Below, piece by piece: positions 1 through 64,000 of a DNA stretch of 64,000 nt (position 1 is the stretch's first letter; each line of letters opens with the position of its first letter). The notes beneath the pieces were generated by a model, which ran no database searches, had not been told where the DNA came from, and worked only from the letters and a program-made list of their open reading frames with translations. Source of the stretch: Geodermatophilus ruber. GTDB taxonomy: Bacteria; Actinomycetota; Actinomycetes; Mycobacteriales; Geodermatophilaceae. The stretch covers positions 1 to 64,000 of the forward strand of contig NZ_FOSW01000020.1 in the NCBI RefSeq assembly GCF_900114385.1, written 5' to 3'. Position numbers and translations under genes: made by a program.

Positions 1-850
1 TGCGGACGACGATCGCCTGCTTCGCCGCCGGCGTGGGCGGCGCCGACGTGGTGACCGTGCAGCCGTTCGACGCCGCGCTCGGGCTGCCCGACGCCTTCTC
101 CCGCCGGATCGCCCGCAACACCCAGAACCTGCTGGTGGAGGAGGGGTCGCTGGCCCGCGTCCTCGACCCGGCCGGCGGGTCCTGGTACGTCGAGTCGCTG
201 ACCGAGGAGCTCGCGCAGGCGGCGTGGTCCTGGTTCACCGAGATCGAGCGGGCCGGCGGGCTGGCCGCCGCGCTCGACTCCGGGCTCGTCCGCGACCGGA
301 TCGCCGCCGCGTGGGACGCCCGCGCGCAGCGGCTGGCGCACCGCGCCGACGCGATCACCGGCGTCAGCGAGTTCCCGAACCTGGCCGAGGTGCTGCCGCA
401 GCGGCAGCCCGCGGCCGACGTCCTGCCCACCGGCGGTCTCCCGCGGGTCCGCGCCGCGCAGGAGTTCGAGGAGCTGCGCGACCGCGCCGAGGCGGCCGGC
501 ACTCGGCCGCGGGTCTACCTGGCCACGATCGGCCCGGTCGCCCGGCACACCGCGCGGGCGACCTTCGCCGGCAACCTGTTCCAGGCCGGCGGTCTCGAGA
601 CGCCGTCCGGGGACGGGGCCTCCGGGCTCGCCGGGACGGGGACGACGGTGGCCTGCATCTGCGGCACCGACAAGGACTACGCGGAGTCGGCCGCGGCGCT
701 CGCCGCCGACCTGCGCGCGGCCGGTGCCACGCAGGTGTGGCTCGCCGGGAAGCCGTCCCTCGCGGTGGACGGCATCGACGGATACCTGTACGCCGGATGC
801 GACGCGCTGGACGTCCTGCGCACGGTCCACGAGCAGTTGGGAGCCACGGC

Positions 851-854
<4 letters not shown>
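1..854 (+). CDS. mutA: Methylmalonyl-CoA mutase small (beta) subunit, 3' part
   Basis: The reading frame is open from the left edge (first codon at position 3) and ends at 854, so only the last 283 residues are present. It is the C-terminal part of the non-catalytic subunit of the heterodimeric mutase, which pairs with MutB to turn methylmalonyl-CoA into succinyl-CoA. The early part ([15 protein letters not shown]) matches the end of the substrate-binding barrel. The C-terminal part is the degenerate B12-binding-like domain and has no DxHxxG motif, as is usual for this subunit. Its stop overlaps the mutB start (ATGA), indicating translational coupling. Confidence 0.93.
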
Positions 855-3057
<2,203 letters not shown>

Positions 3058-3058
<1 letters not shown>

Positions 3059-4095
3059 TGGCCGGACGCGCGGTCGACGTCCCCGCGCTCGTCGAGGGGG
3101 TGCTGGCCGGCGACCGGCGGGTGATGGCGCGGGCCATCACCCTGGTTGAGTCCCGCCGGGCCGACCACCGGGAGAAGGCGCAGGAGCTGCTGGTCGAGCT
3201 GCTGCCGCACACCGGTGGCGCCCGGCGGGTGGGCATCAGCGGCGTCCCCGGCGTCGGCAAGTCCACCTTCGTCGACTCGCTCGGGGTGACCCTGACGGGG
3301 GCGGGGCACCGCGTGGCCGTCCTCGCGGTCGACCCGTCGTCGGCCCGGTCGGGCGGCTCGATCCTCGGCGACAAGACCCGGATGGCGCGGCTGGCGGTCG
3401 ACCCGGAGGCGTTCATCCGGCCCTCGCCGACCTCCGGCACCCTCGGCGGGGTGGCCCAGGCGACCCGGCAGTCGATGGTCGTCGTCGAGGCGGCCGGCTA
3501 CGACGTCGTCCTGGTCGAGACCGTCGGCGTCGGGCAGTCGGAGGTCACCGTCGCCGAGATGGTCGACTCCTTCCTGTTCCTCACCCTGGCCAGGACCGGC
3601 GACCAGCTGCAGGGGATCAAGCGGGGCATCCTCGAGATCGCCGACGTCATCGCCGTCAACAAGGCCGACGGGCCGGGAGCGGTCGACGCGCGCAAGGCCG
3701 CCCGCGAGCTGGCCGGCGCGATCCGGATGCTGCGGGGACATGTCGCGGGCGGCTGGGACGTGCCGGTGCTCACCTGCGCCGGGCTGACCGGCGAGGGCCT
3801 GGACACCGTCTGGGCCAAGCTGGTCGAGCACCAGGACCGGATGAAGGCCTCCGGCGAGTTCGACGAGCGGCGGCGGTCCCAGCAGGTGCGCTGGACCTGG
3901 CAGCTGGTGCACGACGGGCTCGAGCACCGGCTGCGCGCCCACCCCGGCGTGCGCGCCGCCGCGCCGGAGCTGGAGAAGGCGGTGCTGGCCGGCGAGCTGA
4001 CCCCGGCGCTGGCCGCCCAGCAGCTGCTGGAGACGTTTCTGGCCGCGCCCGGCGATGTCTCCCGTGATCATGAAGTTCGGGAAGCGACACGCTGA
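3058..4095 (+). CDS. meaB: MeaB/ArgK-type GTPase, mutase chaperone
   Basis: This 345-residue G3E-family GTPase protects and reactivates methylmalonyl-CoA mutase by gating adenosylcobalamin loading. The P-loop GVPGVGKST lies at residues 62-70, followed by the family motif AVDPSSARSGGSILGDKTRM, the G3 region VETVGVGQSE and the NKADG guanine-recognition motif. The start overlaps the mutB stop (TGATG). The last nine residues (DHEVREATR) are encoded by the left arm of a long palindrome at 4065-4134 rather than by family-typical sequence, so the native C-terminus was probably replaced when that repeat became placed here. Confidence 0.95.
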
Positions 4096-4134
4096 GCGAG
4101 GTCGGCGTGTCAGTTCCCGAACTTCATTGATCGC
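4065..4134. terminator. Long imperfect palindrome between convergent genes
   Basis: Two arms of about 28 nt (4065-4092 and 4105-4134) share GATCA, TGAAGTTCGGGAA and GACACGC with one single-base bulge and a 2-nt mismatch; the loop is 12 nt. It separates the convergent meaB and cyclotransferase genes, and the meaB stop codon (4093-4095) lies in the loop. There is no T-run, so a bidirectional terminator is inferred from position and stem strength. It may also be a dispersed intergenic repeat. Confidence 0.7.
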
Positions 4135-4158
4135 GCCCTGCGCGTCGCCGGAGCAGAA

Positions 4159-4647
4159 CTAGAGGCCGGTGGAGCGGCACTCCCGGGTGCGCAGCTCGGC
4201 GAGGTAGTCGTCGGGGGCCCCGGCCGACTCCGCCGCGTCGGCGAGCGCACCCAGGTAGCGCGCCGAGGGCAGCCCGCCCTCGAAGGCGTCGAGCACGTAG
4301 ACGAAGGCCACCGCGTCGCCGGTGAGGGTGTGCACCCGCAGGTGCAGCTTGCGGTAGAGGTCGATGTCGCCGCCCTCCCAGGCGTCCAGGGCACGCTCGT
4401 CGGCCTCGGTGAGGTCGTAGAGGGCGACGAACACGCCGGGGGAGAGCGCCTCGGAGGGCGGGGCGTCCGGGGGCAGGGTGTCGTCCGGGACGAGGGTCGC
4501 CAGCGCGCCCTCCCAGCCCAGGTCCTCGCCGCCGAAGGTCAGCCGCCAGCCGCGGATCCAGCCCGTGCCCAGGTGCGGGGAGGAGGGACAGCGCCGGAGC
4601 ATCTGTGCGGCGTCCATGTTCGACCCGTACGCGGCGTAGAGGCCCAT
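4159..4647 (-). CDS. Gamma-glutamylcyclotransferase-like protein
   Basis: The 162-residue protein begins with the glycine-rich motif MGLYAAYGSNMD, the signature of the gamma-glutamylcyclotransferase/AIG2 fold that binds the gamma-glutamyl amine. The conserved acidic region (ALDAWEGGDIDLYRK) follows at about residues 90-105. Members release 5-oxoproline from gamma-glutamyl compounds, but many bacterial homologues have unknown substrates, so the substrate is not assigned. The ATG at 4647 is preferred over a longer frame to 4782 because the motif is normally at the extreme N-terminus and a -10 box sits 8 nt upstream. It diverges from lpdA. Confidence 0.85.
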   Translation of the reverse strand: MGLYAAYGSNMDAAQMLRRCPSSPHLGTGWIRGWRLTFGGEDLGWEGALATLVPDDTLPPDAPPSEALSPGVFVALYDLTEADERALDAWEGGDIDLYRKLHLRVHTLTGDAVAFVYVLDAFEGGLPSARYLGALADAAESAGAPDDYLAELRTRECRSTGL

Positions 4648-4655
4648 CGCCCGCG

Positions 4656-4661
4656 AGCCTA
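4656..4661 (-). promoter_or_regulatory. Probable leaderless -10 box (TAGGCT)
   Basis: TAGGCT lies 8 nt before the ATG of the cyclotransferase gene, with no ribosome binding site between. This arrangement fits a leaderless actinobacterial transcript. Confidence 0.45.
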
Positions 4662-4762
4662 CGTCGGTGTGGCGCGGTCGACCCCCGGGGGATGGACGAC
4701 GTCGGCGCCCGCAGCGGGGAGAATGGCTGCGCACGTGTCCGCCGAACACCGAGAAGGACCTC

Positions 4763-6166
4763 ATGACCCGCATCGTCATCATCGGTGGTGGCCCCGCCGG
4801 CTACGAAGCCGCGCTCGTCGCCGCATCGCTCGGTGCGCAGGTCACCGTCATCGAGCGGGACGGCGTCGGGGGCGCCAGCGTGCTCACCGACTGCGTGCCG
4901 TCCAAGACGTTCATCGCCTCCGCGGGAGCCATGACTGCGGTCCGGGACTCCACCGCCCTCGGCGTCCAGGGGACCGAGCTGGCCACGGCCGGCCTCGACC
5001 TGGCCGCGGTGAACCACCGGGTCAAGGGCCTGGCCGTGGCCCAGTCGGCCGACATCAAGGCCCGGCTGCTGGCCGAGGGCGTCCGCGTGATCGCCGGCCA
5101 GGGGCGGCTCGCCGACGAGGTGCGCGGCCTGATCGAGCACCGCGTCGAGGTGATGGACGCCGACGGCACCGTCACCGAGATCCTCGAGACCGACGTGGTG
5201 CTGATCGCCACCGGGGCCGACCCGCGGGTGCTGCCCGGCGCCGAGCCCGACCACGAGCGGATCCTCGACTGGCGCGACGTCTACGAGCTCGAGGAGATGC
5301 CCGAGCACCTGATCGTCGTCGGCTCCGGCGTGACGGGGGCCGAGTTCGCCTCCGGCTACCTGGAGGCCGGCGTGCCGGTCACCCTCGTCTCCTCCCGCGA
5401 CCGCGTCCTGCCGGGGGAGGACTCCGACGCCGCCGAGGTGCTCGAGGAGGTCTTCCAGTCCCGCGGCGGCCGCCTCGAGCGCGGCCGGGCGGCCGGCGTG
5501 CGGCGCAGCGAGAAGGGGGTCTCGGTCCAGCTCACCGACGGCCGCACCGTCGAGGGCTCGCACGCGCTGATGACCGTCGGCACGGTGCCCAACACCGCGG
5601 GGCTCAACCTGGAGCGCTGCGGGGTGCAGCTCCAGGAGTCCGGGCACGTCGTCGTCGACCGCGTCTCCCGCACGACCGTTCCCGGCATCTACGCCGCCGG
5701 CGACGTCACCGGCATCTTCCAGCTGGCCTCCGTGGCGGCGATGCAGGGCCGGATCGCGATGTGGCACGCCCTCGGCGAGGCGGTCACCCCCATCCGGCTG
5801 AAGACGGTCGCCGCGAACGTCTTCACCCATCCGGAGATCGCCACCGTCGGGCTGCAGGAGAAGTCGCTGCCCGACGGTGCGCCGATCGACGTCGTCCGGC
5901 TGCCGCTGGCCACGAACGCCCGCGCCAAGATGAGCGACCTGCGCGACGGCTTCGTGAAGCTCTTCGCCCGGCAGGCGACCGGCGTCGTCGTCGGCGGGGT
6001 CGTGGTCGCCCCGGGCGCGTCCGAGCTGATCCTGCCGATCGCGCTCGCGGTCACCAAGGGGCTCACCGTCTCCGACCTGGCGCACACCTTCGCGATCTAC
6101 CCGTCGCTGTCGGGGTCGATCACCGAGGCCGGCCGCCGGATGATGGGCGCCGACGCCCTCGCCTGA
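4763..6166 (+). CDS. lpdA: NAD(P)H-quinone dehydrogenase, LpdA type
   Basis: The 467-residue flavoprotein belongs to the dihydrolipoamide dehydrogenase fold but not its function. It has the FAD motif GGGPAG at residues 8-13, the NAD motif VGSGVTGAEFASGYLEAG, and the second FAD motif GIYAAGDVTGIFQLASVA. The redox region reads ASVLTDCVPSKTF with a single cysteine (Cys44), so the CxxxxC disulfide of true lipoamide dehydrogenases is missing. This is the state of M. tuberculosis LpdA (Rv3303c), an NAD(P)H-quinone reductase linked to oxidative stress. The ATG at 4763 has GAGAAGGA five nucleotides upstream. A stable hairpin follows the gene. Confidence 0.93.
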   Translation: MTRIVIIGGGPAGYEAALVAASLGAQVTVIERDGVGGASVLTDCVPSKTFIASAGAMTAVRDSTALGVQGTELATAGLDLAAVNHRVKGLAVAQSADIKARLLAEGVRVIAGQGRLADEVRGLIEHRVEVMDADGTVTEILETDVVLIATGADPRVLPGAEPDHERILDWRDVYELEEMPEHLIVVGSGVTGAEFASGYLEAGVPVTLVSSRDRVLPGEDSDAAEVLEEVFQSRGGRLERGRAAGVRRSEKGVSVQLTDGRTVEGSHALMTVGTVPNTAGLNLERCGVQLQESGHVVVDRVSRTTVPGIYAAGDVTGIFQLASVAAMQGRIAMWHALGEAVTPIRLKTVAANVFTHPEIATVGLQEKSLPDGAPIDVVRLPLATNARAKMSDLRDGFVKLFARQATGVVVGGVVVAPGASELILPIALAVTKGLTVSDLAHTFAIYPSLSGSITEAGRRMMGADALA

Positions 6167-6247
6167 GGCCGCCCGACCGGAACGACGGGGTCCACGGGAG
6201 GCCAGCGGCTCCTGCGACGCGTGTGACGAGGCGTTCCCTCCGCACGG

Positions 6248-6278
6248 TCCCCATCGGCGGCGGACCCGCCGATGGGGA
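6248..6278 (+). terminator. Perfect 13-bp hairpin after lpdA and over a possible start codon
   Basis: Arms 6248-6260 and 6266-6278 pair perfectly around a 5-nt loop (CGGAC). It lies 81 nt after the lpdA stop and could be its terminator (no T-run). Its right arm contains the ATG at 6272, one of two candidate starts of the next gene, so it could instead restrict translation there. Confidence 0.6.
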
Positions 6279-6283
6279 AGGGG

Positions 6284-7987
6284 ATGCGCTCCGCCCGGAA
6301 TGTCCTCGGCCCCTGCCGCCGCCCGTTCCGGGCGCTGGCCGCCGTCGCGACCGCCGCGGCCGTCTGCCTGGCGCTGCCCCTCGCCGACGCGCGGGCCGAC
6401 GAGCCCGGCGAGACCGTCGTCGGCGAGCTGGTGCAGGCCTGGCCCGAGGCCGGCCTGGAGGGGGAGTCCGCGCACGCCGGGACCGAGCACGCCGAGCAGC
6501 CGCTGACCTGGGTCGAGACCGAGGGCGGCGCGGCGGTGCACGTGCCCACCGGGGCGGTCGAGGACCTGCCGGTCGGGGCCACCGTGCAGGTCACCGTCGG
6601 GAACGCGCCGGCCGGCGAGGACGGCGCGGCGCCGGTGCACGAGGTGCTCGACGCCGCGCTGGTCGAGTCCGCCCCGGTGCCCCGGCCGGCCCGGAGCGCG
6701 CCGCTGACCAACGAGGTCACCGTGGCCCTCGTCGTGCCCGCCGGCGGTAGCCGGGACGGGACGACGCTGCCGGAGATGGTGGCCGCGGTCGACGGCCCGG
6801 TCGCGGAGTTCTGGGCGGAGCAGACCGACGGGGCGATCCGGGTCGGCGTCACCGCCGCCCACGACTGGCTGACCACCGACGCCGGGTGCACCGAACCCTC
6901 CGCCCTCTGGGAGGAGGTCGCCACCCGCGTCGGCTTCGTGCCCGCCCCCGGCCGGCACCTCGCCCTCTACGTCAGCAGCCTGCCGCGAGACCTCCCCGGC
7001 TGCTCGTACGCGCTGGGCCAGATCGGGGGGAGCCCGGCCGCGGGCGGTCGGCTGTACGTCCGCGAGGTCCTGCCCTCGGTGATCGCCCACGAGCTGGGCC
7101 ACAACTTCGGCCTGGGCCACTCCTCGGGTCACCAGTGCGACGGGACCGTCGAGGCCGGGGCCTGCCGCACCGCGCCCTACCGCGACTACTACGACGTCAT
7201 GGGCATCTCCTGGGGGCAGGTGGGCACCCTCAACGCTCCGCAGGCGGCCCTGCTGGGGACGCTCCCGGCCGCGGCGCAGCAGGCGGTGTCCGCACCCGGC
7301 ACCACGACGGTCACCCTGGCCCCGCTCGCCGGCCGCGACGGCACGCGCGCGCTGCGGCTGACCGGTCCCGACGGGGCGACCTACTGGCTGGAGTACCGCT
7401 CCGCCGCCGGCCGCGACGGCTGGCTGGGCTCGCCGGCCAACCGGTACGGCCTGCAGGACGGCGTCCTGCTGCGGCGCACCGCCGGGCTCCCCGACACCGC
7501 GCTGCTGCTCGACGGCACGCCGACAGCGGCGGCCGGGTGGGACGCCGACCTGCAGGCCGCCCTCCCGGTGGGCGCGCCCGTCACGCTGGCCGGCGGGCAG
7601 GTCACCGTCACGGTGGACGCCGTCCTCCCCGCGGGCGCGACCGTCACGGTCACGACGACGGCCGCCGCCCCGGTGCCCGCTCCTCGCGGCGACGCGCAGC
7701 GCCCGGCCGTGCTCCCCGGTGCACCGACCGCACCGGCCGCGGGGCAGCCCGCCGCTCCCGGCCCGGCCGAGCCCCCGGTGGCCGCCCCGGCTCCGGACGC
7801 CGCGCCCACGCCCGATGCGGCGGTGCCGGCCACGCCCGCGCCCTCGGCGAGCCCGGTGGCCACCGTGGCCCGGACGTCGGCCACGGGGGCCTGGACCGTC
7901 CCGGCGCTGGGCGCGGCCGGTGTCGCGCTGGCCGGGGTGGCCTGGCAGACCGGCAGCCGCCGGCGGACGGCGGACACCGGGGCCTGA
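6284..7987 (+). CDS. Secreted, membrane-anchored metzincin-type zinc protease
   Basis: The 567-residue protein starts with a cleavable-looking signal peptide (arginines, then ALAAVATAAAVCLALPLADARA). Mature residues near the N-terminus read DEPGETVVGELVQAW. The zinc motif HELGHNFGLGH is present with a downstream Met-turn sequence YYDVMGIS, which defines a metzincin (reprolysin-like) peptidase. After a beta-rich region comes a Pro/Ala-rich linker, one hydrophobic segment and the tail GSRRRTADTGA, so the enzyme is probably tethered to the membrane outside the cell; no LPxTG is seen. ATG 6284 is preferred; ATG 6272, four codons earlier, lies in a hairpin without a ribosome site. A paralogue follows 50 nt downstream. 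The substrate is unknown. Confidence 0.88.
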   Translation: MRSARNVLGPCRRPFRALAAVATAAAVCLALPLADARADEPGETVVGELVQAWPEAGLEGESAHAGTEHAEQPLTWVETEGGAAVHVPTGAVEDLPVGATVQVTVGNAPAGEDGAAPVHEVLDAALVESAPVPRPARSAPLTNEVTVALVVPAGGSRDGTTLPEMVAAVDGPVAEFWAEQTDGAIRVGVTAAHDWLTTDAGCTEPSALWEEVATRVGFVPAPGRHLALYVSSLPRDLPGCSYALGQIGGSPAAGGRLYVREVLPSVIAHELGHNFGLGHSSGHQCDGTVEAGACRTAPYRDYYDVMGISWGQVGTLNAPQAALLGTLPAAAQQAVSAPGTTTVTLAPLAGRDGTRALRLTGPDGATYWLEYRSAAGRDGWLGSPANRYGLQDGVLLRRTAGLPDTALLLDGTPTAAAGWDADLQAALPVGAPVTLAGGQVTVTVDAVLPAGATVTVTTTAAAPVPAPRGDAQRPAVLPGAPTAPAAGQPAAPGPAEPPVAAPAPDAAPTPDAAVPATPAPSASPVATVARTSATGAWTVPALGAAGVALAGVAWQTGSRRRTADTGA

Positions 7988-8037
7988 GCCGGCGCCGTCC
8001 CCCGAACGGGTCGGGGCCGTGAAGCACCCCGGCCCGG

Positions 8038-10170
8038 ATGCCGATGACCCTGCAGACCCTCCTCGCCCTGGAGCTGCCCGTGCCCGTCGTCCCCCGCCCG
8101 TCGTCGCGGCTGCTCGCGCTCGCCGCGGCGGCCGCGGCCGTCCTGCCCGTGGTGGCCCCGACGGCGGCCTCGGCGGACCCCGGTGAGACGGTCGTCGGCG
8201 AGCTGGTGCAGGCCTGGGCCGAGCACCCGCAGCCGGCGTCGCACGGCGGCGGGGGGCTGCTCAGCTGGATCGCGGCCGGGAACGGCGACGCGGTGCGCGT
8301 CCCCACCGAGGACGTCGCGGGCATCGAGGCCGGGGCCACCGTCTCGGTGGTCGTCGGCGGCGAGGTGGCCGAGGCCTCCCCGGTCGCCGCGGACCTGGAG
8401 CCGGCCCGCGAGGTGCTGGCCGCCGGCGTGGTCGCGGACGCCCCCGCCGACCCGCCGGTGGCCCGGGCCGCGGCGGGCACCACCAACGCGGTCACCGTGG
8501 TCATGGTCGTGCCGGCCGGAGCGACCCCGGATGCGCGCACCCGGGCGGAGGTCGTGGCCGCCGTCGACGGACCGGTCGCCGCCTTCTGGGCCGAGCAGAC
8601 CGGCGGGGCCGTCCAGCTGGGGGTGACCGCCTCCTTCGACTGGTTCCAGGCCTCCGCCGGCTGCGCCGACCCCTATGCGCTGTGGAACCAGGCCGCCGCC
8701 CACGCCGGCTGGGTGCGCGCGCCGCAGCGGCACCTGCTGCTCTACGTCCCCTCGGACGCCCCCGGCTGCGCCTCCGGGCTCGCCGAGATCGGCAGCTCGC
8801 TCACCTCCGGTGGGCGGCTCTACGTCCGGGAGGCCGCTCCCTCGGTGCTGGCCCACGAGCTGGGGCACAACTTCGGCCTGGGCCATGCCTCCCTGCTGCA
8901 GTGCGACGGCGCGGTCGACGCCGGTGCCTGCGGGGTGACCGGCTACGGCGACTGGTACGACGTCATGGGCATCTCGTGGCAGCAGCTGGGCTCGCTCAAC
9001 GCCGCCCACGCCGCGCGCCTCGGGGTGCTGCCCGCGGGCACGGCCCCCACGGTGGCGGCCGGCGCGCCGCCGACCCAGGTCACGCTCGCGCCGGTCGGTG
9101 CCCGCACCGGGACCCGGGCGCTGCGGCTGACCGACCCGGCCGGCCGCACGTACTGGCTGGAGTACCGGACCGCCACCGGCCGGGACGGCTGGCTCGGGAC
9201 GGCCGGCAACTGGCGCGGCCTGCAGAGCGGCGTCCAGCTGCGGCTGGCCGGGGACGGTGCCGACACCTCGCTGCTGCTAGACCCGACGCCGTCCGGTTCG
9301 GCGCAGTGGTCCGCCGACGGCGCGACGGCCTTCCCGGTGAACATCCCGGTGAGCTTCGCCGGAGGGGCCTTCACCGTCACCGTGCTCGAGGCCGGCGCGC
9401 AGGGGGCGCGGCTCGAGGTCCGGCCCGGGCAGGCGGTCGCCGCACCTCCCGCGGCCACCCAGGGCACCGGTGAGATCGGCGGGACCGGATTCGCCTACTT
9501 CCTCAACGACGCCTTCAGCGGCATCGCCAACTGGGTGTTCGCCTATGGCAGCCCGCTGGACAGCGTGTTCGTCGGCGACTGGGACGGCGACGGCGTCGAC
9601 ACGCTCGCGGTCCGCCGCGGCAACACCTTCCTCGTCCGCGACAGCAACACGACCGGGGCCGCCGACCGCACGTTCGCCTACGGGGATCCGGGGGACGCGG
9701 TGCTCGTCGGCGACTGGGACGGCGACGGGCGGGACACCCTCGCGGTGCGCCGGGGCAACCAGTACCTGGTCCGGAACTCGCTGACGACCGGCGTCGCGGA
9801 CGGCAGCTTCTTCTACGGGGACCCCGGCGACGTGGTGCTCGTGGGGGACTGGGACGGCGACCGCGCCGACAGCCTGACCGTCCGCCGCGGTGCGCTCTGG
9901 TTCGTGAAGAACGGGCTGACCACCGGCGTCGCGGACACCACGTTCGGCTACGGCGATCCCGGCGACACCGTGCTGGTGGGGCGCTGGCGGGCGGGGCAGC
10001 GCGGCGACACCCTGGCGGTCCGCCGCGGGAACCTCTACCACCTGCGGTTCAGCCTGACCTCGGGCCCGGCCGACCAGGTGGTCGCCTACGGCGACGTCAC
10101 CGACACCGCGTTCGCCGGGGACTGGAACGCCGACGGGGTGGACACCCTCGGCGTCCGCCGTCCGGGCTGA
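8038..10170 (+). CDS. Secreted metzincin-type zinc protease with VCBS/FG-GAP-like repeats
   Basis: This 710-residue paralogue of the upstream protease shares the signal-peptide layout, the ADPGETVVGELVQAW start of the mature chain, the zinc site HELGHNFGLGH and the Met-turn WYDVMGIS. The two probably arose by tandem duplication. Its C-terminus differs: instead of a linker and membrane anchor, residues from about 490 form five repeats of about 45 residues around GDWDGDGxDTLAVRRGN, an FG-GAP/VCBS-like calcium-binding propeller blade motif. The product is therefore probably released or wall-bound. An ATG two codons in (8044) is an alternative start; the ribosome site is weak. Confidence 0.88.
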   Translation: MPMTLQTLLALELPVPVVPRPSSRLLALAAAAAAVLPVVAPTAASADPGETVVGELVQAWAEHPQPASHGGGGLLSWIAAGNGDAVRVPTEDVAGIEAGATVSVVVGGEVAEASPVAADLEPAREVLAAGVVADAPADPPVARAAAGTTNAVTVVMVVPAGATPDARTRAEVVAAVDGPVAAFWAEQTGGAVQLGVTASFDWFQASAGCADPYALWNQAAAHAGWVRAPQRHLLLYVPSDAPGCASGLAEIGSSLTSGGRLYVREAAPSVLAHELGHNFGLGHASLLQCDGAVDAGACGVTGYGDWYDVMGISWQQLGSLNAAHAARLGVLPAGTAPTVAAGAPPTQVTLAPVGARTGTRALRLTDPAGRTYWLEYRTATGRDGWLGTAGNWRGLQSGVQLRLAGDGADTSLLLDPTPSGSAQWSADGATAFPVNIPVSFAGGAFTVTVLEAGAQGARLEVRPGQAVAAPPAATQGTGEIGGTGFAYFLNDAFSGIANWVFAYGSPLDSVFVGDWDGDGVDTLAVRRGNTFLVRDSNTTGAADRTFAYGDPGDAVLVGDWDGDGRDTLAVRRGNQYLVRNSLTTGVADGSFFYGDPGDVVLVGDWDGDRADSLTVRRGALWFVKNGLTTGVADTTFGYGDPGDTVLVGRWRAGQRGDTLAVRRGNLYHLRFSLTSGPADQVVAYGDVTDTAFAGDWNADGVDTLGVRRPG
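9517..10167 (+). repeat. Five tandem protein-level propeller repeats
   Basis: Five in-frame units each end in a version of GDWDGDG-x-DTLAVRRGN. Units 1 and 2 carry the full DxDxDG calcium loop. Unit 3 has GDWDGDRAD, unit 4 has lost it (GRWRAGQRGD), and unit 5 reads GDWNADGVD. Confidence 0.8.
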
Positions 10171-10221
10171 GCCCCGCGGGCACGGGCCGGCCGGCGCCGG
10201 ACCCGTGCCCCCGCGCCGCGC

Positions 10222-11982
10222 CTACTCGGCGTCGGCGATGGTGCAGATCACCGCGCCGCTGGTGACGGTGCCGCCCACCTCGGCCGACAGCCCGGTGACC
10301 GTGCCGGCCTTGTGCGCGTTGAGCGGCTGCTCCATCTTCATCGCCTCGAGCACGACGACGAGGTCACCGGCCTCCACGGTGTCGCCGTCGGAGACGGCCA
10401 CCTTGACGATCGTGCCCTGCATCGGCGAGGTCAGGGAGTCGCCCGAGGCGGCCGCCCCGCCGTGCCCGCCGCCCCGCTTGCGCGGCTTGGCCCCGCCCGG
10501 GGCGGCCGGCGCCCCGCCCCCGGCGGCCAGGCCGGCGGGGAGGGAGACCTCGAGCCGGCGCCCGCCGACCTCGACGACGACGGTCTGCCGCGGCTGCTGC
10601 TCCTCGGCCTCGGCCGGCGCCGCGTCGTAGGGCTGGACCTGGTTGTCCCACTCGGTCTCGATCCAGCGGGTGTGCACCGTGAACGGCTCGCTGGTGAACG
10701 CCTCGTCGCGGACGACGGCCCGGTGGAACGGGATGACCGTCGGCATGCCCTCCACCACCAGCTCGTCGAGGGCCCGCCGGGCGCGCTGGAGCGCCTCCTC
10801 GCGGGTGGCGCCGGTGACGATCAGCTTGGCCAGCATCGAGTCGAACGCGCCGGCGACCTCGCCGCCGGTCTCGACGCCGGAGTCCCAGCGCACGCCCGGG
10901 CCCTGCGGGATCTCCAGGCGGGTCACCGGGCCCGGGGCCGGCATGAAGTTGCGGCCGGCGTCCTCGGCGTTGATCCGGAACTCGATGCTGTGCCCGCGCG
11001 GGGCCGGGTCCTCGGTGATCTCCAGCGGCAGGCCCTCGGCGATGCGGAACTGCTGGCGCACCAGGTCGATGCCCGACGTCTCCTCCGAAACCGGGTGCTC
11101 CACCTGCAGGCGGGTGTTGACCTCGAGGAAGGAGATCGAGCCGTCGACGCCCACGAGGTACTCGACCGTGCCGGCGCCGTGGTAGCCGGCCTCCCGGCAG
11201 ATCGCCTTGGCCGACTCGTGGATGCGGGCCCGCTGCTCGTCGGTGAGGAACGGCGCGGGCGCCTCCTCGACCAGCTTCTGGTTGCGTCGCTGCAGCGAGC
11301 AGTCGCGGGTGCCGACGACGATCACGTTGCCGTGGATGTCGGCCAGCACCTGGGCCTCGACGTGCCGGGGCTTGTCCAGGAACCGTTCGACGAAGCACTC
11401 GCCGCGGCCGAAGGCGGAGACCGCCTCGCGGACGGCGGAGTCGAACAGTTCGGGGATCTCCTCCTTGGTGCGGGCCACCTTGAGCCCGCGCCCGCCGCCG
11501 CCGAAGGCCGCCTTGATGGCGACCGGGAGACCGTGCTCCTCGGCGAAGGCGATCACCTCGTCGGCGCCGCCGACCGGGTCCTTGGTGCCGGGCACGAGGG
11601 GTGCGCCGGCCTGCATGGCGATGTGGCGGGCCTGGACCTTGTCGCCGAGGGCGAGGATCGCCTCGGGGGAGGGGCCGATCCAGGTGAGCCCGGCGTCGAT
11701 GACCGCCTGGGCGAAGTCGGCGTTCTCCGACAGGAAGCCGTAGCCCGGGTGGATCGCGTCGGCACCGGACTGCTTGGCGGCGTCGAGGATCTTGTCGATG
11801 ACCAGGTAGGAGTCACCGGGGGTCGTGCCCCCCAGGGCGAAGGCCTCGTCCGCGACCCGGACGTGCAGCGCGTCGCGGTCGGGTTCGGCGTAGACGGCGA
11901 CGCTGGTCAGGCCCGCGTCCTTGCACGCGCGGGCGACGCGGACCGCGATCTCGCCGCGGTTGGCGATGAGGACCTTCTGCAC
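10222..11982 (-). CDS. accA3: Acyl-CoA carboxylase alpha subunit (biotin carboxylase + BCCP)
   Basis: The 586-residue protein carboxylates its own biotin with ATP and bicarbonate and supplies acetyl/propionyl-CoA carboxylases. The biotin carboxylase part runs from [16 protein letters not shown] through [14 protein letters not shown], the ATP-grasp glycine loop [12 protein letters not shown] and the [14 protein letters not shown] motif. The C-terminal carrier domain carries the biotin lysine in EAMKMEQP (Lys549). The GTG at 11982 has GAGAGGGAG upstream and matches the usual N-terminus; a longer open frame upstream lacks family sequence. Length and neighbours correspond to AccA3 of mycobacteria. 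The beta and epsilon subunits lie upstream on the same strand. Confidence 0.95.
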
Positions 11983-12050
11983 CGGTGTACTCCCTCTCGA
12001 CTGGACCGTTCGGACTGTAGCCAGGGGGGCGGCAGCCGATGCACGAGAGG

Positions 12051-12779
12051 TCAGGTTCTGCTCACCACGTACCGGAACCCCACCCAGTTGGGACCGGGGC
12101 TGGTGTCCGGGTCGACCCGCTCGACGCGCAGGCCGGCGTGGGTCAGCGCGGGGAGCAGGGTCTCCATCGGGATGGCGTGCATCTGCATGGCCGCGCCGAA
12201 CCGCCGGCGCAGGTAGGCGTGGATCAGCGGCCGCGGCACCACGCGGTACAGCCGGCCGACGAGGGTGTCCGACGGCCGCGACGGAACGGTGAGGACGGCG
12301 ACCCCGCCGGGGCGGAGCACCCGGGCGAACTCCGCGACGTAGCCCAGCGCCAGCGTCGGCGGCATGTGCTGGAGCACGATCGTCGTGTACACGAGGTCGA
12401 AGCTGGCGTCGGGGAAGACCTGCAGGTCCGGCCGCTCGTTGAGGACGAACCGGCAGCCGGACCGGGTGGTGAGGCGCTGCGCCTCCGCGACCATCGACGG
12501 GGCGATGTCCACCCCGGTCACCGTCGCGAAGTGGTCGGCCAGCGCCCGGGTCAGCCGGCCCACGCCGCAGCCGAAGTCCAGGGCGGCGTCGCGGGCCGGG
12601 GGCGGCCGGACGAGGGAGTCCAGCAGCCGCATCACCTCGGCGATCTCCCGGCGGCCGGTCGCGAAGAACTCCTCGGGATCCCAGCGCCCACCGGCCCGCT
12701 CGGGGTCGGTCAGCACCGCCCACATCGGGTCGGTCCGGCCGAAGGTGTTCCACGCGTCGCGGAGATCGCGGACGTCCAC
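12051..12779 (-). CDS. Class I SAM-dependent methyltransferase
   Basis: The 242-residue protein contains motif [20 protein letters not shown], the post-I acidic loop [10 protein letters not shown] and the motif [15 protein letters not shown], the standard layout of Methyltransf_11/25 family enzymes. It has no membrane segment or signal. The methyl acceptor cannot be told from the sequence. It sits alone between accA3 and maf on the same strand, separated by about 70-90 nt on each side, and interrupts an otherwise conserved acc cluster. Confidence 0.85.
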
Positions 12780-12867
12780 GCGCGGACCCTAGTGAGCATC
12801 CCGGTGCGGGCGGGGGCCGGAACGCACCGGCGGGCCGGCGGACCACTCGCCGCCGGCCCGCGGTGAC

Positions 12868-13476
12868 TCAGCGCTGCCAGAGGTCGGTGATCGTCAGCCC
12901 GCGCTTGGCCAGCTGGGTGCGCAGCGTCGCCAGGGACAGCCCCACGACCGCGGCCGGGTCGCCCTCGATCCGGCGGACGAACGGCGCACCGAGCCCGTCG
13001 AGGGTGAAGGCGCCCGCCACCGCCAGCGGCTCACCGGTGGCCAGGTAGGCCTCGACCTCCGCCGGTGTCATGGTGGCGAAGTGCACGACGGTGGAGACGA
13101 CGGCGACGTCGCGGCCGACCACCTCCCCGTCCTGGATGTCGAACAGCGCCTGGCCGGTGTGCAGCACGCCGCTCTTCCCGCTCATCCGCTGCCAGCGGTC
13201 GCGGGCGTCCTTGACGTCGGCCGGCTTGCCGAGCGCCTGCCCGCGGAACTCCAGCAGCGAGTCCGCGCCGATGACCAGCGCGTCGGTCTCCTGCTTGGCG
13301 ACCGCGGTGGCCTTGGCCGCCGCGAGCAGGGCGACCAGCTCACCGACCCTCGGCGCCCGCACGGCCGTCTCGTCCACGTCGCTGACCACGACCTCCGGGT
13401 TGAGCCCCGCCTGCCGCAGCAGTGCGAGGCGGGCCGGGGAGGCCGAGGCCAGAACCAGTCTGCGCTCCACGCTCAC
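12868..13476 (-). CDS. maf: Maf-like nucleoside triphosphate pyrophosphatase
   Basis: The 202-residue protein begins with LVLASASPARLALLRQAG, the Maf signature, and continues with the conserved DVDETA and IGADSLLEF motifs holding the catalytic acidic residues. Family members hydrolyse dTTP/UTP or modified nucleotides to monophosphates. The GTG start at 13476 overlaps the stop of accE by 4 bp (GTGA), so accD-accE-maf is a coupled operon, as in mycobacteria (Rv3280-Rv3282). Confidence 0.93.
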   Translation of the reverse strand: MSVERRLVLASASPARLALLRQAGLNPEVVVSDVDETAVRAPRVGELVALLAAAKATAVAKQETDALVIGADSLLEFRGQALGKPADVKDARDRWQRMSGKSGVLHTGQALFDIQDGEVVGRDVAVVSTVVHFATMTPAEVEAYLATGEPLAVAGAFTLDGLGAPFVRRIEGDPAAVVGLSLATLRTQLAKRGLTITDLWQR

Positions 13477-13694
13477 GAGAATCTCCCTGACGCGCGCCAG
13501 CCACCGGGGCCGGGGCGCAGCGGTGTGCGGTGGGCGTCGCCGAAGGCCGCCCAGGCGCCGACCGGCGCCGGCCGGCGCCGGGGACGGCGCTGGGACAGCG
13601 CGGCGACGACCACGGTGAGGGCCGCCAGCTCCTCGGGCGTGGGCTCGCCCCTGACCACCCGCAGGAGCGGGGGCAGCGGTTCGGTGTCGGCCAT
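13473..13694 (-). CDS. accE: Acyl-CoA carboxylase epsilon subunit
   Basis: This 73-residue protein ([19 protein letters not shown], then EELAALTVVVAAL) has the RVVRGxPTPEELAALxxVLAA pattern of actinobacterial carboxylase epsilon subunits. These stabilise the alpha-beta complex. The basic and proline-rich middle, the GAWAAFGDAHR segment and the WRASGRF end are typical. It starts on the accD stop codon (TGATG) and overlaps maf, so it is translationally coupled on both sides. Confidence 0.9.
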   Translation of the reverse strand: MADTEPLPPLLRVVRGEPTPEELAALTVVVAALSQRRPRRRPAPVGAWAAFGDAHRTPLRPGPGGWRASGRFS

Positions 13695-15319
13695 CACAGC
13701 GGGATGTTGCCGTGCTTCTTCGGCGGCAGCGTCTGCCGCTTGTTGGCCAGCAGGCGCAGCGCCTTGGTGATCTCGATGCGGGTCTCCGACGGCCGGATCA
13801 CCTGGTCGACATACCCGCGGTCGGCGGCGATGTACGGCGACAGCAGCGCGTCCTCGTACTCGGTGATCAGCTCCGCCCGGCGGGCCTCGGGATCGGCGGC
13901 GTCGGTGAGCTCCCGCCGGTAGAGGATGTTCACCGCGCCCTGCGCGCCCATGACGGCGATCTGCGCCGTCGGCCAGGCGAGGTTGAGGTCGGCGCCGAGA
14001 TGCTTGGAGCCCATGACGTCGTAGGCGCCGCCGTAGGCCTTGCGCGTGATGACGGTGATCTTGGGGACGGTGGCCTCGGCGTAGGCGTAGATCAGCTTCG
14101 CGCCGCGCCGGATGATCCCCTCCCACTCCTGCGAGGTGCCGGGGAGGAAGCCGGGGACGTCGACGAAGGTCAGCACCGGGACGTTGAAGGCGTCGCAGGT
14201 GCGCACGAACCGGGCGGCCTTCTCGCTGGCGTCGATGTCGAGGGTGCCGGCGAACTGGGTGGGCTGGTTGGCCACCACACCGACCGGCCGGCCCTCGACC
14301 CGCCCGAAACCGACGACGATGTTGGGCGCGAACAGCGGCTGCACCTCGAGGAACTCCCCGTCGTCGAGGACGTGCTCGATGACGGTGTGCATGTCGTAGG
14401 GGGTGTTCGCCGAGTCCGGGATGAACGAGTCGAGCTCGCGGTCCTCGTCGGAGACCCCGTCGTGCGAGGTGTCGGCCGGGGCGACCTCGAGGGCCGGCAG
14501 CGGGTCGAGGTTGTTGCTCGGCAGGTAGGACAGCAGCGCCTTGACGTAGTCCAGCGCGTCGTTCTCGTCCTCGGCCAGGTAGTGCGCGACGCCGGACTTG
14601 GTGTTGTGCGTGCGGGCGCCGCCCAGCTCCTCGAGGGTGACGTCCTCGCCGGTGACGGTCTTCACGACGTCGGGACCGGTGATGAACATCTGGCTGGTCT
14701 GGTCGACCATCACGATGAAGTCGGTGAGCGCGGGGGAGTAGACGTGCCCGCCGGCCGCGGCCCCCATCACCAGGGAGATCTGCGGGATGACCCCGGAGGC
14801 GTGCACGTTGCGCCGGAAGATCTCGCCGTAGAGGCCGAGGGAGACCACGCCCTCCTGGATGCGCGCGCCGCCGCCCTCGTTGATGCCGATGATCGGGCAG
14901 CCGTTGCGGATGGCGAGGTCCAGGACCTTGACGATCTTCTCGCCGTAGACCTCGCCGAGGCTGCCGCCGAAGACCGTGACGTCCTGGGAGAAGACGCACA
15001 CCGGGCGGCCGTCGACCGTGCCGTAGCCGGTGACGACGCCGTCGCCGAAGGGGCGCTTGGCGTCCATGCCGAAGTTGGTGGAGCGGTGGCGGGCGAACTC
15101 GTCGAGCTCGGTGAACGAGCCCGGGTCCAGCAGCGCCTCGATCCGCTCCCGCGCGGTCATCTTCCCGGCGGCGTGCTGCTTCTCGACCGCGCGCTCGGAG
15201 CCGGCGTGCGTGGCCTCCTGGACCCGCCGGTCGAAGTCCGCCAGCTTGCCGGCGGTCGTGTGGATGTCGATGTCGCCGGGGACCTGGTCCCCGGCGCTCT
15301 CCAGTTCAGCCGCGCTCAC
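13694..15319 (-). CDS. accD5: Propionyl-CoA carboxylase beta subunit (AccD5-like)
   Basis: The 541-residue carboxyltransferase moves the carboxyl group from biotin to an acyl-CoA, most likely propionyl-CoA to give methylmalonyl-CoA, which the mutAB genes in this window use. Recognisable segments are [39 protein letters not shown], the oxyanion region [20 protein letters not shown] and the second-half motif [23 protein letters not shown] 15319 has GAGGAGG with five bases spacing. Substrate preference is inferred from context and the AccE partner. Confidence 0.92.
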
Positions 15320-15373
15320 GCATCCTCCTCGCTGGCGCTCCTCGGCCACGTCCGTGGCACCGCTGTACCCACT

Positions 15374-15397
15374 CGTGAGCTCGCCAGCGCGCTCACG
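15374..15397. promoter_or_regulatory. Inverted repeat in the accD-birA divergent promoter region
   Basis: CGTGAGC (15374-15380) and GCTCACG (15391-15397) form a perfect 7-bp inverted repeat separated by 10 bp. It lies between the divergent accD and birA starts, so it is a candidate regulator site. The regulator is not known. Confidence 0.35.
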
Positions 15398-15404
15398 GGT
15401 TCCG

Positions 15405-15410
15405 TAGCGT
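15405..15410 (+). promoter_or_regulatory. -10 box of birA (TAGCGT)
   Basis: TAGCGT ends 6 nt before the birA GTG at 15417. The spacing predicts transcription starting at or beside the start codon, hence a leaderless mRNA. Confidence 0.45.
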
Positions 15411-15416
15411 AGGAGA

Positions 15417-16259
15417 GTGCCTGATGCCTCGCCGTCCCCCTCCGCGGCCCCCTCCCGGCCCCCCCTCGACGGCCCGGCGCTGGCCGCGGCGCTGACGGCG
15501 GACAGCCCGCTGTGGCGGTCGCTGGAGGTGGTCGACGAGATCGGCTCCACCAATGCCGCCCTGCTGGCCGCCGCGGCCGAGGACGCCCCCGAGGGCACCG
15601 TGCTGGTCGCCGAGCACCAGGCCGCCGGCCGCGGGCGGTTGGACCGGGTCTGGATCTCGCCCCCCCGCGCCGGGCTCGCCGTCTCCCTCCTGCTCCGCCC
15701 CGACGTACCCGCCGCCCGCCGCGGCTGGCTGCCCCTGCTGACCGGTGTCGCGCTGGCCGAGGCGGTGACCGAGGTGCCGGGGGTGCGGGCCGCGCTGAAG
15801 TGGCCCAACGACCTGCTCGCCCCCGACGGCGCCAAGCTGGCCGGGATCCTCGCCGAGGTCGGCTCCGGCGCGGTCGTCGTGGGTGTCGGTCTCAACGTCT
15901 CCACCACCGCCGAGGAGCTTCCCGAGGGCGGCACCTCGCTGGCCCGGGCCGCCGGCCGCCCGGTCGACCGGGCGGCGGTCCTGCTGGCATTCCTCCGGAT
16001 CTTCGAGCGGCGCTACCTCGGCTGGGTGCAGGCGCTGGGCGACCCGGTCGGCACCGGGCTGGCCCGCGACTACCTGGCCTGGTGCGCCACGGTCGGTGCG
16101 ACGGTCACCGTGTCCATGCCGGACGGGTCGCAGCTCGACGGGGTCGCCGAGTCGGTGGACTGGGACGGACGGCTCGTCGTCCGGGCCCCCGAGGGCAGCG
16201 TGGCGCTCGCGAGCGGCGACGTCCGGCACGTGCGGACGGCACCCCCGGGGCGGGTGTGA
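15417..16259 (+). CDS. birA: Biotin--[acetyl-CoA-carboxylase] ligase
   Basis: The 280-residue monofunctional ligase activates biotin with ATP and attaches it to carrier lysines such as that of the AccA3 homologue here. It lacks the N-terminal helix-turn-helix of E. coli BirA. The catalytic loop [15 protein letters not shown], the KWPNDLL motif and GVGLNVSTT are all present, followed by a small C-terminal SH3-like domain. GTG 15417 lies directly after a -10 box. It is divergent from accD, the arrangement found with Rv3279c. Confidence 0.95.
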
Positions 16260-16377
16260 CCGGTGAGGACGACGCGCTGACGCCGGCCGTGTCACGCCCC
16301 CGGACGGACGGGTCCGCCCGCTAGCTTCGGTCCCGATCAGGAGGCGGTGGCTCACCCCGCCATGTCAGGGGGGATTC

Positions 16378-17706
16378 GTGACCGCTGCCAGCCAGAAGCA
16401 GGTCGTCCAGGGAGAGATCCGCTCGCTGACGGGGCTGCGCATCGTCGCCGCCCTGTGGGTCGTGGTCTTCCACTTCTCCTTCACGCCCGGGGACACCTAC
16501 TCCGACCTGTGGGAGCCGCTGCAGCCGCTGATCCGCACCGGCGCGCTGGGCGTCGACCTGTTCTACGTGCTCAGCGGCTTCGTGATCACGCTGACCTACC
16601 TGGACAAGATGGGGCGGCGGCCCGCCGTACGCCGCACCGTGACCTTCTGGTGGGCGCGGATCTGCCGGATCTGGCCGGTCTACGCCGTCATCACGACCCT
16701 GTTCGGCCTCTGGCTGCTCTACAAGGGCTCCCGCGTCACCGACGGGTTCGTCGCCTACCAGACCCAGCAGCCGGTCGTCGACGTCTGGCACTACCTGCAG
16801 CAACTGGCGATGGTCCAGCTGTGGGGCCGGGAGGCCTTCGACGGCTCCTCGTGGGTCGGGGCCGCCTGGTCGATCAGCGCCGAGTGGTCGGCCTACGTGC
16901 TCTTCCCGCTCGCGGTGCTCCTCCTCTGGCGGCTGCGCAACGCGCCCGCCGTGGTGACCGGCGCGCTGGCGGTCGGCGCGATGGTGCCGTTCGCCTACCT
17001 CTGCTTCACCACCGGCGAGCCCTATTTCCCGTGGAGCTGGGCCCTGCGCATCGGCGCGGGCTTCCTCGCCGGCGCGTTCGCCTGCCTGGCCGTGCGGCGG
17101 ATCACCGTCACGCCGCGGGTCGAGCGCATCGCCGCGGGCGTCGCGGTGCTGGCGGTCGCGGAGATCCTCGTCGGCCTGTGGTGGGGCGAGTGGCGCGGGC
17201 AGGGCGCCGGCGAGTACGGCGGCGTCGTGGTCCTGCTGTTCCCGGTGCTCGTGGCCTCCCTGGCGCTGTCCACCCGCGGCCTGAGCCGGGTGCTCTCGAC
17301 CGGGCCGATGGTGCACGGCGGCCGCATCTCCTACAGCCTCTACCTGATCCACATCCCGGTGTTCGAGATCTTCTGGACCTACATGGGCTGGACGCCGGCG
17401 ATCGCCCCGGGCAGCGGGCTCGCCGGGTTCCTGATCCCGCACGTGCTGCTGCTCACCGTGCTCCTGGCCCACCTCAGCTACCGGTACCTGGAGGAGCCGG
17501 CGCGGCTGGCCCTGCGCTCGCGCGGCCCGGGCCGCTGGGCCCGGACGGACCCGGCCCGGCGCTCGGTGGACCCGGTCATCCCGCCGGCCCCCGCCGAGGA
17601 GCTCCGCCGGGCCCCCGCCGTGGTCCCCGCCACGGCGGCCCCGGCCCCCGTCCCGGCGACCGTGCCGGCCATGGCCGTGGCCCCTGGGGCGGCTGGGCGG
17701 CACTGA
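16378..17706 (+). CDS. Acyltransferase 3 (OafA/YrhL) membrane protein
   Basis: The 442-residue integral membrane protein begins with IRSLTGLRIVAALWVVVFHF, the acyltransferase-3 signature with its catalytic-type histidine. FYVLSGFVITLTYL follows, and about ten hydrophobic segments are visible. The end is a Pro/Ala-rich cytoplasmic tail. Such proteins O-acylate surface sugars, lipids or secondary metabolites; the acceptor is unknown here. GTG 16378 has an AGGGGGGA ribosome site. A TAGCTT -10-like box is at 16322-16327. It is not part of the conserved acc-pur block. Confidence 0.9.
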   Translation: MTAASQKQVVQGEIRSLTGLRIVAALWVVVFHFSFTPGDTYSDLWEPLQPLIRTGALGVDLFYVLSGFVITLTYLDKMGRRPAVRRTVTFWWARICRIWPVYAVITTLFGLWLLYKGSRVTDGFVAYQTQQPVVDVWHYLQQLAMVQLWGREAFDGSSWVGAAWSISAEWSAYVLFPLAVLLLWRLRNAPAVVTGALAVGAMVPFAYLCFTTGEPYFPWSWALRIGAGFLAGAFACLAVRRITVTPRVERIAAGVAVLAVAEILVGLWWGEWRGQGAGEYGGVVVLLFPVLVASLALSTRGLSRVLSTGPMVHGGRISYSLYLIHIPVFEIFWTYMGWTPAIAPGSGLAGFLIPHVLLLTVLLAHLSYRYLEEPARLALRSRGPGRWARTDPARRSVDPVIPPAPAEELRRAPAVVPATAAPAPVPATVPAMAVAPGAAGRH

Positions 17707-17763
17707 GGACGCCGACGCGCGCGGGTGCGTGACGACTCGTGGCGCGTCGGTCATCCTGTCGGC

Positions 17764-18321
17764 GTGGCGTACCCGGACAAGCTGCTCGCCGACGACGAAG
17801 AGGTCGTGCGGCACCTGCACCCGCACTGGCTGACCGTCTTCTGGCCGATCGTCCTCTTCCTGCTGCTGGTCGGGGGCGCCTCCTTCGGAGCCGCGCTGAT
17901 CCCCGAGGGGGAGCAGCAGGGGACCTTCCGGCTGGTGATCGCGGTGCTGGCGGTGCTGCTCGTCCTCGCGCTGGTCCTCGTCCCGCTGCTCAAGTGGCGG
18001 ACGACGCACTACGTGATCACCACGCACCGGCTGCTGTTCCGCGAGGGGATCCTCGCCCGCCGCGGGCGCGACATCGGCCTCTCGCGCATCACCGACGTCT
18101 CCTACAGCCAGACGCTGTGGGACCGGATCATCAACTCCGGCACGCTGACCATCGAGTCCGCCGGGGACAGCGGCCCCACCGTGCTCAAGCAGATCCCCGA
18201 CAGCGACGGCGTCCAGCAGCTGCTCAACCACATGATCGAGGAGGACGCCGACCGGCGGGCGCAGGAGAGCGCCGGCTACATCCGCGGCGTCGACGGCGGG
18301 CACCCGACCCGGCAGCTGTGA
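17764..18321 (+). CDS. Membrane protein with bacterial PH-like domain
   Basis: The 185-residue protein has a short cytoplasmic start (AYPDKLLADDEEVVRHLHPHW), two transmembrane helices (about residues 23-45 and 56-76) and then a bacterial PH-like domain (YVITTHRLLFREGILARRGRDI, ISLxxI-type strand pattern, GTLTIESAG). The GTG at 17764 gives the usual family N-terminus; the in-frame GTG at 17725 would add 13 unusual residues. It corresponds in position to Rv3278c, between birA and gtrA. Its role is not established. Confidence 0.85.
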   Translation: MAYPDKLLADDEEVVRHLHPHWLTVFWPIVLFLLLVGGASFGAALIPEGEQQGTFRLVIAVLAVLLVLALVLVPLLKWRTTHYVITTHRLLFREGILARRGRDIGLSRITDVSYSQTLWDRIINSGTLTIESAGDSGPTVLKQIPDSDGVQQLLNHMIEEDADRRAQESAGYIRGVDGGHPTRQL

Positions 18322-18337
18322 GTTCCCGCGGCGCGGT

Positions 18338-18353
18338 GTGACGGTTCCGTCAC
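18338..18353. promoter_or_regulatory. Palindrome upstream of sbcD
   Basis: GTGACGG-TT-CCGTCAC has perfect 7-bp arms. It lies 47 nt before sbcD and could be an operator, or a weak terminator for the preceding gene. Confidence 0.35.
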
Positions 18354-18387
18354 GGCGCGCCTGGGCGTTTCCGTCGGTACCCCGACC

Positions 18388-18393
18388 TACCTT
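18388..18393 (+). promoter_or_regulatory. -10 box of sbcD (TACCTT)
   Basis: TACCTT is separated from the sbcD ATG by 6 nt and no ribosome site is present, which predicts a leaderless sbcDC transcript. Confidence 0.45.
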
Positions 18394-18399
18394 GCGCCC

Positions 18400-19563
18400 A
18401 TGCGGCTGCTGCACACCTCCGACTGGCACATCGGCCGCACCCTGCACGGCACCGACCTGCTCGCCGAGCAGGAGGCGGTGCTCGGCGGCCTCGCCGAGGT
18501 GGTCACGGCCGAGCGGGTCGACGTCGTGGTGGTGGCCGGTGACGTCTACGACCGCGCCGTCCCCTCCACCGACGCCACCGCGGTGCTCGACCGGGTGCTC
18601 ACGCGGCTGCGGGGGGCCGGCGCGACCGTCGTCCTGACCCCGGGCAACCACGACTCCTCCCGCCGGCTCGGTTTCGCCGCCGGCCTGCTGGCCGCCTCGG
18701 GCGTGCACGTCCGGACGGCGACGACCTCGCTGGACGAGCCGGTGTTGCTGGCCGACCGGCACGGGGAGGTCGCGGTCTACGGGCTGCCCTACCTGGAGCC
18801 GGAGATCGCCCGGTTCGAGCTGGCCCTGGGCGGGCGGGAGACCAGCACGGCGCGCAGCCACGAGGCGGTGCTGCGCGCGGCGATGGACCGGGTCCGCGCC
18901 GACCTGCTCCTGCGCCCGGGCACCCGGTCGGTCGTGCTCGCGCACGCGTTCGTCGGCGGCGGGCAGCCCAGCGAGAGCGAGCGGGACATCAGCGTCGGCG
19001 GGGTCGACCTGGTGTCGCCCGCGGTCTTCGACGGCGTCGACTACGTGGCCCTGGGCCACCTGCACCGGCCGCAGACGCTCAGCCCCCGGCTGCGCTACAG
19101 CGGCTCCCCGCTGGCCTACTCCTTCGGGGAGGCCGGGCAGCAGAAGCAGGCCTGGCTGGTCGACCTCGACGCGGCCGGGCTGGCCGGCGTGCGGGCCCTG
19201 CAGCTGCCGACGCCCCGCTCGCTGTCGGTGCTGACCGGCCGGCTGGAGGAGCTGCTGGAGGATCCCGCGCACGCCGCGGTCGAGGACCACTTCCTCTCCG
19301 TCCGGCTCACCGACCCGGTGCGCCCGACCGATCCGATGCGCCGCCTGCAGACCCGCTTCGCCCACTGCGTCCACCTGGAGTGGACCGGCGCGGCGGCCAC
19401 CCCCGACGGCCGCAGCTACCAGGAGCGCCTGCGCGGGCGCGGCGACCTGGACGTGGTCGGCGAGTTCGTCAGCCACGTGCGCACGGTGCCGACGACGCCG
19501 GCCGAGCGGGACCTGCTCGGCCGGGCGCTGGCCGCGGTCGACCGCGCCGAGGCCGCCCGATGA
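18400..19563 (+). CDS. sbcD: Exonuclease SbcCD, subunit D
   Basis: This 387-residue metallophosphoesterase is the nuclease partner of SbcC (Mre11-like) and cuts DNA hairpins and ends. The metal-binding motifs are in order: TSDWHIGR at the N-terminus, GDVYDRAVP, PGNHDS, the HAF motif and GHLHRPQ. The length is typical for actinobacteria. Its stop overlaps the SbcC start (ATGA). Confidence 0.96.
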   Translation: MRLLHTSDWHIGRTLHGTDLLAEQEAVLGGLAEVVTAERVDVVVVAGDVYDRAVPSTDATAVLDRVLTRLRGAGATVVLTPGNHDSSRRLGFAAGLLAASGVHVRTATTSLDEPVLLADRHGEVAVYGLPYLEPEIARFELALGGRETSTARSHEAVLRAAMDRVRADLLLRPGTRSVVLAHAFVGGGQPSESERDISVGGVDLVSPAVFDGVDYVALGHLHRPQTLSPRLRYSGSPLAYSFGEAGQQKQAWLVDLDAAGLAGVRALQLPTPRSLSVLTGRLEELLEDPAHAAVEDHFLSVRLTDPVRPTDPMRRLQTRFAHCVHLEWTGAAATPDGRSYQERLRGRGDLDVVGEFVSHVRTVPTTPAERDLLGRALAAVDRAEAAR

Positions 19564-22520
19564 GGCTGCACACGCTGTCCCTCACCGCGTTCGGCCCGTT
19601 CGCCGAGACGGTGCAGGTCGACTTCGACGACGCCGGCCGCGACGGGCTGTTCCTGCTGTGGGGCCCCACGGGCGCGGGCAAGACCACGCTGCTCGACGCC
19701 GTCGTCTACGCCTTCTACGGCACCGTGCCCGGCGCCCGGGGCGAGGAGAAGCGGCTGCGCAGCGACCACGCCACGCACTCCGTGCGCACCGAGGTGACCT
19801 GCGAGGTGACGCTGGCCGACGAGCGGCTGCGGATCATCCGCCGTCCGGAGCAGCAGCGGCCCAAGAAGCGCGGGGAGGGCTGGACCACCGAGCAGGCGAA
19901 GCTGTCGGTGCAGCGGTGGGACGGCGACACGTGGGAGCCGGTCAGCACCCGTATCGACGAGGGCTCGGAGTACCTGCGCGCCCGGCTGGGTCTGTCCGCC
20001 GAGCAGTTCTGCCAGGTCGTGCTGCTTCCCCAGGGCGACTTCGCCCGGTTCCTGCGGGCCGAGCCGGAGGACCGCGGCCGGCTGCTGCGCACCCTGTTCG
20101 ACGTCGGGCGCTTCGCCCGGGTCGAGGACTGGCTGGCCGGCGAGCGGTCTGCGGCCCGGGAGCGGCTGGAGATCGTCCGGCGCACGATGGGCGGCCTGCT
20201 GGCCCGGATCGCCCAGGTCGCCGGCGTTGACGTGCCCGAGGAGCTGGCCCCCGAGCTGGCCGGGGTCGGGCACGGGACCCGGATCGGCGGCTGGGTCGCC
20301 GGGCTCCGGACGGCGGCGGCCGACCGGCTGACCGGGGCTGCGGCCGCGGCCGATGAGGCCGCGGCGCGCACCGCGGCGGTCGAGGCCGAGCTGGCCACCG
20401 CCCGGGCGCTCGCCGACCGGCACGCCCGCCGGGACCGCGCCCGCGAGGAACGCGACCGGCTCACCGCCGCCGAGGCCGGGCTGGCGCCGCTGCGTGCGCA
20501 GCGGGACGCCGGCCGCCGGGCCGAGCCGCTGCGCGACGTCCTGGAGTCGGCCGGCCGGTGCGCGCTCGAGGCGGAGCGGGCCGCGGCGCGCCTGGCCGCG
20601 GCCCGGGGCGCCTGGGCCGCGGTCGCGGCCGGCCGGGACGCCGAACCGGCGCTGGCGCGGACGCTGCGCGACGAGGTGGCCGCGGTGCGGGCGCTCCTGC
20701 CGGAGGTCGCCCGGGCCGCGGAGCTGGAGCGGCGCGCGGGCCGGCTGGTGCGGGCGGTCGACGGCCTGACCCGCGGGTGCGAGCAGGCCGCGGCGGCCGC
20801 CGCGGAGTGGCCGGTGCGGGTGGCCGCCCACGAGGCGGCGGTGACCGCGGCCGCGGACGCGGCCGCCCGGGTGCCCGGGCTCCGCGCCCAGCTGGAGGCC
20901 ACCGGGACGGCGCTCGCCGCGGCGCAGGCCGCCGAGGGGCTGGAGCGCACCCTGGCCCAGGCGCGGGAAGTGGCGCAGCGACGGCGCGAGGCGTGGCTGG
21001 ACGCCCGCGAGCGCTGGGGTGAGCTCCGGACGCAGCGGCTGGACGGCATGGCCGCCGAGCTGGCCGGTCAGCTGGCGGACGGTGCCGACTGCCCGGTCTG
21101 CGGCGCGACGGAGCACCCCCGCCCCGCCCGGCACACCGGCCCGGTGGTCACCGCCGCCGACGAGCAGGACGCCCGCGCGGAGGTGGACTCCGCCGAGGCC
21201 GCGATGGCCGCCGCGAGCCGGGTCGTGGAGGACCAGGAGCGGGAGCTCGCCGTCCTCCGCGGACGGGCCGGTGACCTGCCGTGGCCGGAGCGGCTGGCCG
21301 TGTTCGAGGAGCAGTCCGCCGCGGTGGCCGAGGCCGCCGAGCTGGCGGCCCGGCTCCCTGCGGCGCGCGCCGAGCTGGCCGGGCTCCAGGGCGAGCGGGA
21401 GGCCGCCGCCGCGCGGCTCGCGGCCGACCGGGAGGAGCTGCAGGCGCGGGCCGCCGAGCTCGGCGAGGTGCGGGCCGTGCTGGCCGAGCTCACCGCGCAG
21501 CTCGCCGCCGCGCGCGGGGAGGACGCCGACCTGCCCGCCCGCATCGCCCGGCTCACCGCGGAGGCCGAGCGGTGCGAGGCGGTGGTGGACGCCGAGGGCG
21601 AGGAGCTGCGGGCCCGGGCGGCCGCCGACACCGCCCGCACGACCGCCGAGCAGCGGGCCGCCGACGCCGGCTTCGAGGACGTGCTGGCGGTCGCCGAGGG
21701 GCTGCTGGAGCCGGGCCGGCTGGCCGAGCTGGACCGCCGGATCGACGAGCACGACCGCCGGCTGGCGGTGGCCTCCGCGGCGCTGGCCGCCCCGGAGCTC
21801 GCCGACCTCGGCCCCCGGCCGGACCTCGACGCCCTCGGGGCGCGCAGCGCCGAGGAGACCCGCCGGCGGGAGGAGGCGGTCGCGGAGCTGGACCGGGCGC
21901 GGCGCGCCGCTGCCGGGCTCACCGAGCTGGCCGGCGAGGTCACCGCCGTGCAGGTGGAGCTCGATCAGCGGCGGGGCGAGTTCGAGAAGGTCAGCGGGCT
22001 GGCTGACCTGGTCAGCGGCCGCGGGGCGAACACGCTGCGGATGCGGCTGCAGTCCTTCGTGCTCGCCGCCCGCCTGGAGCAGGTCGCCGAGGTGGCCAGC
22101 CGCCGGTTGCAGGACATGTCCGGGGGCCGGTACACCTTCCGGCACAGCGACGCCCAGGGCCGGCACGGCGCCCGCGGCGGACTGGGGCTGGACGTCCTCG
22201 ACGAGTACACCGGCTGCCTGCGCGCGACCAAGACCCTCTCCGGTGGGGAGAGCTTCATGGCCTCGCTGGCGCTCGCGCTCGGCCTGGCCGACGTCGTCAC
22301 GGCCGAGACGGGCGGAGTGCGGATCGACACGCTCTTCGTCGACGAGGGCTTCGGCACGCTCGACGCCCAGGCTCTCGACGCCGTGATGACCGTGCTCGAC
22401 GAGCTGCGGCGTGGCGGGCGGACCGTCGGCGTGATCAGCCACCTCGAGGAGCTCCGCACCCGCATCCCCACCCGGATCGAGGTCGTCACCGGACGGCACG
22501 GCTCCCGGCTGGCCGGGTAG
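19560..22520 (+). CDS. sbcC: Exonuclease SbcCD, ATPase subunit C
   Basis: The 986-residue SMC-like ATPase has the N-terminal lobe with Walker A GPTGAGKTTLLDA (about residues 36-48), and two long Ala/Glu/Arg-rich coiled coils flanking a zinc hook CPVCG at about residue 510. The C-terminal lobe carries signature LSGGESFMASLALALGLAD and Walker B IDTLFVDEGFGTLD. It opens DNA ends for SbcD. ATG 19560 is fixed by the 4-bp overlap with sbcD and the family start MRLHTLSLTAFGPF. The coiled-coil region is over 75% GC, giving large false frames on the other strand. Confidence 0.96.
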   Translation: MRLHTLSLTAFGPFAETVQVDFDDAGRDGLFLLWGPTGAGKTTLLDAVVYAFYGTVPGARGEEKRLRSDHATHSVRTEVTCEVTLADERLRIIRRPEQQRPKKRGEGWTTEQAKLSVQRWDGDTWEPVSTRIDEGSEYLRARLGLSAEQFCQVVLLPQGDFARFLRAEPEDRGRLLRTLFDVGRFARVEDWLAGERSAARERLEIVRRTMGGLLARIAQVAGVDVPEELAPELAGVGHGTRIGGWVAGLRTAAADRLTGAAAAADEAAARTAAVEAELATARALADRHARRDRAREERDRLTAAEAGLAPLRAQRDAGRRAEPLRDVLESAGRCALEAERAAARLAAARGAWAAVAAGRDAEPALARTLRDEVAAVRALLPEVARAAELERRAGRLVRAVDGLTRGCEQAAAAAAEWPVRVAAHEAAVTAAADAAARVPGLRAQLEATGTALAAAQAAEGLERTLAQAREVAQRRREAWLDARERWGELRTQRLDGMAAELAGQLADGADCPVCGATEHPRPARHTGPVVTAADEQDARAEVDSAEAAMAAASRVVEDQERELAVLRGRAGDLPWPERLAVFEEQSAAVAEAAELAARLPAARAELAGLQGEREAAAARLAADREELQARAAELGEVRAVLAELTAQLAAARGEDADLPARIARLTAEAERCEAVVDAEGEELRARAAADTARTTAEQRAADAGFEDVLAVAEGLLEPGRLAELDRRIDEHDRRLAVASAALAAPELADLGPRPDLDALGARSAEETRRREEAVAELDRARRAAAGLTELAGEVTAVQVELDQRRGEFEKVSGLADLVSGRGANTLRMRLQSFVLAARLEQVAEVASRRLQDMSGGRYTFRHSDAQGRHGARGGLGLDVLDEYTGCLRATKTLSGGESFMASLALALGLADVVTAETGGVRIDTLFVDEGFGTLDAQALDAVMTVLDELRRGGRTVGVISHLEELRTRIPTRIEVVTGRHGSRLAG

Positions 22521-22544
22521 GCCCGGATGCGGACGGAGCCGGGG

Positions 22545-23048
22545 TCACTGCCCCAGGTCGGTGACCGGCCGCGGCCGGACGACAGGCGCCTCGTGCCGCG
22601 CCGGGGCCGGCGCCGGGAAAACCCAGCGCCGGTAGGCCAGGTACCGGATCACCGTGCCCAGCACGATCGAGCCGATGTTCGCCAACTGGAGGACCAGGGC
22701 GCTCTCCTGCCCCAGCGGGTACCGGACGACGGCGACGACCGCCAACCCGAGCCCCAGGGTCAGCCCGTTGACGACCGCGAAGAGCAGGTACTCCCGGCGC
22801 ATCCCGGTCCGTGCCCGGTGGGAGAAGGACCAGAAGCGGTGACCGAGGAACGCCACGGTCATCGACACCAGGGTGGAGACCAGCTTCGCGGTGACCGCCC
22901 CGACCCCGGCAGAGGTGTAGAGCAACTGGAACAGCGCCAGATCCAGCACGAAGCTGACGCCGCCGACCACGCCGAAGGCGCTCAGCTCCTTGACCAGGAC
23001 CCGCCACGCGCGCAGGGGTGGAGAGCCGCCCGGCCCGCGCGAGGTCAT
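22545..23048 (-). CDS. GtrA-family membrane protein
   Basis: This 167-residue protein has four predicted transmembrane helices with the GtrA pattern: [20 protein letters not shown], then [24 protein letters not shown], and a last helix ending [11 protein letters not shown]. GtrA-like proteins are thought to move polyprenyl-linked sugars across the membrane for cell-envelope glycosylation. It corresponds in context to Rv3277 next to purK. It converges with sbcC, with only 24 nt between the stops. Confidence 0.9.
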
Positions 23049-23108
23049 GCAAGCAATGTACGGAGGGGGGCCGCGCCCGGGCAGCGGCGCAGCGTCACAC
23101 TTCAGGAC

Positions 23109-23906
23109 ATGCCCGGTCACGGATCTCCTGCGCCGTCGGTCCGGCGCCGGCTCGTGCTCGTCCCGCTCGTCGTCGTCCTCCTGGCCCTCGCCGCCTGCGG
23201 CGGCGGCTCGTTCATGGAGGAGGTGGGGGCCACCCGGTCGGCGGAGAACTCCTCCCCGGGGGCGGTGACGGCCCCGCCGACGACGGACGCGGAGGAGCAG
23301 GTCCCCCGGCCGGAGACGGAGCCGGGTGCCACCGCACCGGCCCCGGGGACGGCCACCGCGCCGGCGGACGTGACGCGCTTCGCCGTGGTCGGGGACTCCA
23401 TCACCGCTGGCTTCCTGCCGCTGCGCGGGACGACCGTCGTCGGTGCGGGCTCGTGGATCCCCGCCGCCCGGCAGCACCCCCAGCTGGAGTTCGCTGGCGG
23501 CTGGGCCGTGCCGGGCGCCACGACGACGGACATGCTGGCGGGGGTGCGGTCGGTCGACGCCGACGTGCTCATCGTGCTCGCGGGGACCAACGACCTGGCA
23601 ATGGGCACGCAGTGGCCCACGACCGAGTCGAACCTGCTCCAGATCGTCGGCGCGGCGGGAGTTCCCACCGTGGTGCTGTCGGCCATCCCGCCGCGCGACG
23701 ACCGGCCGGCGGAGACGCAGGAGCTCAACGGCCGCCTCCGCCAGCTGGCCACGTCCCAGGGATGGTCGTTCGTCGACCCGTGGGGCGACATGGCGAGCGA
23801 GGGCACCTGGGTCGGGGGCACCAGCATGGACGGGATCCATCCGACCGACGACGTGGCGGCGCTCGTCGGGCAGCGGCTCGCGGCAGCGGTCGCCGCCGCC
23901 GGCTGA
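23109..23906 (+). CDS. SGNH/GDSL-type hydrolase, lipoprotein
   Basis: The 265-residue protein has a lipoprotein signal ([11 protein letters not shown], lipobox LAAC), then a disordered Thr/Pro/Glu-rich linker. The SGNH hydrolase domain follows: block [12 protein letters not shown] with the nucleophile Ser, block III LAGTND and block V DGIHPTDD with the catalytic Asp-His. It is probably an extracytoplasmic esterase or acyl-ester hydrolase; the substrate is unknown. It is divergent from gtrA, with about 60 nt between starts. Confidence 0.88.
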
Positions 23907-23918
23907 GTGGCGGCCGAC

Positions 23919-23924
23919 TACCCT
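23919..23924 (+). promoter_or_regulatory. Possible -10 box of purK (TACCCT)
   Basis: TACCCT lies 9 nt before the purK ATG, and there is no clear ribosome site in between; a leaderless start is possible. Confidence 0.35.
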
Positions 23925-23933
23925 CGACGCGCC

Positions 23934-25154
23934 ATGGCAGAGCACCTCGACCCGCGCACCGGACTGCCCGTCGTCGCCATGGTCGGCGGTGGTCAGCTGG
24001 CGCGGATGACCCACCAGGCGGCGATCGCCCTCGGCCAGTCCCTGCGCGTGTTGTCCACCGGTCCCGACGAGTCGGCCGCCCTCGTGGCCGCCGACGTCCG
24101 CCTCGGCGACCACCGCGACCTCGACGCCCTGCTCGCCGCCGCCGAGGGCGCCACCGTGGTCACCTTCGACCACGAGCACGTGCCCACCGAGCACCTGCGC
24201 GCCCTGGAGGCGGCCGGGCACCGGGTCGCACCGGGGCCGGAGGCGCTGGTGCACGCGCAGGACAAGCTGGTCCTGCGCCGCGCGCTGGCCGCGGCGGGGG
24301 AGCCGCAGCCGGCCTGGGCGGAGGTCACCTCGACCGAGGAGGTCGCCGCCTTCGCCGCCCGGCACGGCTGGCCGGTGGTCCTCAAGGCGCCGCGCGGCGG
24401 CTACGACGGGCGCGGCGTCTTCGTCGTCGACGGTCCGGACGACACCCTGGAGCTCTTCGGCCGGTACGACGTCCTGCTGGCCGAGCAGCGGGTCCCGATG
24501 GTCAGGGAGCTGTCCGCGCTGGTCGCCCGGTCACCGTTCGGCCAGGTCGCGGTCTGGCCCGTGGTCGAGACCGTGCAGCGCGACGGCATCAACACCGAGG
24601 TGCTGGCGCCGGCGCCCGGCCTGGACGAGGGCACCGCGACCGCCGCGCAGGAGCTGGCGGTGCGGGTCGCCGACCGGGTCGGCGTCGTCGGGGTGCTCGC
24701 CGTCGAGCTGTTCGAGACCCCGGACGGCGTCCTGGTCAACGAGCTGGCGATGCGCCCGCACAACTCCGGCCACTGGACCATCGAGGGCGCGCGGACCAGC
24801 CAGTTCGAGCAGCACCTGCGCGCCGTCCTGGACTACCCGCTGGGCTCCACGGCGATGACCGCGCCGGTGGCGGTGATGGCCAACGTGCTCGGGGGCGCGG
24901 CCGCCGAGGAAGGCTGGGCCGGGCCGGGCCTCGACGAGCGGGTGCACCACCTCATGGCGCACTGGCCCGACGTCAGGCTGCACTGGTACGGCAAGGGCCA
25001 GCGCCCCGGGCGCAAGCTCGGCCACGTCACCGCCCTCGGGGACGATCTCGACACGGTCCGGGCCCGCGCGGTCGCCGCCGCCCGCTACCTGGCCGATGGC
25101 GTGATCGACCCGGCGTTCGCCTTCGAGTCCGAGCACCGAGAGCCCGAGCACTGA
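23934..25154 (+). CDS. purK: N5-carboxyaminoimidazole ribonucleotide synthase
   Basis: The 406-residue ATP-grasp enzyme makes N5-CAIR from AIR, bicarbonate and ATP in de novo purine synthesis. The N-terminal motif [22 protein letters not shown], the central [13 protein letters not shown] lysine/glycine loop and the [25 protein letters not shown] motif identify it. ATG 23934 is preferred to the in-frame GTG at 23907, which would add nine residues outside the family. purE follows after 8 nt. Confidence 0.95.
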
Positions 25155-25162
25155 GGAGCCCC

Positions 25163-25666
25163 GTGGAGAACCCGCTCGTCGGCATCGTCATGGGCAGCGA
25201 CTCGGACTGGCCGATGATGGAGCCGGCCGCCGCGGCGCTGGACGAGTTCGACATCCCCTACGAGGTGCACGTCGTCTCCGCGCACCGCACCCCCCGCCGG
25301 ATGCTCGACTACGCCGAGTCCGCCGCGGGCCGGGGCCTGCGGGTGGTGATCGCCGGCGCCGGGGGAGCGGCCCACCTGCCGGGCATGGTGGCCGCCGCCA
25401 CGCCGCTGCCGGTCATCGGCGTCCCGCGCCCGCTGGACACGCTCGACGGGCTGGACAGCCTGCTGTCGATCGTGCAGATGCCGGCCGGGGTGCCGGTGGC
25501 GACGGTGAGCATCGGCGGCGGGCGCAACGCGGGGCTGCTCGCCGTCCGCATCCTCGCGGCGGCCGACCCCGGGCTGCGGGCCGCCGTCGAGCGGTTCCAG
25601 GCCGAGCTGGCCGAGCAGGTGGTCGCCCGTGACGCGGCGCTGCAGAAGAGGCTCGCTGCAGACTGA
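25163..25666 (+). CDS. purE: N5-carboxyaminoimidazole ribonucleotide mutase
   Basis: The 167-residue class I PurE converts N5-CAIR to CAIR directly after PurK. It contains [12 protein letters not shown], the SAHRTPRRM motif with the catalytic histidine, and [18 protein letters not shown] 25163 has TGAGGAG upstream, overlapping the purK stop region. The purK-purE-acyl-CoA dehydrogenase order is the mycobacterial one. Confidence 0.96.
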
Positions 25667-25681
25667 ACTGTTGGGGCGTCC

Positions 25682-25687
25682 TAGCAT
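25682..25687 (+). promoter_or_regulatory. -10 box of the acyl-CoA dehydrogenase gene (TAGCAT)
   Basis: TAGCAT is followed by 6 nt and then the GTG start at 25694, predicting a leaderless transcript separate from purKE. Confidence 0.45.
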
Positions 25688-25693
25688 CTACCT

Positions 25694-26851
25694 GTGGGTA
25701 ACAACGCCGGCGGGCTGTACGCGCTGACCGAGGAGCACGAGGCGATCCGGGCCGCGGTCCGCGAGATCGCCGAGCGGGAGATCGCCCCCCACGCGGCCGA
25801 GGTGGACGCCGAGTCGCGGTACCCGATCGAGGCGCAGAAGGCGCTCACCACGGCCGGGTTCCACGCCACGCACATCCCCGAGGCCTACGGCGGTGAGGGC
25901 GCCGACCCGATCGCGACCTGCATCGTCATCGAGGAGGTCGCCCGGGTCGACGCGTCGGCCTCGCTGATCCCGGCGGTCAACAAGCTGGGCTCGATGCCGC
26001 TCATCCTGTCGGGGTCGGAGGAGCTCAAGCAGGCCGTGCTGCCCTCGATCGCCGCCGGCCAGGCGATGATCAGCTACGGGCTGTCCGAGCGGGAGGCCGG
26101 CTCCGACGCCGCGGCGATGAAGACCCGGGCCCGCCGCGAGGGCGATTCCTGGGTGCTCAACGGCACCAAGGCGTGGATCACCAACTCCGGCGTCTCCTCC
26201 TGGTACACGGTCATGGCCGTCACCGATCCGGAGCAGGGGGCGGGCGGCATCTCCGCGTTCGTCGTGCACGCCGACGACCCGGGCTTCGCCGTCGGCCCCA
26301 AGGAACGGAAGATGGGCATCAAGGGCTCGCCCACCTGCGAGCTGTACTTCACCGACTGCACCATCCCGGCCGACCGGATCATCGGCGAGCCCGGCACCGG
26401 CTTCAAGACCGCGCTGCGCACGCTGGACTTCACCCGGCCGACCATCGGCGCGCAGGCCGTCGGCATCGCCCAGGGCGCCCTGGACGCCGCGGTGGCCTAC
26501 GTCAAGGAGCGCCGCCAGTTCGGAAAGGCCGTCGCCGAGTTCCAGGGCGTGCAGTTCATGCTCGCCGACATGGAGATGCAGATCGAGGCGGCCCGGCACC
26601 TGGTCTACGTCGCGGCCGCCCGCGGCGAGGTCGGCGGCCCGGACCTGGGCCGGCTGTGCGCCTCGGCGAAGGCGTTCGCCTCCGACGTCGCGATGAAGGT
26701 GACCACCGACGCCGTCCAGCTCTTCGGCGGGGCCGGCTACACCGCCGACTTTCCGGTCGAGCGGATGATGCGCGACGCCAAGATCACCCAGATCTACGAG
26801 GGCACCAACCAGATCCAGCGCATGGTGATCGCACGGAGCCTCCTGAAGTAG
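25694..26851 (+). CDS. Acyl-CoA dehydrogenase (FadE25-like)
   Basis: The 385-residue flavoprotein has the acyl-CoA dehydrogenase signatures YGLSEREAGSDAAAMKTRA and QLFGGAGYTADFPVERMMRDAKITQIYEGTNQIQR. The glutamate of YEGTNQ is at the catalytic-base position of short/branched-chain dehydrogenases. It introduces a trans-2 double bond into acyl-CoA and passes electrons to ETF. Position after purE mirrors Rv3274c (fadE25). Chain-length preference is not evident. Confidence 0.94.
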   Translation: MGNNAGGLYALTEEHEAIRAAVREIAEREIAPHAAEVDAESRYPIEAQKALTTAGFHATHIPEAYGGEGADPIATCIVIEEVARVDASASLIPAVNKLGSMPLILSGSEELKQAVLPSIAAGQAMISYGLSEREAGSDAAAMKTRARREGDSWVLNGTKAWITNSGVSSWYTVMAVTDPEQGAGGISAFVVHADDPGFAVGPKERKMGIKGSPTCELYFTDCTIPADRIIGEPGTGFKTALRTLDFTRPTIGAQAVGIAQGALDAAVAYVKERRQFGKAVAEFQGVQFMLADMEMQIEAARHLVYVAAARGEVGGPDLGRLCASAKAFASDVAMKVTTDAVQLFGGAGYTADFPVERMMRDAKITQIYEGTNQIQRMVIARSLLK

Positions 26852-26926
26852 GGAGGAGCCTGCGTCTTCGCAGAGCACCGTGAGGATGGTCCGCCGGGGG
26901 GACGCCAACCTCCGTGTCGGGAGCAG

Positions 26927-27080
26927 CTACTTGCCGGAGCGGTCTCGGCACCCCCGGCGGAACCGCTTGTGTGCGGTGACCAGCGCGGCGAGCAGGCCGC
27001 CGGCGGCGCCGTGGTCGGAGGGGAAGCCGTTGTCGGCGGCACGCGGGAACGGCGGCGGGGACGAGGGGTTCTCGGGGTGG
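26927..27080 (-). pseudogene. Remnant of a PAP2-family phosphatase
   Basis: A start-less frame ending at a TAG (26927-26929) encodes ADNGFPSDHGAAGGLLAAL followed by a short basic tail. DNGFPSDH is the second catalytic motif (PSxH) of BcrC-like PAP2 phosphatases. The first motif (KxxxxxxRP) and third motif (SRxxxxxHxxxD) are absent, and the frame has no ATG/GTG in the right place. It is therefore a short decayed piece, unlike the intact PAP2 gene at 37095. Nothing else is seen between 26852 and 27080. Confidence 0.45.
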
Positions 27081-28544
27081 TCATGACCGCAGGGTGCCCC
27101 CAGCCGCCTGAACCCGGCCTGAATCCCGCGACCCGCTGTCGGCAGACAGGGGCACCCGCAGCCGCAGGTGCGCCCCGCTCGGTGAATCCAGTACCACCAC
27201 GTCCCCGCCGTGCGCCCGCGCGATCGACCGCGCGATCGCCAACCCGAGCCCAGCACCGCCGGCCGCCCGTTCGCGGCTGGTGTCCAGCCGGACGAAGCGG
27301 TCGAACACCCGGTCCCGCTCGGCCACGGGGACGCCGGGTCCGTCGTCCACCACGTCGATGACGGCCGCCGCCGCGCTCGGTTCCACCCCTAGCTCGACCC
27401 GGTCGACGGCGTGCCGCGCCGCGTTGTCGGCCAGGTTGCGCAACACCCGCGCCAACTGCAGGCGGTCGCCGACGACGCGGGCCGGCACCAGCCGGGTGAC
27501 GACCTGCAGCCCGGTGGTCCGGCGCAGACGGCCGGCTTCCTCCGCCACGAGGTCGTCGAGGTCGACGTCCTCGCGCTGAGGTCGGGGGCCGCGTTCGTCG
27601 GTCCGGGCGAGGAACAGCAGGTCGTCGACCAGCCGTTCCAGCCGGGTCAGGTCCGTCAGCACGTCGGCGTTGACGACCGCCCAGTCGATCGCCTCCGGGT
27701 GGACCGATGCGACCTCGTGGGCAGCGCGGATGCTGGCGAGCGGGCTGCGCAGTTCGTGAGAGGCGTCCGCGACGAAGCGGCGCTGGGCCACGGTGGCTGC
27801 GGCGAGGCGGTCGAGCATCTCGTTCAGCGTGACCGCGAGCTCTGCCACCTGATCGTGTGAGGGCGGAACCGGCACCCGCGCGTCCAGGTCGGTGGCGTTG
27901 ATGCCGGCGACCCGCCGGCGCATTCCCTCGACCGGCGCCAGTGCCCGGCCGGTCAGCCAGTAGGACGTTCCGGCGACGAGCACCAACAGGACCGGATAGC
28001 CCAGCGCGAGCAGCCGGACCAGGACGTCGGTGGCGCTCTGGGCGCTCTCCAGGCTCTGCGCCGCGATGACGACCGCGTCGCCGTCCGGCCCGCGGACGCC
28101 GCGGACGGCGACGGCGAACGGCTCCTCCTCCGCGATGCGTAGCGTGTCGGCCCGGACGGCCACCGTCTGTCCCGGCTGCGGGCGCGGGTCCACCAGCGGC
28201 GGCTCGCCGGCGATGGACGGACTCGCGGCCGCCACCCGCCCGCCGGCGTCGAGCACCTGGACCAGCGCCTGCTCACCGGCGCCGGCCGGGTTCAGGTCCG
28301 CCGCGGCCGCACCGTCCCGGGCCACCTGCGCCGCGACCGCGGCAGCCTCCTGCTCGGCGACGCCGGCCAGCGTGGCCTCCAGTTGGTGCCGCTGGAGCAG
28401 GACGAAGGCGACCGCGGCGACGGCCAGGATGAGGGCTACGACCAGGGTCGCGGCGAGCGCGGCGCGCACCCGGACGCCGCCCAGACGGCCGCGTACGACG
28501 GTCCACGATCGGCGGCCGGCCCGGGCCGCCCGCCGGTCAACCAC
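27081..28544 (-). CDS. Two-component sensor histidine kinase
   Basis: The 487-residue membrane kinase has two transmembrane helices (about residues 27-50 and 178-198) enclosing an extracellular sensor of about 130 residues, then a HAMP linker (LAPVEGMRRRVAGI). The dimerisation domain carries the phospho-acceptor His263 in DASHELRSPLAS. The ATPase domain has the N box RNLADNAARH, DDGPGVP and GGAGLGLAIARSI. The start overlaps the response regulator stop by 8 bp. It is likely the partner of the regulator at 28537 and a controller of the ABC exporter and PepSY genes nearby. Confidence 0.93.
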   Translation of the reverse strand: MVDRRAARAGRRSWTVVRGRLGGVRVRAALAATLVVALILAVAAVAFVLLQRHQLEATLAGVAEQEAAAVAAQVARDGAAAADLNPAGAGEQALVQVLDAGGRVAAASPSIAGEPPLVDPRPQPGQTVAVRADTLRIAEEEPFAVAVRGVRGPDGDAVVIAAQSLESAQSATDVLVRLLALGYPVLLVLVAGTSYWLTGRALAPVEGMRRRVAGINATDLDARVPVPPSHDQVAELAVTLNEMLDRLAAATVAQRRFVADASHELRSPLASIRAAHEVASVHPEAIDWAVVNADVLTDLTRLERLVDDLLFLARTDERGPRPQREDVDLDDLVAEEAGRLRRTTGLQVVTRLVPARVVGDRLQLARVLRNLADNAARHAVDRVELGVEPSAAAAVIDVVDDGPGVPVAERDRVFDRFVRLDTSRERAAGGAGLGLAIARSIARAHGGDVVVLDSPSGAHLRLRVPLSADSGSRDSGRVQAAGGTLRS

Positions 28545-29223
28545 CCCCGGCCGCCAGCCGGTAGCCGGCCCCGCGGACCGTCTCGACCGCGTGCCGACCG
28601 AAGGGTTGGTCGATCTTGCGCCGGAGGTAGCCCACGTAGACCTCGACGATGTTCTCGTCGCCGTCGTAGTTCAGGTCCCAGACGGACTCCAGGATGGCGG
28701 TCTTGGACACCACGTCGCCGCGGTGACGCAAGAGGAAGTGCAGCAGGTTGAACTCACGCGGGGTGAGGGACAGCTCCCGGTCCCCGCGGAGCACGGTCCG
28801 GCTGGCCGGGTCCAGGGTCAGGTCACCGGCGACCAGCAGGGTCGGGCGGACCGGGGCGCCGCGCCGGATCAGTGCGCGCAGCCGGGCCACCAGCACGAGG
28901 AAGGAGAACGGCTTGGTGAGGTAGTCGTCGGCGCCCAGGTCCAGGGCGTCGGCCTGGTCGTACTCCCCGTCCTTCGCGGTCAGCATGAGCACGGGTGTCC
29001 AGACGCCGGCCGCACGCATCCGCCGGCAGACGTCGTACCCGTTGAGTCCGGGCAGCATGATGTCCAGGACGACGACGTCGTAGCCGCTGACCTGGGCGTT
29101 GAACAGCCCGTCGTTGCCGTCGTGCACGACGTCGACGACGAACCCCTCGGCCGCCAGTCCGCGCCGGACGTGCTCGGCGAGCCGCACCTCGTCCTCGACC
29201 AGCAGCACGCGCACGCCGCTCAC
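28537..29223 (-). CDS. OmpR/PhoB-family response regulator
   Basis: The 228-residue regulator has a receiver domain with the acidic pair ED near residue 10, phospho-acceptor Asp54 (VVLDIMLPG), Thr in MLTAKD and Lys in LTKPFS. The C-terminal winged-helix DNA-binding domain (LTPREFNLLHFLLRH, then YVGYLRRKIDQPFG) is of the PhoB type. It overlaps the kinase gene. The 22-nt gap to the upstream permease gene suggests co-transcription with the exporter. Confidence 0.95.
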   Translation of the reverse strand: MSGVRVLLVEDEVRLAEHVRRGLAAEGFVVDVVHDGNDGLFNAQVSGYDVVVLDIMLPGLNGYDVCRRMRAAGVWTPVLMLTAKDGEYDQADALDLGADDYLTKPFSFLVLVARLRALIRRGAPVRPTLLVAGDLTLDPASRTVLRGDRELSLTPREFNLLHFLLRHRGDVVSKTAILESVWDLNYDGDENIVEVYVGYLRRKIDQPFGRHAVETVRGAGYRLAAGGG

Positions 29224-29245
29224 CTCCTCCCCGGAGCGTGGCCGG

Positions 29246-31918
29246 TCAACTGTCCCGCATCGCGGCCACGCCGATCCGGCGCACGGACATCAGGACCGCG
29301 GCGCAGGCGACCACGATCCCGCCCACCACGGCGGCGCTCAGCAGGCCGAGGTAGCCCCACGGCACGGCGGGCGAGCTCGGTGGCGGGTCGAACACGCCGG
29401 ACAGGACGGTGACGAGCACCCGAGCCACGGTGGCTCCGAGCGTGGACCCGAGGACGAGGCCGAGGACGAGGACGACTGCGGCTTCCGCCACGACGAAGAC
29501 CGCGGCCTGCCGGCCGTCGGCGCCCAGCGCGCGCAGCACGGCGAACGTGCGGCGCCGCTCGGTCAGCCCGAGGGCGAGCACCAGGCCGCCGGCGGCCACC
29601 CCGAACGCGATGGCGAAGCCGAGCTCCAGGCGGGTCAAGCCGTGCAGGTCGACCGAGGTGAGGCTCGACCCGATGGTCGCCACCGTGGCGGACAGGGGGT
29701 GCACCGTGGCGCCGGGGCCGGCCGCGGCGGCGACCGCGGCGGTCAGCGCGCGGTCCTCCCGGCCGCCCGTGTCGAGCAGGAAGGAGCCGACCGTGTCGTC
29801 CCCGGTCACACCGGCCAGGTGGTCGGCGTTGGCGACCAGGAAGCTGTCCCGGGGTGCGGTGGGGAACTCGTTGACCACGCCGACGTAGTGGAAGGTCGCG
29901 GTGACCGGACCGCCGCCGGCGGTGCTCTGCACCCGCAGTTGCAGCGTGTCGCCCGGGTGCAACTGGTAGTCGGTCACCGTCTCGGCGGAGACCAGCACCC
30001 CGTCCGGGGTCGCCGCGAGCCGGGCCATGAGCTGGGCCGCCGTCCCCCCGGTGAACCAGCTGTCCTGCAACGAGGTGGCCGCGGCGACGGTGGCCGGCCG
30101 CACGCCGTAGAGGTCCTGCAGGTCGGAGCCGACGTAGGCGTATCGGTGCTGCAGCGGCTCGGCGGACCGCACGCCGGGCACCGCCGCCAGCGCGCCGCCG
30201 GCGGCGGGGGGTACCCGCGCCCCCGGCGACTCGGTGACCGTCACGTCGGCACCGTTGGTCAGCCGTGCGTCCACCAGGGCCTGCTGCTGGTAGGTCGCGT
30301 TGAACACCGCCGTCGAGACGGCGAACGCGATCGCCAGGGCCAGCACCACGGCGGCCCGGGTGACCAGGGCCCGTGAGCGGCTGAGCCCGGCGGCGACCAC
30401 GCCGGCGAGCGGGCCGGCCATCGGCCGCACCACCGCCGCCAGCGGGCCCCGGCCCCGGCGGAGCAGCAGGTCGCCCAGCCGCCAGCACAGCAGCCCGCCG
30501 CCGATCCACAGCAGTGCCGGCCCCAGAAAAGCCCAGTAGTCCACCGAGATGGCCGCGACCCCCTCGGGTGCCAGCACGAGCGCGTACCCGACCCGGCTGG
30601 TGGCGCGGATGACCAGCACGGCCACCGCCAGGGCGAGCAGGTCCAACCCCAGCCGTGTCCAGCGCGGCCGGCCCGGCCGCGGCAGGGCGACCGCCGCGGT
30701 CACCCTGGTGCTGCGCCAGTCCCGTTCGGCCGGAAGGAGCACCGTCACCGCGGCGACGACCAGCCCCGCGGCGGCGGCCAGACCGGCCCAGCCGAGCGCC
30801 GTGCCCGACCTGGCCCCGAGTGCGGCCGGGCCGAAGGCGACCCGCCCGAGCAGTGCGGCGAGGCCGAGCCCCGCCGCGGCGCCGGTGACACCCACCAGCG
30901 CCGCCTCGCCGAGCGCCAGGACGAGGACCTGCCGGTGGGTGGCGCCCCAGGTGCGCAGCAGCGCCTGCTCCCGCTGACGGCGCTGCCGGCCGACCCCGGC
31001 GACCGCCGCCGTGAGCAGGCCGGCGAGGACCGCCCCGGGCAGGCCCAGGAACAGGAAGAGCACCTGGGCGTAGAGCGCGTCCTCGCGGGCCGCGTCCAGC
31101 GTCGCCGCGAGGTTGTCACCGACCCGTCCGGTACCGGCCAGGGCGAGCTCGGCGTGGCGGGCGGCACCGCCCTCGGCGACGAACGCCGCCGCCGGATCCG
31201 GCGGCAGCGTGATGTCGCGGGCCGCGTGCACCTGGCTGCTGAGCAGGTCCGGGCGGCCGGCTGCCAGCGGGTCGAACGTCTGCCGCCACACGGCGTCCGG
31301 CAGCAGCACGACGTTGTCCGGCGGCGCCGCGGCCTGAGCCGACGGCGGTGCGCCGACCACCTGGAAGAGGGCGTCGGCCTGCGGCAGGTCCACCACGCCC
31401 TGGACGGTGACCGTCGCGTCCGGCAGTCCCGGCCGGGCCACCGCGACGACGTCGCCCAGGCCGACGTGCAGGTTGGCGGCGGTCTGCTGCGCCAGCAGGA
31501 CCCCGGTGTCGCTGCCGGCCAGGGTTCGCAGCTGTCCCGGGAAGTCGGCGCGGTAGGTCGGCGGCAGGCCGAGCACCTCGGCGGCGCCGGTCGTCTGCAC
31601 GGTCGTCCCGCCGTCGGCAGCCGCGGTCGTCGCCGCCAGCCCGGGCACGGACGCGAACCCGACGATGTCGGTGGACCGGGTGCCCGGCTGCGCGGCCAGA
31701 GTGTCGGCGACCCGCGCCGGGTCGGCGCCCGCAGCGACCTGCGCCTGCCAGTCGACGGCGACGCGGGTCACCGCCCGCTCGGTCATCGTCGCCTGGCTGG
31801 CGGAGAGGAACGCCCCGATGCCGGCGAGCAGCGCGACCGCCGTCACCACACCGGCCGTCACCGCGGTGAGCCGTGCCGCCCGGCGGCGGACGAGGGCGGA
31901 GATCCAGCGGAGGATCAT
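29246..31918 (-). CDS. FtsX/MacB-type ABC transporter permease
   Basis: The 890-residue permease has an N-terminal transmembrane helix, a large extracytoplasmic domain, three central helices (LFLFLGLPGAVLAGLLTAAVAG onward), a second half starting with another helix and periplasmic domain, and three final helices (RLELGFAIAFGVAAGGLVLALG). This duplicated FtsX layout is typical of actinobacterial exporters that remove lipoproteins, peptides or antibiotics from the membrane. The substrate is unknown. ATG 31918 overlaps the stop of the ATPase gene upstream (ATGA). Confidence 0.9.
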   Translation of the reverse strand: MILRWISALVRRRAARLTAVTAGVVTAVALLAGIGAFLSASQATMTERAVTRVAVDWQAQVAAGADPARVADTLAAQPGTRSTDIVGFASVPGLAATTAAADGGTTVQTTGAAEVLGLPPTYRADFPGQLRTLAGSDTGVLLAQQTAANLHVGLGDVVAVARPGLPDATVTVQGVVDLPQADALFQVVGAPPSAQAAAPPDNVVLLPDAVWRQTFDPLAAGRPDLLSSQVHAARDITLPPDPAAAFVAEGGAARHAELALAGTGRVGDNLAATLDAAREDALYAQVLFLFLGLPGAVLAGLLTAAVAGVGRQRRQREQALLRTWGATHRQVLVLALGEAALVGVTGAAAGLGLAALLGRVAFGPAALGARSGTALGWAGLAAAAGLVVAAVTVLLPAERDWRSTRVTAAVALPRPGRPRWTRLGLDLLALAVAVLVIRATSRVGYALVLAPEGVAAISVDYWAFLGPALLWIGGGLLCWRLGDLLLRRGRGPLAAVVRPMAGPLAGVVAAGLSRSRALVTRAAVVLALAIAFAVSTAVFNATYQQQALVDARLTNGADVTVTESPGARVPPAAGGALAAVPGVRSAEPLQHRYAYVGSDLQDLYGVRPATVAAATSLQDSWFTGGTAAQLMARLAATPDGVLVSAETVTDYQLHPGDTLQLRVQSTAGGGPVTATFHYVGVVNEFPTAPRDSFLVANADHLAGVTGDDTVGSFLLDTGGREDRALTAAVAAAAGPGATVHPLSATVATIGSSLTSVDLHGLTRLELGFAIAFGVAAGGLVLALGLTERRRTFAVLRALGADGRQAAVFVVAEAAVVLVLGLVLGSTLGATVARVLVTVLSGVFDPPPSSPAVPWGYLGLLSAAVVGGIVVACAAVLMSVRRIGVAAMRDS

Positions 31919-32601
31919 CGCCGTACCCCGCTGGGCACCGGGACGGTCAGCCGGCCGTCGGCCATCGGCCACCGCTCGGCCAGCCGGTCGGCCACCGCGG
32001 GGTCGTGGGTGCTGACGACCAGCGCCGCCCCCAGCACGTCCACCGTTTCCAGCAGCACGTCGAGCACGTGCCCGGCGGTGCGACGGTCCAGCTGGCCGGT
32101 GGGCTCGTCGGCCAGCACCAGGGCCGGCTCCGCCGCCAGCACCCGGGCCAACGCGACCCGCTGGGCCTGTCCGCCGGAGAGCTCCTCCGGTGCGGCGCCC
32201 GCCAGGTCGGCCAGCTCCAACCGCTCGAGCGCGGCCAGCGCGCGGGGGTGCGCCTCCTCCGGCTCGACCCCGGAGAGCAGCAGCGGGACGGCGACGTTGT
32301 CGGCGACGTCGAGCATCGGCAGCAGGCTGGGCGCCTGGAACACGACGCCGACGCCGTCCGGCCGGCCGCCGCGCAGACCCAGCCCGGGCCAGGTGATGCA
32401 CCCGGACGACGGGGGCTCCAGCCCGGCCAGCACGTGCAGCAGCGTGGACTTGCCCGAGCCGGACTCCCCGGTGACCGCCACCCGCTGTCCGTGGACCACC
32501 CGGCAGCTGACCCCCCGCAGGGCCACGACCTCTGTGGGGCCGCGCCCATAGGTGCGAGTCACGTCGTTGCACTCGGCCAGCGCCGCTCCGGTCGAGCTCA
32601 T
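31915..32601 (-). CDS. ABC transporter ATP-binding protein (first of two)
   Basis: The 228-residue ATPase has Walker A GESGSGKST, Q-loop VVFQAPSLLPMLD, signature LSGGQAQRVALARVLA and Walker B LVLADEPTGQLD, the LolD/MacB-type pattern. ATG 32601 is chosen over 32625 because it overlaps the previous gene's stop as ATGA. It is coupled to the permease downstream and is the likely energising subunit. Confidence 0.93.
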   Translation of the reverse strand: MSSTGAALAECNDVTRTYGRGPTEVVALRGVSCRVVHGQRVAVTGESGSGKSTLLHVLAGLEPPSSGCITWPGLGLRGGRPDGVGVVFQAPSLLPMLDVADNVAVPLLLSGVEPEEAHPRALAALERLELADLAGAAPEELSGGQAQRVALARVLAAEPALVLADEPTGQLDRRTAGHVLDVLLETVDVLGAALVVSTHDPAVADRLAERWPMADGRLTVPVPSGVRR

Positions 32602-33293
32602 GCCGCGCCCCGTTCCCCGGCCCACCGGCCGTCGGTCAGTCGCAGCACCCGGTCGGCCGCGGCCGCCACCTCGGCGCTGTGGCTGGCCACCACCACCGCC
32701 GCGCCGTCGGCCGCGACCTCGCGCAGCAGACCCAGCACCCGGCGCTCGTTCACCAGGTCGAGCTCCCCGGTCGGCTCGTCGGCGATCAGCACCGTCGGGT
32801 CTCCGGCCAGCGCGACGGCCAGCCCGGCCCGGGCGAGCTCACCGCCGGACAACTCGGCGGGCAGGGCGTGCGCGCGAGCGGAGAGCGCGACCAGCGCCAG
32901 CAGGTCCGCCACGGCCCGGCGGGGTCGTACCGACCGGCCGCGCAACGCCTGCACCAGCGCCACGTTGCCCCGCACGTCGAGGTGTCCGACCAGGTTGCCC
33001 GACTGCCGGAGCACCCCGACCAGCCGGCGCCGCAGCAGCGTCCGGCGGGCCTCCGGGCGGTGGCTCATCCGCTCCCCGGCGAGCGTCACGTGGCCGCCGT
33101 CGGGCTCGTCCAGCCCGGCGAGGAGCGCGAGCAGCGTCGACTTGCCGGAACCCGAGGGACCGGCGACCACGACCAGCTCGCCGGCGGCGACGGTCAGCGA
33201 GACACCGCGCAGGGCGAGCGTCTCCTCGTCCCCGGCCCGGTAGAAGCGGTAGAGGTCGTGCGCCACCACCGCCGGTTGCCGCAGCGTGGTCAT
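32598..33293 (-). CDS. ABC transporter ATP-binding protein (second of two)
   Basis: The 231-residue ATPase has Walker [10 protein letters not shown], signature LSGGELARAGLAVALA and Walker B VLIADEPTGELD. The signature tail lacks the usual QQRVAIARA sequence, so it is diverged from its neighbour. ATG 33293 is favoured over the in-frame 33332 because it follows the lipoprotein stop by 2 nt. With a single double-length permease, the two ATPases may form a heterodimer, each serving one permease half. Confidence 0.92.
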   Translation of the reverse strand: MTTLRQPAVVAHDLYRFYRAGDEETLALRGVSLTVAAGELVVVAGPSGSGKSTLLALLAGLDEPDGGHVTLAGERMSHRPEARRTLLRRRLVGVLRQSGNLVGHLDVRGNVALVQALRGRSVRPRRAVADLLALVALSARAHALPAELSGGELARAGLAVALAGDPTVLIADEPTGELDLVNERRVLGLLREVAADGAAVVVASHSAEVAAAADRVLRLTDGRWAGERGAA

Positions 33294-33295
33294 CG

Positions 33296-33889
33296 TCAGG
33301 TCCAGGCGAACGACTGGCTGATCTGCCGCCACGGGTCCACGTTGTCCGCGCCCTTCGGCCCGCTCAGTGTCAGCAGCACTTCCGTGCCGTCGCGCCAGAA
33401 CACGAACGTCTCGACGTCGTCCCGCACCGTCCGGCCGGTGACCGGGTCCGGCGCCGAGTCCGCCGACCAGGTGGCGTGCAGCGCCGGACCGGACGGCAGC
33501 GCCGCCGCCGTGACGTCGCCGACCGCGACGCCGGCGAGGCCATCGGCGACGACGGTCAGCTCATCGGTCCGCACCGAGTCCGGCGTGGGCTGCGGCCGGC
33601 CGGTCAGCTCCTGCACGGTGACCGTGTTGAGCTTGTCGGTGAAGGACACCCCGTCCGGCAGATCGGTGCGGGCCCACCCCTCGGGCACCTGCACCGAGAA
33701 CCGGCCGTCCGGGGAGGGGTGGACGACGTAGACCTGGTTGTCCGGGATGTCGCCGAGCGGGTTGGACTCACTGGCGGATGCCGGGCCGCCGGCCGCCCCG
33801 GGGGCCCCCGGTGCGCCCGGGCCGCAGCCGGCGACGAGCAGCGTCGCCACGGTCACCGGGACGGCGATCCACGATCGCGTGTGCGTCAT
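33296..33889 (-). CDS. Putative lipoprotein of the ABC exporter operon
   Basis: The 197-residue protein has a lipoprotein signal (VPVTVATLLVAGC) and a Gly/Pro/Ala linker, then a compact domain beginning VYVVHPSPDGRFSVQVPEGWARTD and ending ISQSFAWT. This PsbP/Mog1-like layout (SVxxPxGW...FxxS) is common among actinobacterial secreted lipoproteins, but no function is assigned. As first gene of the operon with two ATPases and a permease, it may be an extracytoplasmic substrate-handling or sensing component. Confidence 0.75.
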   Translation of the reverse strand: MTHTRSWIAVPVTVATLLVAGCGPGAPGAPGAAGGPASASESNPLGDIPDNQVYVVHPSPDGRFSVQVPEGWARTDLPDGVSFTDKLNTVTVQELTGRPQPTPDSVRTDELTVVADGLAGVAVGDVTAAALPSGPALHATWSADSAPDPVTGRTVRDDVETFVFWRDGTEVLLTLSGPKGADNVDPWRQISQSFAWT

Positions 33890-34032
33890 GGGGCCAGGCT
33901 CGTCGTCGGGCGCTGAGAAACGGCTGAGGAACTGCGGGGCCGGTCAGCCCGCCCGGCGGCTCCGCCGGGCCTCGCGCGCCACCGGGACCAGCCGGTCTCA
34001 GCGTCGGCACAGCAGCCGGCGCGCACGGTGGT

Positions 34033-34060
34033 CGCACGGGTGCCGCCCGGCACCCGTGCG
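34033..34060 (+). promoter_or_regulatory. Perfect 12-bp hairpin abutting a ribosome binding site
   Basis: Arms CGCACGGGTGCC (34033-34044) and GGCACCCGTGCG (34049-34060) pair perfectly with a 4-nt loop. The GAGGAGGAGA ribosome site of the PepSY gene begins at the next base, 34061. It could be a DNA operator for the divergent promoters or a 5'-UTR structure that stabilises the mRNA or limits ribosome access. Confidence 0.55.
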
Positions 34061-34073
34061 GAGGAGGAGACCG

Positions 34074-34568
34074 ATGAATCTGCGTGGACGCAAGGCGAAG
34101 CTGGCTGCTGCGGGCGTGCTGGCCGCCGCCGTCGGTGGCGGCGCCTCGATCGCCGCGGCCGCGGGCGGCGCCGGGGCACCCCCGCCCGTGGCGGACCAGC
34201 AGCAGGCCGAAGCTGAGCATGCCGACAATCCCGACGGCGGCCCCGGCAGCCAGGAGGAGGACCCGGCCATCACCGGCTCGGTCCCCGCGCCGGCCGAGGC
34301 CGAGCGGCCTGACGGCGAGAAGACCGGACAGAGCGACACCCAGGAGCGGGCAGCCCTGCAGCAGCTGGCCACCGTGACTCAGCGGCAGGCCGAGCAGGCG
34401 GCCCTGGCCGCGGTGCCCGGTACCGTCCAGCAGACCGGCTTGGACGCGGAGAACGGCTACGTCGTCTACAGCGTCGAGGTCCGAAGCGCGGACGGAACGG
34501 TCACCGAGGTGGTGGTCGACGCCGGCACCGGGCAGCCGCTCGCCCAGCAGACCGACGTCGAGGATTGA
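34074..34568 (+). CDS. PepSY-domain exported protein
   Basis: The 164-residue protein has a signal-like N-terminus (RKAKLAAAGVLAAAVGGGASIAAAA), an acidic disordered stretch, and a C-terminal PepSY-type domain: AEQAALAAVPGTVQQTGLDAENGYVVYSVEVR, then VTEVVVDAGTGQPL. PepSY domains are thought to inhibit proteases or bind signal proteins outside the cell. It has a strong GAGGAGGAGA site. It is divergent from the exporter/two-component operon, and in actinobacteria such genes are commonly next to two-component systems, so it is a probable target. Confidence 0.85.
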   Translation: MNLRGRKAKLAAAGVLAAAVGGGASIAAAAGGAGAPPPVADQQQAEAEHADNPDGGPGSQEEDPAITGSVPAPAEAERPDGEKTGQSDTQERAALQQLATVTQRQAEQAALAAVPGTVQQTGLDAENGYVVYSVEVRSADGTVTEVVVDAGTGQPLAQQTDVED

Positions 34569-34989
34569 GTCCTCGCCGGGCACGAGCCCAGCCCCATCGC
34601 CGTCCCCAGGCGTCCCGAGCCTGGCTCGTGCCCGCCTCGGGGTGGCCTCCCGACCACGCAGGGAGCGCGTCGTGACAGCAACACCCGACGACACTGCACG
34701 GGATCGCGGCCTCCCTGTTCGGTGGTAGCGACCCGGCGTGGGCCAGCTTCCGGCGCGTCGGCGTGGAGGGCCAGCTGATCACCGTCGAGCCGGCGGGCCG
34801 CAGCGGTCACCGCTGCGTGCGGGCGTTGTGGGGCCGAAGGCCGCGACCCTGGGCCTGCGCGGTCACGACTTCCGTTCGGGCCGGATGGACGAGGAGCAGC
34901 ATCAGCACCGGCGATCCCTGGTGCACGTCGTGGCACCCTCTCCGTCCTCCGAGCCCATCGGCGCTTCCGCCGTGTTGGGCCCCCGTGAC
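34569..34989. other. Intergenic stretch with no intact gene
   Basis: Apart from the inverted repeat at 34577-34634, no gene with a ribosome site and sensible product is visible. A short plus-strand stretch (about 34690-34830) reads SLFGGSDPAWASFRRVGVEG and further hydrophilic sequence, vaguely like the start of an ISL3-type transposase, but it breaks off and cannot be supported. Confidence 0.3.
34577..34634 (+). terminator. Inverted repeat after the PepSY gene
   Basis: CGGGCACGAGCC (34577-34588) and GGCTCGTGCCCG (34623-34634) are perfect complements around a 34-nt loop. The position 8 nt after the stop suggests a factor-dependent or I-shaped terminator without a T-run. Confidence 0.5.
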
Positions 34990-35619
34990 TCATCTGCGGT
35001 CGCTGGTGCCGGCGCGGCGCTCGGCGCGGGGCCTGCGGATCCGCCAGGCGACGACGGCGACGATCACGATGGCGAGGACGACGACGGCGACGTCGCGGCC
35101 GAAGGTCTTCTCCACCCGCGCGTAGGAGGCGCCGGCGGCGTAGCCGAGCAGGACGACGGTGGCGCCCCAGGTGATCCCGCCGGCGGCGTTCCAGGCCAGG
35201 AACTTCGGATACGGCATCCGGGCGGTGCCGGCGAGGGCGGGCATGACGGCGCGGAAGAACGCGGTCCAGCGGCCGAGGAAGACCGCGGCGCCGCCGCGGC
35301 GGGCGAGGAAGTCCTGGGCGTCAGCGAGCCGCTCGCCGTGTCGGGCGAAGATCCGCCACTCCAGCACCTGCGGGCCGAGATGGCGGCCGATCTCGTAGCC
35401 GACCGTGTCGCCGACGATCGCCGCGACGACGACCACGATGAGCACGCCGGCGAGGGAGACGTGGCCGAGCTTGGCCGCAGCCCCGGCGAGCAGGGCCACC
35501 GTCTCGCCGGGCACGACGAACCCGACGAAGATCGCGTCCTCGGTGAAGACGACCAGGCCGGCGACGAGCAGGACCAGCCAGCCGGGCAGCTCGAGGATGC
35601 GGTGGACCAGGCCGCTCAC
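34990..35619 (-). CDS. DedA-family membrane protein (first copy)
   Basis: The 209-residue protein shows the DedA layout: an early reentrant/TM region with the acidic motif (VFTEDAIFVGFVVPGETVALLAG), GDTVGYEIGRHLG, and the arginine motif GRWTAFFRAVMPALAGTARM, then C-terminal helices. DedA proteins include the undecaprenyl-phosphate flippases that recycle the lipid carrier of wall synthesis. GTG 35619 overlaps the stop of a 49-residue gene upstream (GTGA). The operon starts at a BlaI-type operator. Confidence 0.9.
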   Translation of the reverse strand: MSGLVHRILELPGWLVLLVAGLVVFTEDAIFVGFVVPGETVALLAGAAAKLGHVSLAGVLIVVVVAAIVGDTVGYEIGRHLGPQVLEWRIFARHGERLADAQDFLARRGGAAVFLGRWTAFFRAVMPALAGTARMPYPKFLAWNAAGGITWGATVVLLGYAAGASYARVEKTFGRDVAVVVLAIVIVAVVAWRIRRPRAERRAGTSDRR

Positions 35620-35765
35620 GCCGCGAGCGCCTCCCGCGTCGTCGGCTCCCGCCCGGCCGGAACGGCCGCGGGGGCCCGGAAGGCCTGGCGCAGTCCGGGC
35701 CGGGCCCGTAGCCGGCCGGTGACGGCGGTCAGCAGCGGGTCGTCGAGACGGTGCAGGGTGTTCAT
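35616..35765 (-). CDS. Small protein of 49 residues, coupled to dedA
   Basis: The frame MNTLHRLDDPLLTAVTGRLR continues to a C-terminal TTREALAA. It has a GAGGAGC ribosome site about nine bases before the ATG, and its stop overlaps the dedA GTG by 4 bp, which supports it as a real gene. It has no transmembrane segment and no recognised family. It may be a small regulatory or translational-coupling peptide for DedA. Confidence 0.6.
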   Translation of the reverse strand: MNTLHRLDDPLLTAVTGRLRARPGLRQAFRAPAAVPAGREPTTREALAA

Positions 35766-35812
35766 GTGCGGGGTGCTCCTCGAGAGGGCGGCCGGGCCAC
35801 ACGACAGCGACA

Positions 35813-35832
35813 TACTACGTCAAACTGTAGTA
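35813..35832. promoter_or_regulatory. BlaI-type operator between the small gene/dedA and MFS genes
   Basis: TACTAC-N8-GTAGTA is a perfect dyad of the kind bound by BlaI/MecI repressors. It lies 48 bp from the small-gene ATG and 45 bp from the MFS GTG, so it can control both directions. The same dyad, slightly degenerate, occurs twice in front of the BlaI gene at 39120-39161. Confidence 0.75.
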
Positions 35833-35876
35833 GAAGAGCGGTTGCCGGGTTGGGCGGCCGAGCGGAAGGAGAGCTC

Positions 35877-37154
35877 GTGTCCGAACACGCCGGGGGTGCG
35901 CCGTCGGTGCCGGGGGAGGTGTCCGTCGCGGCCCCCGGGGGTGCGTCGCCGACGGAGCAGCACTGGTCGCCGTGGCGGGCCGTCGTGGGCTTCGGCATCG
36001 TCTCCCTGGCGGCGGACATGGTCTACGAGGGCGCCCGCTCCATCACCGGTCCGCTCCTGGCCTCCCTCGGCGCCTCGGCCCTGCTGGTCGGTCTGGTCAC
36101 CGGCGCCGGCGAGGCGCTGGCCCTGGTGCTGCGGCTGCCGTTCGGCACCCGGGTGGACCGCTCCGGCGGCTACTGGTCGGCGACCGTCGCCGGCTACGCG
36201 CTGACCGCCGTCTGCGTGCCGCTGCTGGCCGTCACCCCGTTCCTCGGCGCCGCCGGGCTGGCGGTGGGGTGCCTGCTGGTGCTGGCTGAGCGGACCGGCA
36301 AGGCGGTGCGCAGCCCGGCCAAGTCCACCCTGCTCGCCCATGCCGCCGGCCCGGTGGGGCTCGGCCGGGGGTTCGGCGTGCACAAGGCGCTGGACCAGGT
36401 CGGGGCGTTTGCCGGTCCGCTGCTCGTGGCGGCGATGGTGGCGGCCACCGGCGCGCTGTGGCCGGCGATGGCCGCCCTCGCCGTGCCGGGGGCGGCGTCG
36501 ATCGCGCTGCTGCTGTGGCTGCGGCGCCGCACGGGAGACCCGCTGCGCGAGCAGGCCCGCGCCGCCGGGCCGCAGCCGCGCACGTCGCTGCTGCGCGCCG
36601 GCCGGGACCTGCCCCGGGCGTTCTGGCTGTTCGCCGCCTCGACCGCGCTGACCACCGCCGGGCTGGTCACCTTCGGGGTGATCGGCTACCACCTGGTGAA
36701 GGCCGACCTGGCCCCGACGGCGGCGGTGCCGGTCGTGTACGCCGCGGCGATGGCCGCCGCGGCCATCGCCGCGCTGATCGTGGGCTGGGTGCACGACCGG
36801 TGGGGCGGCAGGACGATGGTCGTGCTGCCGCTCCTGGTGGCCGCGGTGCCGGCCCTGGCCTTCGCCGGCACCTGGCCGGTCGCGCTCGTCGGCGTGCTGA
36901 TCTGGGGCGCGGCCACCGGCCTGCAGGACTCCACCGTCAAGGCGCTGGTCGCGCAGCTGGTGCCGGCCGGCCGCCGGGCGACCGCCTACGGCATGTTCGC
37001 CGCCGTGCAGGGCGTGGCCGCGGTCGCCGGCGGCGCGCTCGCCGGGGGGCTGTCCGCCCGCTCGGTGCCGGCGCTGGTCGCGATCGTCGCCGCCCTACAG
37101 CTGGCCGCTCTCGTGCTGCTGCTGCGCACGCTGCGCACCCGGCAGGCGGCCTGA
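35877..37154 (+). CDS. Major facilitator superfamily transporter
   Basis: The 425-residue protein has twelve hydrophobic segments and the inter-domain loop pattern of MFS carriers (FGTRVDRSGGYWS after TM2-3, and VGWVHDRWGGRTMVVLPLL in the second half). GTG 35877 has GGAAGGAGA upstream. It is driven from the BlaI-type operator region and its last 60 bp overlap the convergent PAP2 gene. The transported compound cannot be inferred; drug or peptide efflux is possible given the regulator type. Confidence 0.85.
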   Translation: MSEHAGGAPSVPGEVSVAAPGGASPTEQHWSPWRAVVGFGIVSLAADMVYEGARSITGPLLASLGASALLVGLVTGAGEALALVLRLPFGTRVDRSGGYWSATVAGYALTAVCVPLLAVTPFLGAAGLAVGCLLVLAERTGKAVRSPAKSTLLAHAAGPVGLGRGFGVHKALDQVGAFAGPLLVAAMVAATGALWPAMAALAVPGAASIALLLWLRRRTGDPLREQARAAGPQPRTSLLRAGRDLPRAFWLFAASTALTTAGLVTFGVIGYHLVKADLAPTAAVPVVYAAAMAAAAIAALIVGWVHDRWGGRTMVVLPLLVAAVPALAFAGTWPVALVGVLIWGAATGLQDSTVKALVAQLVPAGRRATAYGMFAAVQGVAAVAGGALAGGLSARSVPALVAIVAALQLAALVLLLRTLRTRQAA

Positions 37155-37787
37155 CCGGCGCGGCGCGAGGCGGAGGAGGGCGAGAGCGGCGAGCACGGTC
37201 AGCAGCGTTCCGAGCAGCCAGCCGCCGAGCGCGTCGGTCGGCCAGTGCACGCCCAGGTAGACGCGGGTGAGCCCGACCGCGACCGCCCAGCACGCGGTGA
37301 CAGCGACGCCGGCGACCCGCCACGCCCCGCGCAGCGCGCGGGCCAGGCCCAGGCAGAGCAGCCCGGCGCCGAGGGTGGCGGTGGTGGTGTGCCCCGAGGG
37401 CAGTGCGTACCCGCCGGCCCGCGCCGCCCAGTCCGCCGCCGGCGGCCGGGCCCGGCCGATCCCGGTCACCAGGCCGAGCCGCAGCAGCTGGCCCAGGCCG
37501 AGCGCGGCGGCCCCGGCCAGGGCGCCGACCCACCACGGTCGCGACCGCACAGCCAGCAGCCCGCCGACGACGGCGAGAACCCAGGCCAGCTCCCCGGAGC
37601 TGCCGGTCACCGCGAGCGCCACGGTGGTCAGCGCCGGCGTGCGGTGGGCCAGTGCGGCGGCGTGCAGCGTCAGATCGACCGCCAGCGGCCGCCGGTGGTG
37701 CACCAGCACCCAGCCGATCAGCACGGTCAGCGCCGCGCCCAGGATCCAGGCCGTCCCGGCGAGCCGGCGGACCGGCGTCTCGGTCAC
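37095..37787 (-). CDS. PAP2-superfamily phosphatase
   Basis: The 230-residue membrane protein carries the three catalytic motifs: GIGRARPPAADWA (degenerate KxxxxxxRP), ALPSGHTTTA (PSGH) and GLTRVYLGVHWPTDALGG (SRxxxxxHxxxD, with Thr for Ser). Such enzymes dephosphorylate lipid pyrophosphates such as undecaprenyl pyrophosphate or phosphatidate. GTG 37787 overlaps the M56 peptidase stop (GTGA). The 3' end overlaps the convergent MFS gene. Operon order is blaI - M56 - PAP2. Confidence 0.9.
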   Translation of the reverse strand: MTETPVRRLAGTAWILGAALTVLIGWVLVHHRRPLAVDLTLHAAALAHRTPALTTVALAVTGSSGELAWVLAVVGGLLAVRSRPWWVGALAGAAALGLGQLLRLGLVTGIGRARPPAADWAARAGGYALPSGHTTTATLGAGLLCLGLARALRGAWRVAGVAVTACWAVAVGLTRVYLGVHWPTDALGGWLLGTLLTVLAALALLRLAPRRSGRLPGAQRAQQQHESGQL

Positions 37788-38719
37788 CGCAGCAGCGCGT
37801 AGGCGCTCTGCGCGGCCTCGAACCGCGCCTCGGTGTCCACGCCGGTCACCAGCACCGCGATGCCAGTGGCCAGCATCAGCGCGGCCAGCATCCCGGCGAG
37901 CATCCGCCGCCGCGGCGGCGGGCCGGCCAGCAGCGCACGCGCCCGGTCGGCGACCGCGGCATCGGCGCCGGCGAGCGCTGCGGCCGGCGCGGCCCGGCGG
38001 CGGGCCGCCGCCGCCCGGGCCAGCCCGGCGCGCGCGAGCGCCCGCGCGGCGAGCTCCCGGCTCCCCACCTCGGCGGCGGCGACCTCGTCGGCGTCGCGCT
38101 CCACCGCCGACCGCACCGCGCGGGCTGCCGGGCGCAGCAGCGGGTTGGCCGCCGCGGCCAGCTCGGCGGCCTGCACCCACAGGTGGTGCCATCGGGCCAG
38201 GTGCGCGGACTCGTGGGCCAGCAGCACCCGCCGCTCGTCGGCGGGCAGCGCCCGCAACATCGCGGTGGAGACCACCACGCGGCCGCCGAGCCCGGGCAGC
38301 GTGTACGCCTCGGGCTCGTCGTCCTCGACCACCACCAGCCCGCCCACCGCCGGGCCGAGTCGCCGGCAGGCGACCGCGGCCAGCACCAACTCCCGCCCGC
38401 CGAGCGCGGCCCGGCGCAGCGCCGCAGCCAGCAGCCCGCACGCGGTCACCGCGGCCAGCAGACCGGCCAGCACCGGCACGGGCAGCCCGGAGCCCAGCAC
38501 GCGCGCCGAGTAGTGCCCCAGCGCCGCGACCAGCGGGATCTGCGCGAGCACCAACATCCCGGCGACGGCCAGCACGAACCCGGTGGCCAGCGCGGTGACC
38601 AGCATCGCGATGGTGAGCAGCCGCACCGCCGTCGCCGGCGGCAGCCGCCGACCCAGCCGCGACGCCGACGCCGCGAGCAGCACGCTCACCAGGAGCGGGA
38701 AGGTCATCGCGACGATCAC
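37784..38719 (-). CDS. M56-family (BlaR1-like) membrane metallopeptidase
   Basis: The 311-residue protein has N-terminal transmembrane helices, a cytosolic zinc-protease domain with HESAH in VLLAHESAHLARWHHLW and the downstream ERDAD motif, and a last helix (GMLAALMLATGIAVLVTG). It resembles the signalling protease of BlaR1/MecR1 but has no penicillin-binding sensor domain. In actinobacteria such proteins pair with BlaI repressors and probably trigger repressor cleavage. Its GTG overlaps the blaI stop (GTGA). Confidence 0.9.
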   Translation of the reverse strand: MIVAMTFPLLVSVLLAASASRLGRRLPPATAVRLLTIAMLVTALATGFVLAVAGMLVLAQIPLVAALGHYSARVLGSGLPVPVLAGLLAAVTACGLLAAALRRAALGGRELVLAAVACRRLGPAVGGLVVVEDDEPEAYTLPGLGGRVVVSTAMLRALPADERRVLLAHESAHLARWHHLWVQAAELAAAANPLLRPAARAVRSAVERDADEVAAAEVGSRELAARALARAGLARAAAARRRAAPAAALAGADAAVADRARALLAGPPPRRRMLAGMLAALMLATGIAVLVTGVDTEARFEAAQSAYALLR

Positions 38720-39099
38720 GGCCGGCTCCCCGGCTCGGCGCGGTGGCCCTCCGCGAGCAGTTCGGCGAGGACCCGCTCGTCCTCCGGGCTCAGGTCGGCC
38801 ACGAAGCGGGCGAGCACGCCGGCCCGGTCTTCGCCGGCGTCGAGCAGCCGCGACATCCGCCGCGCGGTCACCGCCGCCCCCGGGTCGGCCGAAAGCGCGT
38901 AGGCGTAGCCCCGGCCGGCCGGCTCGCGGGTCAGCGCGCCCTTCGCGTGCAGCCGGCTCAGCGCGGTGAGCACCGTGGTGTAGGCCAGGTCGCTGCCGAG
39001 GTCGGCCTGCACGTCGGCGACGGTCAGTGGCCGCCCGGCCGCGGCCAGGCAGGCGAGCACCTCCTGCTCGAGTGCGCCACGCCGCCGTCCACCGGCCAT
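38716..39099 (-). CDS. BlaI/MecI-family transcriptional repressor
   Basis: The 127-residue winged-helix protein has the family layout: LEQEVLACLAAAGRPLTVADVQADL, then the recognition helix LAYTTVLTALSRLHAKGALTRE, and a C-terminal dimerisation helix (VLARFVADLSPEDERVLAELL). ATG 39099 follows two operators, so it is autoregulated. It is predicted to repress the dedA, MFS and PAP2 genes around it; relief would come from the coupled M56 protease. Confidence 0.92.
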   Translation of the reverse strand: MAGGRRRGALEQEVLACLAAAGRPLTVADVQADLGSDLAYTTVLTALSRLHAKGALTREPAGRGYAYALSADPGAAVTARRMSRLLDAGEDRAGVLARFVADLSPEDERVLAELLAEGHRAEPGSRP

Positions 39100-39119
39100 G
39101 TCGACCCTCCACCCTCAAC

Positions 39120-39139
39120 TACTACGGTCTACAGTAGTT
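39120..39139. promoter_or_regulatory. BlaI-type operator, proximal copy
   Basis: TACTAC-N8-GTAGTT lies between the divergent blaI (start 39099) and the second dedA (start 39194). Spacing equals the operator at 35813. Confidence 0.7.
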
Positions 39140-39141
39140 TC

Positions 39142-39161
39142 TACTACCGTCGTCGGTAGGA
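39142..39161. promoter_or_regulatory. BlaI-type operator, second tandem copy
   Basis: TACTAC-N8-GTAGGA starts 22 bp after the previous copy, about two helical turns, so two repressor dimers could bind the same face of the DNA. Confidence 0.55.
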
Positions 39162-39193
39162 CCAGCGTCCCACGTCCCGACCGGGAGAACCGC

Positions 39194-39838
39194 ATGCACC
39201 TCGCCTCCACCAGCGTCGAGGCGCTCAACGCACTGGACCCGCGCAGCCTGCTCTCCGCCCTGGGCGCGGTCGGGGTGTTCCTGATCCTGTTCGCCGAGAC
39301 CGGCCTGCTGGTCGGGTTCTTCCTGCCCGGCGACTCGTTGCTGTTCACCGCCGGGCTTCTGTGCGCCACTGCGGCCACCGCGCCGCTGCACCTGTCCCTG
39401 CCCGCGGTGCTCATCGCCGCCGCGACCGGCGCGCTGGCGGGGGCGCAGGTGGGGTTCTGGATCGGCCACCGGGTCGGTCCGCCGCTGCTGGATCGGCTTG
39501 ACCGGCCCCGGTTGCACGACGGCGTGGCCCGCGCCCGGGCGGCGCTGGACCGCTACGGGGCGGCGAAGGCCATCGTGCTGGCCCGGTTCATCCCCGTGGT
39601 GCGCACCGTGCTCAACCCGCTGGCCGGCACGGTGGGGGTGCCGGCGCGCACCTTCACCGCCTGGCAGATCGCCGGCGGCCTGCTCTGGTCGATCGGGGTC
39701 ACCCTGGCCGGTTACGCGCTGGGCTCGCGCATCCCGAACGTCGACCGCTACCTGCTGCCCACCGTCGCCGCCATCGTCGTCGTCTCACTGGTCCCGGTGG
39801 CGCTCGAGCTGCTCCGCAGCCGGGCCCGCAGCCGCTGA
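39194..39838 (+). CDS. DedA-family membrane protein (second copy)
   Basis: The 214-residue protein has the DedA motifs FAETGLLVGFFLPGDSLLFTAG, GAQVGFWIGHRVG, and ARFIPVVRTVLNPLAGTVGV with the conserved arginines and Pro-x-x-AG. It is a likely undecaprenyl-phosphate or lipid translocase. ATG 39194 has CGGGAG upstream; a longer frame to 39098 would run through the operators. It is divergent from blaI and shares its operators. Confidence 0.9.
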   Translation: MHLASTSVEALNALDPRSLLSALGAVGVFLILFAETGLLVGFFLPGDSLLFTAGLLCATAATAPLHLSLPAVLIAAATGALAGAQVGFWIGHRVGPPLLDRLDRPRLHDGVARARAALDRYGAAKAIVLARFIPVVRTVLNPLAGTVGVPARTFTAWQIAGGLLWSIGVTLAGYALGSRIPNVDRYLLPTVAAIVVVSLVPVALELLRSRARSR

Positions 39839-39879
39839 CCTCACCGCCACCACCGCTCCGCACCCACCTGGAGAACCCG

Positions 39880-40458
39880 ATGCTGGAGTTCCTCACCGTC
39901 ATCGCTGTCGCGGGCCTGCTGGTGCTCGGCCTGCTCACCGCCGCGGCCTGGCTCCTGTTCCAGCGCCTGCGTCGCAGCCGGCTGACCACCACCGCCCGGA
40001 CGGTCGTTGCCGTCGGCCCCCTGATCCTCGCCACCTGTCGGCCGGCCACCGTCCGGAATCCGGTCGCGACGCTTCGCATGCTGCGCCTGACCCGGGCGCA
40101 GCGGGAACTCCGGCGACGCGTCGGCGACGGCGTCAGGACCGGCGCCTACCTGGGTGACGTCCCGGCCATGCTGCCCCGCCTGCAGGCCGAGACCGACCGG
40201 ATCCGCATCGGCCTGGGCCGTCAGCCCGGCGCCGCCACCCCCGCCGGTCGGCAACTCCTCGCCGCCGCGGACCGTCACCTGGCCACGCTCACCGACCTGA
40301 GCGACGCGGCCGCCGCGACGCTGGCGCTGCCCGCCGCGGAGGGCACCCTGAGCCAGGAGGCCGAGGAAGCCGCGCACGGGCTGCGGCTCTACGCCGCCGC
40401 CTACGCCGAGTTGACCGGGCCGACCGCGTCGACCGTGCCACAGCGCATGGCCGGGTAG
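39880..40458 (+). CDS. Putative membrane protein, unknown function
   Basis: The 192-residue protein has one strong N-terminal transmembrane helix (LTVIAVAGLLVLGLLTAAAWLLF) followed by a basic stretch and a mostly helical Ala/Arg/Leu-rich cytoplasmic part (QAETDRIRIGLG, AADRHLATLTDLSDAAAATL). No family is recognised. GGAGA precedes the ATG, 41 nt after dedA, so it belongs to the dedA transcript and may assist it. A terminator hairpin follows. Confidence 0.7.
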   Translation: MLEFLTVIAVAGLLVLGLLTAAAWLLFQRLRRSRLTTTARTVVAVGPLILATCRPATVRNPVATLRMLRLTRAQRELRRRVGDGVRTGAYLGDVPAMLPRLQAETDRIRIGLGRQPGAATPAGRQLLAAADRHLATLTDLSDAAAATLALPAAEGTLSQEAEEAAHGLRLYAAAYAELTGPTASTVPQRMAG

Positions 40459-40522
40459 CAGACGAGCCCGTCGCGCTCGATGACCAGCGCGGCGCGGTAG
40501 AAGTCCAGCCGGCCGACGTCAG

Positions 40523-40553
40523 CGAGCCCCGCACCGGTGGGGTGCGGGGCTCG
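40523..40553. terminator. Perfect 13-bp hairpin between convergent genes
   Basis: CGAGCCCCGCACC (40523-40535) and GGTGCGGGGCTCG (40541-40553) pair fully with a GGTGG loop, and TTGGG follows. It sits between the membrane-protein gene and the convergent cysteine dioxygenase gene. Confidence 0.75.
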
Positions 40554-40621
40554 TTGGGACGGGCGTGGTCAGTTGCCGGTCAGCCGGGCGCCGGGCGGGC
40601 GGGTCGTCTGCGGCGATGCGG

Positions 40622-41218
40622 TCACCAGTCCACCCCCGCCTGCTCGGTGCCGGTGCGCACCAGTCGGCCCTCCTCGACGGAGTAGGTGTTCATCTCGGTC
40701 AGGGCGGGCGTGTACACGTGCACGCTGACCGCCGGCTCCTGGGTCGTGTTGGCCACCTGGTGCACGTAGTGCGGGCCGAAGTGGCGCACGCGGCCGGCGG
40801 TGAGGTCGTCGGTGGCCTGCCGTACGGGGTGCGCGGACCGGCCGGCAGCCACGACGCGCTCGGTGAGGATGCCGCGGACGACGGCGAAGGCGCCGGCGGA
40901 TCGTCCGTGGTCGTGCAGCGGCGTTCCCTGGTCCGGGAGCCAGGACAGCAACCAGACCTGCGCCGTGGCGAGCTCGGGGTGCAGCGACGGGTGCAGCAGT
41001 GCGGCGGCGTCATCGGCGGCCAGCAGGTGGGTCCACCGGCCTGCGGGCCGGTACTCGACGAGGCCGAGCCAGTGCTCGGCCCCGGCCGCGAGCGCCGCGG
41101 CCAGCGCGGCCGAGCCGGTGCGTTCTTCGGTCGGGGTCCCGGGACGGTGCAGCCGGGCGGGGGTGCCGGTGAACGTCGCCAGGACGGGCGAGGGGGAGAG
41201 GGCGGAGCTGGAGAGCAT
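40622..41218 (-). CDS. Cysteine dioxygenase type I family protein
   Basis: The 198-residue cupin carries the CDO metal site: PLHDHGRSAGAFAVVRGILTE supplies two histidines and the late sequence PHYVHQVAN supplies the third. The enzymes oxidise cysteine (or a related thiol such as 3-mercaptopropionate) to the sulfinate with iron and oxygen. It is the last gene of a minus-strand sulfur operon, 84 nt after a cysteine-type leader peptide (41303-41374). Whether the substrate is cysteine itself cannot be told. Confidence 0.88.
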   Translation of the reverse strand: MLSSSALSPSPVLATFTGTPARLHRPGTPTEERTGSAALAAALAAGAEHWLGLVEYRPAGRWTHLLAADDAAALLHPSLHPELATAQVWLLSWLPDQGTPLHDHGRSAGAFAVVRGILTERVVAAGRSAHPVRQATDDLTAGRVRHFGPHYVHQVANTTQEPAVSVHVYTPALTEMNTYSVEEGRLVRTGTEQAGVDW

Positions 41219-41302
41219 CGACTTTCCTCGGGCAGGGGCGCTGACGGCCGGTGGGGGCCGGTGTGCGCAGGGGGGTTGGTGGGCGAGGTGTGCGCGGGGG
41301 CG

Positions 41303-41374
41303 TCAGCGGCCCGGACAGAGCGCGCTCGCGACCCGCAACAGGTCGATGGCGGGACGACGGGTCAGGCACTCCAC
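41303..41374 (-). CDS. Leader peptide (23 residues, ends ASALCPGR)
   Basis: A GTG at 41374, with GAGGAGGAGC five bases upstream, opens a 23-codon frame whose C-terminus reads DLLRVASALCPGR. The (H/I)DLxRxxSALC pattern is that of small sulfur-gene leader peptides known in actinobacteria, where cysteine codons near the end sense cysteinyl-tRNA. The frame starts 9 nt after the FMN reductase stop, so it is internal to the operon and stands directly before cysteine dioxygenase. It also has a Cys at residue 3. Confidence 0.75.
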   Translation of the reverse strand: MECLTRRPAIDLLRVASALCPGR

Positions 41375-41383
41375 TGCTCCTCC

Positions 41384-41884
41384 TCAGCCCGCCCGCACGG
41401 CGCGGGCCGCGGCCACCTGGGGCCGGGCGGTGGCGAGCCACGCGTCCAGGGGCGCCGGCTCGTCCCAGTCCTTGTCGAGCAGGTAGAGGCCGCGGGTGGG
41501 GGCCGTCGCCCCGAGTTCGACGAGCACCGGCTTGAGCAGCAGCTCCGGGGCGAGGGCGTGCGCCGGGCCGCCACCCAGCATCAGCGGAACCGCGACGACG
41601 CCGGCGAGGTCGCCGGTGCCGATCTGGTCGAGGAACAGCTTGAGCAGGCCGGTGTAGGTCGCCTTGTAGGTGGGGCTGGCGACGACGGCGACATCGGCGG
41701 CCCGCACCGCGGCGACGGCGTCCTGGACTGCCGGGTCACCCCAGCCGAGCAGGCCGGCGCCGAGGTCGACGACGTCGATCACGCTGTCCGGCGGTGCCCC
41801 GGTCAGCCGCTCGGCGACCAGTTCTGCCGCCGCGCGGGTGCGGGAGCGGGGCTTGGGGTTGCCGACGACGGCGACGGTGCTCAC
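41384..41884 (-). CDS. NAD(P)H-dependent FMN reductase
   Basis: The 166-residue flavodoxin-fold protein starts VAVVGNPKPRSRTRAAAELV and has the motif VASPTYKATYTGLLKLFLDQI, which is typical of the SsuE/NADPH-dependent FMN reductase family. It supplies reduced FMN to partner monooxygenases. GTG 41884 overlaps the stop of the SsuD-like gene (GTGA), so the two form a coupled two-component monooxygenase system. Confidence 0.9.
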   Translation of the reverse strand: MSTVAVVGNPKPRSRTRAAAELVAERLTGAPPDSVIDVVDLGAGLLGWGDPAVQDAVAAVRAADVAVVASPTYKATYTGLLKLFLDQIGTGDLAGVVAVPLMLGGGPAHALAPELLLKPVLVELGATAPTRGLYLLDKDWDEPAPLDAWLATARPQVAAARAVRAG

Positions 41885-42993
41885 GCCGCCGCTCCCGCCG
41901 CGGCCGCGTCGCGCGTGGCGACCTCGTCGCGGACCAGCGGGATCACGTAACGGCCGACGTCGATGGCGTCGCCGAGGAGGTCGTAGCCGCGCATCGAGAT
42001 GATGTCCACGCCCAGGTCGACGTAGTCGAGCAGCGCCTGCGCCACCGTCTCCGGCGTGCCCACCAGGGCGTTGGAGTTGCCCGCCCCGCCGGTCGCCTTC
42101 GCCGTCGGCGTCCACAGCGCGCGGTCGAACCGCTGGCCGCGCTCGGCGATCTCCAGCAGTCGCTGCGAGCCGGTGTTCTCCGGCGAGCTCAGCGGGTGGC
42201 GGCGCGAGATCGGCTGCTGGCCGCCCGTGGTGTGGGCGTTGATCCGCTCGACCGTGCGCTGGGCCTTCTCCCAGGCCAGCTCCTCGGTGGGGGCGATGAT
42301 GGGCCGGAAGGCGACCTGGATGCGCGGCATCGTCGTCCGCCCGGCCGCGCGGGCGGCGGCGTGCACCCGCTCGATCTGCGCGGCGGTCTCGGCCAGCGGC
42401 TCGCCCCACAGCGCGAAGATGTCCGCCTCCGCGCCGCCGGCCGCGTAGGCGGCCTCGGACGACCCGCCGAAGGAGACGTCCGGGCGCGGCTGCTGGACCG
42501 GGAAGGTGTCGCTGACGAAGTCCGCGAAGCGGTAGAACTCGCCGTCCCAGTCGAACGGCTCGCGCGAGGTCCAGGCCTTCTTGACGATCTGGATGTACTC
42601 GCGGGTGCGCCGGTAGCGCTCGTCCTTGCCCAGGTAGTCACCCTCGCGCTGCTGCTCGGTGTCGGTACCGCCGGTGATGAAGTGGACGGTCAGCCGGCCC
42701 TCGCCGATCCGGTCGAGGGTGGCGAACGTCTTCGCGGCGAACGTCGGGTAGCTCACGTTGGGGCGGTGGGCGAGCAGCACCTGCAGCGCCTCGGTGCGGG
42801 AGAGCAGGAAGGCGGCCGCCGCGGAGGGTTCGGGGGAGCCGGAGCCGTAGGCGAACAGCACCCGGTCCCAGCCGAAGTCCTCGTGCGCGCGGCCGAGCCG
42901 CAGGGTGAAGTCCTTGTCGAAGCTGGGCCCCGAGCGCGGGTTGGTCTCGGATCCGTCGTTGGTGGCGGCGATGCCCAGGAACTCGATCGGCAT
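41881..42993 (-). CDS. SsuD-like FMNH2-dependent monooxygenase
   Basis: The 370-residue bacterial-luciferase-like enzyme aligns by pattern with alkanesulfonate monooxygenase: LLAHRPNVSYPTFAAKTFATLDRIGEG, HFITGGTDTEQQREGDYL, FGGSSEAAYAAGGAEADIFALWGEPL and the C-terminal ALVGTPETVAQALLDYVDLGVD. It likely removes sulfite from an organosulfonate or oxidises an organosulfur compound. Substrate is unassigned. It is the first gene of the operon led by the peptide at 43084-43191 and is coupled to its FMN reductase. Confidence 0.88.
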   Translation of the reverse strand: MPIEFLGIAATNDGSETNPRSGPSFDKDFTLRLGRAHEDFGWDRVLFAYGSGSPEPSAAAAFLLSRTEALQVLLAHRPNVSYPTFAAKTFATLDRIGEGRLTVHFITGGTDTEQQREGDYLGKDERYRRTREYIQIVKKAWTSREPFDWDGEFYRFADFVSDTFPVQQPRPDVSFGGSSEAAYAAGGAEADIFALWGEPLAETAAQIERVHAAARAAGRTTMPRIQVAFRPIIAPTEELAWEKAQRTVERINAHTTGGQQPISRRHPLSSPENTGSQRLLEIAERGQRFDRALWTPTAKATGGAGNSNALVGTPETVAQALLDYVDLGVDIISMRGYDLLGDAIDVGRYVIPLVRDEVATRDAAAAGAAA

Positions 42994-43083
42994 GGTGGTC
43001 CTCGCAGGGCAGGCGACCGGCGGCGCGCCACGGCACCGACCGGGGTGAACGGGAGAGGGGGAAAGAGGAGCGGCGGGACGTGG

Positions 43084-43191
43084 TCAGCGACAGAGCGCCG
43101 ACCACACCCGGCCGAGGTCGATGTGCACGCGCCGGATCAGCCGCGGAGCGGCTCCGGGAGCGGACGACCGGGCGGTCGGGGCGGCGGACAC
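43084..43191 (-). CDS. Leader peptide (about 35 residues, ends VWSALCR)
   Basis: The frame ends RRVHIDLGRVWSALCR-stop, the clearest match to actinobacterial sulfur leader peptides. GTG 43191 lies about 7-9 nt after an extended -10 box (TGGTAGACA), so translation may be leaderless; the exact start is uncertain because no ribosome site is seen. It stands 90 nt before the SsuD-like gene and is the first element of its transcript. Confidence 0.7.
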   Translation of the reverse strand: MSAAPTARSSAPGAAPRLIRRVHIDLGRVWSALCR

Positions 43192-43195
43192 GAGA

Positions 43196-43224
43196 CAATG
43201 TCTACCATTTCGATCGGAATTGAC
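43196..43224 (-). promoter_or_regulatory. Conserved sulfur promoter/operator element, copy 1
   Basis: Read on the minus strand the element is GTCAA-2-CCGATCG-3-TGGTAGA-1-ATTG. Copy 2 at 54134-54162 has the same spacing and 23 of 29 identical bases. TGGTAGA contains an extended -10 box facing the leader peptide, while the complementary TTGACG is the -35 box of the divergent SAM-riboswitch transcript. Confidence 0.75.
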
Positions 43225-43249
43225 GGGAATGCGGGCCGCGTGCCACGCT
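43220..43249 (+). promoter_or_regulatory. Promoter of the SAM-IV transcript (TTGACG - 18 - CACGCT)
   Basis: TTGACG (43220-43225) and CACGCT (43244-43249) are 18 bp apart. Transcription is expected to begin near 43256, exactly where riboswitch stem P1 starts. The equivalent promoter at copy 2 has the same geometry. Confidence 0.6.
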
Positions 43250-43256
43250 GCCGGCG

Positions 43257-43335
43257 GGTCAAGAGCGCCAGCGACAAGCCCCGGCTCGCTGGCCGGCAAC
43301 CCTTCCTCCGCGATGGGGTGCCCCGGGTGACGACC
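43257..43335 (+). ncRNA. SAM-IV-type riboswitch
   Basis: The segment has closing stem P1 GGTC/GACC, the stem GCCAGC...GCTGGC, the conserved core CCGGCAACCC, and the 3' segment GGGGTGCCCCGGGTGA followed by GACGACC. This is the layout of the actinobacterial SAM-IV riboswitch, which lowers expression of sulfur genes when S-adenosylmethionine is abundant. It is nearly identical to the copy at 54023-54100. The controlled gene begins at 43405; a GGACCC/GGGTCC hairpin at 43366-43384 may be part of the expression platform. Confidence 0.9.
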
Positions 43336-43404
43336 TGGCGGGGGCCGGCCGGTCCTCGCAAGCGCGGACCCGGTGCGCGGGTCCCCGACTCCTGTGGAGG
43401 TCCC

Positions 43405-44784
43405 ATGTCCGGCGCGGTCCTGTCCCGTTCCGACGTCCGCCCGGCCGTCCTCACGGCCGGGCCGCTGCTGCCCGTGGTGGGCGCGGACACCGAGGTGCCG
43501 CTGGTTCCCTCCGGCCGCGCCCGGTACGTCAACCTGGACACCGCGGCCAGCACGCCGGCGCTGGTCGCGGTGGCCGAGCGGGTGGCCGAGGCCCTCCCGC
43601 TCTACGCCAGCGTGCACCGCGGCGCCGGCTATCTGTCGCAGGTGTCGACGGCGCTCTACGAGTCGGCCCGGGACACGGTCGCCGGCTTCGTCGGCGCCCG
43701 GGCCGACGACGTCTGCGTGCTCACCCGCAACACCACCGACGCGCTCAACCTGCTCGCCGGCTGTGTTCCCCCCGGACGGCGGGTGCTGGTGCTCGACTGC
43801 GAGCACCACGCCGACCTGCTGCCCTGGCAGCGCCGCGGCGCCACCGTCCTGCCCACCCGGGCGACCGTGACCGCCACCCTGCGGGACCTGGGCGCGGAGC
43901 TGGCCCGGGACCGCTATGCCCTGGTCGCGGTCACCGGGGCGTCCAACGTGACCGGGGAGGCGCTGCCGCTGGCCGACGTCGTCGCGCTCGCGCACGCCGC
44001 CGGCGCGCGGGTCGCCGTCGACGGCGCCCAGCTCGTGCCGCACCGCCGGTTCTCCCTCGCCGCGACCGGCGCGGACTACGTGGCGCTCTCCGGGCACAAG
44101 CTCTACGCCCCCTACGGCGTCGGTGCGCTGGTCGGCCGCCGGGACTGGCTGGACGCGGCTCCGCCATACCTCGCCGGCGGCGGTGCGGTGCACGACGTGA
44201 CCGTCGAGGCGACGACCTGGGCCACGGCGCCACACCGGCACGAGGGCGGTTCCCCGAACGTCCTCGGCGCGGTCGCGCTGGCGGCCGCCTGCGCGGCCCT
44301 GTCCGGGCTGCCCGAGGGCGCGCTCGAGGCGCACGAGGCGCAGCTGCGGGCCCGGCTCGAGGAGGGGCTCGACGCGCTGCCCGGCGTGCGGCGGCTGCGG
44401 ATCTGGCCGGACTCCACTGCGCCCACCGGGGTCGTCGGGTTCACCGTCGAGGGGGCCGATCCCGGTCTGGTCGCGGCCTGCCTGTCGGCCGAGCACGGGA
44501 TCGGGGTGCGGGACGGCCGGTTCTGCGCCCATCCGCTGCTGGCCCGGCTCGGGGTGCCGCAGGGGGCGCTGCGGGCGAGCGTCGGCGTGGCGACGACGAG
44601 CGCCGATGTCGACCGGCTCCTCGACGGCCTGGCCGCGTTCCTCTGCAGCGGTCCGGCGGTGCCGTACGCGGTGCGGGACGGTCGCTGGCAGCCGGTCGAC
44701 GATCCCCGGCCGCTGGCCGGCCTCGGCGGTGCCGACCTCGACTCCGTGGCCCGGGGTGCCGGGTGTGGCGCGCCGGGGCGGTGA
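43405..44784 (+). CDS. Cysteine desulfurase-like PLP enzyme (aminotransferase class V)
   Basis: The 459-residue fold-type I PLP protein has the class V pattern NLDTAASTPALVAVAERV, VLTRNTTDALNLLAGCV, ASNVTGEALPLADV, the Asp/Gln pair VDGAQLVPH, the Schiff-base lysine in LSGHKLYAPYG, and the late cysteine in VRDGRFCAHPLL that matches the RxGxHC region of SufS-type enzymes. ATG 43405 has GTGGAGG upstream. It is the only gene directly after the SAM-IV riboswitch, so it should work in cysteine/methionine supply, for example sulfur release from cysteine or a related C-S lyase. The exact reaction is not proven. Confidence 0.85.
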   Translation: MSGAVLSRSDVRPAVLTAGPLLPVVGADTEVPLVPSGRARYVNLDTAASTPALVAVAERVAEALPLYASVHRGAGYLSQVSTALYESARDTVAGFVGARADDVCVLTRNTTDALNLLAGCVPPGRRVLVLDCEHHADLLPWQRRGATVLPTRATVTATLRDLGAELARDRYALVAVTGASNVTGEALPLADVVALAHAAGARVAVDGAQLVPHRRFSLAATGADYVALSGHKLYAPYGVGALVGRRDWLDAAPPYLAGGGAVHDVTVEATTWATAPHRHEGGSPNVLGAVALAAACAALSGLPEGALEAHEAQLRARLEEGLDALPGVRRLRIWPDSTAPTGVVGFTVEGADPGLVAACLSAEHGIGVRDGRFCAHPLLARLGVPQGALRASVGVATTSADVDRLLDGLAAFLCSGPAVPYAVRDGRWQPVDDPRPLAGLGGADLDSVARGAGCGAPGR

Positions 44785-44789
44785 CGGTG

Positions 44790-45020
44790 TCAGCCGGGCA
44801 GCAGCACGGTGCGCAGCTCGTGCGCGCCGTCGGCCCGGGTGGCCTCGTAGAACCAGCGGGCGCCGCCGCCGGGGAGGGGCACGGCATCGGCGTAGCGGAG
44901 CCCGGACGGCGGGTGCGGGCTCTGCAGCAGCGGGCCGCCCGCCGCGGCGACGAACCGGCCGCTCCCGTCGGCGACCGCCAGCCCGGTGCGCTCCTCCCAG
45001 TTCTCCGCCGCGGTGACTTC
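44790..45020 (-). pseudogene. Start-less C-terminal gene fragment
   Basis: An open frame of about 77 codons without ATG/GTG encodes NWEERTGLAVADGSGRF and later GLRYADAVPLPGGGARWFYE, ending at a TGA (44790-44792). The composition and YADAVxLPGGGxRxFYEATRxDGAHxLRT pattern look like a genuine protein end, reminiscent of hypothetical actinobacterial beta-propeller or sugar-hydrolase-like proteins. An in-frame stop lies at 45021-45023. It is probably the remains of a deleted gene. Confidence 0.45.
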
Positions 45021-45079
45021 TCATCCCGCTCCGCCGGTCCCGCACGGGGCCGGTGACCCTCACCCCGAAGGAGATCCCC

Positions 45080-45568
45080 GTGTCCGTGACCGACGAACTG
45101 CTCGCTGCCAACGCCCGCTACGCGGAGACCTTCCCCGGCCCGCTGCCGCTGCCGCCGGCGAGGCACGTCGCCGTGGTCGCCTGCATGGACGCCCGGCTCG
45201 ACGTGTACCGCGCCCTGGGCCTGTCCGAGGGGGAGGCGCACGTCATCCGCAACGCCGGCGGCGTCGTCACCGACGACGAGATCCGCTCCCTGGCGATCAG
45301 CCAGCGGCTGCTCGGCACCCGCGAGATCGTGCTGGTGCACCACACCGACTGCGGGATGCTCACCTTCCACGACGAGGACTTCCGGGCCTCGGTCGAGCAG
45401 GACGTCGGCGTCCGCCCGACCTGGCACTCCGAGGCGTTCGGCGACCTGGAGGAGGACGTCCGGGCGCAGCGGCGGCGCATCCTCGACAGCCCGTTCATCC
45501 CGGTGAAGGACAGCGTCCGCGGTTTCGTCCTCGACGTCGCGACCGGGAAGCTCAGCGAGGTGCTCTGA
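45080..45568 (+). CDS. Beta-class carbonic anhydrase
   Basis: The 162-residue enzyme has the beta-carbonic anhydrase zinc motifs VACMDARLDVY (Cys, Asp-Arg dyad), IRNAGGVVTDDEIRSL and VLVHHTDCGML (His-x-x-Cys). It interconverts carbon dioxide and bicarbonate. GTG 45080 has AAGGAGA six bases upstream; an in-frame ATG at 45053 would add nine residues across that site. It is a single gene flanked by a gene fragment and a terminator. Similar proteins are common beside sulfur genes in actinobacteria, but the link is unproven. Confidence 0.93.
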   Translation: MSVTDELLAANARYAETFPGPLPLPPARHVAVVACMDARLDVYRALGLSEGEAHVIRNAGGVVTDDEIRSLAISQRLLGTREIVLVHHTDCGMLTFHDEDFRASVEQDVGVRPTWHSEAFGDLEEDVRAQRRRILDSPFIPVKDSVRGFVLDVATGKLSEVL

Positions 45569-45576
45569 CTGCGAGG

Positions 45577-45613
45577 CCGGCCCGCGGGCCGGAGCCCCTC
45601 CCCGGGCGGGAGG
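45577..45613. terminator. Double hairpin between convergent genes
   Basis: A 16-nt palindrome CCGGCCCGCGGGCCGG (45577-45592) is followed by CCTCCC-5-GGGAGG (45597-45613). It separates the carbonic anhydrase gene from the convergent long sulfur operon. Confidence 0.55.
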
Positions 45614-45642
45614 AGGTTCCGGTCCGCGGGCGCAGCCGGCGG

Positions 45643-46794
45643 TCAGGTCCGGGCAGCGTGCGCGCCGAGGGCGAAGGCCTCCACGCCGGCCGGTGCGCCG
45701 AGCGCCAGGTCGGCGAGCACCCGGCCGATGGCAGGGGCGGACTTGAACCCGTGCCCGCTGAAGCCCGCGGCGACCACCACGGGGCCGATGCGGTCGAGCA
45801 CGAACTCGCCGGTGGGCGTGCTCGTGTAGGTGCACGACACCGGCTCGGGATCGTCGGCGTCGAGCCCGGGCAGCCAGCGGCGCACGTACTCCTGGAGGAG
45901 GGCCAGCTGCCCGGGCTCGGCGGTGAAGTCCCGGGCGTCGGGGTGGCACTCGGGGCCGGTGCCGTGGAACCCGACCTTCACGCCCTCACCCGGGCTGGAA
46001 AGCCCGTAGACGCCGCTCGGCCAGCCCTCGTCCGGGTCCGGGTCGGCGGTGAAGGCGGGCCACTCCAGCCCGGGGTCGAGCGGGCGGAAGTGCGCCGGTT
46101 GCTCCTGGGTGACCCGCAGTGGCGGCAACCGCACGTCGTCGCCGAGTACGTCGCGCGTCCATGCCCCGGCCGCCACGACCGCGGCACGGGCGCGGACCAC
46201 CGCTCCCGCGGCGGACCGCACGCACACCCCCTCTCCGTCCGGCTCGAGCGCGGTGACCCGCCGGTGGTGCCGCACGACGGCGTCGTGGGTCGCGGCGGCG
46301 GCCTGCAGGGCGGTGACCGCGGCGTCGGCGTCCACCCGACCGGCGGTGTGCGGCTCGTGGAGGACCGGGCCGGGGAAGCGCAGCCCCGGCCAGCGCTCCG
46401 CGGCCGCCGTCGGCGAGAGCCACTCGTACGGCACGCCGGCGGCGTCCATCGCCGCGGCCACCGCGCGCAGCCGGTCCTGCCCGGGACCGGGCGCGGCGGT
46501 GGCCACGCCAGGGCCCGGGTGCAGGAGCGTCGTCCCGGTCTCGGCCTCGAGCTGCGCCCACAGCTCCCGGGCCTCGGCGACCAGTGCCTGGTGGTGCGGC
46601 TGGGGGTAGGTGCTGCGGTAGATCCGGGACCGACCGTGCGAGGCGCCCAGGGCGTGGCCGGGGCCGAACTGCTCCAGCAGCACGACCCCGACCCCGCGCC
46701 GCGCCAGCGCCCAGGCGGCGGCCGAGCCCACGACGCCGCCACCGACCACGACGACGTCGGTGAGCCGCGGCGTGGCCGGCCCGGGCGCGCTCAG
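45643..46794 (-). CDS. Monomeric sarcosine oxidase/N-methyl amino acid oxidase-like flavoprotein
   Basis: The 383-residue protein has the FAD motif VVVGGGVVGSAAAWALARRG, the MSOX motif QFGPGHALGASHGRSRIYR, the covalent-flavin cysteine region SCTYTSTPTGEFVLD, and the C-terminal AAGFSGHGFKSAPAIGRVLADL. It oxidatively removes N-methyl or similar groups from amino acids. The only plausible start is CTG 46794, overlapping the upstream stop as CTGA in the same way as the ATGA overlaps elsewhere in this operon. As last gene of the sulfur operon it may process an N-substituted amino acid released during salvage. Confidence 0.85.
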   Translation of the reverse strand: MSAPGPATPRLTDVVVVGGGVVGSAAAWALARRGVGVVLLEQFGPGHALGASHGRSRIYRSTYPQPHHQALVAEARELWAQLEAETGTTLLHPGPGVATAAPGPGQDRLRAVAAAMDAAGVPYEWLSPTAAAERWPGLRFPGPVLHEPHTAGRVDADAAVTALQAAAATHDAVVRHHRRVTALEPDGEGVCVRSAAGAVVRARAAVVAAGAWTRDVLGDDVRLPPLRVTQEQPAHFRPLDPGLEWPAFTADPDPDEGWPSGVYGLSSPGEGVKVGFHGTGPECHPDARDFTAEPGQLALLQEYVRRWLPGLDADDPEPVSCTYTSTPTGEFVLDRIGPVVVAAGFSGHGFKSAPAIGRVLADLALGAPAGVEAFALGAHAART

Positions 46795-47798
46795 GACCCC
46801 ACCGCCGGGTTGACCACGGGCTCGTCGACGGCCTCGTCGGGCAGGCCCCACCGCTCCAGCGTCCGGGCGTAGGTGCCGTCCTCGAAGACGTGCTGCAGCG
46901 CCGCCTCGAAGGCGTCGACCAGGCCGTTGCCCTTCAGCGAGGTGGCCGCGACGTAGGTGGTGTTGGGCCAGCCGGCGTTGACCGTGCCGACGATCTCGAT
47001 GTCGCCGACCGACTGCTGGTACACGGCGTTCGGGTTCGGGCCGATGTAGGTGTCGATCCGGCCCGACTGCAGCGCCAGCAGGGTGTCGGCGGCGTTGGCG
47101 TAGTACTCCAGCTGCGCGGTCTCCAGGCCGGCGGCCTCGTTCTGGGCGTTCCAGTCGAGCAGGATCCGCTCCTGGTTGGTCCCGGAGCTGACGGCGATCG
47201 TGAGGCCGGCGATGTCCGCGGGCTCGTCGATCGACAGCCCGCTGTCGGGCCGGGCGCTGAAGGCCATGACGCCCTCGCGGTAGGTGGCGAAGTCGAACAG
47301 CTGCAGCCGCTCGCTGTTGACGCCGACGTTGCTGAACACCGCCTCGAGGTCTCCGCTCTGCACGCCCAGCGGCCACTGCTCCCACGAGACGTTGACGACG
47401 TCGAGCTGCAGGCCGAGGGACTCGGCGACCAGCGAGGCGATGTCGACCTCGCTGCCGACGACGGTGGCGTTGTCGTCGGCGAGGAAGCCCAGGGGCGGCT
47501 CGCCGGCGCCGGCCACGCCGACGGTGAGCCGCCCGTCCTCGGCGATGGCGGCCGGCACGAGGGTGGCGGCGTCGGGGTCCTCGTCGGTGTGGACCCGGCC
47601 GGTCTGCTCGGGGCTGGTGTCCACCCCGAGCACCGCCTCGGTGGCGCCGGCCTCGGCGGCCCCCTCGGCGCGCTGATCGGCCTCGATCTCCGCCGAGCTG
47701 GTGCAGGCGGACAGGAACACCACGGTGGACAGGACGAGCGCGGTGCGCAGGGGCAGCGCGGCGGTCGGCCGGACGGCGCGCGTGCGGGTGCGGGTCAT
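46791..47798 (-). CDS. Amino-acid ABC transporter substrate-binding lipoprotein (second)
   Basis: The 335-residue protein has a lipoprotein signal (VLSTVVFLSAC) and a type-II periplasmic binding fold for polar amino acids: LTVGVAGAGEPPLGFLADDN, VGSEVDIASLVAESLGL and the hinge AGLTIAVSSGTNQERIL. It is a diverged paralogue of the next gene upstream. GAGGAGAC precedes ATG 47798. Paired binding proteins with one importer recall TcyJ/TcyK of the B. subtilis cystine system. Confidence 0.9.
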   Translation of the reverse strand: MTRTRTRAVRPTAALPLRTALVLSTVVFLSACTSSAEIEADQRAEGAAEAGATEAVLGVDTSPEQTGRVHTDEDPDAATLVPAAIAEDGRLTVGVAGAGEPPLGFLADDNATVVGSEVDIASLVAESLGLQLDVVNVSWEQWPLGVQSGDLEAVFSNVGVNSERLQLFDFATYREGVMAFSARPDSGLSIDEPADIAGLTIAVSSGTNQERILLDWNAQNEAAGLETAQLEYYANAADTLLALQSGRIDTYIGPNPNAVYQQSVGDIEIVGTVNAGWPNTTYVAATSLKGNGLVDAFEAALQHVFEDGTYARTLERWGLPDEAVDEPVVNPAVGS

Positions 47799-47823
47799 CG
47801 GGGTCTCCTCTCGCGATCCGGGC

Positions 47824-48813
47824 TCAGGCGGGCTGGCGCGGCAAGCCGGGCGGGTTGGTCTCGGCGCGCTCGATCGCCTCGCTGGTCAGCCCCCACCGCT
47901 CGAGGACCTGTGCGTAGGTGCCGTCGTCGATGGCGTGGTTGAGCGCGGCGGTGATCGCCTCGGCCAGGCCGTTGCCCTTCGCGGTGGCGACGGCGATCTG
48001 CGCGGTCTGCGGCCATCCGCCGTTCACCGTGCCGACGACCTCGAAGTCCTGCGGCGCCACGCCCGCCTTGTACGCGCCCGTCGGGTTCGGGCCGAAGTAC
48101 AGGTCGAGGCGGCCGGACTGCAGCGCGAGGATGGAATCGCCGTCGTTCTCGAAGTACTGGACGTCGATGGGCTCCAGGCCGGCTGCCTGGTTCTCCGCGT
48201 CCCAGGCCAGCAGGATCTTCTCCTGGTTGGTGCCCGAGCCCACGGCGATCGTCAGCCCGGCGATGTCCTCGGCCTTCTCCACCGACAGGCCGGAGTTCGC
48301 GTTCGCCAGGAAGCCTAGGTTGTCGACCCGGTAGGAGGAGAAGTCGAACAGCTCCTTGCGCTCCTCGGTCACGGTCACGTTGGCGATCGTCACGTCCACC
48401 GAGCCGGACTGGGTGGCCAGCGGCCAGTTCGACCAGTCGGTGGTGATCAGCTCCAGGTCGAGACCGAGGCCGTCGGCGACGAGCTGGGCGATGTCCGGCT
48501 CGTTGCCGATCACCGTCTCGTTGTCGTCGGCCAGGAAGCTCAGCGGCGGGGTGAACGCCCCGACCGCCACGGTCAGCTTCCCGTCCGCGACGAGTCCGGG
48601 CGGCAGGAGCGCGATGGCCTCGTCGCTGGGCGTGCTGCGGACCCGGTCCTGGTCGGGGCTGGTGTTGACGGCCAGGCCCGAGCTGCCGGAGCCGGCGTCG
48701 TCGGCGCGGGCCTGCTCCTCGATCTCGTTCGCGCTGGTGCACGCCCCGAGGGCCAGCACGGACGCAGCGGCCAGAACGGCGACGAGTCGGGCTCGTCCGG
48801 TACGTGCGCTCAC
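47824..48813 (-). CDS. Amino-acid ABC transporter substrate-binding lipoprotein (first)
   Basis: The 329-residue protein has a lipoprotein signal (ASVLALGAC) and the binding-protein pattern LTVAVGAFTPPLSFLADDN, IGNEPDIAQLVADGLGL and AGLTIAVGSGTNQEKILLAWDAEN. It is about as long as its downstream paralogue and shares its N-terminal spacer (NTSPDQDRVR). GTG 48813 has AAGGAGAG upstream and is preferred over an extension to 48855. It probably captures cystine or an S-substituted cysteine. Confidence 0.9.
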   Translation of the reverse strand: MSARTGRARLVAVLAAASVLALGACTSANEIEEQARADDAGSGSSGLAVNTSPDQDRVRSTPSDEAIALLPPGLVADGKLTVAVGAFTPPLSFLADDNETVIGNEPDIAQLVADGLGLDLELITTDWSNWPLATQSGSVDVTIANVTVTEERKELFDFSSYRVDNLGFLANANSGLSVEKAEDIAGLTIAVGSGTNQEKILLAWDAENQAAGLEPIDVQYFENDGDSILALQSGRLDLYFGPNPTGAYKAGVAPQDFEVVGTVNGGWPQTAQIAVATAKGNGLAEAITAALNHAIDDGTYAQVLERWGLTSEAIERAETNPPGLPRQPA

Positions 48814-48886
48814 TGTGGTTTCTCTCCTTGGAGGGGGCACGCGGGCGCGTGCCATCGACGGGCGGCGCGGGGTGCGCCGTGAAGGA

Positions 48887-48935
48887 CCCCGTCCTCCTCA
48901 CCGCTCGCACGCTCGCGGCGAGCCTCTGGACGGGG
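48887..48935 (-). repeat. Nested inverted repeat inside the transporter operon
   Basis: CCCCGTCC (48887-48894) pairs with GGACGGGG (48928-48935), enclosing GCTCGC (48903-48908) and GCGAGC (48918-48923). It lies in the 130-nt gap between the ATPase stop and the first binding-protein gene. A second small hairpin, GGCACGCG-GG-CGCGTGCC, is nearby. It may stabilise or separate the transcript so that binding proteins are made at a different level. Confidence 0.5.
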
Positions 48936-48943
48936 CCGGGTGA

Positions 48944-49741
48944 CTACAGGACCTTCGCGAGGAAGGCGCGGGTGCGTTCGTGCGTCGGGTGGTCGAGCAC
49001 CTGCTCGGGCGGGCCGGCCTCGACGACCCGGCCGGCGTCCATGAACACGACCCGGTCGGCCGCCCGGCGGGCGAACCCGATCTCGTGGGTGACCACGACC
49101 ATCGTGGTGCCGTCGCGGGCGAGGTCCTCGATGACGCCGAGCACCTCGCCGACCAGCTCGGGGTCCAGCGCCGAGGTGGGCTCGTCGAACAGCAGCACGG
49201 CCGGCCGCATCGCCAGAGCGCGGGCGATGGCCACCCGCTGCTGCTGCCCACCGGAGAGCTGCCGGGGGTAGGCGCCGGCCCGGTCGGCCAGGCCCACGCG
49301 GCCGAGCAGCTCGCGGGCCTCGGCCTCGACCTCACTGCGCCGGCGGCCCTGCGCCGAGACCGGCGCCTCGACGACGTTCTCCAGCGCAGTGAGGTGCGGG
49401 AACAGGTTGAAGGACTGGAAGACGAACCCGAAGCGGGTGCGCTGGCGCAGCAGGTCCTTCTCCGGCAGCTCGTGCAGCCGCTCGGTGCCGCGGTGCGGCT
49501 TGCGGTGGTAGCCCACCAGCTCCCCGTCCAGGGCCACGAAGCCCCGGTCGACCTTCTCCAGGTGGTTGATGCTGCGCAGCAGCGTGGACTTGCCCGAACC
49601 CGACGGCCCGAGGACGACGGTGACGGTCCCCGGCTCGACGACCAGGTCGACGCCGCGCAGCACCTCCAGCGTGCCGAAGGCCTTGTGCACGCCGTGCACC
49701 TCGACCCGGCCGGGGCGGGTCCCCTCGACCGCCGCGGTCAT
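48944..49741 (-). CDS. Polar amino-acid ABC transporter ATPase (cystine type)
   Basis: The 265-residue ATPase has Walker [11 protein letters not shown]-loop [11 protein letters not shown], signature [17 protein letters not shown] and Walker [16 protein letters not shown], the HisP/GlnQ/TcyN family pattern. ATG 49741 overlaps the permease stop (ATGA). It energises uptake through the adjacent permease. Confidence 0.95.
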
Positions 49742-50706
49742 CGGGTGGCCCCGCGCGGAGCGCCGAACCGTGACAGGACGGCGGCGAGCTCCGACCGCAC
49801 CCGCTGCCACGGTGTCGGTGGCAACGTCCGGACCGCACCCCGGGCGTAGTACCGCTCGACGTAGTACTGGATCACGGTGACCACCGTGGTGAGGACGACG
49901 TACCAGACCGCCGCGACGACGAGCATCGGCAGCACCCGCTGGGTGCGGCCGTAGATGACGCTGACCGTGTAGAACAGCTCGCCGAGGGCCAGCACGTAGA
50001 CGATCGAGGTGCCCTTGAACAGGCCGATCACCTCGTTGACCGCCGTCGGCACGATCGCGCGCATCGCCTGCGGCAGAACGATCCGGGTGGTCTGCCGGCG
50101 CCGCGGGATGCCCAGTGAGGCGGCGGCCTCCAGCTGGCCCTGGTCCACCGAGAGGATCCCGGCACGGACGATCTCCGCGGAGTAGGCCGCCTGGTGCAGG
50201 CCCAGGCCGAGGATGGCGGCGCCGAACTTGTCGATCAGCGAGAGCGTCTCGACGCTGGCGAACGACGGGCCGAACGGGATGCCGAAGTCCAGCGTCTGGT
50301 ACAGGTAGGCGAGGTTGTACCAGAGCAGCAGCTGCAGGATCAGCGGCACCGAGCGGAACACCCAGGTGTAGCCCCAGCTGACCGCCCGCAGCAGCGGCGA
50401 GCGGGACAGCCGCATGAGCGCCAGCACCGTGCCCAGGGCGAAACCGAGCACGGCGGTGATCAGCGTCAGCTGGATGGTCGTCCAGACCCCGCGGACGATC
50501 GACTCCTCGGTCAGGTACGCGCCGACGACGTCCCACTCCCACCGGGGGTTGGTGACCAGCGAGTTGACCACCATCGCGAGCAGGACCGCGACGGCGGCGG
50601 TGGCCACCCAGCGGCCCGGGTGCCGCGCGGGCACCACCTTCAACTGGTCGTAGGGCGTCCCGGATCGCGGCGCGAGGGTGTCGGGACGGGAGGCGAGCGA
50701 CGTCAT
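49738..50706 (-). CDS. Polar amino-acid ABC transporter permease
   Basis: The 322-residue HisM-family permease has an N-terminal cytoplasmic extension and first helix, then [40 protein letters not shown], and the EAA loop [24 protein letters not shown]. Only one permease gene is present, so it should act as a homodimer. It is coupled by ATGA overlaps both to the acetyltransferase upstream and the ATPase downstream. Confidence 0.94.
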
Positions 50707-51236
50707 GCGAGGTCTCCCAGGGGCTTCTCGAAGGCGTACAGACGCTGGGCCACCGGCAGCCGGCGGAGGGCGGCGCTGTCGGTGGGACGGGGGACGGCGG
50801 GGTCGAACAGCGGGGTCCAGCCGGCGGCGAGGTAGAGCGACTTGGCCTCGGGCTGGCGGGGACCGGTGGTGAGGTACATGCGGGTGTAGCCGCGGGCCGT
50901 GGCCCGGGCCTCCAGCTCGGCGAGTACCTGGCGGGCCAGCCCGCGCCGGCGGTGGGCGGTGGCGGTCCACATCCGCTTGACCTCGGCGGTGCCCGGGTCG
51001 TCGTGCCGGCGGTAGGCGCCGCCGGCCACCGGGACGCCGTCCTCCACCAGCAGGAGCAGTTCGCCGTCCGGGGGCAGGAACTCCGCGGCCGGGTAGCGGG
51101 TGAGCTCCTCGGCCGCGCCGCCGAACAGGTCGCCGTAGCGGCTGTCGTACTCGGCGGTGAGCTCGGCGAACAGCGGTGCGGCCAGCGCGTCGTGCGGGTG
51201 GGCGCGCACCACCGCCAGGCCGGGCGCGGCGGTCAT
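50703..51236 (-). CDS. GNAT-family N-acetyltransferase
   Basis: The 177-residue protein has the acetyl-CoA motif [23 protein letters not shown] preceded by EVKRMWTA, and the later [11 protein letters not shown]. The length and operon position match YtmI (SnaB-type) of B. subtilis, which acetylates S-substituted cysteines before oxygenation. The equivalence is inference. It overlaps both neighbours by 4 bp. Confidence 0.88.
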
Positions 51237-52612
51237 CGGGCCACCTGCCCGCGGTCGGTGCCGACGCCGCCGCCGGAGCGGCGGGAGCTGCGGGCCGGGC
51301 CGAGGCCGAGGTGGTCGCGCAGCGTCGGGCCGGTGTAGTCGGTACGGAAGGAGCCGCGGTCCTGCAGCAGCGGGACGACGCGGGCGGCGAACTCGTCCAG
51401 CCCGGCCGGGGTGAGGTGGGGCACGAGGATGTAGCCGTCGCACGCGTCGGCCTGCGCCGCGTCGTCGATCTGCTGCGCCACCGACTCCGCCGTCCCGACG
51501 AGGCCGCCGCGGTCGCCGACCTGGATGACCAGTTCGCGGATCGACCAGCCGTGGGCCTCGGCCAGCTCCCGCCACTGCCGGGCCAGCGCCGCCGGGTCGC
51601 GGTGGTGCCGGACCCGGCCGCGGGTGATCGACACGTTGTCCGCGTCGGGGTCGTCGGCCGGCAGCGGGCCGTCCGGGTCGTACGCGGTGAGGTCGCGGCC
51701 CCACACCTGCTCCAGGAAGGCGATCGCCGTCGGCCCGCTGACCTGCTGCTCGCGGATGTGCCGCGCCCGGTCGCGGGCCTCGGCCTCGGTGTCACCGAGC
51801 ACCACGGTGACCGCGGGCAGGATCTTCAGGTCCTCCCGCCGGCGGCCGTGCGCGGCCAGCCGGCCCTTGACGTCGGCGTAGAACGCCTGGCCGGCCTCGA
51901 CGGTCGAGTGCGCGGTGAACACGACGTCGGCGTCCCGGGCGGCGAACTCCCGTCCCTCGGTCGAGTCACCGGCCTGGAACAGCACCGGGTGCCCCTGCGG
52001 CCCGCGCGGGGTCCCGAAGGTGCCCCGGACGTCGAACTGCGGGCCGGTGTGGGCGAACGGCCGCACGGCGCCCGGGCGCAGGAAGGTCTCCCCGCCGGCG
52101 ACCGCGTCGATGTCCCAGGAGTCCCACAGCTGCCGGGCGACCTGCACCAGCTCCGCGGCCCGGGAGTACCGCTCGGCGTGGGGCAGGAAGCCGCCGCGGC
52201 GGAAGTTCGCCCCGTGGAACGGGTCGGAGCTGGTGACCAGGTTCCACGCGGCCCGCCCGCCGGAGAGCAGATCGAGGGTGCCCCACTGCCGGGCCACCTC
52301 GTACGGCTCGTTGAACGTCGTGTTGATGGTGCCGACCAGGCCCAGCCGCTCGGTGACGGCGGCCAGCGCGGCCAGCACCGGCAGGGTGTCGGGCCGGCCG
52401 ACGACGTCGAGGTCGTAGACCTGCTCCTTGTGCTCGCGCAGCCGCAGCCCCTCGGCGAGGAAGAAGAAGTCGAACCGCGCGTCCTCCGCGGTGCGGGCCA
52501 GGTGCTCGAAGGAGGCGAACTCGACCTGGCTGCCCGAGCGGGGGTCGGCCCAGACGGTGGTGTTGTTGACGCCGGGGAAGTGGGCGCCCAGGTGGATCTG
52601 CTTGCGGCTCAT
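51233..52612 (-). CDS. NtaA/SnaA/DszA-family flavin monooxygenase (YtnJ/CmoJ-like)
   Basis: The 459-residue luciferase-like enzyme has the family motifs FDFFFLAEGL, GTINTTFNEPYEVARQWGTLDLLSGGRAAWNLVTS, FLPHAERYSRAAELVQVARQLWDSWD, the insert KGRLAAHGR and the C-terminal YTGPTLRDHLGL. Members use FMNH2 to oxidise amines or thioethers, and YtnJ/CmoJ of B. subtilis cleaves N-acetyl-S-alkylcysteines. Reduced flavin would come from a separate reductase; the only intact one nearby is at 41384. It is coupled to both neighbours (ATGA). Confidence 0.9.
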   Translation of the reverse strand: MSRKQIHLGAHFPGVNNTTVWADPRSGSQVEFASFEHLARTAEDARFDFFFLAEGLRLREHKEQVYDLDVVGRPDTLPVLAALAAVTERLGLVGTINTTFNEPYEVARQWGTLDLLSGGRAAWNLVTSSDPFHGANFRRGGFLPHAERYSRAAELVQVARQLWDSWDIDAVAGGETFLRPGAVRPFAHTGPQFDVRGTFGTPRGPQGHPVLFQAGDSTEGREFAARDADVVFTAHSTVEAGQAFYADVKGRLAAHGRRREDLKILPAVTVVLGDTEAEARDRARHIREQQVSGPTAIAFLEQVWGRDLTAYDPDGPLPADDPDADNVSITRGRVRHHRDPAALARQWRELAEAHGWSIRELVIQVGDRGGLVGTAESVAQQIDDAAQADACDGYILVPHLTPAGLDEFAARVVPLLQDRGSFRTDYTGPTLRDHLGLGPARSSRRSGGGVGTDRGQVAR

Positions 52613-53745
52613 CGGGTGGCTCCGGCGGCGTGACGGTCGGCGGTGTAGCGGCTGGCGGGGCGGGGCAGGCCGAGGGTGTCGCGCAGCGTCGGTCCGGGTG
52701 GGCCGGCCGGTCGCACGCCCCGTGCGCGCAGCAGCGGGACGACCTCGTCGACGAGCACCTCGAGGTCGGTGGGCAGCACGGCAGGCCGCACGACCACGCC
52801 GTCGACCACCGTCGTCCACACCGCGATCAGGTCGGCCAGCCCGGCGGCCTCGCCGACGTGCTCCACCGTGTCGAACGCGGTGGGTGTCCACCGGTCCAGC
52901 CGTGCGCGCCGATCCGCGGCGTCGGGACCGAGCCAGGCGACGACCTCGACCAGGACGGCGACCTGCCGCGGGTCCCGGCCGGCCTGCTCGACCAGGCCGC
53001 GCAGGGCGGTGCGGTGCGCCACGGCCGTGGCGGCGTCCCGGGCCGGTACCCGGACCACGTCGGCCCGCCGGGCGGCGACCCGCAACGCCGCCTCGGAGTC
53101 GGCGCGGACCACCACCGGCGGCCGTCCCTGGGGGGATCGCGGCGTGATGGAGGCCCCCTTCACGGAGAAGCGGGGGCTCTCGAAGTCGACGTAGTGGACC
53201 TTGTTGCGGTCGACGAACCGGCCGGTGGCGACGTCCCGGATCTCGGCGTCGTCCTCCCAGCTGTCCTCCAGCCGGGCCACGACCTCGGCGACGTCGTCGG
53301 CCTCGGCCCACAGGTCCTCGTCGGGCTCGGCGTCCTTGCGGCCGAACAGCGCCGCCTCCGCGGGGGTACGGCTGACCGCGATCTCCCAGCCGGCGCGGCC
53401 GCGGCTGACCCAGTCGAGGGTCTGCACCGCCTTGCCGACGTGGAAGGGCTCGGTGTGCGTCGTCGTCACGCTCGGGACCAGGCCGATGCCCGCGGTCAGC
53501 GGGGCGACGCGGGAGGCGGTCAGCAGCGCGTCGAGCCGGCCGCGGACGCCGCCCTCGGTGCCCTGGATGCCGAAGGCGTCGGGGAACAGGGCGAGGTCGA
53601 GGTCACCGCGCTCGGCGGTGCGGACCAGCTCGACCCAGCGCGCGGGGTCGAACAGCCGGGTGGGCTCGGCAGCGGCCAGTCGCCAGGCGGCCGGGTGGGC
53701 CCCGGCGTCGGACAGCTCGACGCCGAGGAGGGGAGTGCGGGACAT
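52609..53745 (-). CDS. Luciferase-like flavin monooxygenase (YtmO-like)
   Basis: The 378-residue LLM-class protein contains RGDLDLALFPDAFGIQ, TTTHTEPFHVGKAVQTLDWVSRGRAGWEIAVS and a C-terminal LRARGVRPAGPPGPTLRDTLGL resembling that of the next gene, so the two are distant paralogues. It is the first protein gene of the long sulfur operon, after a SAM-IV riboswitch and a leader peptide. ATG 53745 has TGGGAG upstream; a longer frame to 53799 runs into the leader region. Substrate is unknown. Confidence 0.87.
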   Translation of the reverse strand: MSRTPLLGVELSDAGAHPAAWRLAAAEPTRLFDPARWVELVRTAERGDLDLALFPDAFGIQGTEGGVRGRLDALLTASRVAPLTAGIGLVPSVTTTHTEPFHVGKAVQTLDWVSRGRAGWEIAVSRTPAEAALFGRKDAEPDEDLWAEADDVAEVVARLEDSWEDDAEIRDVATGRFVDRNKVHYVDFESPRFSVKGASITPRSPQGRPPVVVRADSEAALRVAARRADVVRVPARDAATAVAHRTALRGLVEQAGRDPRQVAVLVEVVAWLGPDAADRRARLDRWTPTAFDTVEHVGEAAGLADLIAVWTTVVDGVVVRPAVLPTDLEVLVDEVVPLLRARGVRPAGPPGPTLRDTLGLPRPASRYTADRHAAGATR

Positions 53746-53855
53746 GGGGGTGCTCCCAGGGACGGAACGAGTGGGGGGTCGCGGGCACGCCGCCGGCACC
53801 GCGCGCAGGCGGTGGGCGAGAGCGGCCGGTGCCGCGGGAGGTCAGGGGCGAGCGG

Positions 53856-53957
53856 TCAGCGACAGAGCGCGCTGTCGGTGCGCAGCAGGTCGACGGTCAG
53901 GCGTCCGACCAGGTGGAACGAGAGGTGTCGCCCGCTTCGGGGGCTCCCCGTGCTCAC
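53856..53957 (-). CDS. Leader peptide (33 residues, ends TDSALCR)
   Basis: GTG 53957 has GAGGAG eight bases upstream and opens a frame ending RLTVDLLRTDSALCR-stop. It lies between the SAM-IV riboswitch and the first monooxygenase gene, 110 nt before the latter. CGGCACCG and CGGTGCCG in that gap can form an attenuator-like hairpin. The leader's ribosome site partly lies in a possible GGCTC/GAGCC stem (53964-53981). Confidence 0.78.
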   Translation of the reverse strand: MSTGSPRSGRHLSFHLVGRLTVDLLRTDSALCR

Positions 53958-54022
53958 TGTCTCGGCTCCTCGTGCTGAGCCCCGGAGGGCTGCGGACTTG
54001 CGGACGCGGATGGCGTCCGCCA

Positions 54023-54100
54023 GGTCGTCACCCGGGGCACCCCGTCGCAGCGGAGGGTTGCCGGCCAGCGAGCCGGGGCTTGGTACTGGCACTCAGGACC
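54023..54100 (-). ncRNA. SAM-IV-type riboswitch
   Basis: On the minus strand it starts with GGTC (54100-54097), has the stem around GCCAG...CTGGC, the core CCGGCAACCC and GGGGTGCCCCGGGTGA, and closes with GACC (54026-54023). It is nearly identical to the plus-strand copy at 43257-43335. A further hairpin GCGGACG/CGTCCGC (54000-54020) follows. It heads the nine-element operon of leader peptide, monooxygenases, acetyltransferase, importer and oxidase. Confidence 0.9.
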
Positions 54101-54108
54101 TGGCCGGG

Positions 54109-54138
54109 ACCATAGACACCGAGCGCTAATCACGTCAA
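54109..54138 (-). promoter_or_regulatory. Promoter of the SAM-IV operon (TTGACG - 18 - TATGGT)
   Basis: On the minus strand TTGACG (54138-54133) and TATGGT (54114-54109) are 18 bp apart, and the predicted start coincides with the first base of riboswitch P1. Confidence 0.65.
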
Positions 54139-54162
54139 ACCCGATCGGTTTGGTAGAGATTG
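54134..54162 (+). promoter_or_regulatory. Conserved sulfur promoter/operator element, copy 2
   Basis: GTCAA-2-CCGATCG-3-TGGTAGA-1-ATTG, the same element as at 43196-43224. It faces the leader peptide at 54214 with its extended -10 (TGGTAGAGA) and overlaps the -35 box of the divergent SAM-IV operon. The centre CCGATCGG is a perfect palindrome here. Confidence 0.75.
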
Positions 54163-54213
54163 ACGTGTCGTCCGGCCCCCGGCCGGCGGACCCCGTGCGG
54201 AGGAGGAGGCGAC

Positions 54214-54291
54214 GTGGCGCACCCGGACCTGTCCCGGCGACGGCACGTCGACCTGCTGCGCACCTGCAGTGCCCTCTGTCGGACGGCCTGA
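54214..54291 (+). CDS. Leader peptide (25 residues, ends TCSALCRTA)
   Basis: GTG 54214 has GGAGGAGGAGG five to eight bases upstream. The frame ends RRRHVDLLRTCSALCRTA-stop, with two cysteine codons close together (TGC AGT GCC CTC TGT), the best sensor candidate in the window. The FAD-dependent gene starts 43 nt later. Confidence 0.8.
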   Translation: MAHPDLSRRRHVDLLRTCSALCRTA

Positions 54292-54334
54292 GCACGCCGT
54301 CCCTCGATCCGCTCCGGCACTGGAGAGCACCCGC

Positions 54335-56293
54335 ATGTCCACCCCTGCCCCGGACCCCGTCCGCCCGTCCACCGTCGTCGTCGTCGGCGCCGGCCCCACC
54401 GCCATCGGCGTCCTCGAACGGCTCGTCGCCAATGCCCCGGGGCTCTCCGGCGGACGACGGGTCCGCGTCCACCTCGTCGACCCCTTCCCGCCCGGCGGGG
54501 GGCGGGTCTGGCGGGCCGAGCAACCCGACCTCCTGTGGGCCAACTCCCTGGTCGGTGACGTCACCGTGCTGCCCGACGCCTCCGTCGTCGTCGACGGCCC
54601 GGTGGGAGAGGGGACGACCCTGTGGGAGTGGGTGCGCGCCGTCGCCGCCGCCCGTCCCGCCGAGGACCCCGTCGGCCGCGAGGCCCTGCGGCTCGGCCCG
54701 GCGTCCTTTCCGTCCCGCCCGCTCGTGAACGCCTACCTGAGCTGGGTGCTGGAGCGGGTGGCGGCCGACGCCGAGCCGTGGCTCGACGTCCACCTGCACG
54801 CCACCCGCGCGGTCGACGTCGCCGACGGCGCTGACGGCACCTGCGTGCGGTTGGCCGACGGGACGGTCCTCACCGCTGACGTCGTCCTGCTCGCCCAGGG
54901 GCACCTGGACGCCCGGCCGTCGGCGCCCGAGCAGGCGACGGCGGCGGCTGCCGCCCGACGGGGGCTGACCTACGTGCCGACCGGCTACACCGCCGACCTG
55001 GACCTCTCCGTCCTCCCGCCGGGGGAGGACGTGCTCGTGCGCGGGGCCGGGCTCGCCTTCGTCGACCTGGCGGTGCTGCTGACCAGCGGCCGCGGCGGCC
55101 GGTTCGCCCGCGGGGACGACGGCGGACTCCGGTACCTGCCCTCGGGCCGGGAGCCGGTGCTGCACGTCGGGTCGCGCCGCGGGGTCCCGTACCGGTCGAA
55201 GCTGGGCTATCCGTGGGCGGTGCCCCCGGTGCCGCTGCGGTTCTTCACGCCGGCTGCGGTCGATGAGGCGTTCGGCACCGATCGGCCGCTGGACCTGCGC
55301 GCCGACCTGGCCCCCCTGATCGCCCGGGAGCTCGGGTGGGCGCACTACACCGAGCTGTTCCGCGCCCACCCGGAGCGGACGTCGCTGCCCTGGGAGGAGT
55401 TCGCCGAGGCCTGGGCCGCGGCGGCCGGCCCCCGCGCCGAGCGGGCGCTCGTGGCGCGGGCGGTGCCCGACCTCGTGGACCGCTTCGACCTGGCCGCGCT
55501 GGACCGGCCGCTGGCGGGCCGCTGGTTCGCCGACCCCGGCACCCTGCAGGAGGCGGTGCGCCGGCACGTGCGCGCGGACCTCGACCGGGCCGGGAACCCG
55601 GCCTTCAGCACCGACGCCGCGGTCTTCACCGCCCTGCTGCAGTGCCACGGCACCATCGCGAGCCTGGTGGCGGCGCGGCGCCTGACCCCGCGGTCGGAGG
55701 CCGAGGACCTCTCCGGGTGGTGGATGAACCTGTTCAGCTACCTGGCCAGCGGCCCGCCCGGACCCCGCCTCGAGGAACTGCTGGCCCTCTCCGAGGCCGG
55801 GGTGCTGCGCTTCCTCGGCGCCGACACCGAGATCGCGCTGGACGAGGAGGCCGGGGTCTTCCGGGCGCGGTCGGCCAGCTGCCCGGGCATCACCGAGGCG
55901 CGGGCGCTGGTGGACGCGCGGCTGCCGCTGCCCGACGTCACGGCGACGACGGACCCGGTGGTCGCCGGCCTGCTGGCACGGGGAGAGGCCCGGGAGCGGG
56001 TCCTCTCCGACCCAGGAGCCGCGTGCGGCGGGTGGCGCACCGGCCGGCTCGACGTCGATGCCTCGCTGCGGCTGGTGACGGCGAGCGGTGCGGCGCATCC
56101 ACGGGTGTTCGCGGCCGGGTACTGGACCGCGGGAGCACAGGTCCCGGCGTTCGCCCGCCCGCGGACCGACGCCCCGTTCTTCCGGCAGAACGACGCGCTC
56201 GCCCGCGAGTTGTGGAGGGGGCTGGATGCCGCCCGCGGGACGCCGGACCGCGCCGGGGACGTCCTCCTCGCGGCCGCCGCGGGGGCCGCCTGA
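54335..56293 (+). CDS. FAD/NAD(P)-binding protein (NAD_binding_9 type)
   Basis: The 652-residue protein begins with the dinucleotide-binding motif VVVVGAGPTAIGVLERL and continues VHLVDPFPPGGGRVWRAEQP, followed by a long helical part and a C-terminal region with HPRVFAAGYWTAGAQVPAFARPRTDAPFFRQND. This fits the FAD-NAD(P)-binding family PF13454, often found with sulfur or siderophore genes; no reaction is established. TGGAGAG precedes ATG 54335. It is the target of the double-cysteine leader peptide and was once coupled to a flavin reductase that is now broken. Confidence 0.82.
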   Translation: MSTPAPDPVRPSTVVVVGAGPTAIGVLERLVANAPGLSGGRRVRVHLVDPFPPGGGRVWRAEQPDLLWANSLVGDVTVLPDASVVVDGPVGEGTTLWEWVRAVAAARPAEDPVGREALRLGPASFPSRPLVNAYLSWVLERVAADAEPWLDVHLHATRAVDVADGADGTCVRLADGTVLTADVVLLAQGHLDARPSAPEQATAAAAARRGLTYVPTGYTADLDLSVLPPGEDVLVRGAGLAFVDLAVLLTSGRGGRFARGDDGGLRYLPSGREPVLHVGSRRGVPYRSKLGYPWAVPPVPLRFFTPAAVDEAFGTDRPLDLRADLAPLIARELGWAHYTELFRAHPERTSLPWEEFAEAWAAAAGPRAERALVARAVPDLVDRFDLAALDRPLAGRWFADPGTLQEAVRRHVRADLDRAGNPAFSTDAAVFTALLQCHGTIASLVAARRLTPRSEAEDLSGWWMNLFSYLASGPPGPRLEELLALSEAGVLRFLGADTEIALDEEAGVFRARSASCPGITEARALVDARLPLPDVTATTDPVVAGLLARGEARERVLSDPGAACGGWRTGRLDVDASLRLVTASGAAHPRVFAAGYWTAGAQVPAFARPRTDAPFFRQNDALARELWRGLDAARGTPDRAGDVLLAAAAGAA

Positions 56294-56395
56294 TGTCCCC
56301 GACCGCCCTCCTGGCCGACACCTTCCGTGAGGTGATGGCCGGTGTCTGCACTCCCGTGTCGGTCGTCACGACCCTCAGCGGAGGGACGGCCGCCG
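56293..56395 (+). pseudogene. 5' fragment of a flavin reductase gene
   Basis: An ATG overlapping the previous stop (TGATG) opens a frame ALLADTFREVMAGVCTPVSV, then VTTLSGGT, the exact N-terminus of flavin-reductase-like FMN-binding proteins. After about 34 residues family similarity stops and the frame continues as antisense of chrA to 56661. The partner reductase has therefore been cut off by a rearrangement at about 56395-56435, next to the chromate cluster. Confidence 0.7.
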
Positions 56396-56438
56396 GCCCG
56401 GTGGCGGCCGTGGGGGGTAGGACCCGGACCCTGGGGCG

Positions 56439-57878
56439 TCAGGTGAGGGGCAGGCCGGCCAGCCCGGCGACCAGGCCCAGGACGGCGCAGACACCGAGGG
56501 TGCGCAGCACCGACCACCTGACGCGGAACAGCAGCACCGCGGCCACCAGCGCGATGACCAGGGGCACCGGCCGCAGCGTGGTCAGGACCGGCAGCTCCAG
56601 CGACAGCGGCCCGCGGTCGACGGCGACGGTGTCGCTGAACAGCGTGTGGACGGCGAAGTAGACGCCGAGGTTGGCGATCACGCCGACGACCGCGGCGGTG
56701 ATGCCGCTCAGCGCCGCCGACAGCGACCGGTTGCCGCGCAGCCGCTCCATGTAGGGGGCACCGAGCAGGACGAACAGGAAGCTCGGCACGAAGGTCACCC
56801 AGGTGACCAGCAGCGAGGCCAGCACCGCAGCCACCCACGGGTCCAGGTCGCCGGGGTTGCGGTAGGCGCCGAGGAAGGCGACGAACTGGACCACCATGAT
56901 CAACGGGCCCGGCGTGGTCTCGGCCAGTGCAAGGCCACGGACCATCTCCCGCGGGGCCAGCCAGCCGTACACGGACACGGCCTGCTGGGCGACGTAGGCC
57001 AGTACCGCGTAGGCACCGCCGAAGGTGACCACCGCGGCGCCGGAGAAGAACACGCCCTGCTCGGTGAAGACGCTGCCCGCGCCGGTCAGCAGCGCCACCA
57101 CCGCGATCGGCAGGCCCCACACGATCAGCCCGACGAGCAGTACCCGGAGGGTGCGGCGGGCGGTGGGTGCCTCGTGGTGCAGCACGTCGTCGGAGATGAC
57201 CGGTGGCGGGCCGGCGTCGGATCCCTCGGCGGCCTTCTTGGCCGGCAGCGCGGACGGCCGCCAGCGGCCCAGCACCCAGCCGACGATCCCCGCGAGCGCC
57301 ACCACGATCGGGAACGGCACACCGAACAGCGCCAGTGCGACGAACGACGCCACCGCGAGGACGACCAGTGCGCGGCTGTCCAACGCCTTCTTCGCCACGC
57401 GGATCACCGCTTGGACGACGATGGCCAGCACCGCGGCGGCGAGCCCGGTGAAGACGGCGGTGATCGCGGTGGTGCTGCCGAAGGCGACGTAGACCGCGGA
57501 GAGCGCCAGCAGCGCGACCACGCCGGGCAGCACGAACAGGCCGCCGGCGACCAGGCCGCCGCGGGTGCCGTGCAGCAGCCAGCCTACGTACGTGGCCAGC
57601 TGCTGGGCCTCGGGGCCGGGCAGCAGCGTGCAGTAGTTGAGGGCGTGCAGGAAGCGGCGCTGGCCGATCCACCGCTTCTCGTCGACGAGCTCTCGCTGCA
57701 TGACCGCGATCTGGCCGGCGGGGCCGCCGAAGGTCTGCAGCGAGATGAGGAACCAGGTCCGCACGGCGGTGCGGAAGGGGATGACGGTCTGCTCCTGCGG
57801 TGGGCCCGGCTCCGGTGCGGCAGCCGGAGCCGGGGTGGGTGGTGCGGCGTCCTGGGGGTGCGAAGCCTCGCGGGTCAT
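56439..57878 (-). CDS. chrA: Chromate transporter ChrA
   Basis: The 479-residue membrane protein has the ChrA signature twice-repeated fold: SLQTFGGPAGQIAVMQRELV, the motif FLHALNYCTLLPGPEAQQLATYVGW in the first half, and FGGAYAVLAYV with ALAETTPGPLIMVVQFVAFLG in the second half. It expels chromate from the cell. A Pro/Ala-rich N-terminal tail and a charged inter-domain loop make it slightly longer than the average. The gene lies 153 nt after chrB on the same strand; nothing else is seen in the gap. Confidence 0.95.
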   Translation of the reverse strand: MTREASHPQDAAPPTPAPAAAPEPGPPQEQTVIPFRTAVRTWFLISLQTFGGPAGQIAVMQRELVDEKRWIGQRRFLHALNYCTLLPGPEAQQLATYVGWLLHGTRGGLVAGGLFVLPGVVALLALSAVYVAFGSTTAITAVFTGLAAAVLAIVVQAVIRVAKKALDSRALVVLAVASFVALALFGVPFPIVVALAGIVGWVLGRWRPSALPAKKAAEGSDAGPPPVISDDVLHHEAPTARRTLRVLLVGLIVWGLPIAVVALLTGAGSVFTEQGVFFSGAAVVTFGGAYAVLAYVAQQAVSVYGWLAPREMVRGLALAETTPGPLIMVVQFVAFLGAYRNPGDLDPWVAAVLASLLVTWVTFVPSFLFVLLGAPYMERLRGNRSLSAALSGITAAVVGVIANLGVYFAVHTLFSDTVAVDRGPLSLELPVLTTLRPVPLVIALVAAVLLFRVRWSVLRTLGVCAVLGLVAGLAGLPLT

Positions 57879-58031
57879 GGACGTCCTCGTCGATTGATGC
57901 GGGCAAGCAGGCGGCGCGGCTCGGCGGGCACGCCGGGCGTAGGTGGTCGGTGAGACGGGCGGTGGCCGGGGCTCAGCTGTAGGGCGGACAGGAGCGGTCG
58001 TGCCGGCCGGCCGCGGACCTCTGGGCGCATG

Positions 58032-58463
58032 TCAGGCCGGCTCGCGGCCGAGCAGCAGGCGACGGCGGTGGAACTCGTAGAGGCCGTCGAAGACCGGCCC
58101 CGAGATGGTCAGGGTGTGCTCGTCATCCCCGGTCATCGACAGCCCGCGCAGCACCACGTCCAGGCCGGGCGCCTCGGGTGCGTCGAACCGCTCGTCGTCG
58201 AGGTCAGCCTCGTGCACGATCTCGGCAATCCGCCACAGCACCGGGTCGGTGAGCTCGTGCCGGCGCAGGATCGTCTCGAACGAGCAGTCCCCGCCGTGGT
58301 GACCGAGCTCGACCCCGCGCATGTCGAACGGCGTCGAGTCGGCGGGCACCTCGGCCGCGTCCGACACGAAGACGAACTCGGCGTCGGGGTCGAGGAAACG
58401 GCGGATCAGCCAGGCGCACGCCGCGCGGTCGATGTGCACCCCGGCCCGGGTCGCCCACCTCAT
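58032..58463 (-). CDS. chrB: Chromate resistance protein, ChrB C-terminal domain
   Basis: The 143-residue protein starts MRWATRAGVHIDRAACAWLIRRFLDPDAEFVFV, the motif of the ChrB C-terminal domain, and includes GHHGGDCSFETILRRHEL. In ChrB of other bacteria this domain follows a regulatory N-terminal domain on one chain; here it is a separate gene whose ATG overlaps the stop of the N-terminal half (ATGA). It probably acts in chromate sensing or reduction. Confidence 0.88.
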   Translation of the reverse strand: MRWATRAGVHIDRAACAWLIRRFLDPDAEFVFVSDAAEVPADSTPFDMRGVELGHHGGDCSFETILRRHELTDPVLWRIAEIVHEADLDDERFDAPEAPGLDVVLRGLSMTGDDEHTLTISGPVFDGLYEFHRRRLLLGREPA

Positions 58464-58978
58464 GGCGCGGCCTCTGGCACTGCCGGGCTCTCCTGTGCGG
58501 CGACGGCGGCCAGGTGGCGCAGCGCCACGGCGGCCTCCTCCCGCTCGGGTGGAGGGAAGAAGTCCCGGCGGTTGATCGCCCGCCACTCACCGCGCAACCG
58601 GCGCAGCGCCCGGGCGCGCTCGGCCGGGTCCGCGGTGGTGGCGGCCCGGCACGAGCCGGCGAGGTCCCGGTACTCCGCAGCGCGGGTGGCCGCCATCGCC
58701 GTGGCCAGCTCGCGCTCCTGCGCCACCGCGGCCGGTTGGGCGACCCAGAGCCCCGCCGTACCGCCCGCGGCCAGGACGTCGTCGGCCAACCACTCCAGCG
58801 ACTCGCGGGTGCGGGCGTCGGCCGGCAGCGCCACGAGGCCGTCGGACAACTGGGCCACGCCCAGTCGCTTCAGCCGGCGCCACAGCGTCGTCCGCGGCCC
58901 CGAGGGCTCGCGCGGCAGCCGGTAGGAGAGCAGCACCCACTCCCCGGGGCTGCCGCTGTCGGCGGAGGACCTGGACAC
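58460..58978 (-). CDS. Chromate resistance regulator, ChrB N-terminal domain
   Basis: The 172-residue protein begins WVLLSYRLPREPSGPRTTLW, then RRLKRLGVAQLSDGLVALP, the pattern of the ChrB N-terminal (PaaX-like winged-helix) domain, and contains FFPPPEREEA near the C-terminus. It is the likely DNA-binding part of the split ChrB. GTG 58978 is chosen since the family start follows; an extension to 59233 is not family-like. A palindrome lies 8 bp upstream. Confidence 0.85.
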   Translation of the reverse strand: MSRSSADSGSPGEWVLLSYRLPREPSGPRTTLWRRLKRLGVAQLSDGLVALPADARTRESLEWLADDVLAAGGTAGLWVAQPAAVAQERELATAMAATRAAEYRDLAGSCRAATTADPAERARALRRLRGEWRAINRRDFFPPPEREEAAVALRHLAAVAAQESPAVPEAAP

Positions 58979-58985
58979 AGAAGAA

Positions 58986-59001
58986 TGCAACCACGGTTGC
59001 A
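58986..59001. promoter_or_regulatory. Palindrome upstream of split chrB
   Basis: TGCAACC-AC-GGTTGCA has perfect 7-bp arms and ends 8 bp before the chrB GTG. It is a good candidate autoregulatory operator for the ChrB N-terminal protein. Confidence 0.55.
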
Positions 59002-59223
59002 CAGCCAAGTCCACCCGGACGCAGTGCGACGTCGAGAGCCGGTTGGTCTGCGCGCGGCGAAGCTCCGGCCAGCGGTGCCGGCCCCACAGCCCGCGCACGC
59101 ACGGGTCGGTGGTGACCGGTGGGGCCGGAGCGGTCGCGACCGCTCGCTCCTGATCCGGTTCGGCCTCCGGCCCGGGTAGCGTCGCGGACCGGCACGACCG
59201 AGCGGCCCGGCGAGGAGGAGCGC

Positions 59224-59637
59224 GTGCGCGCACGGACCTCCCGCGGAGGCCTCCTGCTGACCGTGGTGGCCGGCTGCCTGCTGGTCCTCGCCGGGCTCGT
59301 CCCCACCGGCAGTGGGAGTTCGCCCGCCGGCCCGGCCCCGGTGACCTCCAGCGCCTCCGCCCCGACCCGGGTGACGACCGGCTACACCGCCTCCGGGCCG
59401 CGGATCACCGGTTCCCGGGCGACCCTCGTCCCGAGCGGGCCCGTCCAGTTCGTCGAGCGGATCGGGTCCCTCGACGACCGCACGTCCGCCGGCCCTGGTG
59501 ATCGCCTGGCCGCCGGGCCGGCCGTCGAGGACCCGTGGGCTGACGCGCCGCCTGCCCCGCGGCCGGATCGGACGGCCGCGCGCCCGGCGAGCACGCCGTA
59601 CGCCGCGCTCGGCGCCCGCGCCCCGCCGGCGGTCTGA
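59224..59637 (+). CDS. Putative exported protein, unknown function
   Basis: The 137-residue protein has an N-terminal hydrophobic segment (LLLTVVAGCLLVLAGLVPTG) that may be a signal anchor, then a low-complexity Ala/Pro/Ser region with GPVQFVERIGSLDD near the middle. No domain is recognised. GTG 59224 has GAGGAGGAG upstream. It is divergent from chrB and 124 nt upstream of secDF; nothing is seen in that gap. Confidence 0.6.
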   Translation: MRARTSRGGLLLTVVAGCLLVLAGLVPTGSGSSPAGPAPVTSSASAPTRVTTGYTASGPRITGSRATLVPSGPVQFVERIGSLDDRTSAGPGDRLAAGPAVEDPWADAPPAPRPDRTAARPASTPYAALGARAPPAV

Positions 59638-59761
59638 GCCACCGGCCGCCGTCCGGCGCCTTCCTTCCCTTCCGGCGATGACGCCTGCCCCGTGCCCGGT
59701 GGCGGTGCCGCATCCCGCCCCTCCGCGCCTCGGCGCACCCCGCACCTCCAGGAGACGACCC

Positions 59762-62110
59762 GTGAACTCCCCGTCCCGGCGCACCGAGAAGGCGTCGCCG
59801 GCCCGCAGCAGGCCCCTGCTGGTCCGCGCCCTGCTGTCGCTGGCCGTGCTCGTGGCGGCCACCGTCGCCGTGCTCACCGCGACCCCGACGCTCGGGCTGG
59901 ACCTGCGCGGTGGCACGCAGATCGTGCTCGAGGCGCAGGACTCCCCGACGGTGACCGCCGATGCCGAGGCCACCGACCGGGCACTGGAGGTGCTCCGCCG
60001 CCGGGTGGACGCCCTCGGCGTGGCCGAACCCACCCTGGTCCGCTCCGGGGAACGCCGCATCGTGGTGGAGCTGCCCGGGCTCACCGAGCCGCGCGAGGCC
60101 GTCGAGGTGATCGGCCGGACCGCCCAGCTCACCTTCCACCCGGTGCTCGGCATCGCCGCACCCGGCGAGGAGCAGCCGGCCACCGAGGGCGTCGACCCGG
60201 CCGCGGAAACCGTGCTGCCCGACGAGGACGGCGTCCCGGTGCGGCTCGGCCCGGCGGCGCTGACCGGGGAGGGCGTGCAGGAGGCCGGGTCCGGGATCGA
60301 CCTGCAGGGTGCCGGCGGCCGGTTCGTCACCGTCGACTTCACCGGCCCCGGGCAGACCGCGTGGGAGCAGCTGACCGGGCAGGCCGCATGCGCCCAGCCC
60401 GGGGATCCGGCCCGGCGGGTGGCGATCGTCCTCGACGACGAGGTCATCTCCTCCCCGCAGGTGAACCCGGGGACCGCCTGCGGTGTGGGGATCACCGGGG
60501 GCACCACCCAGATCACCGGCAGCTTCAGCCAGGAGGAGGCGGACAACCTGGCCGCCCTCGTGCAGGGCGGTGCCCTGCCGGTGCCGGTCGAGGTCATCGA
60601 GCAGCGCACCGTCGGCCCCACGCTCGGGGACGCCGCGATCGACGCGAGCGTGCAGGCGGTGCTGCTCGGCATCGTCGCGACCGCGATCTTCATCGTGGCG
60701 GTCTACCGGCTGATGGGGCTGCTCGCCGTGGTGGCGCTGGTCTGCTACGCGCTGATCGCCTACGCGGCCCTGCTCACGCTCGGCGCCACCCTCACCCTGC
60801 CCGGGCTGGCCGGGTTCGTGCTGGCCGTGGGGATGGCCGTGGACGCCAACGTGCTGGTCTACGAGCGCTCCCGCGAGGAGTTCGCCGAGCGCGGGCGCTC
60901 CTTGCGCAGCGCGGTCACCACCGGGTTCCGCCGGGCGCTGTCGGCCATCGCCGACTCGAACGTCACCACCCTGCTGGCCGCCGGGCTGCTGTTCTTCCTC
61001 GCGTCCGGGCCCGTCCGCGGGTTCGGGGTCACCCTCACCGTGGGTGTGCTCGCCTCGATGTTCTCCGCCCTGGTGATCACCCGGACGCTGGCCGAGCTGG
61101 CCGCCACCCGCCCGGCGCTCGCCCACCGGCCCCGGCTCACCGGCCTGCACACCCTCGGCCGGGTGCGCACCTGGCTGACCGCCCGGCAGTGGCGGCTCTA
61201 CCGCCAGCCCCGCCGCTGGCTGGCCGTCTCCCTGCTCGTCGTCGTCCTGGCCGCCGCGGGGCTCGCGATCCGCGGCCTGGAGCTGGGTGTGGAGTTCACC
61301 GGCGGGCGCAGCATCCAGTACGCGACCAGCAGCCCGCTGGACCCGGACGCGGCACGCGAGGCCGTGAGCGCCGCGGGCTTCCCCGGCGCGGTGGTGCAGG
61401 AGGCCGAGGACGGCGACGTGCGGGTGCGCACCGGGCCCATCGACGACGCCGAGCAGGAGACCGTCCGCGACGCGCTCGCCGCCGCGGCCGGGGGCGCCGA
61501 GGTGGTCAGCGACGAGCTCATCGGCCCCACCCTCGGGGACGAGCTGCGCCGCAACGCGCTCATCGCGCTCGGCGTGGCGCTCCTGGCCCAGCTGGGCTAC
61601 CTGGCCGTGCGGTTCCGCTGGACCTACAGCGCCGGGGCCGTGGCGGCGCTGATCGCCAACGTGGCCGTCGTCGTCGGGGTCTTCGCCTGGACCGGCCGCG
61701 CCGCCGACGGGGTCTTCCTCGCCGCGGTGCTGACGGTCATCGGGTACTCGGTGAACGACTCCGTGGTCGTCTTCGACCGGATCCGGGAGACCCGGGGCGG
61801 CAGGCAGGGGCAACCGTTCCCGATCGTCGCCGGGGACGCGGTGCTGCAGACCCTGCCGCGCACGGTGAACACCGGGGCCTCGACGCTGCTCGTGCTGACC
61901 GCGCTGCTCGTGCTCGGCGGCGACTCGCTGGGCGACTTCGCCCTCGCCCTCGTCCTGGGCATCGTCGCCGGCACCATCTCCACCGTCTCGGTCGCCGTGC
62001 CGCTCACCGTGGCGCTGGACCGCCGCTGGCCCCCGCCCCCACCCGGAGCGCCCACGGCCACCGCGCGGCGGGGCGCCCCGGTGCGCCGGGACGACGGCGC
62101 GGTCGTCTGA
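59762..62110 (+). CDS. secDF: Fused protein-export membrane protein SecDF
   Basis: The 782-residue protein joins SecD and SecF. The SecD half has LGLDLRGGTQIVLEA, the large P1 domain, and GMAVDANVLVYERSREE. The SecF half has LGVEFTGGRSIQYATS and GYSVNDSVVVFDRIRETR. It uses proton motive force to help pull secreted proteins through SecYEG. In most actinobacteria secD and secF are separate genes next to yajC and ruvB, so this fused copy beside copper genes is probably an additional set. GTG 59762 has AGGAGA upstream. Confidence 0.95.
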   Translation: MNSPSRRTEKASPARSRPLLVRALLSLAVLVAATVAVLTATPTLGLDLRGGTQIVLEAQDSPTVTADAEATDRALEVLRRRVDALGVAEPTLVRSGERRIVVELPGLTEPREAVEVIGRTAQLTFHPVLGIAAPGEEQPATEGVDPAAETVLPDEDGVPVRLGPAALTGEGVQEAGSGIDLQGAGGRFVTVDFTGPGQTAWEQLTGQAACAQPGDPARRVAIVLDDEVISSPQVNPGTACGVGITGGTTQITGSFSQEEADNLAALVQGGALPVPVEVIEQRTVGPTLGDAAIDASVQAVLLGIVATAIFIVAVYRLMGLLAVVALVCYALIAYAALLTLGATLTLPGLAGFVLAVGMAVDANVLVYERSREEFAERGRSLRSAVTTGFRRALSAIADSNVTTLLAAGLLFFLASGPVRGFGVTLTVGVLASMFSALVITRTLAELAATRPALAHRPRLTGLHTLGRVRTWLTARQWRLYRQPRRWLAVSLLVVVLAAAGLAIRGLELGVEFTGGRSIQYATSSPLDPDAAREAVSAAGFPGAVVQEAEDGDVRVRTGPIDDAEQETVRDALAAAAGGAEVVSDELIGPTLGDELRRNALIALGVALLAQLGYLAVRFRWTYSAGAVAALIANVAVVVGVFAWTGRAADGVFLAAVLTVIGYSVNDSVVVFDRIRETRGGRQGQPFPIVAGDAVLQTLPRTVNTGASTLLVLTALLVLGGDSLGDFALALVLGIVAGTISTVSVAVPLTVALDRRWPPPPPGAPTATARRGAPVRRDDGAVV

Positions 62111-62126
62111 CCGAGCGCGGGGAGCG

Positions 62127-62843
62127 CTAGACGGAGGTCCGCCGGCGCGCGGTCAGCGCCAGGCCCAGCGCCGCCAGGCCCGCCAGGAGGGCGATGACCG
62201 CCAGGACCAGGGCGGTGACGGCGAGCCCGGACGAGCCGTCGTCGGACGAGGCGGACGCGGAGGCGCTGCCGGCCGTCGCGGTGTCCGTCGGCTGCGCGGG
62301 GCCGCCGACGGCGAGGGTCAGCACCGGCGCCGGGCGGTCGGGCTCGGGCTGGCCGTCGACGGTCGGCTCGATCCAGGCCGCCTCGGTGCCGTCGTCGTAG
62401 CCCTGGAGGGCGGGCAGGGTCAGCGACTCGGCGTCGGGCAGCGGCCCGGCACTGATCGAGAACGTCTGGTACTGCCCCGGTGCGATGCCGGCGCCCGGGC
62501 CGGCGGTCCAGAGCACCTCGGAGACCGCCTCGCTGATCTGCCCGGACTCGCCCTCGACCGGCGGGTCCAGCGGCGTGGTGGTCGTGGTCGCCGTCCAGCC
62601 GGGCACCGGCTTGACGCTGACGAACGCCAGCGGCGTGTCGGTGGGCAGCTGCACCCGCAGCGAGACCGTCGAGGCGGTGCCGCTCTCGTTCGGCACCCGG
62701 AACGTCAGCTCGCCGAACCCCCCGGGGACGGCGTCGGTCGAGCTGACGCTGACGTGCGCCGACGCGGTGCCGATCCCCAGGGCCAGGACCGCGACGGTCG
62801 CGGCGAGCAGCGCCAGCGCGGCGCGGTACGGGCGGACGATCAT
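62127..62843 (-). CDS. YcnI-type copper-associated exported protein (DUF1775)
   Basis: The 238-residue protein has a signal peptide ending ASAHVSVSS, so the mature N-terminus exposes the copper-ligand histidine typical of YcnI. The domain continues FGELTFRVPNESGTASTVSLRV and has the Trp-containing sequence PVPGWTATTTT. A Ser/Ala linker and a C-terminal transmembrane helix with RRR tail anchor it. GAGGAGAG precedes ATG 62843. It lies just upstream in coordinates of CopC on the same strand, the classic YcnI-CopC pair. Confidence 0.9.
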   Translation of the reverse strand: MIVRPYRAALALLAATVAVLALGIGTASAHVSVSSTDAVPGGFGELTFRVPNESGTASTVSLRVQLPTDTPLAFVSVKPVPGWTATTTTTPLDPPVEGESGQISEAVSEVLWTAGPGAGIAPGQYQTFSISAGPLPDAESLTLPALQGYDDGTEAAWIEPTVDGQPEPDRPAPVLTLAVGGPAQPTDTATAGSASASASSDDGSSGLAVTALVLAVIALLAGLAALGLALTARRRTSV

Positions 62844-62886
62844 CGACGGCTCTCCTCGAGAGGTGGGATGCGGCTGCGCCGGCCGG

Positions 62887-63465
62887 TCAGCGCCGCGACC
62901 GCAGCCGGCGGGCGGTGAGCAGGACGGCGCCGGTGACGAGCACGGCCGCGGCGGCGAGCACCCATCCCGGCAGGCCGGCCGGCTCCTCCGCCGGGCGCTG
63001 CGCGGCGGCCTCGGTGGGCGCGGCCGGGGCGGAGGAGGTCGGCGCAGCCGCCTCGCTGGTGGGGGTGGCGGGCGGCGGCGGGGCGTAGGTGAAGCTGACC
63101 GACCCCTCGACCGGGTGCCCGTCACCGGAGGTCACCGCGTAGGCGACGGTGTACCGGCCGGCGTCGGTGAGCGTCACCGGCTGGGAGACGACGGCACCCG
63201 CGGTGGTGGCCGTGCCGCTGGCGGCGCTGGCGCCGGCCGGGCCGGTCACGGTCACCTCGCGGAGGAGGACCTGCCCGGTGAACGTCAGGTCGACGGCGGG
63301 CAGCGGCGTGGTGAGGGTGCTGCCGTCAACCGGGTTGGACGAGCCGAGGCCGGTGTGGGCCTGCACGGCCGTCGCGGTGCCCAGCACCAGGCCGATCGCG
63401 AGGACCAGCACGGTCAGCAGGCCGCGCAGCGGGGACGGGCGGGTCGAGATGGGCGCAGCGTTCAC
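62887..63465 (-). CDS. copC: CopC-domain copper-binding exported protein
   Basis: The 192-residue protein has a signal peptide ending VQAHTGLGSSNPVDGS, giving the N-terminal His of the CopC copper site, and the pattern VDLTFTGQV and GRYTVAYAVTSGDGHPVEGSVSFTY with the second ligand Asp-Gly-His. A Pro/Ala/Glu linker and one C-terminal helix follow, so it is membrane-tethered without a CopD domain. GTG 63465 has GGAGAGG upstream. It forms an operon with the YcnI gene. Confidence 0.92.
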   Translation of the reverse strand: MNAAPISTRPSPLRGLLTVLVLAIGLVLGTATAVQAHTGLGSSNPVDGSTLTTPLPAVDLTFTGQVLLREVTVTGPAGASAASGTATTAGAVVSQPVTLTDAGRYTVAYAVTSGDGHPVEGSVSFTYAPPPPATPTSEAAAPTSSAPAAPTEAAAQRPAEEPAGLPGWVLAAAAVLVTGAVLLTARRLRSRR

Positions 63466-63530
63466 CGATGGCCTCTCCGGGAGTGGGTCACAGCAGTAGT
63501 CGTCCGCGGGGCGGCCGTGGTTCCCGACGA

Positions 63531-64000
63531 TCAGCCGAGCAGGTCCCGCCGGGCGTAGCGCAGGCACCCGGCGAGCGCGAGCACCCCCGCGACGGCGAGC
63601 ATGCCCAGCCCGCCGGCGACGTCCACCGGCTCGGCAGGGACTGCGTTCAGGTGGGCGAACGGTGAGAACCAGCGGACGGCACCGGGCCAACCGAACGTGT
63701 CGCCGAGCACGAGGAGCACATAGCCGCCGGCGGCGGGCAGGACCCCGATCGGCAGCACGGCCGCCGGCGCCCAGCCCAGCGCGGCCAGGGCGGCACCGAG
63801 GCACAGCAGCGCGACGGGGAGGACACCGAGCGCACCGGCCAGCGCGTCGCCGAGGCCGAGCCCGGCGCCCACCCACGACGTCCCGATCCAGGTGGCCAGG
63901 CCGCCCGCGCCGGCCAGCACCACCGAGGCGGCGGCGACGGTGGCGGCCTCGGTGGCCGCCCAACGGGATCGGCCGACCGGCAGCGAGTAGAGGAGGGCCA
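63531..64000 (-). CDS. ABC-2-type exporter permease, 3' part
   Basis: The frame runs off the right edge; the last 156 codons are present. They encode LPVGRSRWAATEAATVAA, several hydrophobic segments, the motif FGWPGAVRWFSPFAHLNAVPAEPVD and the ending CLRYARRDLLG. The 'SPF.H...P' loop and final 'RRDL' are typical of the C-terminal half of large actinobacterial ABC-2 antibiotic/polyketide exporter permeases. It is followed by copC 65 nt downstream. Confidence 0.78.
   Translation of the reverse strand, partial: ALLYSLPVGRSRWAATEAATVAAASVVLAGAGGLATWIGTSWVGAGLGLGDALAGALGVLPVALLCLGAALAALGWAPAAVLPIGVLPAAGGYVLLVLGDTFGWPGAVRWFSPFAHLNAVPAEPVDVAGGLGMLAVAGVLALAGCLRYARRDLLG

Follow-up and report, generated by a model that had tools for sequence, protein, structure and literature searches.

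In the 64,000-nucleotide stretch of the Geodermatophilus ruber genome analysed here (the window), the same 29-bp element stands twice between a short leader peptide gene and a SAM-IV riboswitch read in the opposite direction. This raises the question whether two different pairs of operons share one sulfur control site, and of which parts such a site might consist.

The 29-bp element and its parts

The pattern GTCAA-2-CCGATCG-3-TGGTAGA-1-ATTG given in the preliminary description was recovered at both of its positions, and these were the only matches in the window at up to three mismatches (mean of 0.00 matches in 100 shuffles of the window at this threshold). The two copies agreed at 23 of 29 bases, as had been reported, the other 6 differing when compared by eye. 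On the opposite strand TTGACG with an 18-bp spacer was likewise found by eye at both SAM-IV riboswitches. The elements, the predicted promoters and the riboswitches are:

43196..43224, minus strand: 29-bp element, copy 1 (pattern search; kept in relatives)
54134..54162, plus strand: 29-bp element, copy 2 (pattern search; kept in relatives)
43207..43220, no strand: putative operator dyad ATTTCGATCGGAAT of the form AWNYCGATCGRNWT (column counts, dyad search)
54138..54151, no strand: putative operator dyad AAACCGATCGGGTT of the form AWNYCGATCGRNWT (column counts, dyad search)
43220..43225, plus strand: predicted -35 box TTGACG of SAM-IV promoter 1 (by eye; column counts)
43244..43249, plus strand: predicted -10 box CACGCT of SAM-IV promoter 1 (18-bp spacer; relatives by eye)
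43257..43370, plus strand: SAM-IV riboswitch 1 (RF00634; covariance model 110.2 bits)
54133..54138, minus strand: predicted -35 box TTGACG of SAM-IV promoter 2 (by eye; column counts)
54109..54114, minus strand: predicted -10 box TATGGT of SAM-IV promoter 2 (18-bp spacer, by eye)
53989..54100, minus strand: SAM-IV riboswitch 2 (RF00634; covariance model 90.3 bits)
43199..43204, minus strand: -10 box TAGACA (extended TGG) of the leader A promoter, GTG start 7 nt downstream
54154..54159, plus strand: -10 box TAGAGA (extended TGG) of the leader B promoter, GTG 54 nt away

Both riboswitches are full-length members of RF00634 (model positions 1-116) above the gathering score of 38, and both would be expected to bind SAM and to repress. 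The transcription starts implied by these boxes in the two directions are predictions. With its GTG only 7 nt downstream of TAGACA, the leader A mRNA is probably leaderless. Among TauE-type sites a GTG or ATG followed TAGACA at 6-8 nt in 28 of 28 rows, three of which had an extra RTG at 1-2 nt; the SAM flag in the same table is crude, being wrong for loci L036 and L139.

The preliminary description had treated the 29 bp as a single unit, which did not hold. Judged by comparison of sites, the element is a composite in which a putative operator, ACC-AWNYCGATCGRNWT, is fused with two promoter boxes, the -35 of the SAM-IV side and the extended -10 of the leader side, TGGTAGACAT; these parts are found in other combinations as well. 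Many SAM-IV promoters have the operator but lack the -10 half, and cysteine leaders of the leaderless type before TauE/SafE genes have operator and -10 without SAM-IV. Column counts over 59 SAM-IV-side sites (among them L118, probably a chance match inside coding sequence) and 29 TauE-side sites showed AWNYCGATCGRNWT in both site classes, and TTGAC was conserved at each base in 54-58 of the 59 SAM-IV-side sites. Beyond CGATCG the dyad is imperfect, and many of its exact matches look coding, such as ACCAGGTCGATCGAGTTCG in several genomes.

Leader peptides and downstream genes

SALCR-type leader ORFs indeed stand at both copies of the element (43084-43191 on the minus and 54214-54291 on the plus strand), with C-terminal ends SALCR or SALCRTA in leaders A and B. 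The leaders, scored against NF042934 with its cut-off of 27 bits, are:

43084..43191, minus strand: leader A, VSAAPTARSSAPGAAPRLIRRVHIDLGRVWSALCR (22.8 bits, under the cut-off)
54214..54291, plus strand: leader B, VAHPDLSRRRHVDLLRTCSALCRTA (25.5 bits, under the cut-off)
53856..53957, minus strand: leader C, VSTGSPRSGRHLSFHLVGRLTVDLLRTDSALCR, in tandem behind SAM-IV 2 (20.1 bits, under the cut-off)
41303..41374, minus strand: leader D, VECLTRRPAIDLLRVASALCPGR (30.8 bits, over the cut-off)

Leader C, a third one of the SALCR type, and leader D had been overlooked before. Leader D lies directly behind an FMN-reductase-like ORF and 5' of the cysteine dioxygenase (CDO) gene. The presence of leader C corrects the earlier picture of SAM-IV 2, since this leader comes between the riboswitch and the genes. 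Within a selected set of 38 SAM-IV copies bearing the operator, 18 showed such a tandem of riboswitch and leader. The genes around the two sites are:

41881..42993, minus strand: LLM flavin monooxygenase, alkanesulfonate/dimethylsulfone monooxygenase-like (below equivalog cut-offs), behind leader A
40622..41218, minus strand: cysteine dioxygenase type I family protein, CDO (PF05995)
43405..44784, plus strand: SufS-like cysteine desulfurase / class V aminotransferase, behind SAM-IV 1
45053..45568, plus strand: carbonic-anhydrase family protein (PF00484)
52609..53799, minus strand: NtaA/DmoA-like LLM monooxygenase (below cut-off), first gene after SAM-IV 2 and leader C; its start codon may be internal
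51233..52546, minus strand: NtaA/DmoA family monooxygenase (over cut-off)
46791..50760, minus strand: amino-acid (cystine-like) ABC transporter with permease, ATPase and two binding proteins (best matches, below equivalog cut-offs)
54335..56293, plus strand: FAD/NAD(P)-binding protein (PF13454), behind leader B

A short ORF, a Cys near its end and sulfur genes downstream are thus found together, as in leaders of the NF042934 type. The closest known peptides are the actinobacterial cysteine leaders of NF042934 (cis_reg_atten) and NF042936 (Ms4527A family) and the Cys-rich uORFs of mycobacteria treated in sections of PMC4633059. The leaders studied here resemble them in the H-[VI]-D-L-x-R...SALC core, in an RTG that follows the -10 box at short distance at many sites, and in the sulfur genes downstream; they differ in being linked to one operator and SAM-IV, and three of the window leaders score below the curated cut-off.

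The conserved last Cys codon of the leaders was the rare TGT in 57 of 63 cases when counted at a fixed position; this count supersedes those with looser definitions of the sensor Cys (TGT in 54 of 65 in the family set and 15 of 28 in other families). Folding of leader regions was no better than that of shuffles (z -0.91, -1.35 and +1.29), and consensus folds showed compensatory types in 1 of 14, 2 of 15, 5 of 30 and 0 of 13 pairs, without a convincing switch. Folds like those of shuffles together with little covariation leave the attenuation step without structural support, and Cys-dependent attenuation by the leaders is predicted here from their sequence type.

Conservation among relatives and origin of the copies

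At up to three mismatches the element was found in 34 of 112 Geodermatophilaceae genomes (reversed control 0), and 31 of 40 element copies had a divergent SAM-IV riboswitch at a distance of 31-34 bp; this adjacency test covered 103 out of at least 150 SAM-IV places, the 47 left out being low scoring. Comparison with relatives thus established that the divergent architecture is real and conserved, with its geometry, and tied to SAM-IV, Cys-type leaders and sulfur genes. The operator pattern CGATCGGnnTTGAC (up to two mismatches, within 70 bp upstream) occurred in 25 of 48 SAM-IV places against 0.155 expected from shuffles, these 48 being made up of 47 of the 72 SAM-IV places without the 29-bp element and one having it. 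By this test 23 of the 48 copies had no operator, 15 of them not of the metY type; among metY-type copies none of 8 had it.

The combination of operator half and -10 without SAM-IV, ATCGnnnTGGTAGACATnG, was matched in 79 of the 112 genomes when up to one mismatch was allowed, the reversed pattern in none, and the loci inspected were mostly a leader with a TauE/SafE-like gene. One more copy of the core, missed in the preliminary description, lies elsewhere in the G. ruber genome (G000:C11:39906), 5' of a TauE/SafE gene. Further copies face cysD/cysN-like genes (L258), an SsuD-like gene behind a leader (L261) and CDO-like genes (L259, L262), all named by eye from translations. These targets suit a role in sulfur metabolism, as do the LLM monooxygenases, the cystine-like ABC transporter, the cysteine desulfurase, CDO and TauE. 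Sites before cysD-, CDO- and SsuD-like genes make it likely that a single sulfur regulon stands behind the operator copies.

The reversed-pattern control is a mild one: a loose core search with three mismatches exceeded it many-fold genome-wide, at dozens of places per genome, and is therefore too loose for use. Across the order the core was found at up to one mismatch in 91 of 397 genomes, the control matching in 3. All 19 exact core places among the matches listed were inside Geodermatophilaceae; matches outside the family had one mismatch, often TGGTCGACAT or TGGTGGACAT. Two such extra-family core loci inspected (L211, L212) had no leader by pattern, and a TauE search of 46 genomes from other families matched 12 genomes at 15 loci, only one of which had a leader pattern within 330 bp. 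A pattern scan of genome contigs gave 46 stretches, 12 of them named Geodermatophilus, Blastococcus or Modestobacter, with five Bradyrhizobium by name among the remaining 34.

That the two window copies share an origin had been thought likely. Their SAM-IV parts are 87.6% alike, and they fall in two groups common to other genera, so the claim is possible for an old duplication only, which would make the two copies old paralogues. That they arose by a recent, functionally meaningless duplication would fit the 23 of 29 shared bases and the similar layout, but it is very hard to credit: each copy is closer to its counterpart in another species (97.8% and 94.4%) than to its sister, which contradicts it, and different genes flank the copies.

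Mechanism and known systems

The conservation of the divergent architecture and its association with SAM-IV and Cys-type leaders speak for a single sulfur regulator, as the preliminary description had proposed. We consider it likely that a sulfur-starvation operator joins these observations, with a dimer over both divergent promoters, probably a repressor, and RNA as a second check. One bound dimer between the promoters could cover both; the dyad abuts and overlaps the predicted -35 box on the SAM-IV side and lies just upstream of the extended -10 from which a Cys-type leader peptide, often leaderless, would be started. The most likely protein would be a repressor that sits on the DNA when sulfur is plentiful, and with its departure both transcripts would begin. 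SAM would then switch off the SAM-IV message and ample Cys-tRNA the leader message. Both sensors would stand in tandem on a single message at 53.8-54.1 kb. Protein binding, sign of regulation and ligand responses are all predicted here.

The same operator might instead serve an activator, of class II at the SAM-IV promoter and an activator or MerR-like spacer binder on the leader side. We regard this as possible but less probable. The dyad is centred near -42/-43 relative to the start of SAM-IV, about 43 bp 5' of the riboswitch (by eye), which would suit it, as would a leader side without a good -35 and with an atypical last -10 base (TAGACA); at two TauE-type sites (L139, L206) TTGACG even precedes TAGACA by 19 bp, as in a MerR-like spacer. 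However, the -35 on the SAM-IV side is already near consensus, TTGACG at 19 bp is absent from the remaining TauE-type sites listed, and an extended TGG can substitute for a -35. That no regulator is involved, the shared bases being overlapping core-promoter signals held by geometry, agrees with both promoter boxes lying inside the 29 bp; we think it improbable, as CGATCG is part of neither box and is yet strongly kept in both partial site types, SAM-IV sites that lack the -10 half and TauE sites that lack a -35.

Regarding the repressor or activator itself, no regulator-like ORF was seen directly beside the sites in 20 larger and 12 further loci, where ORFs were judged by their opening 60-70 residues. 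In L259 a TetR-like ORF is found some 2 kb away from the site.

The preliminary description knew of no described element of this form, and among the open-licence literature matches listed we also found no paper describing it by title or abstract. Although every component is of a known type, neither the control site nor its pairing with both sensors seems to have been described. With somewhat more reserve than for the operator itself, we think it probable that Geodermatophilaceae have an undescribed sulfur regulon, with its own operator and regulator and modular outward promoters, and that it senses starvation, SAM and Cys-tRNA charging one after the other. If so, each promoter would feed a SAM-IV, a Cys leader with the rare UGU, both in tandem, or neither, and this would be a natural case of a transcription-factor site, a riboswitch and a peptide attenuator that are apparently interchangeable on the same operator. 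The 29-bp DNA is a defined bait for a sulfur regulator in this stress-hardy family of soil actinobacteria, and the position-specific UGU codon offers a testable idea for cysteine sensing by single-Cys leaders.

Among known systems, RF00634 includes both window RNAs as full-length, high-scoring members; different here are the conserved putative operator in the promoter and the leader ORF behind one copy. The ubiG operon of Clostridium acetobutylicum is controlled by an S-box, a Cys T-box and antisense RNA. It likewise has two sulfur sensors on one operon, there with antisense RNA and T-box; here a single 5' region contains SAM-IV together with a translated leader. The McbR motif of Corynebacterium glutamicum is TAGAC-N6-GTCTA; it differs from AWNYCGATCGRNWT, only one half (GTCTA/TAGAC) being present by eye, in the -10 part. 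For CysR the motif TGAAtnnAAt, with a similar one for SsuR, is given in passages of PMC2580772, and as an inverted repeat it does not fit our column counts by eye. The likeness to McbR, CysR and SsuR lies in the actinobacterial sulfur regulon, and McbR sites are often located between -35 and -10 according to the same passages (PMC2580772).

Architecture and conservation of the element

A pattern search allowing up to 3 mismatches located the 29-bp element GTCAA-2-CCGATCG-3-TGGTAGA-1-ATTG at two places in the window, without a third copy, while the expectation from 100 shuffled sequences was a mean of 0.00:

43196-43224, minus strand, element copy 1
54134-54162, plus strand, element copy 2

Both the positions and the divergent layout claimed in the preliminary description were borne out, as each copy was flanked on one side by a full-length SAM-IV riboswitch pointing away and on the opposite side by a leader ORF that carries SALCR close to the C-terminal end. 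In the whole genome the pattern YCAnnnCGATCGGnWTTGAC matched without mismatch only at these two copies and, with 2 mismatches, at 8 more places. A third SAM-IV of the genome, which precedes a gene resembling metY (judged by eye), showed no element.

The search of relatives for the element beside SAM-IV that had been proposed earlier was positive. The element (up to 3 mismatches) was found in 34 of 112 genomes of the family Geodermatophilaceae, at 40 places, and the reversed pattern used as a control gave 0 matches. At 31 of the 40 places the 5' end of a SAM-IV in divergent orientation lay 31-34 bp away. The other 9 were without SAM-IV in a comparison with 103 of the 150 SAM-IV places among the matches listed; none of the 47 places outside this comparison was on the same contig as one of these 9. 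A leader pattern was detected on the opposite side in 21 of 28 distinct SAM-IV-flanked sites (4 repeats removed, element with up to 5 mismatches), and at three of the seven sites without this pattern (L012, L015 and L037) the next feature was directly a gene that blastp against the window ORF labelled as FMN reductase.

In a midpoint-rooted tree of 90-base stretches from 54 SAM-IV sequences linked to the operator, i.e. the CGATCG-centred dyad part of the element, the two window copies fell into different groups, each with other genera. They were 87.6% identical to each other, and the respective values for the counterpart of each in the relative G022, listed in the same genus, were 97.8% and 94.4%, so that the suggested common origin would hold only as a duplication that, if it was one, was old.

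A putative operator combined with separable promoter parts

Counting bases per column in 59 SAM-IV-side sites and 29 sites of the TauE type (operator and -10 box without SAM-IV, leader before a TauE/SafE-like gene) showed ACCA-n-n-Y-CGATCG-R-n-W-T to be common to both classes. TTGAC was retained on the SAM-IV side and gone in the TauE class; ATGTCTACCA, the reversed -10, was present base by base in 28 or 29 of 29 TauE-side sites, and many SAM-IV sites had the reduced form CACCA or CATCA. This separate retention indicates that the 29 bp are composed of operator, -35 box and extended -10 box. The single element described previously is real in both copies but composite. At two further loci, L160 and L178 (genomes G094 and G097), one operator was flanked by divergent SAM-IV on both sides.

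Within 70 bp upstream, CGATCGGnnTTGAC (up to 2 mismatches) was found at 25 of 48 SAM-IV places, comprising 47 of the 72 element-less ones and one with the element, compared to a chance expectation of 0.155 from shuffles. Of the metY-type copies among them, 0 of 8 showed it.

On the leader side, ATCGnnnTGGTAGACATnG (up to 1 mismatch) occurred in 79 of 112 family genomes, although part of the one-mismatch places (TGGTCGACAT type) look like chance matches; the reversed control gave 0. The majority of TauE-type loci inspected encoded a leader such as VAATAVLLVGRIHVDLLRVCTATCPGC followed by a TauE/SafE-like permease, of which the window genome's own copy matched PF01925. An RTG codon was found 6-8 nt past TAGACA in 28 of 28 TauE-type rows (leader-bearing loci only) and 7 nt past it in leader A (43084-43191, minus strand). 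Such a distance is that of a leaderless start and gives the strongest argument for the -10 box assignment. A longer 5' region was seen in leader B (54214-54291, plus strand) and others of the SAM-IV-linked class, in 18 of 27 rows carrying this rather crude label. At two TauE-type sites (L139, 3907-3925, and L206), 19 bp separate TTGACG from the following TAGACA in a MerR-like spacing, a feature absent from the other sites listed.

Leaders behind SAM-IV and their TGT codon

The preliminary description overlooked a leader behind the SAM-IV at 53989-54100:

53856-53957, minus strand, leader C, Cys-type leader-peptide ORF

Among fetched loci, a selected set, 38 of 49 distinct SAM-IV copies carried the operator. 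In 18 of these 38 a leader was located behind SAM-IV, ending 217-270 nt from the SAM-IV start, mostly with ...VDLLRTDSALCR, and the last codons of 23 tandem-type leaders agreed to at least 75% per DNA column. In this one 5' region (53856-54100, minus strand, kept in relatives) a SAM sensor is thus followed by a Cys-type leader.

The TGT preference in the leaders was position-specific: counting only leaders whose HVDLxRxxSALC core has Cys at position 12, and including related, non-independent sequences, this Cys was TGT in 57 of 63 distinct family leaders, and the remaining 49 Cys codons of these stretches were without exception TGC. For other families of the order (28 loci) the respective values were 23 of 27 and 25 of 29. 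TGT is otherwise a rare Cys codon, with a share of 94/1054 in mechanically called ORFs of at least 150 aa from fetched loci. All four window leaders had TGT at the conserved last Cys. Leader D (41303-41374, minus strand), located just behind an FMN-reductase-like ORF and ahead of a CDO gene, had no element at up to 3 mismatches.

Predicted control and operator-linked genes

We infer that one dimer on the dyad would contact one promoter at its -35 box and sit immediately ahead of the -10 box that belongs to the other promoter. In the simplest reading the dimer would repress in sulfur-rich cells; sites of McbR in C. glutamicum are reported to lie often between -35 and -10 (PMC2580772). Activation at the operator instead is a serious rival. 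After operator control, the SAM-IV riboswitch and the leaders would provide a second check for each message. Local folds gave no support for a hairpin switch in the leader regions. The individual parts are of known kinds. In Streptomyces lividans, SAM-IV is reported ahead of a gene for a cysteine desulfurase (PMC8079986), and Cys-rich uORFs are reported in mycobacteria (PMC4633059). Among the papers listed by our literature searches, none described the operator or its combination with SAM-IV and leaders.

The operator-linked genes of the window and its relatives fit a role in sulfur supply; those of the relatives were named from translations judged by eye or by blastp to window proteins. In relatives, operator copies preceded cysD/cysN-like genes (L258) and CDO-like genes (L259 and L262). 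In L265 an operator copy had an SsuD-like gene on one side and a leader on the other. Operator and leader were followed by an SsuD-like monooxygenase gene in L261, whose leader type was the same in L260, and by a chromate-transporter-like gene in L142.
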